Shown here: piece after piece, positions 1 to 64,000 of the stretch
Layout of the letters: every line of letters starts with the position of its first letter
How positions within the stretch are numbered: the stretch's first letter is position 1
From: Gordionus sp. m RMFG-2023
Lineage: Eukaryota > Nematomorpha > Gordioida > Chordodea > Parachordodidae
Length of the DNA: 64,000 bases
Assembly (NCBI RefSeq): GCF_954871325.1
Contig: NC_088776.1
Location: forward strand, 45,526,569 to 45,590,568
Direction: 5' to 3'
Notes under the pieces: generated by a model
What the model saw: the letters and a program-made list of their open reading frames with translations, nothing else
Told to the model about the DNA's origin: nothing
The model's database searches: none
Program-made: the position numbers and the translations under genes

Positions 1-340
1 TTTTAAAAAAAAATACTTAAATAAAACTATTTTAGGTTAAAAAATTATGACGAGAAGATATATGGGAACCCTTTTTTTTGTCTATGCCTTTATATTTTAA
101 TTATTTATCATAGGATTAAATTATTATATTATATAAAATAAATTGAGTTTGGCTTGCCCTTTGATCCCATGTGTTCTGTTCTCCCTCCAAATTAAATTTG
201 TATAAGAGGTCAAGACCAAATTCTATTTTAGTTGTAAATTTTTATTTTTGAAAACTGAACTGATTTATAGGGTATAATATTTTATATTGCTGTAATTAAT
301 TTTAAAAAATAATTTTGATATATATTTATTTTTACTACAG

Positions 341-3300
341 AAAGCCTTGCCGAAGTTTGCTAAAGTCGCCTTCTTCTTGTTCCCACATTCAGACTCGGGA
401 ATTAAAACTTGGAAAAAGTGAAAATTTAATATTTATTTAACATGTCTGAAAAAAAACGACGCTGCTAACGACAATTGGGGTAACTAAGGGTTGGTGGAGG
501 GGGATTTCCCTCCTTAACAAATTTGTCAGTTTTCTAAAATATGAATGAACGCTTGAGTTTTTTATTATTTGATTTTGTGTCGCGACGCGCTTCGATTCAA
601 TAGTTTAAGGTGATCAACATTATTTAGGCGTTGAAAATCCTAAGTTCAAGGGAAATTAAATTTTTTTGTTTTGTTTAGGTTTTCAGTTGTGTTTTCTTTT
701 TTGGCGATTGTCACTCCAAATACAAGGAGAAGATCTCTTCATTTGCTTAATTATTTATTTTAGATTGCGGTGATAGAGGGGGGGGGATTAAATGAAGTCA
801 TTGTTTTAACTTTTCCTGGTTTATTGACTCAAGAATGAAGGTTGTTTTTGAATTTCAAGTTAAGGCATAAGTCATCTGCATAAGCTAATATATTTATGCT
901 GTCTTTTTTGTACTTTTATTTAATCCGTTGATAAGATAGATTATTCTGTTTCAAGCCAGTTTTAACTGATATATAATTTGATTTTACCTGATGTAAGTCA
1001 AGTTTATCGAATTGTTTTTGTAAATATTGATTTAATAAGTTTAGAAGGTGGAATGGGATGGCTACTTCTATCAAAGAGTTCTCCTGTAGTTTGTTTTGAA
1101 AGATAGTGTCGAAGGCTTTTGAAGCTTTTAAATTCTACAGTTATAATAAATAGTTGCGTCTTAGTCTCTTTTCTAATAATATGGTAATCAGTTTGATGGC
1201 ATTGTGTTATTTATGAAGGAGATTATTAAATCATCTAGAATGGGTCTGGGCAATTTTGAGTATAAAAATTTTATATAGGGATGAATTTATGACTAATCTC
1301 TCCAGACTTTTAGTTGTTTTAAATTTTTTAACAGCTGCACCAATATTTTTGTCGATATTAAAATGGTTTGGTCATAAATTTGTATATCTCGGAATTTGCA
1401 GCTAATTTTTTATTCATAAACATTTTGGAATATCGATATAACATCACAACTTGTCATAAAACTAAATTATTTTAAGGAGGCATTAGAATAGGACGATTTA
1501 AAGTTTGTTCAAAACCGGATCAGTAAAACCCGATCAAAAAGATAGGTTGATTTTATTTGCCGATACCAATTCATACTTAGTATATTTTTGTTTGATAACA
1601 TATTTTTAAGTTTTATTAAAATTCCAAAATGGTTATGCATTAAAAAATTCCCGATAATCTTGTGCTAATTTCGAAATATACTCATTTAATATCGACAAAA
1701 ATATTGATGCAGCCCTAGATAATATATTTTAGGAAGGTTTATTAGGGTTGCATTGAGCTATTCAGGGGAAGGTACGTTTTTCCCATATTATTTTTATTAG
1801 CGATAGAACTCAGCGCTCACTTTTTCATCCACCTTTATTAGTTCATTGTTGACCCTTACTTGTCCTGCTGTCCTATGCCGCTTTAATTTATTTATAATTT
1901 GGGTTCCGGTGGAAGTTGTACAACTTTTATTGTAAGAGGTTCTTTAGATTAATTAGTGTTTCTCTCTGATAGGCATTGTCTACATTGGATATGCATATTT
2001 CATTATAGTGAGTAGTTCATATGTTTAGTTATAGATTGGTATCCATAACTATTTTATTTTTAAGGTAAATTTTGGAAATCCTATATTCTATAATTTGCGA
2101 ATGCTTTTGATAATTTAAATGCTTAGAAAGTATTATTTGCTGCGAAGGAGATTTTTACATTTAAAAAATTTGTTTAAAAATTATTTTATTGGTTGGTTTG
2201 GTTCTTTGTTTATTTTTTAGTATTTTTAATTAAACTTATAAAATATACAATATTATGAATTAGTAAAATAATTTTAAAAATAAATATAATTTGTTCTGCG
2301 CATTTCGCCTTAAAAATATTTCAAATACACCAACCCATCGCCCTCCCATTGTTTTAATATTTTTTAACCCGCCTGCTCACCCTGCAAATTAAGGTTTGTT
2401 GGCACCCTTGCCGAATATGCCAGGGTTAAATAGTTCGATTTAAGGCAATTTTTAAAAATATTTAACTCAATATTTAAGCCAGAAAATATTACCTAAGCCA
2501 CGAGCTTTCGCTAAACGTGTCCAAACTCTTGCGCCATTTATGGGCAAAATCTTCAGGCTTGCGTAATATTTTTTTGGATTAAATATTTAGTTCGCCGTTG
2601 AATAGTTATGAAATAATGTTTATTTAAAAACTATATCTAAATGACAGGCTCTTATTTTTTTTTATCTTTATCAAAATTTTTGGAACATCCTTAACAGATA
2701 TTATTAGAATCAACACCCTAATCAACAAATGATATTGAATATATTTTTAACTAATATTTTTAAAAAACATATAACTTTTTTTTAAAATATCATTATAATA
2801 TACAAGATTCGCTAATCAAGATAATATCTAACATAAATGTAGAATCGTTTGATATTTTTTTAGAATGTTATAATTTGTTTTAATGTAATCGAAGCTTAAT
2901 TCTGTGAACTTGACTAAGATACAAAACTTAGAAAAATATGTAATTAATTTCAATTCCATGTCAAATGGCACATAAAGGAATTTTAAAAACGTCTTAAAGA
3001 CAAAAGCGTTTTTCATTGTCATTAAATTTATAGATAATTATAAGTTATTTTATATTCGAAATTATAAATTTAAATTCGAACAATTTTGATGGGGAATGTA
3101 ACTAAAAAAATTTAAATTCTATATTGGCCTAATAATTTTTATGATATTTTCAACTAAGTAAATATTTAAAATATCATAATGGAAAAAATTTTTTTTACCT
3201 TTAAAAATTAAATATATAAAATTTGACCAAAATTAATTTTTGAGAATAAATATATTATTCAAAAAACGAAATAAAATCCAAAATGCGAAAACACATTATA

Positions 3301-5301
3301 TAATTTGCTTATTCTCCATCTATTTATTTTATAGAGATAGGTTATCAGCCAACGATATGCTCTCGGTCAAAAAAGTCATGGAACACGTGTACACCAAAAT
3401 ATTGCCTTTTTGTTATGGTCAACACAACATTCTAGAATACCAAAATCCCAATTCTCATATGTCCAATGGGATGCATAGTTGGATGAAATTATTGATAAAT
3501 TCATTTTTCTTTTTTTTTGAGGGATGGGAGAGGGATTCATTGTTTCTTTTTATGCATCTTTTTTCTTTTTTAAGCCTTTTTGCATCAAATTTTAAGAATT
3601 CCTACTAGCTAATAATCGCAGCTAATTTTTTATCAATATTTCGAGCTTTTTTAATAATTACTCTTCACAAATTACTTTTTCGATAATTATTTTCCAAAAT
3701 TTATCTATTATGCTTATAAATATTTATTTATAAGACATTTTTTTAAATTATATAATTTTAGTCACGAATGGTCCCAGTAGTTCTAATTCATCAACCACCA
3801 ATAATTACAAATTATATTCGTCGAATTCATCTCCAAATTCCCCTAACCTTAGACGTAAACTTAGAAATAATAGTTGCATGGGTCATCACGAACCGTATAA
3901 CACATATTCCATGGTTTAAACTTATTTAATATAGCGATACTTTTATATGCTGTATTTACCATGTAATCTCGACTCATTAAAAAAAATTATTGTTAAATAT
4001 ATAGAGAAGGTCGATTTTTTTTTAAGATGGGACGTATTCCAAAGAATATTCTAATAAATTATATTTTCAATTATTTACTTTCAGGTGCTTTAAATATTTT
4101 TGAATCTGTAAATCATTCCAAATTTCAATGAAATTTTTGGCATTTGGATTCTAGAATTTTAAAATTGTTTTGTAAAGATGTTTCTCTTTTTTGAGTGGGA
4201 TTAAAAATTCCTTATATTTGGAAAGACCCTAAAAACATCCATCTTTAAAAATATTTGATATTCACTAGTGAGTCTAGTTAAATAGCAATACACATAGTTT
4301 GGTACAGGACCCCTTTGAACTAAGATAAATCTAGGAGAAGAACCTCTTTTTAAAAATATTCTAAACTGGCATACTATTAAGCTATTTTAATTTAGAAAAA
4401 TAGACAATTCTTGATTCGATTCCTAGCTGTGAAATGTCAATACTGCATATACAGACATCGTTTATTTATTTACTTTTAATGGCTATAAATTTTGTCATAT
4501 AGTCTTCCGATACAATTGTTTCTGACCTTAACATCCGCATGACAACATAAATATTAGCTTGGTAATTGATATCAGTATTTCTTGTTGATCTTTTACGACG
4601 ATGATAATAATCTTTTGCTTACAATATAATAATACTCTTTATTGTCGACACGATGCTCAAAACCAAGATTTATCGTGGATTTATCTATTTATTAAACTGG
4701 AGATAAATATCATATAACTGTAACATATATTTATAAGATATAAATAGGACTCCTACCCGGATGAATCATGTAATTGTATCCCTTATTTTCTTGTTTTAAG
4801 CCCCCAATCGTTATTTTTACTGATATATATTTTATTTAAAATTCACTTTTTTTAAAATATAAAAGGATAAAAGTGAAAAGGATGGATCATCATCTAATTT
4901 ATCGGCCAACTTTGAAGAAAAAATCCAAATATTTTGTCAGAATCAAGTAAAAAAAATTAATAGCATTTTATCTAAATTTAAAATTATTTCTTTTGAATAA
5001 AAATGCAGCATTAACTCCCACTATAAAGTCCTCCATAAGTCAGAAATTTAAAAAGTTTTTAACTGGAAACTTTTTAAATTATAAGTTTTCTAACGCATGT
5101 AAAAACTGCATTTTTTGTTTTTGATTTTCCCAGCCCTGCATAAGACCTTATTAGCGGTTTAGAGATTTCTACATTATGAATAAATATATTCAATATTTTT
5201 AAATAAAGCTTTTAGATCCTGAAATGGACTTGAGATCCGTCAAACATTTTTATTGGAAAGGATCTAGTGATATGATATTATATTATTTGCCTTTTAAATG
5301 A
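341..5301 (+). CDS. WDR48: WDR48/UAF1 homologue, last five exons (5' part outside window)
   Basis: WDR48 (UAF1) is the WD40 cofactor that activates the deubiquitinases USP1, USP12 and USP46. Only its C-terminal, post-propeller part is present here. Exons: 341-417, 3335-3477, 3762-3913, 4866-4946 and 5209-5301 (TGA). All join in phase (0/2, 2/1, 1/0, 0/0) at GT-AG sites. Recognition rests on the conserved block [21 protein letters not shown] (human WDR48 has [21 protein letters not shown]), then [11 protein letters not shown] and [16 protein letters not shown], which match the end of the SUMO-like domains. Between these blocks lies a Ser/Asn-rich linker (third exon) unlike the human one. The ORF through the second exon is extended artificially by intron 2; the donor after codon ATGCATA restores phase. 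Intron 1 is 2.9 kb and holds MITE-like repeats. About 182 residues are visible. The first visible exon is short and rests on phase plus the motif [13 protein letters not shown]. Confidence 0.88.
1329..1718. mobile_element. MITE-like element with inverted ends, WDR48 intron
   Basis: The left end (about 1329-1360) and right end (about 1686-1718) are inverted copies sharing CAATATTTTTGTCGATATTA, preceded by a GCTGCA-type terminus. The interior is AT-rich and non-coding. This is the pattern of a roughly 390-bp non-autonomous DNA transposon. A target duplication is not clear because both extreme ends have changed. Confidence 0.6.
2400..2620. repeat. Diverged copy of the CGGCTCGATTTGAG hAT MITE family
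   Basis: The segment resembles the intact MITE at 30175-30393. It shares the order AACTCAATATTTAAGCCAGA, a GAGC-TTTCG block, a 'gccatttatgggcaaaatc' block and a closing region. The ends are eroded and no target duplication is visible. It lies in intron 1 of the visible WDR48 part. Confidence 0.5.
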
Positions 5302-5528
5302 AAAGAGAAAACCAATAATCTTGAACCACATAATAGCAAAAGTAATATGAAATTGTTGTAATTTTTGTAATCAAATTTAGCACTTTTTAATGCAAAAAGA
5401 TTGATGTATTTGTGAAAAATAATATTTATAGAGATATATTTATAATTATAATTTGTAACTAGTCTATTATTATTTGTACCTTTGAATGTTTCTTACAATT
5501 TATAATATATTTTTTATGCTATTTTGTA

Positions 5529-5534
5529 AATAAA
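5529..5534 (+). promoter_or_regulatory. Candidate poly(A) signal of WDR48
   Basis: AATAAA lies 228 nt after the WDR48 stop codon. It is the hexamer with a clear T-rich stretch shortly downstream. In such AT-rich DNA the hexamer occurs often by chance, so this is only a candidate. Confidence 0.4.
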
Positions 5535-5920
5535 AACTAAATTATTTATTATCAATCAAATCATCAGATGAGTATTTTTTCATATAATATGTTATTCTTG
5601 TAAGAATCTGTACCTCATAAAAACAAAATAATCGCCTTGGCTATTTTTAATATAAAAAAGAATAAAAAGGGAAAACGAAATTAAAGCTAATTTGTTAAAA
5701 TAACTAGATAGACAATGAATTATTTGCATTCGATTTAACTTTTACGCACATTAAATTTTCTGTCATAAAATTTGAAATGCTACAACTAAAAAATTTTAAT
5801 ATAATATTGTAGCGAAAATTAAATTTGATGATTGTAAACTTTAATGAGACTGAATTGAAGATAACTACTTAAATTATTTATAAGATTTACAAATAATACA
5901 ATAATAAATTAATAATTAAA

Positions 5921-5926
5921 TTTATT
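5921..5926 (-). promoter_or_regulatory. Candidate poly(A) signal of the maltase gene
   Basis: TTTATT on the plus strand reads AATAAA on the minus strand, about 34 nt after the maltase stop codon. The implied 3' UTR is very short. WDR48 ends convergently about 0.4 kb away. Confidence 0.5.
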
Positions 5927-5959
5927 ATAAATTATTTTATGTTTATATGTCATATCGTT

Positions 5960-11059
<5,100 letters not shown>

Positions 11060-11060
<1 letters not shown>

Positions 11061-11275
11061 TAAATGGCTCGATTTGAGCCGATTTATAAATACGGCTAAC
11101 TCAACATTTTAGCCAGAAAAATATTGCCAAAGTGAGATTTTGTTAATAGAGATCCAAATCTTTGTGCCATCTATGAGCATAATCTTAAGACTTGCATTAT
11201 TTTTTATGGATAAAAAATTGAGTTAACCGTTTTTAAAAATCAGCTCAAATCAAGCGGTTTAATAGCACTACTTAT
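11060..11275. repeat. Diverged copy of the CGGCTCGATTTGAG hAT MITE family
   Basis: Contains GGCTCGATTTGAGCCGATTT near its left end, the internal 'gccatctatgagcataatc' block and an inverted GCTCAAATCAAGCGG near the right end. This matches the intact copy at 30175-30393 in order and spacing. Terminal TAGTGTTG is eroded on the left and partly visible as AGCACTA on the right. Confidence 0.65.
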
Positions 11276-11744
11276 ATACATAAAATAATAAATATATAAA
11301 TATATTATACATCTCTTCTGTTGGAGGTGAAGATAACTGTTTATCTTAAAATCGTCCTTTTTTATAAATTCCAAAATTATACATCTATATAATAAATAAT
11401 AATTTTAAAATCAATTTACATTAATTTTGTTTTAAATAATAATTTGGTTTCACTTTATATAACCGTAATCAAAATCAAAATCAAAAACAAACATTATCTA
11501 TTAGCGGTATTAATTTAAATATCATAATTCATAAGTAATAATGCAAGCCCAAAGGATTAATAATAAAACAAACAAAACCTAAACATAGCTTCCTTTCGAA
11601 CGTTATAATATAAGTTTCTTTGAGAGTCTTGGGGTCGTTCTCTTAAATTTGTATTCTTTGTTTAGAGTATCGTGTCTATACACTTCAGCACATATTTGAC
11701 GACCGGCTTGTTGGATCGTGATCCTAGCGTACCCTTATCTTTCA

Positions 11745-11940
11745 TCTAAAGATCCTCTCATCTGACTTAGTTTCGTTAACTGGATCCTTGGTTGTCCTAC
11801 AGTTTTTAAAAACTGGTACAACCTGATTATTGTTCCTTTTGATAGCTTCCTTAATCGTATAGACGTATCTTCCGTGATAATTAACAGCTGGATGGTAAGG
11901 AGACATAAATATCGGCGCCGCTGTATTTTTATTACATTCA
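11745..11940 (-). pseudogene. Ty3/gypsy-type integrase core fragment
   Basis: The minus strand reads MSPYHPAVN followed by YTIKEAIKR, which resembles the SPYHP..NG..ER.V.T.K.A..K segment of retrotransposon integrases. The expected NG-AER residues are changed (NYHGRY), and stops follow. It is a short decayed relic with no recognisable LTRs nearby. Confidence 0.5.
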
Positions 11941-12036
11941 GCGTAGATTTTCTATTTGTCTTTCCATCTCAGATCATTAAACATAATCATTTGCCAATTC
12001 TGTCACTCTTTTTACTCCATAGACGTTTTGATCCCT

Positions 12037-12138
12037 ATCCTTTCCTTTCCTTTCCTTTCCTTTCCTTTCCTTTCCTTTCCTTTCCTTTCCTTTCATTTCC
12101 TTTCCTTTCCTTTCCTTTCCTTCCTTTCCTCTCCTTTC
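12037..12138. repeat. (CCTTT)n microsatellite
   Basis: About 100 bp of TTTCC pentamers with two interruptions (one TTTCATTTCC and a changed end). The two overlapping Ser/Phe/Leu/Pro-rich open frames across it are products of the repeat, not genes. Confidence 0.95.
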
Positions 12139-12639
12139 TATAATATATAACACCATTAGTAAACTTATATCGAGAATTTTGCTAGGTAGGGGGGCGGGGT
12201 ATTAGATATGGCTTTTGGAAATAAGTTTTATTGGAGATCTTTAAGTCCACTTTAGATATTTATAAAAATAATTATGAGTTTTCACTTTTTTTCTAAAAAT
12301 TTTGAATTATAATGTCGTTATAACTAAAAGTTATTAACTTTTACTAATTTTATTTTTCCTTATATATGTATTGTATTTATTTTTTGAAGAAAGGAGGTGA
12401 AGTTATGTTAGGAGATTTGTTTCTTATTAGCTTAAGACCGAGGTATCTTAATTTTTATTTTAGGCCCGAGCAAAGCAAGAAACCATTATTTCACCTTTTT
12501 CATTTTTAGGAATATTTATCATCCCATAGCCAGGCCCGAATTTAAAAAAATTTTTTTAGGCATTAAACCGGCCAATGAATTTCTTAAGCTCGAACCTGGC
12601 GGTCGGGATTTTGGATCGACTTGTAGGACTTCACGCAAT

Positions 12640-12760
12640 TAACAATAATTTTTTTCGGTATTTGTAGCTTGGCCATTTCCAGACAAAACATTTTTTCAAA
12701 GCGGTTTTTGGGTAATGTTACAATCAATATTTTTTCCATTTCCAAACAAAAGATATTAAG
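12640..12760. repeat. Dispersed repeat, copy A
   Basis: Shares GGCCATTTCCAGACAAAACA, a TTTTTTCAAA run and a second 'ttccaaacaaaagat' block with 59700-59795, in the same order. This suggests an interspersed repeat of unknown class. GGCCCG-rich sequence just to the left (about 12470-12600) resembles the subterminal parts of hAT-like elements elsewhere in the window. Confidence 0.45.
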
Positions 12761-12819
12761 TCTAATTAATTTTTTTATATAATATAATATTTTAAAAATA
12801 ACAATCAGAACCCACATTT

Positions 12820-13915
12820 CAAGATGTCATTTAATCGTTTAAAATCAAACAAGTTTGTTTTCTATTTAAGATTAAAAAAAATGGGGATCTGGATTGTTTT
12901 TATTATATTAATAAAAAAATTAATTTACAAGTTAACCTTTGGAAATAAATAAAAAGATTGCTGGTGGTAGCATTACGCTCTTTCTGGAAATGACCTTTAA
13001 TAAAAAAAATTGAAATACTAATTATATGTTTTAGAGTTTAGAGCCATCAATTATGGCGTTAAAGTTTATAAGAATAAAATACTTTAAGTCTAAATAAATA
13101 TTTTGTATTTAAAATCAATAAAAAATAAAAACAAAGTTAACAAATAGAAAATAATAAATAGTAACAGATTTAATTGACCAATTTAAAAAAAAAATATATA
13201 AGCCTTTTATTGTCTGATAGATTTGTAAATTAAAGAAGTAGTTCGTTATTATTAAATGATAAAGAGAATTAACTATAATTTCTTTTTTCAAAACCCTTGC
13301 ATCCAATCTTCTTAGATGGTTGCGTGTATGTTAGTTTTTTGGAGCTTGTTTAGTTATAGCTGACTTGTCTAACTCGCAACTGATAATTTTAAAAAAAATG
13401 TATCGACTACGTAAAAAGGATTATTTTAAATGATAAAAGAATATATATAAATGACACGAAAATATCGAAATTTTTTGGGCGAACGATATTAGTACAAATG
13501 TTGATTACAGCGGAAATATATTTCCGTTTAGCGCGAAATCATTCCTGCCATTGCTTAAATATTTCCGGAAACCCATTTCAGCAAATGTATATCACTAAAT
13601 AAACTTTAAAATAAGTATTTATTGATTATGCAGCAGTGAAAACTAAAAATAAAATTCGGGCTCGACCAGAGTTTAAAAAATTTATAATAATTTGGGCGAG
13701 CGAGCGCTTGAAAAAATTAGCTAACAAATTATAGTTATGTGGGTACTATTTTTTTAAAAATAATCTTAAAAATAGATGTGATATACATATTTTTAAAAAG
13801 ATATTTTTTTGTTGATTTATACTCTGTAATTTGGTTAAGGTTGAAAATTTAAAACTCTAATTATGGGCACTAGATGAGGGGTCCTCTTTATAATAATGTT
13901 AATTTATTATGATAA
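12820..13915. other. AT-rich intergenic DNA, no gene seen
   Basis: No frame here has splice-site or motif support. A short GC-richer segment near 13500-13700 ('gggcgagcgagcgcttg') may be the edge of another decayed element. Confidence 0.35.
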
Positions 13916-13920
13916 AAAAT

Positions 13921-14165
13921 GACATACATCTATGGTATATGGATGATGTGGTTACTTCTGGAAATTCTGAAGAATTATAAAAAACAATTAATATTATAAA
14001 GCAATTTGCCATTAATCTCGGTTTTGTTAACCAAAGTAAAGCAGAATATTGAGAAATGAATACTATTCCTTATAACATTTATGATATTAAAACATAAAAC
14101 ATACTTGGATAAAATTTTTTATGGTATTTACGCTCTCCCATCGGTAAGTAATCAAGAAATTTTTT
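13921..14165 (+). pseudogene. Reverse-transcriptase fragment with YMDD box
   Basis: Plus-strand translation gives YMDDVVTSGNSEEL, then (after a stop) an INIIKQFAINLGFVNQSKAEY segment. This corresponds to the RT catalytic box (two Asp) and the following N..K..Y motif. Stops interrupt it repeatedly. It could be a LINE-like or other retroelement; the fragment is too short to classify. Confidence 0.5.
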
Positions 14166-14889
14166 CTTTGGCAATGTAGACGTACTTAAAATTTAAAAGG
14201 CATCCTTAGTGTATACAGCGTCTATATGACAGGATATTCTCTGGATGCAAAGCCCCTTCAAAAATCTCTGCATACTCCCTTAAAAAATCTCACCGACTTC
14301 GGCAGTGATATTCCCATTTTTAAGATAATTGTACTCCCTTCATAATTTAAAAAAAGGAACTTAAATGATTACTGTTCTGCTGCCAACTATCAAAATCTTG
14401 TGTATATTTTTTGCAACTCAAATAATTTTATTTTCAAATAAATTAAAAAATATGGAAATGTTTTCATTTTGGCATGAATATGAGTTTTCTGATAGAATTT
14501 TTAAACTTTTAAATTACAATTAAAAGGATTGCAAAAAATAATATGTCTATGATTGTGTGCCAATTTTGGTTGATAATCGGCCATATCGTTGTATTATAAT
14601 AGGTCTATAATAAAAGTATTTGATTTTACAGCAATTTTTGCCCTATTTCATCTAAAAATTTAATAGATAACCTATCATTAAATTTATCCTACCCCTCCTA
14701 CCACCCTTAAATCCTATCCTTAAAAAAATTCGATGCAAACTATTCCTACTCCACCCGCACATGTAGACGCTGCTTGTCCATCCACTCACAAGGCTTTTTT
14801 AGGGATTTTTTCAACATTCCTAAAATCCTTTATTCACTACGAAGCCTATATTTTTAGATAAATGTAATCTAGTAAGATAAGAGACCAGA

Positions 14890-15500
14890 ATAAAAACGAT
14901 TGTTAGTGATTTCAAGTTTACAGACAAAGCTGGGAATCAAGCCACGCTACCCATCAAATATGACGGTCTTTGTTACACTATCGATCTCATTTGAGCCTTC
15001 TATCGCTAGCCACCTACAAACACAGGCACTAATCGATATCATCTATAAGTAGTCTATACATTTTTTAAATATAGCTAGGATGGAATGATCAAAACGTGTT
15101 GCAATCACAACCGAATTTCTGATTTCTATAAAACCGAAAGATTTGGATCTACCACTTGTAAAATACTTCATTGATTACCCTATTTCGAGTTTTTCTCCTT
15201 TGGCTGCATCCACATTCAATGAAATTATCAAGGATTGGGGATATAAATTTTTATAGGTTATTCCATATAAAAACCTCTAATTTAAATTACATAACCACGA
15301 GCTAGTTACGCCCTCAACATTTCATTCTTATTACCAATGTTGTACTAATGATGACAGTTTGGCGCTGCTTCACAATCTTGGTGAGAAAACCCGATATTCA
15401 AAATGTCAGTTGGATTTCTCACCTCATTAGGACCTACTAATCTCTTTCGGATACACGTCCTGATGGAATCACATGAATTCATGGTAACAAGGTAAATTTA
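14890..15500 (+). pseudogene. Degenerate coding-like remnant, unrecognised
   Basis: Several plus-strand stretches have protein-like composition (for example MEWSKRVAITTEFLISIKP with changes, then PLVKYFIDYPISSFSPLAAS) but are broken by stops and frame changes. I do not recognise the family. Position after the YMDD fragment hints that both belong to one decayed element. Confidence 0.25.
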
Positions 15501-15759
15501 TAATATGAGATTTTTCATGACCAATAAAGACGCTAAGAGAGCAAAATTTAAGAATTACCACATAAGCCGCTGATTCATCAAATTACACTTTCTTACCAAT
15601 AATCATCCCTACCACAACTTATAGGAATTTAGCTAAGTAATTCTTTAAAGACGTTAGCTATCAAATCAGTAAAAATTCTGTAATAAGCATCATAAAGGCC
15701 TTAACGAAACAAGGGTTAGCAATAGTTCTTAAGATAAATTATGTTTGTTTTAGTAATTC

Positions 15760-17130
15760 AATTACTCCTGCTGATTAGTATTCTTGTCATAAAAAAACTT
15801 ATCTTCCTTTTTCTCCTGCCACCCCACCTTTTTTTTATATATAATATAACATGTATTAATAATTTTTAATTGCGATTTTAAATATTATTATCGATGACTT
15901 TTATATTGGTTATTATATAATTTATATATAGATGAGATAGAAATTTAATATAAAAAAATTTAGCTTTCAAGGTATGCTACTATTATAATTTGAATTTCTT
16001 AATACATTTTATAATTTTACAGAATGATGAGGATATTTTACTGTTAATAATTACTGGATTTGCCTTCAAGTTTCAAAAATGATTTATAATAAATATTTGT
16101 ACAAAATACATTATGATGTAATTATTTTTGTTATGCAAAGGTAAAATGAAGTTAAAAGTTTAAATTTTAATTTTTATAATTAAAATAATTATTTTTAAAA
16201 TATGATAAATGTGACATAGATTAATATATAATATATTAATTTTAATGTTATTATATAATTTATATTTTTTTTAGCGAAATCATTTTTTCCCTCTGGAATA
16301 GCCCTAATTCTCAAGATTGGGCGAAAATGAATATTATATTTTAAAATATTTTTATAGATTTATCACGATGGTAAAATATCTTAAAAAATAGAAAAAAAAT
16401 TGAAAACGGAGGTGTGTTCGTTATCACACCTATTTATTATTTTTATTGATAGCCAATGGGCCTCATATAATAACATCAACCATAATTTAAAAATTATATT
16501 TTAATTTGTAAACGAAAATTTTACAAAAAGATAATTTAAAAAAATCATCATTAGATTTGAAAAAATTTATTCAATTTAATCATTACTTTAGGCCTTTTAA
16601 GTCAAATTAAATTTAAAAAAATCATAATTCATAAGTTTTATCATATTTTTTAACTATTAATGACTGAGTAAACATTAAAATTTTTATCTTTAACATTTAA
16701 AAGATGAGTATTCATTTTCAAAGCGTGATTTTTGGCTAATCATAGATTATGATAGTTAGTAATCCAAATTAAAAATATTTTTGTTTAAGTTTAATTTGAG
16801 ATCAATTATATTAAAACTTAAAAGTGTTTAAAAAGGATCTAAATTTAAAAAAAAAATCACGATCTTTTTAGGATAATTCATATATTTTTATTAAGACATT
16901 TTCTCTATCTAGTTTGCTTATTTTCTAAAATACTGAAGAAAATTTATGCGCAATGCAAAGAATACCATATAAAATTATATATAATGTTAATTATATTGTG
17001 ATTTGTGACAGTTATATAATTATATAACAACACAATTACATATATAAATTTATTTAGAATTTAATGAAAATTTCTTTAATGTCATTAAATACCCACGTCT
17101 TAATAACTGTTGTTTTATTACAATCGCTTC
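15760..17130. other. AT-rich intergenic DNA, no gene seen
   Basis: Composition is almost wholly A/T with short homopolymer runs. No supported coding, RNA or repeat structure was seen. Confidence 0.35.
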
Positions 17131-17174
17131 GTTAGAGCATGATAATATGTTATAATTTAATACACTTAAGTGTT

Positions 17175-17305
17175 TGCAATGGTCCGGTAGGACCGAAAGA
17201 ACTGACGGTTAATTCTGGTATAGTCCAGTCTCTTTTGTATCGGGTCCGGTGGGACGATACGGTCCAACATCATGGTCCTATGGTCTGCTCCGGTTCGATA
17301 GATGG
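17175..17305. repeat. GGTCCGGT-rich segment, possible transposon end
   Basis: GGTCC/GGACC words recur about seven times in 130 bp, both orientations, in otherwise AT-rich DNA. This looks like subterminal repeats of a DNA transposon, but no partner end was found. The open frame over it is probably incidental. Confidence 0.35.
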
Positions 17306-17327
17306 CCATATAAAAAATAAAAGTTTA

Positions 17328-17389
17328 TTATGATTTACTTTTTAATTGATGTACATGATTATGATTTACTTTTTAATTGATGTACATGA
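17328..17389. repeat. Two perfect tandem copies of a 31-bp unit
   Basis: The unit beginning TTATGATTTACTTTTTAATT and ending GATGTACATGA occurs twice head to tail with no changes, indicating a recent duplication. Confidence 0.9.
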
Positions 17390-17879
17390 ACACGTAAAAC
17401 ATAATTATTTAATGTTTAAAAAGTTATAATATTTCATCCATCGTTTACTTTTTTTTATTCTTCCGTTTCATTCATTAATCAGGTAATTTAATATATTAGG
17501 TATTACATTTTTATTTTTAGAAATGAAAATTGAAATCATAGATGATGATATTATTATTGAATCTCCTTCTTTTGGAGGTGATTAGAAAGTAGTAGTATTA
17601 GTACTAATAAAAAATCAATCAAATTAAAATTTGAAAGATGCTAGAGAATTATACAATTTTTTTAAAAAAAAAGAAAATTCTGGAAAAATGTGTATACTAT
17701 GTGTGGTGTTATTGATCTAAATCTTTTCATTTTTTTCTTTTCCTATATTTATGTGTAAAACATTATCCTAAAAATTATTTCTTAAAATATTGTGATTTGA
17801 CCGATTGCCGACTAAAAACCGGTGACGAGTAGCATATTCAAGAATTTATTTAATAATAAAAGAATTACAAAAATGTTGA

Positions 17880-18870
17880 TGACAAAATTATAGAAACTGT
17901 TCAAGATGTAGGTTGGGCTAGTTCTCTCACTCCATTGAGATTGTGCGCAGACTTCAAATATGAATTCTGCTTTAGTAGAATTCAAATATCCAATACCACG
18001 TTTTAATGGCTTAATTTCCAAATTATCAAAAGGCAACAATTCATGAGACATTTACTTTTTCTACACATAGAGGATACTATCGTTTCACTAGACTCCTGTT
18101 CGGATTAAAAATTGCAGCTATTTTTTAACATATGGACATAATATTTGGTGATATGAAAGATGTATATTTTACATTGATGATTTACTTATTACTGGAGATA
18201 ATGATGAGCTCACTTGAATAACATTAAATAGTTTTTGATAGAATTACAAAGTATGGTTTGATACCTAATTTTGCTCAAAATATTTTTTTTAAAAATGAAA
18301 TTTCGTTTTTGGGACATATTATTGATGTAAATGTTAAACATCTACATGTAGACAAAATTAAAGCCATTACGAATATGCCTAAACCTAAAGGAATTATCTA
18401 TATTCTTAGGCATGGCAAGCTTTTATCGAAAATTTATAATTCTGGAGACATAGCAAATCCATTGTACAAAAATGGTCATGGAAAAACATACATCAGAAAA
18501 GCTTAGATTTTTACGATCCAGATTTACCCATTGGTATAGCTGCTGACACTTTGAAAAAAAAGTTTAGGGGCTGTTTTATTTCACATTGAAGGCGTTGACA
18601 AAGAGAAATCTATTGCATTTGCATCGAGAATTTTACTCAAATCAAAAACAAATCATACAAATATTGAACGTGAAATTTTAGCGATTATTTAAAAAAATTT
18701 CAAGAATATTTTATTAGAATTAAATTTACTATAGTCACGGATCACAAACCGCTCGTGTATTAAAGGTCTTAAAGATAACAATTCGATGTCTATGAGATTT
18801 CAAATATGGAATTTGGCCCATTGAACATCAATTTTACAATAATTCACAGAGCAGAAAAACGTAATGCTAA
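17880..18870 (+). pseudogene. Ty3/gypsy pol remnant: reverse transcriptase and RNase H
   Basis: In shifting plus-strand frames one sees VGWASSLTPLRLCADFKYEF, then a RGYYRFTRLLFG segment, then SFLGHIIDVNVKHLHVDKIK (the post-YMDD thumb region), and finally DLPIGIAADT and TIVTDHKPLVY of RNase H. Order and spacing match a gypsy polyprotein. The active-site region (FTLMIYLL) is frameshifted and stops are frequent, so it is dead. The integrase part reappears at 22030, beyond a nested insertion. Confidence 0.8.
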
Positions 18871-18954
18871 CTCACTGAAACTAGGGAAATTTTTTTATTT
18901 TTATTGAAAAAATAATAAATATGCGATCGTCTGGATATTGGTGGAAATTTTTCT

Positions 18955-19222
18955 TGTGAAAATTTTCACAATTCTTTAATTTTACAATAAAAACGGAGTA
19001 TATTATTTACAAGTTTTAAAAAGGCGTGTGCTAATGATGCTAATATGTTAGGACTATTAAATCAAATACTAGATAATTAATCAATTATTTTAATAAATTT
19101 TTTTGTGAAAATTTTTATTCTTTAATTTTATAATAAAAACAGAGTATATTTAAAAATTTAAAAAAGGTGTAATGCTATGATCATACTAAGTTAGGACTAT
19201 TAAATCAAAAACTAGATAATTA
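18955..19222. repeat. Tandem duplication of a ~130-bp unit
   Basis: Two imperfect copies run from 'ttgtgaaaattttcacaattctttaatttta' region wording through GTTAGGACTATTAAATCAAA and ACTAGATAATTAATCAATT. They lie between the Merlin-like left end and the nested element. Confidence 0.75.
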
Positions 19223-19269
19223 ATCAATTTATTTGATAAACATAATATATAAACAATGTTAATATAGAT

Positions 19270-21505
19270 GTTGTATTCCATATTAAATCAACCAAAAAAA
19301 GTCGATTCTCAACCTGACCCCCTTCGATTTTTTTAAAAATTTGCATGTTGGTAGTATATACACTAATTAATAAAAATGTAAACTTTTACTTTTTAAATCG
19401 CCTTACTTTATGAGATATGGCCATCTCTAGAAAGGCGGAAATTCCAAAATACACTATATTTAATTTTAAATATGTCAAAAAGTAATTAAGCTAAAGACAT
19501 GATTTAAATTTTATCAAATAGCTCTTTATTATGATATAAAATTTATTTTATTTAAAAAAAGTCTATTACCAAAAACCGGAAATGGCTATAAAATAAAAAT
19601 TGCTCTTTTTTTCTTTTAAATTTTTTTACAGATAGACATTATACTTCTTAATATTTGTACAAAATCCTAGATTGGGAGGAGTACTGGGCCAAAAGTTATT
19701 ACACTTTAAATATAATTAGTATGGCTTAAATCCTATATTATACCAAATATATAGTAATTTACGAAACAAATAAAAAGAAATTTCATTTGGGATCGGGCTG
19801 TATTTTTTTATAAATCTTTCTGGCCGTGTTAGAAAAATTAGGCCCTATGCAGATCACTAGTAGACATTGTGTCATATTTAGCACATAAGTTTAGCTATTT
19901 TATTTTAGAAGGAAAATAATTGTAAAAGTATTTATAACTTTATTTAGCTAATTAATTGGAAATTAATATTCTAATAAACATATTAATTAAATAATATCAT
20001 ACATTAAATAATCTAATGAATTAGAATAAAATTTGACTTTCATTTTTCCTTTCATTGGAATAAATGAATGATATTTTTGTGTCCCGGGAATTCATTTGGC
20101 CATTAGAAATCTATTTTCAAGATTGATTTCCATTCTTAAATATTCTACGTTGCTAACAAATATATAATTAATTCCCGGGATATTGATTATCGCATAATTA
20201 TTTAAGTCAATAGGAGTTATTATATGATTTTCATGAGGACGTTGCAGGCTTGCTCTAGCCGCCAACCTCTTAGTAATTCCACCTAAACTATCGCAAGGAG
20301 TTTTGCCATGTGCAGTTGCCAAAAATTGCCATTCTGCCTTGATCCTAAAATCATTATAATGGTTGTAGAGGTTTACAAAGTTTTTTTTTGTTTTTATACT
20401 GGGTAACAGCTCCATCAGAAAAATAAAATATTATTGAAATCTTATCAAATCTTTCTTTCAAGAATATAATTAATTTTATTTGAAATAAATGAAAGGAACA
20501 AATATTGTGTTTGAGACAATCTGATATAATCACGTAACTTAAATGTTTGATGATATCGCCTTCGCGGTAATAAATCATAAATGATGCCAAACATAATTAT
20601 TTTATTTTAATTAATTATTAAGTAGATTAAAATAATCTTTAAAATGAAAATATATTTCTGACGATCCAATAATAATTAATCTGACAATGAAAAATAAACT
20701 TCATCTTTCACTCACAGAGTGGCCAGGTCAAAAAATCTCGAATTTAAGAAGAATTTGGGACGAATATAATCTTTAGGTTGGGGTGAAGAGATTATTGAGC
20801 TCACTTTTTATTATCATAGTTGTTACTTTTTACAAAATCTTATTATTTATTCCTTATAATGCCTCCAAATCAAGGCGTTTTGAGTTATATTTAAAATAAT
20901 ACAATACAACTTGGTAAATGTTGTTTTGAGTTTTTTAACATTTAATAAATGCAAAATAATCAGATTTTTTAGGATTTTAGTTTTAATGCTATTATTCACA
21001 TATATTGCCCACTTTAAAAAAAATAATTACTCTATATTTGGTATAATATAGGATTTAAGCCATACTACTTATATTTAAAGTGTAATAACTATTGACCCAG
21101 TACTCGTCCCAATCTAGGATTTTGTACAAATATTAAGAAGTATAATGTCTATCTGTAAAAAAAAATTTAAAAGAAAAAAAAAGCAATTTTTATTTTATAG
21201 CCATTTCCGGTTTTTGGTAATAGACTTTTTTTCAATAAATTAAATTTTATGTTATATTAAAGAACCATTCTAGAGCTATTTAATAAAATCAAAATCATGT
21301 CTTTAGCTTAATTACTTTTTGAGATATTTAAAATTAAATATAGTATATTTTGGAATTTTCGCGTTTCTAAAGATGGCCATATAGTAAGTTGAGAATTAAA
21401 ATTTAATATTTTTACTAGTTAGTGTATATACTACCATCATACAAATTTTAAAAAAAATCGAAGGGGGTGGGTTGAATCTTCAGTTGATTTGATATGGAAT
21501 ACAAC
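19270..21505. mobile_element. DNA transposon with ~480-bp inverted repeats and 4-bp AGAT duplication (Sola-like)
   Basis: The ends GTTGTATTCC and GGAATACAAC open long inverted repeats (about 19270-19755 and 21030-21505) that include 'aatcgaagggggt'-type and 'ccaaaaaccggaaatggct'-type blocks. It is flanked on both sides by AGAT. Between the arms lies a transposase-like fragment on the minus strand. Four-bp duplications and long inverted repeats fit the Sola superfamily, but the assignment is tentative. It is 2236 bp long, nested in the Merlin-like element. Confidence 0.75.
20092..20590 (-). pseudogene. Transposase-like fragment (SDG..QYKN ... HGK..CD.LGG..KR family)
   Basis: Two overlapping frames carry one protein: YFSDGAVTQYKNKK in the first, then NFVNLYNHYNDFRIKAEWQF and TAHGKTPCDSLGGITKRLAA in the second. 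They are joined by a frameshift in a run of A around 20375-20390. This Asp-Gly...HGK...CD.GG..KR signature occurs in widespread uncharacterised transposase-like proteins of animals. The Asp residues suggest a DDE/D nuclease. The N-terminal half is missing, so it is not active. Confidence 0.6.
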
Positions 21506-21573
21506 AGATATATATCAATTTAAGGAAAAACAAAAATAGATCGATATAAATTTATATCATTTAAAAATTTTAT

Positions 21574-21834
21574 TTACTTATTTAATTTTGACATATTTTT
21601 AATATTACGAAAATAGGAATATTCACATATATATAAATGAGAGGAAGATTTTCTTCCATTTCTGAGGATGATTGCCTTAAGATCCCTCCATAAATGCTCA
21701 TTGCGTTGTGTATGGGTCGATATATCATTTGGGTCTATACTGTTATGATTGACCGAGTGATCATATCCATTTTCATTAAAATTGTTATAATTTGGAAAAA
21801 TCAAAATTATCAATATTGAATTTACCTCTTCCAT
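21574..21834 (-). pseudogene. ISXO2/Merlin-type transposase C-terminal fragment
   Basis: Reads HSVNHNSIDPNDISTHTQRN followed by EHLWRDLKAIILR. This matches the (V)NHS..F.dP..g.HTq.iE..W...K segment of IS1595/ISXO2-like (Merlin) transposases. The usual catalytic Glu of the 'iE' motif appears as NE here. Only 86 residues remain; the rest was lost or split by the nested element. Confidence 0.65.
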
Positions 21835-22029
21835 TAATTATTAAACTTTTGAGTAATGAAACTTTGAATTATTATTACATCAAAAAATTTCCACCAATAT
21901 CCTGAAGATCGCATATATTTTTTTAATAAAATTTTTTTTTAAAATATTAAAAATTTTCCTGAGTTTCAGTGAGTTACCTTTCGAAATCATTAATAATGAA
22001 TTATGGAATATATTGATAAATTTTAAAAT

Positions 22030-22340
22030 GGTAGTAAAAGAAACTGCTGATCATAAAGAATTACAGGAATTATAGATAATATAGGAAAAGGTGAATTAAT
22101 AAAAAAATAAACTTACAAAATTATGGAAGCAGAATTAAGGTTGATAAAAGATTGTCTTTTTATAGAAAATAGAATTATATTTCAGTGAGAGACGCAATGT
22201 TATGTGAATTGCATAAAGGACATTTAGGAGCTGGGAAAACTAAACTTTTAGACAAAGATTAATTATGGTGGTCTGATATTAATACAGATTGATCAAGAAG
22301 TCAAAAATTGTGATTCTGCAACGAATGGACAGACAATCCT
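22030..22340 (+). pseudogene. Ty3/gypsy integrase zinc-binding remnant
   Basis: Plus frames give LCELHKGHLGAGKTKLLDKD then LWWSDINTD, the H(x)H-containing 'ELH.GHLG..KT..L.R..VWW' start of gypsy integrases, with stops. It is the likely continuation of the pol remnant at 17880-18870, separated by the nested elements. Confidence 0.65.
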
Positions 22341-22344
22341 CATA

Positions 22345-22740
22345 ATGTCAGGGCCACATTGGCTGATAAATTATTGATTCTCTTGAAAGAGCTGAGTTAT
22401 GAAAAGGGGATGCTTTTGTCAAATACACTCGTGAAAAGTGACTGATGAGACAAAGGGAACATAGTACTATTACCGTGTAGCCTTAAGGTTCCATTTTTGT
22501 TAATTAGGGTTAAGGCCCACAGCTTGAACTATTTTTCCTGATAAAGATAGGTTATAAAGCGAGAATTACTAGAGAAAAATGAGAGGGGGCAGTTGAGTAA
22601 CCAAGTAAATATGTTGAAGCAATAACTTGAACAAATAATTTTTTAAACTTTTAAGGGAAGAACGCAAAGAAAAATTAACAAATAAATTAAAAAACGCTGA
22701 AAATTTTAAAAATTATAAATAATTTATTTTATAAAACTAT
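22345..22740. other. Decayed sequence, no gene seen
   Basis: Likely the 3' part of the gypsy remnant, but no motif can be read with confidence. Confidence 0.3.
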
Positions 22741-22749
22741 ATTTCCGTT

Positions 22750-23220
22750 TCTTAAAATGATTATAGGTTTAATCGATATTGAAGAAGGTAAAAATTATAA
22801 ATATAGGTTAATGATCCAGCCATGTTATGAGATAACAATCAACACTTGTATCGATAAAAAACGAAGAAATCGCTAAGTTCGGCTTCTAGTGAAAGGTTAT
22901 TTTCTATAGCCAATCGCATATAGATATTTTCTAAATAAATATTTTGATTTATAAAAATATTTATTTTGTGTTATTAATATGGAATTAGAGAAATAAAAGC
23001 TATAATAGAATAAATTTAAAAACGCGTAAAAGTAAAGCAATAAAACTTTGAAAAATTTAAAAACACGCGAATTTTTGGGCGTGATTAAAATATTGTATTT
23101 CGTGAGCGGGCGTGTTGGATCAAATTTTTTTTAGTAGTAAGCGTAAAAGGACGTGATTTCTTTTTATTACCACTGTGAACGGGCGGGCTTTGAATAAAAA
23201 ATTAGGCCCACGCCCACCTA
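22750..23220 (+). pseudogene. hAT transposase C-terminal relic with GGGCGTG-rich terminus
   Basis: SSASSERLFSIANRI (about 22875-22920) is the hAT dimerisation-domain core, followed by a stop. Further right (23070-23220) GGGCGTG/CACGCCC words recur, which look like subterminal repeats of the same element. No left end was identified. Confidence 0.55.
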
Positions 23221-23344
23221 CTTTAATTGCAGTTATTAAGGCCCCTGCGACTGAAGGTATAACTTACTTAGAAAAGCTAAAATTTTCTTAAATATATAAG
23301 AATAAACACTTTAGTATAATTGCGAAATATATTTAAAAAAATAA

Positions 23345-23440
23345 TAATATTAAACTTACGTATGAGCCAGATTAGAATCTTGATTTAAATTCTATCGAAA
23401 ATACATGGCGTAAAACTTCTTATTAGAGGACTGATGTATA
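23345..23440 (+). pseudogene. Tc1-like transposase C-terminal scrap
   Basis: NLDLNSIENTWRK resembles the SPDLNPIENLWR segment carrying the last catalytic acid of Tc1 transposases. It is preceded by a stop and followed by another. Confidence 0.4.
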
Positions 23441-23540
23441 TATTTTTTTTAAAAAAGGTAGTCTAAAATTATAATAGAAATTATATAATTATATCTCTAT
23501 ATATAAAAAATTAAACGTTATAATAATTCTATCTATCTCT

Positions 23541-23546
23541 TTTATT
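23541..23546 (-). promoter_or_regulatory. Candidate poly(A) signal of GTF3C4
   Basis: TTTATT on the plus strand (AATAAA on the minus) about 110 nt after the GTF3C4 stop. Chance occurrence is common at this AT content. Confidence 0.3.
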
Positions 23547-23656
23547 TTCAAATAATATCATTATCATATAAAAAAAATTTCATATATATATAATATTTAC
23601 ATATTATTACAATAATAAGGAATATTATTATTATAAAAAATGAAATTACCAAAAAA

Positions 23657-26600
23657 TTAAATAAATATGTCAAGATTGTCAGCTCTAACTATTCTGTATT
23701 CATCTCCACACAAACAACATGTAGGCATAATAGGTTTCAAAATTTCTGGAGTCAAAGAGTCATCCCTATGAGGCCTTAATAATTGCTCCAGAAAGGGATT
23801 TTTAGTATTATCTATTATATTTTAACATAAATTTGGTGATTTAAAAAGAATAATAAATCATTATTAAATTACATATTTCCAAAACGGCCATTGAGTTACA
23901 AGTATCACAACTAAGCACTGGAATCGAACCGCAAGGTACCAACGTATACGAACATCTTGCTACAATTTTTATTATATCCAAAATATTATAATATAAGTAA
24001 AAAATATATTTAATGTATGAGCAAAAAAAGAATGTTAACTTGTTATGTGTCCATTCGTGCATTTGATTTTGGCAAAGTCGATAAATTCACTAACTTTATT
24101 GTGTTTTTTTTTGTGAATCAATTAAAAAAAAATGAAACATTATTTACAATAATAATGCGAAAATGATTTCAGACTTCTTTTTTTCCTCACAAACTATAAA
24201 ATATCACTCAAATATTGTCATTTTGTTTATACCTACCACAGTATACTGTGTCTGTTCAAAGAGCAATCCAAAATGTAGGACAGTAAAATATTAAATACGT
24301 ATAACTATAATTAAATATAACTTAATAAATACCGTTGTAACATATGGGACACGTCTCTAATACATTTTTCCAATCCTTTGCAGAGGATAATTCGCCATAA
24401 TCACTCGCTATGTTTTCCGCTTGTAATTGCATGTTTAAGTCGGTGTATTTACGGTTAAATTCGTGAACACTTGCGATCAAATTATCGGCGAACTAAAACA
24501 AATAACGAAGCGAATGAAAAGCAGGTTTTAATTTTAGAATTTCGTTAAATTCATAAAAAAATAATTCTTGTTAGACAAAAATAATAGTAGTTAAAGAAGT
24601 TTATATAAGGCTAGATACCGATATAATTAGGATTTAATTACATAGGTTATATATTCAAAATATGGTTTGATAAAAATTGCTGGTTGTTTATTAAATTTCT
24701 ATATGGTGACCTAAACTGTCTCCTTTTGCTAAATAGTGTAAATGAGATATCAAAAGATTTTGATGATAATATGTGAGCAGTGTCATACCATAGACTTCAA
24801 TTATGGGGAGAAGGGAGGGTGAGAGGTATGATGCAAAATCGTCATTGCAAATAGATGGGGAGGGGGGGGGTAAGGAAGATGCTGTCGTCATTTGAATAAA
24901 AATGCAGGGGAATAGTTTTAATTTAGATTTTCTTTTTTTCCTAATTTTGATTAGGATTCATTTTTCGGCTAATATTGATTTGGTAATAGGGGGCGGGGGT
25001 AAAATTTAGAGGGGGTAACAGGGGGTAGGGGCAAATTTTTTAATGGAATATAAAATAGTCATTGGTTTAAAAGGGTGTAGAAGTCCCTGTTAAATATTAT
25101 TAAAATGCATATACATGATATTCGAGCGTAGAGTCTTGTAACAATGCTAGCCAAGGCCTAGGAGGAGAAGCCAAATACACCAATGGCAAATGCTTTGAGA
25201 TAGCGCCAATAAGCTGTCGAGCTTTGCCCATTGTACCATCAAGATCGATTATTTCTAATAATTTTTCATTTACAGGGTTTTGTGTTTTATCCAGATTAAA
25301 AATTTTGGTAGTCATCAAAAATGTGTCCATTATTCGATTTGCCTTGGTAAATATCAATGTTAAATGCTTGCTAGTGCATATAATTTTGTTTTTGGACATT
25401 AACTCCGATATATTAGATATCTTAGATGGTGCAGATTTCGTTGAATGATTGGAATGAGAATTTAAAATGGAAGGAAAATAAGGCGCGACCATGGAAAGAG
25501 CTCTTTCCCCTCTCTCGTGAAACGTGCTAAATTCTAGAAAGTAACTTGAAAGGCATAAATTATAAAATAAATTTATAAATATTTTTTTTTAACCAGAATG
25601 AAACTAACCCATTTCTTATTCAACACGCTGGTATATGACCTGTCCTAAGAAAAACGCACGTGAATTATGTAAGGCGCATCGGGTTTTTTTTACAAGGAAG
25701 CCTGCAAAACCTTGTTACCCAGAAAAGAATAATAAAGGGGAGGAAGGCACTAAAAATCTCTTCCTTAGTTTAATTATTATATAAATATTAAATAAAATAT
25801 TATATTATATAAAATATAACAAATAAAAAAAATGCTTATCTCTTAAAATGGAATATTTAGTAACCATATTTAATACATAAACAGTCATATAAACATTCAT
25901 TTTGAAAATCAGATGATATTCTTTTCCCAATCAAACCCATTTTAAAATTTCCAGGAACCAGTTCCGTAATTGGTTCTAACAAAAGCTCAAGTAATTTAAT
26001 TTATATAAATATTGGGTTTAATTAATAAATTCTTTGATCGATTTAACAAAGTTTGGAAGCGGAATCAGAAGCCCTTGAAACCTCGTAAAATTTAGAACCA
26101 AACAGATGTTAGAGTCCACTATTCATTCCGAGAACTGATAAACTCCTTTAAGACAAGGTTTCAAACATATGATTAAATGATTTTTTTTAATTTTTAAAAT
26201 AATTATTTTTAAAAAAATTTCACTTGATCTTTTTCAATAATAAACCAGTTATCTCTAAGGGAACGAGTTGAGGCTTGGAATTTGTATTGGCATGACTATA
26301 ACATTCGAATGTAGAATTTTCAGAATTGACCTTATTTTCTGGGGTAGTAATATTAAATTTTGTGGTTTGTGAGCTTCTCAGACCTAATTGGGGCATAATG
26401 CACTGAATAGATAACGCGTAGTCGATGCATTTATATAGAGGCACTTCGTGTTCATTTATACCAAAATAAAATATACATACTTATGGGGGTAAAATATTTA
26501 AAAAATAAATAAAATAAGTATTATACTATAGTAATAATTATAAGGTTTTATATAGGTTGAAGATAAATAATTTCTTTAAATAAATATTTTAAAAAATTTC

Positions 26601-29600
26601 AAACTCAAGAATATTTTGAGGTAGAATCAAATAAAAAATTTATAAATGAATTCTTAGTTTTTACGTATGTATAGATAATGAATATTGATCTTTTATTAAA
26701 ATAATGAAGCATAATTTTTTAAAAAGGACAATTTTGGATATAATATAAATTAGTGATTTACATCGGCCTAATTTTTCAAGTCCCTGTACCGATCCCGATA
26801 TTTTTTTTAGCTTAATTGTTCAGAAAAGTCCTACCCGAAATAAGATATTTGTCCGCTCGGCCCGAATTTATTTAAATATAGAAAAGTTTAATATTTTAAT
26901 TGAAAAATAAATATTATACAAATAAAAAATATTGGGTTCCTTATTTCTTGCAAAATGAAATACATTAACAAAATTAATGATAATATTAAAAATTTAAGCC
27001 CGGCCCGAATTCTATCAAAAAATATTAGACCCGGTTTATACCTAAAAAGTATTATTCGATATTTAATTTTATTCAATTCGTATTATATTATTCATCGAAG
27101 AATATTTTATCTATTATTCGATCGAATTATTTGAAATTTTTAGTATTATTAAATTTTTCGTAAATTTAACATGCTTCTTTATGAAACTTTTTTTTATTTT
27201 TTACTTTTTTTCCTATAAATCACTTTTAAAATTTAATAATCTATTAAAATTCCAAGTATATTTAGTAAAAATCTTTTATACCTGCAAGGTAAAATTACAT
27301 TTTTTTGAAAAAAAAAATTCCTAGATTTATTTAAAAAAAATTTTGAAAATTTTTTCATACTCTGATTTTTTTAAATATTTTCAAAAAATTTATTTTTCGA
27401 ATCATATTCGACGAATCAAACCGAATAATGTTTCTATTATTCAACTATTCGATTCGAAAATATGAATGATTTAAATATTCGATCTCGTATCTTTGTAAGT
27501 TTAGGCCCGATCGAGCCCGAACCGATTTTTTTTAAGAAAAAGGCCCGGCCATGCTTTGCCGATCTCTAATGTAAATTGCCGAACAAAATAAAATAGTGTC
27601 CTTTTAAAATTATATTCTCATTGAATAGGATTGGTTAATTGGTTTTATCATTAACCTAATCATATTATCTTATATAATAAAAAAAAATTTAGGAATAAAT
27701 AAATACTAACTTTCGTTATAGAAGAAATTTTTCAAAAGATTATCGTAACAAGATGGCAGACTGTAAAAGTTTAATTGTAAGGGCTGTTTCAAGGCGTTAT
27801 GGTCGTAAAATTTGCGAGGACTTTTTTTAAAAAAAAATGATTTTAAATTAGTTTTGTCTTTAAAAATATAGATTTGGCAAATTAAAAACGGCTAAATCAA
27901 GATTTTCGCCCAATATAAATTCTAAGTCTCGAGATTTTACCAAATGAAGGCCAAATCTTTCTTCTATTTTTTCGGCAAAATCTCGGAGCTTAGGTATAAT
28001 ATTTTTTGGCTAAATTGAAGTTTGTGATAGTACTAGTTTAGTTAATAATAAGACATAAATATCCAACAAAACCTACATGTTTGCAAATGTGCTAATAGAA
28101 ATATAAGTGAATAGAATATCCTTCCCAATTTTAATAATAAATTTTAAAAATATTCCATCATATTATATAATCTTACCCTAACCCCATATCAGGCCTCAGC
28201 CATATTTTAGTTTAGGTAAAATAAATCTTTAAATATCCAAAAAAAAGTACGAAATTAAAAAAATTTTTTTTTTAATTTAAACATTTAGATAATATTTTTT
28301 ATTTCGATAGTTTATATATGGTATCTTTTTAAAATTGATATCGTTTTTAAATCAACAAAAAATTAAAAAAAGATATATATATGTTTATAAACCTTTGAAG
28401 CGTTACCATCACAACACCGTTAGGTGATGTAGTCATACCCTGATACAAAGCTAGACTGGTCTCGTAATTTTTAACTGCGGATTTAAATTCAATTTGATCA
28501 TTTTTAGAAGATATATCCAAATCATCTGAATGATTCTCAGTAAGAGCGTAGGAAAGATCGTATTCTTTTTCGAATTTTTCTTGATGAGAACTCCATTGAT
28601 GAGTTAACGTAATCAGGTCTATACCGGTTTCGATGATGTACTTTTAATATAATTGAATGAAACATGTAAATCTGAAGTGGTTATATGACAATGATTTTGA
28701 TCTTTTTGCGGTGAAAAATTTGTTTTATCTGAATCATGGTCAAAAATAATGATATAATCATATTAACATAATTAGCGTTATTAATTAGTGAGGTCGATCC
28801 AAACGGCAAAACTCATTTGAAATATTAAATTGTAAAAATTCAGTCTATCCAGGGATCTTTTTTTACGATCAAATCTTCTAGATGTGTCTAATTAATAATA
28901 CAACTTATAAAATCCATCTACAAAATTAAAAAACCTCTAAGATCTCTACTAAACATAGTTTAAAGGCTAGTTAATATATTAGGTGATATATTTTCCAATT
29001 GATCCCATGCTGGGAAGGCGGCAGTACATTAGTATTGAAACGATTTGGAAACAAATTATCGTAAATCATTTTTCTTATTACATAATAAAGGGGAGGGGGG
29101 AGCGAATATTCTGGAACGCTTTTATACCCATTTAAAAATTAGATACGAACAACAATTTTTTTTCAAATCTCATATTTCAAAACTCATATTTAAATTGTAA
29201 AATATATAAATAAATAATTTAAAATAAAAACTAACCCTAAACCATATCTATCTAACCCTAAGTCACCAGTTTTATTTCATTGAAGTTTGTTATTTCATAA
29301 AATTTTTAAATTTGCTAAAGTTTTGAAAAAATAAATCGTAATTTATGATATAGCAATCCAAAAGTTTCACAGAATCTTCGTAATAATGTCGTTAAAACTT
29401 GGGATTATACGATTTTTAAAAACGGCATAATCAAGATTTCAGCCAAACAAATATTATCTAAACTTTAATATTTCGCCAAGGGGTCGGGTCATTCCATAAC
29501 AAATGGACCAAAAATGGGATTTTCGGACCACCCTTTTTAAAATGATGGAGTTATGCTTTTTCAAAATCCGATGAGAGCCTTTCTTCTTTTAAGGAATCTT

Positions 29601-32600
29601 AAATTACTCAAAACGTTTTTAGTACAAAGTCACAAATTATATATCATTTTGTAGCCCTCTAAATTCTCCTTTAATAAAATTCCAAAATTATTTTAAAATT
29701 ATCTTCAGTGTTTTTATATTTTCGGTAAAACAAAAAATATTTTGAGAAAGGCCATATTTAACGATGAAACTCACCATATATGTTTATTATCCATATATTT
29801 AAATATTTAAGTAAAAATATAAATGGAGAAAATAAGAATTTAAATTTTATTTAGTTTTTATAATTTTAAAAATAAATCAACAACTATAGAGAGCTTTTGA
29901 AACAATGAAGCTTACAAATATGTTTATTATCAAATATATTTAAATATTTAAGTACCCGCTTTGCCATTGCCACCCTACCCCGCTACCGCGGAATTAGGAT
30001 CAAATGAAGAATTAGTCACTTCTTATAATTAGGATTAGCCCACAAACTATAGTTAAAAATCTGGGAGGTGGGTAATGAATCATAGTATATTATTATTTTA
30101 AACCTACAAAACACCCTTTATTTTATCCATTGCCTTTTGACCCTTTCTATCGTTTTATCCCTAGTCATTTGATCTAGTGTTGTTAAACGGCTCGATTTGA
30201 GTCGATTTTTCAAAACGGTTAACTCGAAATTTAAGCAAGAAAAATATTGCCTGAGCCTCGAGATTTCGTTAATAGATATTCAAACCTTTGTGCCACCTAT
30301 GAGCAAAATTGTAAGGTTTGCCTACTATTCTTCCTAATAAAATATTGAGTTAGCCGTTTTTAAAATCGGCTCAAAGTGAGCTTAACAACACTAATTTGAT
30401 CGATCCGAGAGTAGTAGACTTATATAAATGACTCTAGAACATTTACATTGAGACAGAAACTCCTAACAACTTTAAATCTATAATATGGGCAATAAGGAAC
30501 CTATCATGCAAATTTTTAAAAATCGAATACATTTATTTTTCTTTAAAGCAAATAATATTAAACATATTTTGGCTCTTGCCTAATTCTAATTGAATATACG
30601 GTAGAATATTTTTAGGTAAATTTGAGTAATCAATACGTTAAAAAGTTAGATATTTGGTTTCTTACCTAGCTGGCCATTCAGCCCCCCCCCATTACTTACT
30701 TAATCCTTTTGTTAGAATATGGATATGTTTATATAAAAAAACTAAATTCATATATTAATATGCAAATGTTTTTTTTAACTATAATATTAGTTATAGGCTC
30801 AGAGTTGTAATGTTGAGGATATCGAACAATAAAGGATATAATTTGCATAAGGCCATCTTGAGAAGATAAGTATAATTGATATTCTTTTTCATACTTTAGA
30901 GGAACCCCTTCATTAATCAATGATATTCCTTTAATTTTAAAATAAAAAAATATAATATACAGCCGAAATATATTTGTAAACCCTAGCAATCATGATGCGA
31001 AATATATTAACTGAATCTTTATATATATATATATATTAAATACGATTGCTATTAGTTTATAATCGTATATTTCTATGTAGTAGCAAAAATCATAATATTA
31101 GATGATTTAAATTTTTTTATAAAAAATTAAGCTCGAGCTAATGATTACTTAGTAATTGATTATTGATATCAGAGATCTGCAAGGCCAAACCTGTTAAGAT
31201 TTTTATGTATTTCCCGGACTAGCCCGTTATTTAAATGTTTGTTCGGTCTGTCAAGCCCGATAACGGGCCTGCCCGGCCAGATTAAATATTATTAAAAGTT
31301 AGTCTCGGCCATAAAATTTTATGAAATATAAACCCAGCTCTTTAAAATTTTACAAAAAGTCTGCCCCAAATCCGTTAAATTTTTTTGCACTCATTTTCCG
31401 GCCATTACATATTTAATTATAATTTTTCCCCAATGTCAATTAAGGCTCTTTCTTACTACTCGATGGTTATCTATTTTTATAAGAACCATTCTATAAAACA
31501 ATTGTGCTTTGATATCTGTATAGTGTATTTGGAATTGGATCCTATCATGTTATAAATAACTCGTGAATTTACTATTTTATTCATAGAATTAGTATTTTAG
31601 TTAAACTGCTCCTAAAATAAAAAAATATCTCTTTAATGCTCGGACTGTCGAATTAAAATTTTATGAAATGTCCGGTCAGGGCTATAATATTCTATATTTA
31701 AATGGAGAATGATAAATTTTTTTTATAAATTTAATTTGGTCAAAAATAAAATAAAAAGAAATAAACTCATATTTTAAAGAATCAGGTAGTGTTGACAGAG
31801 CTGACCCAAATTTTGGGTCGTTTTTTTCGACCTCGACCCGAGTCCAAGCCGAAAAAAACGACCTCGACCCAAAATATGGGTCGTTTTTTTCGACTTCGAC
31901 TCCAATTTTGGGTCGTTTTTTCGACTCCGACCCGAGTCCAAGCCGGAAAAAACGACTTCGACCCAAAATATGGGTCGTATTTTTCGACTCCGACTCGAAG
32001 TTTGGGCCGTATTTTTCGACTCAGACTCAAAGTTTGGTTTGTTTTTGCGACTCAGACTCAAAGTTTGGTTTGTTTTTGCGACTCAGACTCAAACATCGTG
32101 TCGCTTTTTACCACTTCAACCAAAGTTGTGGTGGTTTTATTCAATCGACCCAAAATATGGGTCGTTTTTTAAAAGACGACCTAAGGTTTGGGTTGCTTTT
32201 TTTCACTTGACCTGACCCATATCTACATTTTTTTCGTCCAAAAGGCTTCTAAGTGTTGACTCCAACTCCAATAAATATATAAATATAAATAATATTTATT
32301 AGATATCAATATAAATGGGCGGGAAAAGTTACTTAAAGCTTCTATAAATCTAATCAATGGCAATTGTCATCGTAATTTTTTTAAATTTTTTTGATATAAA
32401 TTAGTAAAAATATAAATTGTGAACATGTTAAATTAAAATTTCAGTGAAGATCTACCATAGAAAAATGACAATTGTCATAATCTTTATTTTTGAACTTTTT
32501 CGAATTTTTTTAAAGCAAATATGTAAAAATATATATTGTAAACATGTTGAATTTAATTTTCAATTGAAGATGACCCAATGACAATTGTCATAATTGTTAT

Positions 32601-35600
32601 TTTTGAACTTTTTCGAATTTTTTTAAAGCAAATTTGTAAAAATATATGCTGTAAATCTGTTTTATAATTTCAGTGAAGATGTGCCATAGAAAAGTGACAA
32701 TTGTCATAATCTTTATTTTTGAACTTTTTCGAATTTTTTTAAAGCAAATATGTAAAAATATATATTGTAAACATGTTAAATTAAATTTTCAATGAAGATG
32801 ACCCATAAAAAAATGACAATTGTCATAATTGTTATTTTTGAACTTTTTCGAATTTTTTTAAAGCAAATTTGTAAAAATATATGTTGTAAATCTGTTAAAT
32901 TATAATTTCAGTGAAGATGTACCATAGAAAAGTGACAATTGTCATAATCTTTATTTTTGAACTTTTTCGAATTTTTTTAAAGCAAATATGTAAAAATATA
33001 TATTGTAAACATGTTATATTAAATTTTCAATGAAGATGACCCATAAAAAAATGACAATTGTCATAATTGTTATTTTTGAACTTTTTCGAATTTTTTAAAA
33101 ACTAATTTGTAAAAATATATGTTGTAAATCTGTTAAATTATAATTTCAGTGAAGATGTACCATAGAAAAGTGACAATTGTCATAATCTTTATTTTTGAAC
33201 TTTTTCGAATTTTTTTAAAGCAAATATGTAAAAATATATATTGTACTCATGTTAAATTAAATTTTCAATGAAGATGACCCATAGAAAAATGACAATTGTC
33301 ATAATTGTTATTTTTGAACTTTTTGATTTTTTTTTAAAACAAATGTGTAAAAATATATGTTGTAAATTTGTTAAATTAAAATTTCAGTGAAGATGTACCA
33401 TAGAAAAGTGACAATTGTCATAATCTTTATTTTTGAACTTTTTCGAATTTTTTTAAAGCAAATATGTAAAAATATATATTTTTCTCATGTTAAATTAAAT
33501 TTTCAATGAAGATGACCCATAGAAAAATGACAATTGTCATAATCTTTATTTTTGATCTTTAAAGCAAATATGTAAAAATATATAGTAAACATTTTAAATT
33601 AAATTTTCATTGAAGATGACCCATAGAAAAATGATTATTGTCATAATCTTTATTTTTGAACTTTTTCGAATTTTTTTAAAGCAAATGTGTAAAAATATAA
33701 ATTGTAAACATGTTAAATTAAATTTTCAATGAAGATGACCCATAGAAAAATGACAATTGTCATAATCGTTATTTTTCAACTTTTTCGAATTTTTTTAAAG
33801 CAAATGGGTAAAAATATATGTTGTAAATATGTTAAATTAAAATTTCAATTAAGATATACCATAGAAAAATCACAATTGTCATAATCGTTATTTTTGAACT
33901 CTTTCGATTTTTTCAAAGCAAATATGTAAAAATATATATTGTAAACATGTTAAATTAAAATTTTAGTGAAGATGTGCCATGGAAAAGTAATAATAGCCAT
34001 TGTAATTTTTTTAAAATATTTTTAAGAAAATGGTTAAGATATAAATTGTAAATTATTTTATTATAATTTCAATGAATATGTGCCATAGAAAAGTGACAAT
34101 AGTCATAAATATTTTTATACTCTATTAAATCCAAGATGAAAAATCTATATTTCATTATAAATGAACCCTAGAAAAAGATTCATAAAGCAAACTATCTCAT
34201 ATAAATACTTTTTCAAAATCAGAAAACTGATATTATATAAATTTAGGGTTTCAAAGCGTGTTGTTATAAGGATTACCGTAATTTATAAAGTAAAGTAGCG
34301 TTCTATTAACCATTTTTACATTACCTCATAAAAAAATATTTATTGAAACATCAATAAAAATATTAATATGAATTTTTTTTAAGATTTATAATATAACGTC
34401 TATAGTATTTTTATTTCAAAAAGAATTTTTTATCTAGCTATCCTGTTAGGTATAGTATTATTTAGCGTTACCATTAGACTATTAAGTTGTCAATGGATTT
34501 AGTCTAATTAATAAATTCTACTTGAAACTTGTGGGTGAACAAACATCCAGATAATAATTTTTAAAATAGATGATATAATGAGATGTTAATATATTTTTTG
34601 TAATTTTTAATATAATTCTTAAACATCTTATGGCCGGAGACTGTGCAAGAAAATCAATTATCACATAAACTTATCTAGTTTTGTTTCATATTTTATTTTA
34701 TAGATTAACGATTGGACTACACATTAATGTATTAATTTAAATATTTCTTCGTTGAAGCAACTAGTTTTGATAGAACCTAAATTCTTCTTAATAAAACAAA
34801 GTGAATCCCAGTTACAATTTATTGTGTAATTTTTCTAAAGAGTTCACAATTCAATTTTTTTTACAAACTAAAGTTAATATAAAAAACTATTTTAGTTAAA
34901 GTCAAATATTATTAAAACACGAATGTTCTCCAGTATTCATAAAAAACAACAGTTTGAAACAAGAACCCTTACTATGCTTAAAACATCTAAAATCTTTGTT
35001 ACCTTTATAGTTTAAATATTTTTATTTAATTATATATGATATTTATTAATATACAAAAATTTATATTTTTCTATAAATATATACAGTGGCGTCACTAGGG
35101 AGGGGGCGCAGGGGCTCAAGCCCCTTGAAGCAAAAAAATTTTTTTTTAATGGTTCCTTAATATCCATCCCTTTAAACTAAAAAGAACTTTTTTTGATTGT
35201 CCCCTGTTTATTATAATTCTATTAAGTAATATATAGATTTAATTTTATTATTTAAAAATTAATAAGACTATCTAAATTTTATTAGATTAGATTAATACAT
35301 ATTTATATTTTCACTATGTCAGCTTGCAATTAAATTCTTTGTTAAAAATTAAATATCAATACCATGCATAATGTTTAAATATCAATTTAGCATTAACAGT
35401 TGAAGTTTAATTGATTTTTATTAATTAAATTATTATATAACCCTAATTAAATAAATATAAAGATTTATTAATTGAAAATTAACAAATTTAATATTGTAAG
35501 CCGAGTTTAAAATCACTATTTAAATAAAATGACTTTGCGATTTAAAAATTTAAGCATTAAAGACTTTATGAAAAAAACTAAAGATAAAAGTAGCAATAAT

Positions 35601-38600
35601 CTTGAGGACCAAAGAAGAGGATTCAATAATAAAGCTGGTGATGAACAAAGTATATTTTATACAGTTTTTAAAATTCAAACTTTGATTTAGTTGAAAGACG
35701 ATTAATTGTAGTTTTAAAAGATATAAATATTGAAAACAAAAATGTTAAAAGAAAGAAAATAGGTAAATAAATTTATATATAAGTCTGTGTCCAAAATGTT
35801 TTGAAAAAATCCTTAAAATTTTCACAAATTAATAACAAAACACTTTGGACATTTAAGTTTTAAAAAATAAAAATTTATTAGTTAATTATCTATTTTAATG
35901 GAAGGTTTCTTTTTCACTTGATCATAATTGAAGTTATATGTTTTTCCTATTTCCTCCCAAATTTGCCTAATTTCTATAGAATTTCTATTTAAGTCATTTT
36001 TCACCAGAGTATTAAACAATATTGATTTCTTTAGTTTTCAAGTTAAGCAAAAATTGCTTTACAATATATTTTCACATTTCAGGAGCAGGACACTAGAAAT
36101 GGAAATTTTTTTTAAAATTTTTCTATTATAATCACATAAGGTGATGTCAAAATATTAGCTAAATAAAACATAGTAAATATTTTCTATATAAATAGTCAAT
36201 ATCTTAAAAAATCATACACTATTATTCTTTTTACATTAATAAAGATAATATTGGCTAAATTGTTTACTCAATCATTCTTTCATAATTTGATAATTATATA
36301 TTTATTTGTTTATCCTAACTTAATAATAAATTATATTTTAATAAAAATGCTAAATAAATTTAGAATAGTTTGCTTATTTATATATATTTTTGAAAAATGG
36401 ACACTATAATATGGAATATTACTTTTTATATATTATATTTACAAAAATAAATACACTGAAAAGAAATACATTTTAAAATTAATCTTATTTAGATTCATTG
36501 AATAATGAAGAAAGTATTGTGAATGACATGATTGTAAATAATGTAAGTACAGAAGGAAGGAAAATTAATTTATATATAAGATATTTTATTTATAAAATAA
36601 TAGAAGCACTATGTGTGGCTCAATCTGAAGATATATGTGAGATCCAATGTACAGATATCTCTGAATGTATTAATTTTTTAAATATAATTAAATTAAATAT
36701 AAAATTTTATATAGACATAGAATCTGAAGAGGATACTACAACAAGCCAGATTCATGGTAGCAGTAAATATAAAGGTATATAAATAATCGGTTTTATCACT
36801 TGTAATTCTTTAGACGCGAAATTTTTTATATCAGCAATTTAAAATACTTTATACTGTAGTAAATCGATTTTGTATTGAAAAATTTGTAGAAATGTATTGT
36901 TTTAATTATTTATATTCTAGTTTTAATTATTTATATTCTAATCTTAATTATTTATATTCTAGTCTTAATGATATTAATATTCTAGTCTTGAATCGCATAT
37001 TTATATTCTAGTCTTAATGATCAATATTCTAGTCTTAATTATTTATATTCTAGTTAATTTTGTACGTATAATATAATAAAAAACAAAATATGAAAATAAG
37101 AATAATCCTTCAAGAGTTTAGTAATTTTTAAAAATATATTAATATATAACCCGACCGAAGGCCGGGCATAAGGCGCGAAATTAGGGGGTATAGGGGGCGA
37201 AACCCCCTCATAAATTTTTTTTAGATAAGCCCCCTGATTGTAAAGGCTAGAGACGCCCTTGAATATATACATATAAAAATTATGTCCAGAATTGATTGTT
37301 CATTATATTCGTATTCCAAGAATTTAAACACAAACATTGTTTAAACGTCTCTGAGGCCAAACGATTTCTTTTTTTAGTAATGGTGTCCACCCCTCTCGAG
37401 AAGACACGCTTGCTCGCAACAGATGTGCTCTGTTGCGATAGAAAATCCTTCGCCATTATGGAAAGGTAGGGAAAATGCATGGAATTACTTCTCCACCAAT
37501 CCAATACTATAGTCGAGGCTGAGGCGACTGGATCAGCTAGGTATTCCGCGATCTCGTCAACCATCGGAATTAAGGAAGCTTTGCTAAAACATATAATAAA
37601 TTTTTTTTTAAATTAAATATATCTACTCTTTGAGAACATTTAAAAAAAGTTGTAGTATAATGAAAAAATATATACCTTCTGAGACTTTTTAAAATAGTCG
37701 TTGACATCATTTCGAAATTATGGTTTTTTTCTGGTATTTCGGGCACCTGATTAGAACGGTATTTACCGTATAAAACAATCAACTTTTCATAATAGCACAC
37801 TTTATTCATCCAAATAGGTATAAAAGTTTTTTTGATCCGAGGATCTAAAAAACTACATAGATAAATCTCAAAAGTATCCATAATATTAATATATTTTTGG
37901 CATTTAACCGACATAAGTCGAGCCGTTTCAACAATCGTATTATTATTGTTAGTATCAATATTTGATACCAACAATGCTTGCATTGTGTCCAGATATAAAA
38001 GATACATGCCTATTGTTGAAGAATTTGAACTTATTTCACACGTAATTTTATAAAAAGGGTGCAAAAATTCTTCAATATCCTTCAACAATTTTACCTCTTC
38101 AGTATTTATGAAAAAACTGTCATTGATACATTGCTTGCCCAATTTTATAAGGGCTTCTATATTCTATAGAATTAAATATTAAATAATTAAATTTTTAATG
38201 CTATTAATACCTTATTGATTTTATTTAGCATGAGATATTTGGAATTCCATCGAGTTGATACATCTAATGGAATTTTGCATTTACAGTTTTCAACAAAATC
38301 CTACATCAAAGAAGGACTTTTATGAATTTTTTCACCAACAGCTCAACTTTTTCCATATCTGTTGAGATAGGTGATAGTCCTTCTTGTACAATAATATTAA
38401 TAATATGGGCAAGGCATCGTATAGTATTAAAATTAGATTTATGTGTTTCCCGAATATTGTCACGTTGAAGGTAATACTGACGGATATTCTTTATCAATTA
38501 GTTTATACTCCGCCAGTATTGTTTATCAATTCTTTAACATCTTCACCCGTGTGAGGATGGGCAAATTCCACTATTGATAATAGGGAGTTGACTAAATCCC

Positions 38601-41600
38601 ATTTATCGTTTATATAATGGACCGTTATGGCGCAATAACTAATTGAATTATTACTGGTCCATATATCGGTCGTTATTGCCATCTTGTATATTTATAGATT
38701 GTCGAAGATATTTAATATATTGCATTTTGCCTGGTTATATATTATATTTAAATATTTCACAGCAGTTTGTTTGCACCATATTTTGGTGCTTTTGTTCAAA
38801 TATGTAAAGATTTCCTTGATAATATTTACTATCATAGGTTCTAAAAGAAATATTGTACGTTGATGACAAATTTCAGTATTAATTTATATTAAATGAAAAT
38901 TATCCTCCGTTGCAAGTATTTCGTGCCTCTATAATGGAATCTGGCAAAGGTGGTGAATCATTAACTGCTTCAGGATGTTTGGTTACAAGATGTTTGCGCA
39001 AATTGGCTAAAATATATCTATATAAATTATTAAATCAACCAAAAGAAATTATATTCTAAACCCTACCCCCATCTCGATTATTTTAACAAATTTGATATGT
39101 TGGACAGCTTAAAAATTTTTGAAAACCTGAGTGGAGCAATAACAAATCTATGACCAACTGATATAATATTTTACCATTTATAAGTATGTGGAATATTGGG
39201 GATATTTTAAAACTAAAGTCCTAAAATATCCCCAATATTTCACATACTTTATAAATGGTAAAAATCATATCATTGGTGCTACAATAAGTAATTGCTCCAC
39301 TCAAGTTTTCGAAAATTTTTAAGCTGTCTAACTATACAGAGTTGTTAAAGTAATCTGTATCTAGATAGTTTTTTAGAATATAATTTGTATCTGGTTGATT
39401 TAGATACTTTTTATAGATACATTTTATATACCCCTTTGCTTATTATAACCAAACATTGAAGCAGTTAATGATTCACCACCTTGCCAGATTCCATTGTAGG
39501 ACAAAACTTGCAACGGAGGATAATTTTCATTTTAAATGAACTAATACTGAAATTTGTCATCAACGTACAATATATATATATAGTACCTATGATAGTAAAT
39601 ATTTCAATTACATATTATGAACAAAAGCACCAAAATATGATGCAGACAAACTACTGTGAAACTTATATATAAATAGATATATATAACCAGGCATTAATGC
39701 AATATATTAATTATCTTCGAGTTCAACTATAAACCATACAAGATGGCAATAACGACCGATATATGGACCATGGTAAATATTATTTTACAACTAAGTTATT
39801 ACGTTTATATATCGGTCCAGATCTATATAGACGATAGAATGAGGATTTAGTCAACACCCTAGTATCAATAGTGGACTTTGCCCATGGCTCACATGGGTAG
39901 AGGATGTTATAAGAATTGATAATCACAATACTGGCGGAGTATAAACTAATTCTCTGACGGTAAAGTGTCCTGCCGTGTCTACCCATGATAATGGATCAAA
40001 AATAGTTCCGGCAGCGAATCCTGATCAATCCTGCAATATCGTGAAGCACATAAGGCTAATTTTAATACTATACGATGCCTTGCCCATATTATTAATATTA
40101 TTGTACAAGAAGGACTATCACCTATCTCAACAGATATGGAAAAAGTTGAGCTGTTGGTGAAAAAAATTCATAAAAGTCCTTCTTTGATGCAGGATTTTGT
40201 TGAAAACTGTAAATGCAAAATTCCATTAGATGTATCAACTCGATGGAATTCCAAATATCTCATGCTAAATAAAATCAATAAGGTATTAATAGCATTAAAA
40301 ATTTAATTATTTAATATTTAATTCTATAGAATATAGAAGCCCTTATAAAATTGGGCAAGCAATGTATCAATGACAGTTTTTTCATAAATACTGAAGAGGT
40401 AAAATTGTTGAAGGATATTGAAGAATTTTTTCACCCTTTTTATAAAATTACGTGTGAAATAAGTTCAAATTCTTCAACAATAGGCGTGTATCTTTTATAT
40501 CTGGATACAATGCAAGCATTGTTGGTATCAAATATTGATACTAACAATAATAATACGATTGTTGAAGCGGCTCGACTTATGTCGGTTAAATGCCAAAAAT
40601 ATATTAATATTATGGATACTTTTGAGATTTATCTATGTAGTTTTTTAGATCCTCGGATCAAAAAAACTTTTATACCTATTTGGATGAATAAAGTGTGCTA
40701 TTATGAAAAGTTGATTGTTTTATACGGTAAATACCGTTCTAATCAGGTGCCCGAAATACCAGAAAAAAACGATAATTTCGAAATGATGTCAACGACTATT
40801 TTAAAAAGTCTCAGAAGGTATATATTTTTTCATTATACTACAACTTTTTTTAAATGTTCTCAAAGAGTAGATATATTTAATTTAAAAAAAAATTTATTAT
40901 ATGTTTTAGCAAAGCTTCCTTAATTCCGATGGTTGACGAGATCGCGGAATACCTAGCTGATCCAGTCGCCTTAGCCTCGACTATAGTATTGGATTGGTGG
41001 AGAAGTAATTCCATGCGTTTTCCCTACCTTTCCATAATGGCAAAGGATTTTCTATCGCAACAGAGCACATCTGTTGCGAGCGAGCGCGTCTTCTCGAGAG
41101 GGGTGGACACCATTACTAAAAAAAAAAATCTTTTGGCCTCAGAGACGTTTAAACAATGTTTGTGTTTAAATTCTTGGAATATGAATATAATGAACAATCA
41201 ATTCTGGACATAATTTTTATATGTATATATTTATAGAAAAATATAAATTTTTGTATATTAATAAATATCATATATAATTAAATAAAAATATTTAAACTAT
41301 AAATGTATCAAAGATTTTAGATGTTTTGAGCATAGTAAGGGTTCTTGTTTCAAACTGTTGTTTTTTATGAATACTGGAGAACATTCGTGTTTTAATAATA
41401 ATTGACTTTAACTAAAATAGTTTTTTATATTAACTTAAGTTTGTAAAAAAAATTGAATTTTGAACTCTTTAGAAAAATTACACAATAAATTGTAACTGGG
41501 ATTCACTTTGTTTTATTAAGAAGAATATAGGTTCTATCAAAACTAGTTGCTTCAACGAGGAAATATTTTAATTATAACATTAATGTGTAGTCCAATCGTT

Positions 41601-44600
41601 AATCTATAAAATAATATATGAAACATTTTAAAAAATAACGATGACAATTGCCATTCTCCATTGATTAGATTTATAGAAGCTTTAAGTAACTTTTCCCGCC
41701 CATTTATATTAATAATATCTAATAAATATTATTTATATTTATATATTTATTGGAATTGGAGTCAACACTTAGAAGCCTTTTGGACGAAAAAAATGTAGAT
41801 ACTGGGTCAGGTCAGGTGAAAAAAAGTAACCCAAACCTTAGGTCGTCTTTTAAAAAAACGACCCATATTTTGGGTCGGATTGAATAAAACCACCACAACT
41901 TTGGTTGAAGTGGTAAAAAGCGACCCGATGTTTGAGTCTGAGTCGCAAAAACAAACCAAACTTTGAGTCTGAGTCGCAAAAATACGGCCCAAACTTCGAG
42001 TCGGAGTCGAAAAATACGACCCATATTTTGGGTCGAAGTCGTTTTTTTCGGCTTAGACTTGGGTCGAGTCGAAAAAAACGACTTCGACCCAAAATTTGAG
42101 TCGATGTCAAAAAAATCGACCCATATTTTGGGTCGAAGTCGTTTTTTCGGCTTGAACTCGGGTCGAGGTCGAAAAAACGACCCAAACATTGAGCCGGAGT
42201 CGAAAAAAACGACCCGAACTTTGAGTCGGGGTCGCGACTCGCGGCGTTTTAACAACACTAGAATCTGGGATGTGAACCCTCCTACAAAAAAAGGGTCCAG
42301 GTCCGGGTACAGGAATAAAATTTAAAAAGGACCCGGGTCCAGGGTTGTTAGGGAACATAAAAATAATGACTCAAAATAAAATTATTTTTTCATTCATTTA
42401 TTATTATACTTCAATATATACATATTCATAATTTACAAATGAATTTATATTTTAAATGTTTTATTCAATCGCACAATCATAATATTTTCTAAAATATCAT
42501 CCTTGAGATTTCCACGTAAATTAGACAATATATATTTCAAAGATGAAAATTTCACGTTCTACCCTTACCTAAAATAGATAGTTATCTTTATAAAATTATT
42601 GTACTTGTGTCGCCGGTACAGCCATGAAGATTCTAGATAAGATATATAATTCTGGATATATTGAAGAATTTTCTTCCCAGAATTTTAAAATATTTGTATC
42701 CTTATTTATTCTCTTAACTTCTGAGAACTTTTCTATTAAAGATGCAATAGGCATTTTTTGATCCTCCTTTCTATCTGATGATAATTTGATTTTTTTTTTA
42801 TCAAGAAGTAAAATTTCAAGATCATCAATGTTGCTATCATAATTATTATTATCACTACAACCAGTAGGTATTGTCGCAGCCTCCAATATATTGTAAATAA
42901 TGGAGTTTAGCGTATGTCATAAATCCTTAAGATGGTCTTTAGACATTTATTTTTGCTCAATACTCAATAAAACTTGATATCGAGGGTCTAAATATATAGA
43001 AGCGTATACAACACTATTTTGCAAATATTGTTGCTATCTAATTTTCATGTTTTCTAATATTTCGTATAAAAAGGACTGTAAATTTTTATAAATCTAATCG
43101 GCATCTAATCCATATGCCATAAAAATCAGTTAAACATAATTGTTCTGATTGTAATCTTAATGTTGTTATTTTTAAAGGAACTAATACACTAGTAAGGTCC
43201 TTTATTTGCCACCAATCAACTTCCGACAAAATGACTTCACATGCTCCTTTAATAAAATCATTACAGAAATCTTTCAGACTTAATAATCTTTCTGGCATTA
43301 TACAAATTGAGGACCAACGTGTTGTGCATTATCATTCAAATTAAAATATACTTGCACTACAAAATTATTCACTTTCAAAATAATCAAAGAATTTCTATAA
43401 CATAGAATATTAATAAATTTACAAAATAAAATATTATTACGTACACTAGAAAATAATTTATGATATCAATCTCTAAATAATGGAAGTCGATGAAGAAAAT
43501 TGAAAGAAAAACGCGAAGATAAAATAAATGATTCCACAAAAAAAAGTTAATAAAATTTATATTATTTTAAAATTTTTTTATGACACCTAGAACCCTTGGA
43601 CCTTCTACTTTTAAAAAGAGTCCGGGTCCGGGTACAGCCAAAATACGAGGGTTCAGGGTCCAGGTTCGGGTTCACATCCCTGATATTAATGAAATTCAAA
43701 TTTAAGGATTTGCGAGTTTCAGCTTGATTTATTTTATTGTGTATGAATTGTCCGGCCAGTACGAGCTTATGTACGAATTTCCCGACCAGGCCCGCCTGGC
43801 TTTGCCACTAATAGGTATAATAATTAATATATTTTATTATTATGTAAACGTTCGACATCAACAGTGGTTTTTGAAAAAATAGGATTATTTAAAGATAATA
43901 TGAGCAATTTTAACATTTACCAGATACGCAAGCTATATTTTTGCAAGTCATGCATCTTTTGGTGATCAATTTGATCGTAGGTTGCTTTTTATCATTCGAT
44001 TCTTTATTATCACTTTCTGCTGACTTTCTATCCATAACTTTGGTTTTAGTTAGAGAGCTATTCTCGGAAGGAATGATGATTTCCACCCAATGAAAAAAGA
44101 GAGTGGATATTTTGCAAGTAAAAATTAGATAGTTGAACGTTAAACAACGCGGATGTTTGGAATGTATATTATGCTTTGCAAGAATGTTGTTTTGGGGTAT
44201 GGGCTAGAAATAATAATGCAAATTTAAAATTAATACAAAGTTTTAAAAAATTAATAGAGTAGGTAGCAGGGTTTAAATTAATACATTTCGCCATACATTA
44301 GTAAAATTAATTTTTTCTTCTGTATTAAAACCTCAGGCTCTTTGGGGGTTCCAGTGGCCAAGGAACCTACTTTTTAATAAACAAGTAACAAAAAATACAA
44401 ACCAATAGTTCAGTTATTAATAAGGCGTCAATAGATAAATCATCAGAGCCGTCAAAAATTGTCATCTCTGTCAGATTAATGGGATTAACTTGAGTCGTTT
44501 TGGAGGATAAGTTTAAGTAATTACAATCAACGTTTAAATTAGGAGTTAAAGCTATGTCGAATAAAGTTACCTTGAGTCTACCGTACGAATTACCCATGAC

Positions 44601-47600
44601 GGTTAAAACCCAAAAATTGTGAGCTTTTTTAAAAATATAAATAAATCAAAATATAACGAAAAATAGTTAATTATTTAAAATATAAAAAGCGAATATTTAA
44701 AAGCTATCAATATTTTTACTAGAATTATTTAATCAGTATATTTCATTTCCATTATTAAAGGCACATGCGCTACAGGGGATATAACGCATGATCGTCATTC
44801 AAATAAAATTGTAAAGGGGGGGGGGAGGGGGTTAAATTTTTTTTAAAACTAATTTTGGGTAAAAAATATTGTAGAAGGGGATAACATTTTCACTGGCTAA
44901 GAGAGGGGGGGGATTGCAAAAGTTGCAAGTGTCGACAAAACTGATAGATAATTTTCGATCAAAATAATTTATTCAGTTAAAAAATAATGTTAAAATATAA
45001 TTCAATAGTAATTTATGGACCAATTTAATATGATATATTATATTTTTTGAACTAACTGCATTTTTTATGGGTGCTCCAAAGTCGAAAAATTTTTCAAAAA
45101 AAAAATGATTCTCGCATATATACATTATGCGTCCAAACTCGATTTCACAAATTTCAATAATAAATAAATTTTAAAAAAAATAAAATTGTGACTTTAGGCG
45201 AACATTTATATATATAACTAGACCTGTGCGCCGACAAACTATCGGGGGCCGGCGCAATTTTCAAAAAATCCTATAGACGGCCGGTGGCGCGCCGATTTTT
45301 AGCCGCCGTCAACAAAATCGGCGTAAATCGGCGCAGTTATAAATTTTTATAACATAAATTTTTTTAATTGCTTATTATTTAAAAAAAAACGAATATACAT
45401 TACTCTACAGATATCTCGGCATATTTTTTAATATTTATTTAATAGAAAACTCATTATAAATCCAAAATCGATTTCGTAATTTTATAATTATCATGTATAA
45501 AAATTATTTTATTTAAATTTTCGGGATAATAATGATCCCCTTGAATTTAATGTCAATCCAGCGGTAGAGAAAACTCTTTCACTAGGTGTGCTAGTCACCC
45601 AAATGCAAAATTTTTTTTGGCAAGCCTGGAAAGATTGGGAAATTTACTCTTCTTTTCTCTCCAAAAATTTAGAACGTCCATATCTTGAGAATATCGTTTT
45701 CCAAGAAAACTGTGGCATTCTTGTTCTAAGTCACCTAACTTGGAATCATAATTTATATTTGTTGAATGTTTATTTGCCAATTTTGTCAAATAACTTAAAC
45801 TTAATAATTCATCTTGATCCTCATTAGCTATATTTACTACCTGATTATCATCATTCTTGTTTTATTATAAATTCTGAAGCTGAACAATTTTGCTCTATTA
45901 AATACTTTGACACAATTGTCAATTTTTGAAATTTTGAATCTAAAAGAGAGACCAATACCTAGATAATTTTAAATAAAAAATAAAATATACTTATATATTA
46001 TTACTTGCAGACTACACCGCGAAAATCGTAAAGTTTTTTTTAGCATATTTTCCTTAAGTGAAATGATTTCAGAACTATCACTATCATTTACTATTCAATT
46101 TGTTTCAATTTCACTTCTAAGAAGTAACGCCAAGTTTAAAGTAGGCCGTTTTTGTAATGAAAGAAATTACAGTTTCTTTAAATTTTGAAAGAAATGCTAA
46201 TCGTTCTTCTACCAGCTTAGATTCATAATTTGATAATTTGAGAAAGTGCTTCCTAATTCTTTTCAAAACATTATTAATTAAATTCTTATTTAATCCAGAT
46301 ATATACTATGCGTGGAATTATTATCATTGGAATTGCCAATTTGAAAACGGGTATCCGGGTATGGATCAATGCTGTCAAGATCTAACATGTCTGATGTTAA
46401 ATTTATTGTACTTAGACATTTTTTTGATCTTCCTCGAATTCAAATTCAACCTCTGCAGTTTTATATCTTAGAGCAGTAATAATTTCTCTAATTCTTTTGC
46501 AAAAAAATTTCCAGACTATAGATTTTTTTCAGAGTTGTTAAAGTATTAGATACTGTATCTAGATATAAAAATGTGGTATCTGTATCTAGATAAATTTTTG
46601 ATTAAAGTATCCGTATCTGTATCTAGATATTATTTTAAAGGTATCTGTACCTGTTTTAGATACTTTTTAAGATACATTTTGATATACTTCTATTTAACGC
46701 TTTTTTATATTATAAATTACTTGAATGTAAAATTTATTTTATTTCATAAGAGCATATAACTTAATATTAATATATATATTAAAAAAAAATATATATATAT
46801 ATATATGTAAAATATTAAAACTTATATATAAAAAAGAATATATAAATATTAATTAAATATTATGTCCAAGTTATCAATAACAAGCAAATTCTGATATTAC
46901 AATCCATCACAAGGAATTTGACATTTTTAATTACAATGGAATTGGTATTTTATTTTATTTTATTCTTTATTATATTAATTTTTAAGATTAATATTGATGA
47001 CGAAAATGACAACATTCTTCCATGGTCAATTTATAGAACATATTTTAAAATAATATCTCAAAATAAAGAAAACAAATCTCTGTTAGTAAAATTTTTGTCA
47101 TGTCTACCAAAAAATATGCAAATTTCAGTTAGCATTACCTCAACTTGCTACATTGTAAAACATTTAAGGGTATAGATACTAAATAAATGTTTACAATTTT
47201 AATTTTAAATTTTAAGAGAAAACATCAAACACTCTTAATCCAAATAAAAGAGGGGAAGGAGAAAAAATCTATTAAAGAAAATATTGGACTAGGCTCATCG
47301 TCCATTGATTTGACCTCAGACTTTAACCCAAACCACTTTAGATGATTTAATAACTGATTTTATTATAGATAGCATTCAGCCATTTTCAATTGTTGAAAAT
47401 CCTTCATTTATAAAAATGATCAAAACATTAGCTCCACAAAAAAATATAATTTGCCGACAGACAGTGGTTGTTACTGAAATCTAATAATTATTTATAATCA
47501 TATATTATATTATTTTATTAATGATATATAATAATTATTTATATTAATCAAATATTATATTAATATCTAAAAATCATTATTTTAGTTATATTTTGATAAA

Positions 47601-50600
47601 TGTGATATCGAGTCAATAAATTTTTAGATCATTTCATAAATTTTTACAATAAAATCCTAATTTAGGTTTATTCAAACCTTATCTAAGAGTATAATAAAAA
47701 ATGTATCTGTACATAGATACATTTTAAGTTATATCTGTATCACGATAACTTTTTATAAGCTGTATCTGTATCTAGATAAATTTTTAGACGATGTATCTGT
47801 ATCTAGATTCATTTAAAAAGTATCTTTTAACAATTCTGGATTTTTTTATTATCCAGAGTTAGGATACTAAAATTATTTATAGAATTATTAAATGTAGATG
47901 CATCCATTTTAAAAATATGTATAACTATTCAATTAAAAATTATTTTAATTCAAACTTTTTACAGCGAGCCCTTAAATTCATTCATTTCCATCAATTATAT
48001 ATATCTAAAGAGACTAGGTATAAAGGAGAACCAAATAAAAATTTTGAGATAAAAATGATTATATATTTAATCCATAATTTAAAATATTAAAATAAAATTA
48101 ATCGCTTTATATATCAGTAGGGATGTATTTGATACTAAGGAATATGCGTTTCACCCTAATAATTTTACAAAAATAACGTTTATAGGAGTAGTGTAGATCA
48201 AATCCTAGTTTTATTTTATTTACCTGCCCCCCCCCCCCCCCAAAAAAAATCATATGACATAGCTTTCTCCAAAAAGGAAATGACGATATTTTTCTAACAA
48301 GTTAATATTATTCAATCAAACCTTCTCTGCAAACTGTTATTGCATGACCATTATTGCATCTGTATATACCGCCTCCAATAATACGTGCACATAAATCAAC
48401 TATAATATCCGGTTCGTATCTAAAATAATCAATAAAAAAACAAAGATATATAAGTTTAAAGTTATAGTTATATTATCATAATATTTTAAAAATTCAATAA
48501 TATCAACTTATTTTAATATAAATCAGTGGGCATCATTAGGAAGTATAGTTGGGTAATTACTACATTTTTAGCCGTTTAACTCAATTTTTAGCTGACTATC
48601 ACTTTGTTCCAGATTTTTCTTAAAAATATAGCAATTTGAAAGAAACTAATATAAATTAGCCTTAATGTTACCGGATTTTCTCCGGCATGCGCCTGTAGAT
48701 TGAGATGGCCAACATTCAGCATTACCCAACTATACCAGGAAGGAGCACGCTACACTAATTTGTAGTTTTTATTGTTAAACATATAAATGAAATTATATTT
48801 TTATAACTTGGATTTCAAATTATAATTGACTTCACCATTATCCGAGTGATTTTTGGATTCCGTTGTCAAACCGATTTCCGCATCAGGTTTTCTTTCGCGT
48901 ATGATAGTTTTCCATATGATAATATTGCCACTGACGGTAACGCAAATAAGGAATTGTTGATCATCATTCTCGTGTAATGTGTGATTTGGAGGAAATTTTT
49001 TCGAAACGATTTTAATTTTAGCTAGGGTGCTGCTATTAAGTTGTTTATTTTGGTTCGAAGGTTCAAGCCAAAACATATCTATTGAAATATATTTTTTTTT
49101 AACAAATTATTTTTGAAAAATATTTCATTTTCTAATACGACACAAAAAAATGCAAACAAAGTATATTTTAATTTTAATTTATGGAACATAATAAAATTAG
49201 AGAAAGGAGTTAAATATTCATTTATAGCGCAGATTTTTAAAGTATACTAACATGTAATTAGAATACCACTACCCTGTAAATATCAGTAACTAACCTTTGA
49301 ACTACCTTGATTCATCATGAATTAAAAATATCAATTTTAGGATAAAATTGTCTGAAACCAGTAAAAACAGATATTTTAAAATTTAAAAAAAATGGGCGTT
49401 GAGATTAAAATTTTTTTAAAAAATTTGGAAAGAACCCGGGTATAAGAAACATAATCCTGAATTCGCCAAACTTCTGTATATATGCACTAAGTGTATAAAA
49501 AAATTTGATATTTAAACTGAAATGTAAATTTTTATAAATCTAAATTTATAATTATAGCCAGGGGGGATAAATCTATAAATGTTTTTTAAAAAAATTGAAA
49601 ACTACAATAATTCTTTTCTAGTGATGGTCGAGCGACACTCGTTACCCTTTCCTGCAGGCACATGATACATGAAAATTTTTTTTCTTCCGAAAATAACAAA
49701 AATATAAGTGTTCTTCCTATAAACAAAGTCCATTTTATTCCCGTGACATTTTAATATTAGGCAATCTAGACCACTTGGCTTTCTTCTAGTGATCCAAAAA
49801 GTATCTTAAAATATCGGACTAGAAATATGAACCTTTCATTAATCCGTGATTCTATATTATTTCATTTCATATATGTTTTAATGCTATATACTTATAGTTA
49901 AAATTAATATAATGATTAAAATTATAAAAATAAATTAAATTAAAAATAAAATTAAAAATATCTAAATATATATATATACTTGCGAAGGAAAGATTGAAAC
50001 ACTTTTTAACCACTTCGGAGTAAGATGAACAAGAAGTAGGTTGTTCCTGAAGATATTCAGAAGAAGCGAGTAATACATCTTCATCAAACCATTCTTCATT
50101 TCCTTGACAAATTTCATAGTATTTAAGAGTCAAATTGGTTATCTAAATAAATAAATTTCATTTTTAGAAGACATACAGGGTCATTCAAAAAAGGAAAAGT
50201 CACAATCAAAAAGGAAAAGTTTCAATCATAAAAGGAAAAGGTCCGATCAAAAAGGAAAAGGTTCAATCAAAAAGGAAAAGGTTCAATCAAAAAGGAAAAG
50301 TCCAAATAAAAAGGAAAAGTGTCAATCAAAGAAGGAAAATTCCCAAAAAGAAAGGAAAAAGTCCGATCAAAAAAGGAAAAGTGTCAAACAAAAAAGGTTC
50401 AATCAAAAAAGGAAAAGTGTCAAACAAAAAAGGAAAAGGTCCAATCAAAAAAGGAAAAGTGCAATCGAAAAAGGAAAATTCCCAAAAGAAAAGGAAAAGT
50501 GTCAATCAAAAAAGGAAAATCGTAATTTTTTAAAATTTTTTAAAAAAAAATTATAAATATTTCAATTTTTCTTAAATTTTATTTATTTTTGTCATTCCTT

Positions 50601-53600
50601 CTTATTTTATTTCTAACTTTTTGCGATTTCTTTACTTTATTTGTATCTTTTCTCAATTTATTTTTCTTCTCATTTTTGATAATTCTTTTGTATTTTTAAA
50701 AATAATTTATAAATTTAGGTCCATTTTTTTAACAATTCTTTACGTTTTTTTTTCATCATACATATGTCGTAATTTTAATATCCGGGATCTTCACGGGATT
50801 TAAAGTGATCCCTTTAAAATTTCAATTTTTTAAAGGATAAAGAACTATACGGCATTATCACGTTTGAACCATGATATAGAAGAATCTAATTTTAAAAAGC
50901 GTTTTTCGCGCGTTTCGTTTTTTAATTTTATTGTTATTCATTAATTGTCAATGTTGTTTTTTTTGGCCTTATGAATTAAGATATATCTAACATAGGGTAT
51001 CAATCGATAGCTAATCAAAAGATCTATTCAACTGGAATTCAATATCTCCCCCATAATGGGCTGGTTTAGGTCTTGGGGGATCAGAAATATTTTTATCAAA
51101 ACAAAATATCGATATGGGTATTAAATAAAAGCTAAATTTAATATGGTTTGACTGAAAGTCTTCATTCTTGGTCTGGATGGGTATGACTTGGTCTGGGTGT
51201 AAAGAGGAGGTGTATGGAGGGGGGGGGTGTAAAAATAATTTTTTTTGATATGGGTATCAAATAAAAGGTAATAATAATATTTTTTTATTGTAATAATAAT
51301 AATCACTCATAGAGGGCGGGTCTAGGTCTTGGGGGGTCAGGAATATTTTTATCACCACAAAATATCGATATGAGTATCAAATAAAAGCTAATTTAAATAT
51401 TTTTAGATTGAAATTATTCATTTTTTTTCTTGATGGGTATGACTGTCAGGCCCTCAACATATTAACAAAATGTCTAGTTGAATAGAATTTACAGAAATAA
51501 AAGAGAATGAAGATAAAACAATTTTTTAAATCTTTTTTCGGTTCCACAGTCATACCCATCAAGACAAAAAATGAATAATTATAATCTAAAGATATTAAAA
51601 TTAGCTTTTATTTGATACTCATATCGATATTTTGTGGTGATAAAAATATTTCTGACCCCCAAGACCTTTTCCAGCCCATTATGGAGGTGAGATTGACTAA
51701 CAGTTGAATAGATCTTTTGATTAGCTATCGATTGATACCCTATGTTAGACATATCTTATTTCATAAGGCCAAAAAAATCAACATTGAAAATTAATGAATA
51801 ACAATAAAATTAAAAAACGAAACGCGCGAAAAACGCTTTTTAAAATAAGATTCTTCTATATCATGGTTCAAACGTGATAATGCCGTATAGTTCTTTATCC
51901 TTTAAAAAATTGAAATTTTAAAGGGATCCCTTTAAATCCCGTGAAGATCCCGGATAGTTATAATCCCTTTAAAAATTACGACATATGTATGATGAAAAAA
52001 AAACGTAAAGAATTGTTAAAAAAATGGACCTAAATTTAAAAATTATTTTTAAAAATACAAAAGAATTATCAAAAATGAGAAGAAAAAATATAGTAAGAAA
52101 AATAAATTGAGAAAAGATACAAATAAAGTAAAGAAATCGCAAAAAGTTAGAAATAAAATAAGAAGGAATGACAAAAATAAATAAAATTTAAGAAAAATTT
52201 TAAAATTTATATTTTTTTAAAAAAAGATTTAAAAAATTACTATTTTCCTTTTTTGAATGGGAATTTTCCTTTTTTGATCGTCACTTTTCCTTTTCTTTTA
52301 GGAATTTTCCTTTTTCGATTGACACTTTTCCTTTTTTGATTGGACCTTTTCCTTTATTGTTTGACACTTTTCCTTTTTTGATTGAACCTTTTTTGTTTGA
52401 TACTTTTCCTTTTTTGATCGGACTTTTTCCTTTCTTTTTGGGAATTTTCCTTTTTTGATTGACACTTTTCCTTTTTTGTTTGGACCTTTTCCTTTTTGTT
52501 TGGACCTTTTCCTTTTTTGATCTTACCTTTTCCTTTTATGATTGAAACTTTTCCTTTTTTGAATGGGAAACCCTGTAAGCCAATTATACGAAATTAACCC
52601 TATCATGCACATCACAAGCCTAATTTTTTTTAGTAAAAATAATAAAATTCTATTTTTAAATTAAAACTCGTAAAATAGTGTAAATATGTTAATTAGAATA
52701 TTTTATACATCCCTTTCGACTTTTTATTCAGATCTCTCCCCTTCTTTCCTCTTTATATATAAATATTGTATTTATTTTTTCTTAATCACAATTTTAAACT
52801 TCTATATTTTGTTTTATTCGTCGATTTACTCTTTTAATTATAATTTTATTAATTGATTAAAATATTTAAATAAATCATAGTGTATTATATTAAAACATTA
52901 TGATATAATATATGAAAAAACGAATGGCTTATTCATATCAGGATTTTCTTAAGAGGGAGGGGAGGGGGTGAATAAATTTCTGTGGGGGGAGGGGCGTTCT
53001 GTCGTATTTTCTTAGCCTATATATAGCTAGAAAATATTTTTAAAGGATAGGATAATTTTAATAAAATACGAAATTGGTTACCGATGGTATAGAAAAAAGT
53101 CAGAAACAAATAAGAAATATATTTTTACTAATTTGTATAATAAATAATAAAATCCATATATACATTAATACAAAAACGTAGTAATCTAATAACTAATAAT
53201 GTAAGATCTAATTTTTTTTTTAAATTTGATAATTCATTAATTATTTCAGAATTAACTGGTTAACTGGTATTAATTCCCGATGAATATTTAAGAGGGCTAA
53301 ACTAGTGAATTTTATCTTTAATCTCATCCGAGGATGACAAAATTTGAAAGTTATTCAACAATTTATGATTCAATAAACGTTCCTTAATTTGGGTTAAAAT
53401 GTATCCATAAGTGGTATAAAATCGTCATTATGTTCAATTAGATGTAGCCCCCAAAGATTTCAATATATTAGAGTATATATGGACCACTTAATAATTATAA
53501 ATTTTCAAGAGACCCTTGTAAAGAGAAATTAAGATTTGAATTTATTGATTTAAAATTGGCGCCTACTCACCTTCACAAAATTAGGCTTATTGTACTTCAC

Positions 53601-56600
53601 AAAATTGGGCTTATTGTAAATATTGTGTTTTATTTGGATCAAAATATGTTGGTGAAGGTGAGCAAAAATTAAAGTGATTGGTGAATTGCCCATATATACA
53701 TTGGAAAGATGCGGAAGAGAATTTTGAAAACCTCAAAACCCGCAAGAGTACCAATTTCATAAGCCACCCTTTAGGGTCTCATATTTTATACCCTTATAAC
53801 TACTTATTAATTTTATAATGATCAAGGTAAAAAAAAAATAGCAAGTGAAAATAAAAGAAAAATATCTCCTATTATAGATTCAATTACATGTGAAAATCAA
53901 TGCTTTGCATTATGAGGACATCTAGATTTAGGTTCTATAGTTAACAATTATACCAATGAAAATGATGAAAATTTTGGTGAAATTCTCCGAAAACTAGCCA
54001 TTGGGGATGAAGAGATCAGGATTGACTCATTGTGCTACGTATTTAAGCCATACTATTCAAAACAAAATCATAGATGTGTGCAATGATTTGATATTTAAAA
54101 AGCGTAGTATCCAATAAGTCTCCATTCTTTTCAGTTTTGACTGGTGAATCAACAGACGTATGTGTAGAGCAAATGTCGTTTTGTGCTCGATATTTATATT
54201 CAGAAAATGTATATTTAATTTGTATAAAGTTATTATCATCTATAAAGATGAACATGAAGTTCAAATAAGAGGATATTTTGCAGTTTATTCCTATTCAAGA
54301 TATGAGAAGCGAAGATCTTGCAAACATAATTGGATTTTATCTAAAAAATTTTTAATTAATGTCAATTCTATACGGAGACAAGAATATCATGGTGCCCCGG
54401 CTATGAGTGGTCATTTATGTGTGGTTCAATCTCAATGGAAAAAAAATACCCTCCATCAATTTATGTTGAGTGTGCGTTTAATTCTCTAAATTTTACTATT
54501 TCTAACTGTTGTTCAATTCCTGTTATTAGAAGTACCATTGGTTTATTAAAATTTTATTTTAATTATAAAATATTATATAAAAAGATACAATAGGCAACGT
54601 GTAAGATATTTTCAAGTATCCAATGAGATCCAATGCAAGTTGTCAACAAGAGAAAAATTTATTTGGGAACATTGATCATAAAATTGTCAAAATGTGCCCA
54701 AAAAGATGGATTTTTCGACTAAAATCAATTACGGTTTTTCTTGAACTAATAATATACATGATAAATGTTGCGTTCGAAGAAATACATGAATGTGCAAAAA
54801 CGCCAGTGGTGATAGAAGGAAATAAAATAATGAAAGCAATTCCAGATCCTGAAATTTATTGGTGTTCATTGCATTAACACGCTCTTCGGCTACACAATAT
54901 TATTATACAGAGCCTTGCAAAAGTGAACCAAGATATGAAGCATTGATCTTAGCAGAAGATGCAAATGATGCTGTTTTACCAATTTTTTAAGATTTTTAAC
55001 ATGGTTCAAAAAAATTGCATTCATATAATATGATAATAAACAATAGATTGGCATCAATATTCCATTTGTTTTTGTCACCACTGGCGTTTCCCATTCACGT
55101 ATTTCCTCGAATACAACATATCACGTTTATTAGCTCAAGAAAAACAGCAACTGATTTTAGTAGTAAGCTCCATATTGTTGGGTACATTTTGTCAAGTTTA
55201 TTATGACGGTTCCCAAATTCTTCCTTTATTAGGCAATCCTTGAGGACATTGGATCTCTTTGGATACTTGAGAATATAATACACTTTACTTATCGTTCCTT
55301 TTTAAGTATATGATTATAATTAAAATAAAAGTTTAATAAACCCATGGTACTTAATAACAGGAATTGAGCAACAGTCCGAAATATCAAGAAATGAGACGCA
55401 GAGTGAACATGAATTGCTGTAGGGTATTTTTTTAATTAAGATTGAACCCCACATAAATGGCCACTCATAGCAGGGGCACCATGATATATTGTCCCAGCAT
55501 GAATTGATAATTTTAATTTTTTTATGATAAAAACCAGTTATGATCACAAGACATTCGTCTCTCATATCTTGAATAGGAATAACCTGTAAAAATTTTCTTA
55601 TCTGAATTTCATCTATATAGATGATAATAAATTTATACAAAATAAATATAAAGTTTACCATTTTCTGTATATAAATATCGAGTACACAACGACATTTGCT
55701 CAATCCCACATATTTCTGTTGATTCATGCACCAAAACTGAAAATAAGGGAGACTTATTAATATTGGATACTATTATTTTTAATATCAAATCATTGCACAC
55801 ATCTTGATTTCGTTTTGAAAGGTAGGGCTTAAATATGTAGCATTTTTTGGTTCAATATGTTAATCCTGATCTCATCTTCTTCAATGGATTGATCCAAAAT
55901 TCCCGGTTTAGAGACATTTTACCATGCGACACTTTATGAAGGGACCAATATGTATTTATTTTTATTTTTTAAGAAGTCAAAACTTAAAAAATATATACAT
56001 TAAGTATAATTATTTAAAAGCAATATATAAAAAACTAACAAAAATTAAAACTTTACAAAAATTAAAAATCGATAAAATTTAAATACAAGAAATTAAAAAT
56101 ATTATAGAGGCATAGATTCGTGAATGGATATGCAATTGGATCTAAATTATTTCAAGAGATATTTCTTGCCTGAGATAAAGATTTATGGTCGTCGAAGATG
56201 TAAAAGTTGTTTCCCTAAAGTTTTTAGGGAAAGTGAAGCTATGCCAAAGTTATCTAAAGTGGCAGTGACAAAGGTAAAAATATGGCATTTTCTAGTAAAA
56301 AATGTGTGAGTCGCTTCGAAGTGTTGGCGGCCTATAGTCCCAAGCCAGATGTAGTTTTCTAGCCCAATGAGTGGATGTTATTCCACCTGGAAGTTTGTTG
56401 TCTAAGCTATTGAGTCCTACAGACTCTAGCATTGCCTGAATGAGAGTACCTTTCGTAAGAGAGCATTATTTGAAAGATGGTGCGAATATCTGCCTTTAGA
56501 AAATCTGCAATAGACTTGAATTTGTAATAAACAGCAGATGTGTGGGGTAACTATATTTGCGTTGAGAGAGAGACCAATTGAGATCAGTAGTTCTTCTGGG

Positions 56601-59600
56601 AATAGATAAGTGCTAGATTCTTAGTTAATTTCATCTGATTTTATAACATAAGCAATAAAACAATTTAATTTATACTCTTTATTAGTAATCAATATATCAC
56701 AAATATATATTATAAATAAAAAATTTAATTGCAAGAAATATGGGCAATCGCTTTTAAAAATGTGAAAAATATCGAAATTCCTGATTTTTTAATATCTTCA
56801 TATTTCTCTGAGAAGTATGATGTTTTGCCCATTACGACTTAAAGATATAGGGCCTTATGTATGTGCATATCTTTATGACCCCCTTTAAAAATTTTCAAAA
56901 TGGCGAGAACATTAGCATAGTGATTTAATTCCATAAGGCCAGCCTTGGACACAATTGTTGTTCGGAGGACATCATTTAACATATAATTGTACTTCACATT
57001 ACATTATAAGGAGGAGGTGCAAAATTATATAGTTGTCCTATAATTTATAAAAAAAATATATAATTTTAACTAGGATTTCTACGTATTCGGATGTAGGTCT
57101 ACTCAATATGATATAAGCTCAGAGGAGCCTTTCATTTATCCAAATATTTCAGCTATGGTTTCAAGTGCATATCCAAGATTATCCTCTGGGCATAAGTAGG
57201 GGTCGATAAACAAATGCTATACAATTGGAAGTCATCATTAGACTGATAGACTTATTTTAGTCCCAAATAATTTATTTTCAAATACGCGCTCCATTTTAGA
57301 TAGAAATAGCATTTATCTGTGCCTGTTCAGAATCCATTAACATCTTCATCGGAAGTGCTATCGATTATTGTTTTAGCTCTTAAAATTTAAATTATGTCTA
57401 ATTAAATATAAATGTTTACGTTTATCATCCTTGCATATGACTCATTCGCTAAATAAAATCATCACATCTTATCAATCAAGGCAGCCGAAACTTCGAATTT
57501 TACATTTTGTCACTTATACATTAGGTGACTTTAGCATTAAAGCCTCATTTTTCCTAAAAACTTTAGGGAAAGATCCAATTGCACATCCATTCACGGATTT
57601 ATGCCTCTATATTTGTAATTTTTCATATTTTTTTAAAAAATTAGAAAAATATGAAAAATTTTTTTTGAAAAAAAGATAAATAAATAAATAAAATCGTGTG
57701 ATAAAATGTCGCATGACAAAATGTAGCTAGGTAAAAATTCCCATCATTTTATTTGTATCATTATTAAATATAGGACCTGAATCTCGATGTTCTCTTAATG
57801 CTCTACGTCCCCATATAATTATTGCCAGAGTTGGGCAGCGCGAATACTTGTATCTAAGACACAAGAACCTTTTGTATCTTGTACTCAGTATCTTTCTGAC
57901 ATTTCTAATAAGATATTAGTATCTGTATCTAAGATCCTTTATTCTGAAAAGAATCTTGTATCTTTTTCATTTTATTGACTTAAGATACAGATTCTTTTTA
58001 AATTTATGTTTAAAATTTTACATCTTACAGTATATATTATATTCTCTTCGAGAATCTTGTATTAATTTCCTTATTTTTCCCACCATTTTTTAATATATTG
58101 ACATCCAAAATTAGGTGAAAAATTTACAACTCATATTAAGGTAGATAGATAAAAAATAACAAAACCAAAACGATAAGTATAGATAATATTTAATATATAA
58201 AGATAGAGTATTATTACCAATTTTATTTAATATTTTTAATATGTAGGATGATTAACACTCATGATAGTGAAGAAGAAGGTAGTGAAATTTAAATTATAGA
58301 AATAAGTTCCCTGAATCATATTCCAATCTTAAAATTAATTTTTTTTAAAATAAGAGTTAAAAAAGACAATGTACTGGTTAGATGTAAAACTTGTATAAAC
58401 AAAAAAATGATAAATAGTTAAAAAACAAATATTGTTAAACTTATTAAAGTATATTATTTATGTGTAGTTAAAAGGGGCATAAGTTATCTTAAAAAATCAA
58501 GTTTACAATATTGTCTACCTTTATTAAAAGCTGTCCAAGATGGTATGGGCAAAATATTTTAAGAAAATATTTTCATATGATTTGAATATAATGAGGCTTT
58601 TCTTGGCATCAAATCACATCCATATTTTAAGAATTTATGAATTGAGTCGGTTCTTAAAAAAAATACCTTCAAAATATAATTAATAGAAACCCTAAATGTA
58701 GTACCAATGTATATAATCAAGCTAAAACTATAACACCAATAGATAAAACAACTAATAAAGAAAATGATGATGATTTTTCTTTTGGTGAAGCAAATGTTGC
58801 TGAGTTCAATCATACAAATAAAATCAAATTGGAAATTTTATAAAGAAAGTCGAAATACATTATAAATGCTTAATTATTATCCTTACTTTACGGAATTTTT
58901 TTTAAATATAATACTGCAATACCTTCATCAGCTCCAATTGAAAGGTTATTTAGTTTTGGCACAATGTTAAGTACGCCGAAACGGCAAAGGTCTAATGATA
59001 AATTATTTGAAAAATTTGATTATCTTATAAAATAGTGAATGTATTTTAAATACTCTTTTGCAAATTAATATTTTAACTCCCATAAAAATATCAGTCTCTA
59101 TCTCAATCTATGCTAAGAATGGGCTAATACTAATATTAAAATGCCTGATTATTATAATTAACTCACCATTAAATATTTTATTTATTATTGTAAATATTCA
59201 TTCTTATTATATGTGTATGTTATGTTCTTCACAAATAATTATTAAAACTGTATTATATAAGCTATTCTAATTTAATTGGTAATGATAATTTAAAAGTATC
59301 TTGTATTTAAGATACTCTAATTAAGCAAAAGATACAAGTATCTTTTATATTTTTGTATTTTAAAAGATACAAGTATCTGTATCTAAGATTCATTTTTTAA
59401 CAAAGAATCTGTATCTATATCTAGATTCTTTTTCCGAAGGACCTGCCCAACTCTGATTATTGCATCTATAATAATAGATATTTTTCTCTTATTTTCACTT
59501 GCTATTTATTTAGTCACCCTCACAATCCCCTAACATTAACCCTCCAATAAATGAGGATCGATAGGGAATAAAATATTGATATCTTTATTAATTAATCAAC

Positions 59601-61995
59601 TTTAATTTGGAAGGATTTTTATATACTATAAGTTCTTTCTTAATAAAAATTAATAAAACAATGGACAAATAAAAATACACAAAGGTTTTGGGTAATTTCT
59701 TTTAGGCCATTTCCAAACCAAACATTTTTTCAAAAGGCTAAGATATGTTTATGTCAAAATTTTTTGCTTCCAAACAACAAACGATTTCTATTATACAGCT
59801 GATTTTTTAGAAAGTATGCTACTCTTAATCTAATATTATTGTTTATTAAAATATAAAAAGTATATAAAATAATTACAGGGCCAAATCCTTTTCAAATAGG
59901 CTATACAAACAGAATAAACAAGCTAAATATTTATTTCTTAAATTGATTACTTTTATTAAAATATTATTCAAAAGTTAAGTTTATTTATATTATAAAATTT
60001 GCATTATGACCTAAAAAATGAAGGCAATGAATATCCTAAATATATAATACATGTTTTACAATATTTAATTAAAAGATGCATATAAGAAAAAAATAAAGGA
60101 TAATGATAGAAAATTTATTGATGCTGCTATAACTTATAAAGAATTAAAATTGCATTATATGGCATTCCCCATAACTGTGGAATAAATCAGTTGCAAGGTT
60201 TTTTTTGTAAATATGTAATAATTTATAATATTTCAATAAATATGTGTAAATTGTATAAAATTTTTATAAAAATTTATGCAATTGAAAAAAAATATTTCAA
60301 TAGATATCAATATTTAATATCTGTACTGTACAGCCCTATTTATGTCTAATCTTATACATTATAAATATAGTGTGGTAAATAAATACACATTCAAATTGAA
60401 GAGATTTATGAATTAAATTCATTCTTTTAAAAATACATAACAAAAGGCTATTTTGTTATTTTAAATGAATTTTGAACTTATATTTTTTGACGTTCATTTC
60501 TTAGGCTTCTTTTCTATATTTCAATTTTTTAAATTTAAGCAAAATTAATTTTAATCCTATTTTGAAATCAACAAAGTTTGTTTTTAAAGCTTAGGTAAAT
60601 TGGGGTATCATAACCCTGGGCTATCAAAAGTCTCTGTCTGCCCCTCGTCAGATCCCCTAGATTTTAGAAGGTATGAGTAATAAATGAATTAATATTTGGA
60701 TGAGAATTTGTTTTCTCTTATTTTTATAAAGTATGGTAGCAAATCATATATTTATTTTATTTTAGGCAATGATTTAGTTATTACTTTTGATAGATAAATT
60801 AGAAATTTGTCTATCTTTTATGTATGAATCAAAATTTAGCCTATTTTGATGAGAGGTGGTTCCTAAATTATTCTTTATTTTAAAAAATGTTAATACAGTA
60901 TATTAGTAACTTCAATATGAATAAATAATTGTGTAGGTAATAATAAATCATCAACAAGTTATAATCTAAAATAAGGTATGTAAAACCATCATCTAGCAAT
61001 AGTTTACAAATAGAGAGGTGTTAGTCAAATTTCCAATTCAAAATCAAACAAAGAAGAAATATCTGGTGGCCCATCATTCTTGACAGGTTAGCTATTAATT
61101 ATAAAACAAAAATTTTCAGAATTAGGGATATAAGGCTACTCTTAACAAAAAATCAATTTGTTTCTTTTTTACTATAGAGCAAGAGAATCTAAAATATTAT
61201 AATTTATCATATTCATAAACCAATAAAACAGATTTAATTATATTTAAATCCATAAAACAAATTTTAATAAAAAAATAATTTTAATATTAAAAAGTGTAGA
61301 TAAGTTAAATATACCTTTTTCCCACTACCATCACCATGTTCCAACTTAAATAAGCACAAATCATGATTGACATTCAAAGTAGCTACTAAAGGCCTTAAAA
61401 CATTGTAAATCAAATTATCTACAATTATTTACAAAGTATCACATTTTAAATGAGAAATGGCAGCCTTTGTAAAATAATGATCATATATATTAGAATTTGG
61501 AGGGGAGAATATTGTTCTTTCAAGTAATGCAGGTATAGCTATATCTAAATAAAATTTTAACATAAAAATATAATTAGCAGATTAGAATAAATATTAAGTG
61601 TTATAATTTTTACTAATTATTATTTTAAAAAAAATCAAGCATATAAAATGAATATTTATAATAAAAGAAAGTTTCAAAAATATAATTTACATTTGGGTAA
61701 TGACTCAATAATAGATATTATATCAATTCCAAATTTATTTTTAGGTATTTCTCTTGATGCAGTAATTAAAAATGTGTAATATATGGGCCCAATGATATTT
61801 GAAAATGGTTTAAGGGAGGGTTTCTGAAAATAAAAAGTCGGTATATACTTGTAGAAGCATTTATACTAATATAAAGATCCTATCGTGAAGAAGAATTAAA
61901 ATAAAATTATCATTATTCCATTTTATACAGTGCGAAAAAATTAAACTACTCGGATAGTTAGAGGAAAATATAGTTTTCAAATTTTTATTCAACAT
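23657..61995 (-). CDS. GTF3C4: TFIIIC90 / GTF3C4 homologue, 18 exons over 38 kb, complete
   Basis: A subunit of the Pol III factor TFIIIC, which binds promoters of tRNA genes in the nucleus. Exons: 61867-61995, 61691-61823, 61433-61544, 61315-61393, 49980-50142, 48808-49078, 48322-48419, 44403-44623, 43921-44203, 30780-30928, 28393-28640, 27711-27820, 26224-26479, 25115-25526, 24333-24492, 24040-24093, 23873-23959, 23657-23811. They total 3120 nt (1039 aa), with all 17 junctions in phase. Alignment from memory to human GTF3C4 runs collinearly: [19 protein letters not shown] (first propeller strand), [65 protein letters not shown], and a C-terminal zinc finger (CPIC about 936, CTNGHITTRC about 953-962, CDTC about 977, CCLC about 1020). 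The start is ATG at 61995; an upstream GTG frame is not used. Introns 4, 7 and 9 hold transposons. Least certain joints: exon 6 donor, exon 7, exon 13 acceptor. Confidence 0.85.
26751..27568. mobile_element. hAT-like non-autonomous element rich in GGCCCG, GTF3C4 intron 12
   Basis: Ends TAGTGAT and ATCTCTA are flanked by ATATAAAT and ATGTAAAT, a 7/8 match of an 8-bp duplication. Both subterminal regions carry GGCCCG/CGGGCC words. The interior is AT-rich with no transposase. Length 818 bp. Confidence 0.7.
30175..30393. mobile_element. Intact 219-bp hAT MITE (TAGTGTTGTTAA ends)
   Basis: Starts TAGTGTTGTTAAACGGCTC and ends GAGCTTAACAACACTA, flanked by a perfect 8-bp duplication ATTTGATC (30167-30174 and 30394-30401). 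The interior is inverted-repeat-like and non-coding. It lies in intron 10 of GTF3C4. Its terminus matches that of the giant element at 31787-42260. Confidence 0.9.
31795..32215. repeat. Left subterminal GACCC/GGGTC array of the giant hAT
   Basis: About 420 bp of short units such as CGACCCAAAATATGGGTCG separated by TTTTTTCGAC. Many units are themselves palindromic. A matching inverted array occupies the right end. Overlapping open frames on both strands are by-products of the repeat. Confidence 0.9.
32345..34110. repeat. 119-bp satellite-like tandem array in the left arm
   Basis: About 15 units with a period near 119 bp. Each contains ATGACAATTGTCAT or a variant, 'tatttttgaactttttcgaa' wording and 'gtaaaaatatat'. 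Alternate units differ consistently (CATAATCTTT versus CATAATTGTT; GACCCATA versus GTACCATA), giving a roughly 238-bp dimeric higher-order unit. Units toward 34100 are more diverged. The right arm keeps at most one unit. Confidence 0.92.
36498..36782 (+). CDS. Small ORF inside the inserted hAT, unrecognised
   Basis: A 94-codon frame with acidic N- and C-terminal parts and one isoleucine/asparagine-rich centre. No domain is visible. It could be an exon of a decayed transposase or chance; there is no splice or homology support. Confidence 0.2.
   Translation: MNNEESIVNDMIVNNVSTEGRKINLYIRYFIYKIIEALCVAQSEDICEIQCTDISECINFLNIIKLNIKFYIDIESEEDTTTSQIHGSSKYKGI
36905..37062. repeat. Minisatellite of TTATATTCTAGT units
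   Basis: About eight irregular units of 16-24 bp with the core ATTTATATTCTAGT and TCTTAAT linkers, within the inserted hAT near its right end. Confidence 0.85.
37280..38900 (-). pseudogene. hAT transposase, left-arm copy (degraded)
   Basis: Reading outward from the palindrome centre: [15 protein letters not shown] (38306-38497), then the 37570-38142 segment ([19 protein letters not shown] ... LDPRIKKTF), then 37280-37564 with [21 protein letters not shown] and the dimerisation core. These are classical hAT segments. Relative to the right-arm copy it has one A fewer in an A-run (VKKFIKVLL instead of VKKIHKSPS) and a TAG shortly after, so this copy is broken. Its apparent break between the 190- and 94-residue frames is an intron, as in the other copy. 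Confidence 0.8.
39192..39239. other. Centre of the giant palindrome
   Basis: AATATTGGGGATATTTTA (39192-39209) is followed after 12 nt by its perfect reverse complement (39222-39239). Homology extends outward on both sides with small gaps. Both transposase copies point away from this point. Confidence 0.95.
39500..41213 (+). pseudogene. hAT transposase, right-arm copy, with two introns (N-terminus doubtful)
   Basis: Mirror image of the left-arm gene. The reading continues through [16 protein letters not shown] and [19 protein letters not shown], a 47-nt intron (40283-40329), [12 protein letters not shown] through LKSLRS, a 92-nt intron (40818-40909), then [18 protein letters not shown] and [16 protein letters not shown] to the stop at 41213. 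Splicing removes the apparent stop between the two long frames. TRWNS, LDPR and the [13 protein letters not shown] dimerisation motif mark a hAT transposase. The part before about 40000 (MAITTDIWT) is broken by frameshifts, and no BED finger was found. Expression as a full enzyme is therefore doubtful. Confidence 0.8.
41815..42247. repeat. Right subterminal GACCC/GGGTC array of the giant hAT
   Basis: Inverted counterpart of 31795-32215 with the same GACCC/GGGTC words spaced by TCGAAAAA runs. The very end carries CGCGACTCGCGGCGTTTTAA before AACAACACTA; the left end lacks this GC-rich piece. Confidence 0.9.
42265..43682. mobile_element. Older hAT element (GGGATGTGAACCC ends), target of the giant hAT
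   Basis: Left end CTGGGATGTGAACCC and right end GGGTTCACATCCCTG are inverted. Subterminal GGTCC/GGACC words (GGGTCCGGGT) occur at both ends. It contains a decayed hAT transposase on the minus strand. The giant element landed four bases inside its left end, so its first bases CAGG remain at 31783-31786. I see no convincing 8-bp duplication around the reconstructed element. Confidence 0.75.
42425..43298 (-). pseudogene. Decayed hAT transposase of the older element
   Basis: [15 protein letters not shown] (43086-43298), then [20 protein letters not shown] and AVPATQVQ (42596-42886), then in another frame a VER..F/SSLKYI and [13 protein letters not shown] dimerisation segment. Stops and frame changes separate these blocks. 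Confidence 0.7.
45219..46529 (-). pseudogene. Old hAT element and transposase remnant (TAGACCTGTGCGCCG end)
   Basis: The left terminus TAGACCTGTGCGCCG leads into GGCGC/GCGCC-rich subterminal repeats (45225-45330). The minus strand then carries [20 protein letters not shown] and, in a shifted frame, [20 protein letters not shown], the hAT dimerisation core. Upstream traces ([16 protein letters not shown]) continue to 46490, where a second hAT is inserted; the sequence probably resumes after 47847. The other end was not found. Confidence 0.65.
46771..46806. repeat. (AT)n microsatellite
   Basis: Alternating TA/AT run interrupted by a stretch of A. Confidence 0.8.
46918..47485 (+). pseudogene. 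N-terminal hAT transposase remnant of the nested element
   Basis: YIVKHLRV, near the end of a likely BED finger, is followed in other frames by [10 protein letters not shown] and [20 protein letters not shown], the segment after the finger in hAT transposases. The catalytic part is absent, so the element is internally deleted. Confidence 0.65.
50176..52575. mobile_element. Fold-back (palindromic) element, 2.4 kb, TA duplication
   Basis: Ends CAGGGTCATTCAAAAAAGG and its inverted counterpart (...TTTTGAATGGGAAACCCTG) are flanked by TA on both sides. Arms run about 50176-51448 and 51547-52575 around a roughly 100-bp centre. The outer part of each arm is an array of AAGGAAAAG units with 10-bp linkers; the inner part has GATCTTCACGGGATTTAAAG and ATCGATAGCTAATCAAAAG. 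The left arm carries an extra copy of a 200-300-bp inner unit (TTGGGGGATCAG...). No transposase is encoded. TA duplication suggests mobilisation by a Tc1/mariner-type enzyme. Confidence 0.88.
53700..54880 (+). pseudogene. DUF4371-type hAT transposase remnant, left copy
   Basis: In alternating plus frames: CENQCFAL then [45 protein letters not shown]-type text (54130-54200), [21 protein letters not shown]-like text, and [14 protein letters not shown]. This order (CR..peF.alLd, sI..DETtD, GYDGAsnMSG) is that of DUF4371/ZMYM1-like hAT transposases. Frameshifts are many. It pairs inversely with the copy to the right. Confidence 0.7.
55905..57733. mobile_element. Mutator-like non-autonomous element, 9-bp duplication AAAATTCCC
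   Basis: AAAATTCCC flanks both ends (55896-55904 and 57734-57742). The terminal inverted repeats share ACATTTT and CATGCGACA. A second inverted block lies inside (TTCCCTAAAGTTTTTAGG at about 56210 and its mirror at 57550; GTGAATGGATATGCAATTGG). One copy has about 60 extra bases. No transposase is seen. A 9-bp duplication and G-starting ends fit Mutator-like elements. Confidence 0.75.
57826..59455. mobile_element. hAT element with perfect ATTATTGC duplication
   Basis: Ends CAGAGTTGGGCAGCG and GCCCAACTCTG are flanked by ATTATTGC (57818-57825 and 59456-59463). Both ends are rich in GTATCT/AGATAC. Length 1630 bp with a decayed internal transposase. The GTATCT style matches the element at 46530-47838. 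Confidence 0.9.
58340..59036 (+). pseudogene. Remnant hAT transposase inside 57826-59455
   Basis: [12 protein letters not shown] (half of a BED-type finger) near 58370 and, at the end, [20 protein letters not shown] plus [13 protein letters not shown] with a stop at 59036, the hAT C-terminal dimerisation segment. The catalytic centre is missing or unreadable. Confidence 0.7.
59700..59795. repeat. Dispersed repeat, copy B
   Basis: GGCCATTTCCAAACCAAACA and TTTTTTCAAA followed by 'cttccaaacaacaaacgat' match 12640-12760. Confidence 0.45.
59800..61310. other. Right part of GTF3C4 intron 4, no gene seen
   Basis: AT-rich intronic DNA. A short minus-strand stretch near 61010-61080 has coding-like composition ([20 protein letters not shown]) but no usable splice acceptor in that frame. 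Confidence 0.35.
61394..61432 (-). other. 39-nt micro-intron 3 of GTF3C4
   Basis: A GT...AG segment containing an in-frame TAA. Removing it joins KCDTL to PLVATLNVN and keeps phase 2, restoring collinearity with human GTF3C4 (MGCDANG-RCLLAALT). Read through, it would add 13 codons and a stop. Thirty-nine nt is near the lower limit for spliceosomal introns. Confidence 0.7.
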
Positions 61996-62690
61996 GTGCA
62001 AAGTTTTTTTAAAAATTTGAAACCTAACCAAATAACAATGCACTATTTTTTTTTGTAGAAATACAGGTATGATGCAGTTATTTTCGCAAAGAATTTCTCA
62101 TTATGTAAAGACATTTTTCATATTTTGCTATCATTCAATTTGAACATCATATAAGAATATAATTAGAAAAATGTCAATATCTCTATTTTTATCGTTCTTT
62201 TTCATATTTATCAAATAAAAAGAATAAACCTTCATAAATTGATTTTATTTAATTTTATTGGAATAAGAGTATCGCCTCTGATAGCGATACTCTGAGTTAA
62301 AATTTTGTTAACTTTCTCTTTATATTTTTTTTATTATTATAAAATTAAATTAAATCCAAAGTTTATATAAAATGAAAAAAGTGATTTTTACAATTTCGTT
62401 AATGTAATAAATATCATCAGTCATTTACATAAAAATTAATACATCTGTTAAAATAAATCACTTTATCAAATAAAATATACATTAAAAAAGTGTACATTAC
62501 AACATGCCACCCATTACTAAACCCAAGTGTTAGGGGTGATTGATAATATATGACCAATAATATACGAAATATAAATACACATCTGACGTTTTTCATTTAC
62601 TCCAAACTATATATTTAAACATTCCGCTTATTTTGGTGTCTATAAAATTTTCGCCGAAAATAAATTATCTTGATCGACTTTATAATAAAG
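61996..62690. other. GTF3C4 5' flank
   Basis: Upstream of the start codon on the minus strand. It should hold the 5' UTR and promoter, but no element can be assigned. Confidence 0.3.
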
Positions 62691-62694
62691 AATT

Positions 62695-62829
62695 AAGAAA
62701 TGCGGCTTTATGTCCATAGGAGGACGCCGTTTGATTCGTCTCACGAATAAGAATAAAGAAATGCGGTCTTTTTTTGTTTTTTTTTGTCCAAAGGAGGACG
62801 CCGTTTTAGTCGTCTTACGAATAAGAATA
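62695..62829. repeat. Two-copy repeat with GGAGGACGCCGTTT core
   Basis: Two direct copies (62695-62755 and 62756-62829) share AAGAAATGCGG, a T-rich stretch, GTCCA.AGGAGGACGCCGTTT and CGTCT.ACGAATAAGAAT. The second has a longer T run. They are notably GC-richer than the surroundings. Confidence 0.85.
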
Positions 62830-64000
62830 AAAATATTATATAATTTCTCCGGCTACAATTTCTCTGTAATACCGTAAATTTATATTTCCCCAATTTGCAT
62901 AAAGAATAGAATATATTTTTTTAAATATTTCATCATAATTTTCTCCAATTCGAATACAGAATATAATGTAAACAATTTATACTCAAAATTTTCATACACA
63001 TCTTCCCATTATTATCGGTAAATCATTTAATATAATTTCGAATATGATTTCGCAAACATTATTTGAATATCCTGGAATAATTTCCTTATATTCTTGAATA
63101 ATTTTATATAAGGCTTTAAATTAAATTTTTTTTTAGCGAAGCAAACATAACGTATACAATATCTTTAAAAAATTGGTCTTTATAGGAATTTCATTTCTTT
63201 GAAAGAATACCAATAATGTCATAGATAATATAGTAGGTTAGGTAAAGATTTCAAATAATTTGATGCATATATTTTATTCCGCTATTACTTTAATAATAAT
63301 ATTCACTTGAAATAAAACAAATTCTCATTTAAAATAATTAATTGTTTACATTAAACTTATAATATATTCTTTAAAAAAATTCTAAATAAATTTATTTGCA
63401 TGAAAATTTTTTTTGCAACAATGGTATTGAATAAAAGTATATCTTATAATAATTAAAACAATCTCAAAAAATTAATTTATAGGGTTACAATTAATATTAA
63501 AAAAATTAATATATTGTTATTTTAGTAATTAATAGGCATCATGATTAAGCAAGAATTTATATATTTTACTACAAGAGAAAAATATCCTTCATAATTTTGT
63601 GATTGATAGATATAGATTTATAAGGGGAAAATATATATGTCATAATTTAATTAAAATGTTAAATTATTGATTACCCAGTCCAACTAATTAATTTCCCATG
63701 CAATTTACATTAATCAGTATATTTGATATCAATGAACATATTTCTATTTAGTATATTCATGATATGACACATAATGGTTATTTTAGAAAAGAAAATTAGT
63801 TAATATCATCTTAAACTCCATCATTAAAAAAATTTGATTCTACATTACTTTCCTTATAAGGCAAATTATTTTCGTAAATAAAAAATAAGAATATTTTAGG
63901 ATTATTTTATATTTAACATTTTTTTTCTCTTTGAGCAATATTTTCTATAAAATAGAGCATAACTTCTATATGTTCAATTTGTCTATAGATATTCTTCTTT
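62830..64000. other. AT-rich flank, no gene seen
   Basis: No supported coding or repeat structure. Confidence 0.3.

What the first reader, a model, noticed from the sequence alone, without database searches (positions are those of the whole stretch)
31787..42260. A 10.5-kb hAT transposon that is one giant palindrome with two divergent transposase genes
The sequence shows short inverted ends, an 8-bp duplication with one mismatch, arms of about 3 kb of homology meeting at a 12-nt spacer, and a transposase copy in each arm pointing outward. Ordinary hAT elements have one transposase and short inverted ends. A whole-element inverted duplication that still has target duplications suggests either that it transposed as a palindrome or that it inverted-duplicated after insertion.
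Basis: partly seen in the sequence, partly recalled or inferred. Interest (0 to 1): 0.88.

Follow-up and report, generated by a model that had tools for sequence, protein, structure and literature searches.

The report
Folded-back palindromic hAT transposon in hairworm
In a hairworm genome a cut-and-paste transposon carries its transposase half twice, as mirror images back to back, and the same thing appears to have happened separately to other transposon copies of several families in that genome.

Summary
Window 31787-42260 is a hAT element (ends TAGTGTTG, TSD GAATCAGG/GAATCTGG, 7 of 8) made of two inverted arms that meet near 39215/39216, each with an outward-pointing, apparently broken transposase. 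The arms are unequal (7.4 and 3.0 kb): the left one holds a nested 2.18-kb hAT-like insertion, the right one lacks a 119-bp repeat array. The host is the hairworm Gordionus.

(2) Self-inverted arms were verified at 10 loci in five hAT groups. Each of four junctions searched matched at full length and high identity only at its own locus.

Best reading: recurrent foldback inversion inside single hAT copies, made in place, sometimes capped by recombination with the element's other long inverted end. One palindrome has about 45 bp of inverted flanking DNA and no direct TSD, which fits. No palindrome was seen multiplied, but only four junctions were searched. The mechanism is inferred; hairpin stems at junctions were not found. 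A link with the known mitochondrial palindromes of hairworms is possible but untested.

The parts
31779..31786 (+). left target-site duplication GAATCAGG
31787..32373 (+). left terminus (TAGTGTTG, L-type, about 28 bp shorter than in copy C by my reading) and subterminal GACCC/GGGTC repeats
32374..34108 (+). 119-bp tandem array of the left arm, missing from the right arm
34109..35083 (+). segment S of the long inverted repeat; 34682-35083 is kept in the right arm
35084..37261 (.). nested hAT-like insertion (one end CAGTGGCGTC, 8-bp TSD AATATATA at 35076-35083 and 37262-37269)
   Evidence: absent from copy C
37280..38163 (-). left-arm transposase, 3' parts (PF14372, PF05699), pointing outward
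38469..39215 (-). left-arm 5' part of the transposase gene and upstream DNA
39198..39320 (.). fold junction: reads on as in ordinary copy F, then turns into inverted left-arm sequence; exact turning point blurred
39216..40024 (+). right-arm 5' part, 82% identical to the left arm, with clustered indels
40330..41213 (+). right-arm transposase, 3' parts (PF14372, PF05699), pointing outward
41222..42248 (-). right-arm inverted-end DNA (part of S and the subterminal repeats)
42249..42260 (-). right terminus TAGTGTTGTTAA (R-type)
42261..42268 (+). right target-site duplication GAATCTGG (1 mismatch)

Best explanation
The feature is a hAT element in which one half (inverted end plus transposase) was copied back onto itself in reverse orientation, replacing the other half. 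Inferred mechanism: a DNA end inside the element (after abortive excision, gap repair or a broken fork) folds back or switches template onto its own strand some tens to hundreds of nt behind, and synthesis copies the transposase half back outward. The copy is then joined to the opposite side, in some loci by annealing within the element's own long inverted ends, so that the original far terminus and target duplication survive, and in one locus apparently by joining in the flank. Shown: two arms, single-copy junctions (four tested), recurrence at ten verified loci in five groups, TSDs at some loci, inverted flank at one. Inferred: the fold-back step, the capping step and the trigger.
For: Ten loci with self-inverted arms: window, C, G, L027, L028, L029, L030, L031, L032, L037, in five groups: window with C, G and L032; L027 with L028 (73% DNA identity); L029 with L037 (76%); L030; L031; other pairs of the seven arms compared are at most 62% or unmatched. 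In the 150-match protein list (148 after merging; 150 of 577 candidates scored) neighbours under 6 kb apart were 9 divergent, 0 convergent, 0 tandem; 8 of those 9 were fetched and all 8 are palindromic. Mapping to ordinary copies shows one half running on and then turning into its own inverse: L027 on L034, L029 on L035 (with a displaced 52-bp piece), L028 on L036, L037 on L035. By my arithmetic on these maps the two breakpoints lie within 1 kb in the ordinary element in eight of eight measured: L031 about 87 nt, window about 140, L032 about 280, L027 295, L028 about 490, C about 620, L029 about 680, L037 about 810. Full-length, high-identity junction matches occur only at the own locus for the four tested. 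C_L groups with C_R (98/95), and winL with C_L is rejected, p 0.0019. L027's inner arms are 99.9% identical while other copies reach 97% at most. K29b has about 45 bp of flanking DNA as inverted repeat and no direct TSD. Window, C and K31 keep different left and right termini, and C and K31 keep perfect TSDs. Foldback inversions stabilised by secondary rearrangements including single-strand annealing are known in yeast (PMC7467729, abstract and section list seen).
Against: Inverted stems at the breakpoints of ordinary copies exceed shuffles in only 1 of 5 tests, and there not exactly at the junction. Long inverted ends are shown for H, I, J and L036 but not in the fetched stretches of L034 and L035, so capping by end homology is not general. 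The window junction is blurred: ordinary copy F aligns through it at 81%. Clustering of arms within a locus can also come from gene conversion, and winL with winR is itself weakly supported (56/24). The four fam1-type junctions (window, C, G, L032) could be central deletions of one older palindrome. K29b's right flank also matches the element's own interior, so the flank may be repeat DNA. L027 (K27) has lost its left terminus and shows no TSD.
Confidence: 0.6

Rival explanations
1. Two-ended gap repair: after excision both broken ends, because the inverted ends are homologous, invade the same half of the sister copy, each copies it inward, and the two new strands are joined end to end.
For: Explains the different termini and intact TSDs in C and K31, the nearly non-homologous junctions and the displaced 52-bp piece in L029. 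Abortive gap repair with template switching is an accepted source of defective cut-and-paste elements (PMC4168063, passage seen).
Against: Two independent stops need not lie close together, yet eight of eight measured pairs lie within 1 kb; no formal test was made. It does not explain the inverted flank of K29b.
Confidence: 0.22
2. The palindrome formed once and then transposed as a unit; other junctions are later central deletions.
For: Window and C both read through the same centre and both have TSDs. The four fam1-type junctions can all be written as deletions from the window type.
Against: None of the four junctions searched was found at a second locus. Grouping of winL with C_L, or of all left arms, is rejected (p 0.0019 and 5e-7). 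The five groups, at most 62% alike in DNA, cannot share a recent event.
Confidence: 0.12
3. Assembly artefact from palindromic or chimeric reads.
For: No read data could be seen. Contig C101 is a suspicious inverted contig including flanks. The window centre has clustered indels.
Against: Arms differ by roughly 1-19% and some carry private insertions and deletions; the flanks of C and K31 are joined by perfect TSDs; the window has no N.
Confidence: 0.04

Closest known systems
Foldback-like transposons, especially Galileo (P superfamily, Drosophila)
   Same: Long inverted ends, strong structural variation, gap repair and template switching invoked (PMC4168063, passages seen)
   Different: Here hAT transposases, and the transposase half is doubled. 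I saw no report of a two-transposase palindrome in the listings of searches; the library lacks most subscription papers.
Ac/Ds of maize (hAT) deletion derivatives and double Ds
   Same: hAT elements with 8-bp TSD and derivatives carrying filler DNA (PMC3260210, passages seen)
   Different: Ds derivatives named there are internal deletions and filler-carrying elements; double Ds is, as I recall it, one Ds inside another, not a fold of one half.
Foldback inversions (inverted duplications) in yeast and cancer
   Same: Inverted arms around a short loop, stabilised by secondary rearrangements including annealing (PMC7467729, abstract)
   Different: There gross chromosomal rearrangements via hairpins; here confined to a transposon, and hairpin stems were not found.
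Coding palindromes in hairworm mitochondrial genes
   Same: Same phylum; gain and upkeep of inverted repeats by an unknown mechanism, template switching proposed (PMC6649704, abstract start and passages seen)
   Different: Mitochondrial, up to 284 bp and perfect; here nuclear, kilobases and imperfect.

Membership tests
hAT superfamily | 8-bp target-site duplication | tested here: met
   Perfect at C (GCTGACAC) and K31 (GGGTAAAG) and at the MITE at 30175; 7 of 8 in the window; absent at K29b; not found at K27
hAT superfamily | hAT C-terminal dimerisation domain PF05699 | tested here: met
   Both window arms, E 1.9e-21 and 9.5e-21
hAT superfamily | RNase-H-like catalytic core | tested here: inconclusive
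   PF14372 26.5 bits (left) and 27.6 bits (right) against a cut-off of 27; catalytic residues not examined
hAT superfamily | short terminal inverted repeat | tested here: met
   TAGTGTTG(TTAA) at both ends in C, K31 and the window
Foldback-like elements | long inverted ends with internal tandem repeats | tested here: met
   119-bp array; roughly 3-kb inverted ends in H, partial I and J agree
Autonomous palindromic transposon | intact transposase | tested here: not met
   No ORF of 100 aa or more over the 5' part in either window arm
Autonomous palindromic transposon | same junction at more than one locus | tested here: not met
   four junctions of ten loci tested

The most novel reading that the evidence does not exclude
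Hairworms share one unusual DNA-repair or replication habit that makes and keeps palindromes in both nuclear and mitochondrial DNA, and hAT transposons, whose inverted ends let the fold be capped, record it as serial whole-element palindromes.
Probability: 0.2. Interest if true: 0.82.

Novelty: new variant of a known kind. Interest (0 to 1): 0.62.

Why it matters
It suggests that cut-and-paste elements can be repeatedly converted into kilobase palindromes with the transposase half doubled, a possible route to foldback-type elements. It gives a countable nuclear record of foldback inversion in a phylum whose mitochondrial palindromes were left without an established mechanism (PMC6649704, passages). 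Many loci have a definable junction and ordinary copies to compare, so the mechanism can be tested.

Tried and rejected
Organism: I first guessed grape phylloxera from size and chromosome number and spent one paper search on it; one search showed it is Gordionus. Loss of the hairpin-processing factor Sae2/CtIP as a cause: not supported, since one match of 32.6 bits over the cut-off, to profile positions 63-110 of 110, was found (0 of the 14 control genomes matched). The query for MRE11 did not complete. Pre-formed hairpin stems at junctions: above shuffles in only 1 of 5. A single origin of window and C by transposition: disfavoured, not excluded. C1:84.67M (L033) as a palindrome: dropped, no self-inverted match over the score limit in its 4 kb, although one search shows a 54-bp inverted piece there. 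Comparison with another element class: a gag-like retroelement gave 42 matches in 40 loci, none with both strands, against 17 of 110 hAT loci (Fisher p 0.0066). All three hAT queries came from palindromic loci; without those three it is 14 of 107, p 0.012. Ages differ too: young hAT loci give 5 of 33, p 0.016, or 5 of 54, p 0.07, with the young I/J family counted (groups assigned by me). Of the 17 loci, 13 have the outward order and 4 do not (C5:17.49M, C1:58.67M, C3:0.21M, C1:14.81M); C5:17.49M and C1:58.67M were asked for and not obtained.
Full report
What was checked. The window is G000:C2:45526569-45590568 in a 287-Mb genome of 267 contigs. A protein search returned relatives annotated from Gordionus sp. 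m RMFG-2023 on contigs of 31,144 and 93,749,283 bases, the lengths of contigs C126 and C1 here. Gordionus is a hairworm, phylum Nematomorpha.

Anatomy of the window element. It runs from TAGTGTTG at 31787 to the inverted TAGTGTTGTTAA at 42249-42260, between GAATCAGG and GAATCTGG. From the left: subterminal GACCC/GGGTC repeats; a 119-bp array 32374-34108; segment S; a nested hAT-like insertion 35084-37261 flanked by AATATATA; the 3' transposase parts on the - strand; the 5' part; the centre at 39215/39216; then the mirror image, without the array and part of S. Arm identity is 97-99% over 34750-38249, 93% in the next 250 bases and falls to 76-87% towards the centre; the outer repeats match at about 92%. 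PF05699 is found in both arms and PF14372 weakly.

Ordinary relatives. H (C1:22.15M) has one transposase and inverted ends (97.4% and 98.6% in the two main pieces, with weaker stretches between) that span roughly 3 kb on either side and include the last 225 bp or so of the gene; the partly fetched I and J (C3:38.73M, C2:54.15M) agree. I and J are identical in the two gene segments compared, so these copies are young. F (C126) reads through the window's centre into a right half that it shares with I, so F is taken as an ordinary copy; in it the two sides of the centre are not inverted repeats beyond shuffles. Relatives were also fetched for L027 (L034), L029 (L035, L044) and L028 (L036); L034, L035 and L036 show one transposase match each, L044 was not tested for this.

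Other palindromes. Copy C, C1:5128272-5136909, has both arms, two transposase copies, TSD GCTGACAC on both sides and different left and right termini. Copy G (C3:45.93M) is older, arms about 81%. L032 (C1:83.25M), L027 (C1:78.40M, main arm pair 99%), L028 (C1:6.20M, 97.6%), L029 (C1:57.09M, 96.7%), L030 (C4:27.17M, 90.8%) and L031 (C1:87.12M, 94.6%) are palindromic, and L037 (C2:20.64M, 87%) has a 1.1-kb spacer. In L032 only one arm keeps the 3' part of the gene. In the protein list (150 of 577 candidates scored) neighbours within 6 kb were 9 divergent, 0 convergent, 0 tandem; C2:28.31M, one of the nine, was not fetched. In three DNA lists 4 of 36, 8 of 36 and 5 of 38 loci carry matches on both strands within 6 kb. 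All three queries came from palindromic loci, and each list holds only the best 40 scored candidates. Thirteen of these 17 loci have the outward order. One of the other four, C1:58.67M, was not fetched, but its hit coordinates are exactly symmetric about 58675314.5 with the genes pointing inward, which looks like a fold that kept the other half. The predominance of outward pairs follows, I think, from geometry: in these families the gene reads towards its own end of the element, and a transposase query mainly sees folds that keep that half.

Junctions. L027 follows ordinary L034 to base 5920 and then its inverse from 5625. L029 has a 52-bp piece displaced by some 620 bp. L028 turns from L036 base 5320 to 4832. 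L037 turns from L035 base 2588 to 3394 (all). C leaves the ordinary sequence near window-equivalent 39258 and enters the inverted arm at 38637. L031 has a loop of about 87 nt (my arithmetic) that lies close upstream of its first transposase match, so its arms probably lack the 5' part of the gene. Searches with junction-spanning DNA gave full-length, high-identity matches only at the own locus for the window, L027, L029 and L031. For L027, L029 and L031 the other copies match in separate pieces. For the window, F aligns across at 81%, which shows that part of the right-hand side of the centre is ordinary sequence; compared with F and C both sides of the window centre have become more alike, as expected if a quasi-palindrome was corrected after it formed (inference).

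Transposed or made in place? In L029 (K29b) the two flanks are themselves inverted repeats for about 45 bp next to the ends, and the 8-bp flanks, ATAAATAA and TTATTTAT, are not direct repeats. That is what copying past the end into flanking DNA would leave. Against this, the right flank also matches the element's own interior, so repeat DNA may be involved. C and K31 keep perfect TSDs and unlike termini, which fits capping within the inverted ends, but also transposition of a palindrome. The tree of the 3' gene segment places C_L with C_R (98/95) and rejects winL with C_L (p 0.0019) and all left arms together (p 5e-7); the winL-winR pairing itself is weak (56/24). Within-locus gene conversion would give the same picture. 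I therefore hold in-place foldback at 0.6, two-ended gap repair at 0.22 and transposition as a palindrome at 0.12. The remaining few percent are an assembly artefact or something not considered.

Cause. The match to the Sae2/CtIP family argues against simple loss of that factor; MRE11 could not be tested. Papers on hairworm mitochondria report perfect inverted repeats up to 284 bp in genes (PMC6649704, abstract start and passages; PMC10380579, passages), and the first leaves the mechanism open. My searches of the held open-access library listed no paper that I recognised as describing nuclear palindromic transposons in hairworms or two-transposase palindromic hATs; listings were capped, that library lacks most subscription journals, and I saw no paper on the Gordionus nuclear genome. 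Whether nuclear and mitochondrial palindromes share a cause is speculation, stated as the novel case.

Limits. No reads were seen. Copy lists are lower bounds. The comparison with a retroelement (0 of 40 loci; statistics) is not age-matched and the hAT side is biased by query choice.

Noticed in passing
window 30175-30393: A 219-bp MITE with TAGTGTTGTTAA at both ends and a perfect 8-bp TSD ATTTGATC, presumably mobilised by the same hAT group.
   Followed up: partly
window 19628-21156, 50965-51770, 54033-55842: Three further inverted repeats with arms of 132, 227 and 509 bp and spacers of 1265, 352 and 799 bp; identity unknown.
   Followed up: no
G000:C101:1-15547: A small contig in which an element and both its flanks form an inverted repeat (98.8%); a real inverted duplication or an assembly fault.
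   Followed up: no
G000:C3:29355152-29356387: Another palindrome, 618-bp arms, 89%, no spacer, in locus D.
   Followed up: no
G000:C1:58673976-58676653: Hit coordinates exactly symmetric about 58675314.5 with inward-pointing transposase pieces: probably a palindrome that kept the other half; not fetched.
   Followed up: partly
L025, L026: A young hAT family: two copies 100% identical over both gene segments compared, with about 20 loci of like score; possibly still active.
   Followed up: partly
window 39216-40024: Right-arm 5' part on a long branch (0.22 against 0.04 for the left arm) with clustered indels: local error-prone copying or consensus error at a palindrome centre.
   Followed up: partly
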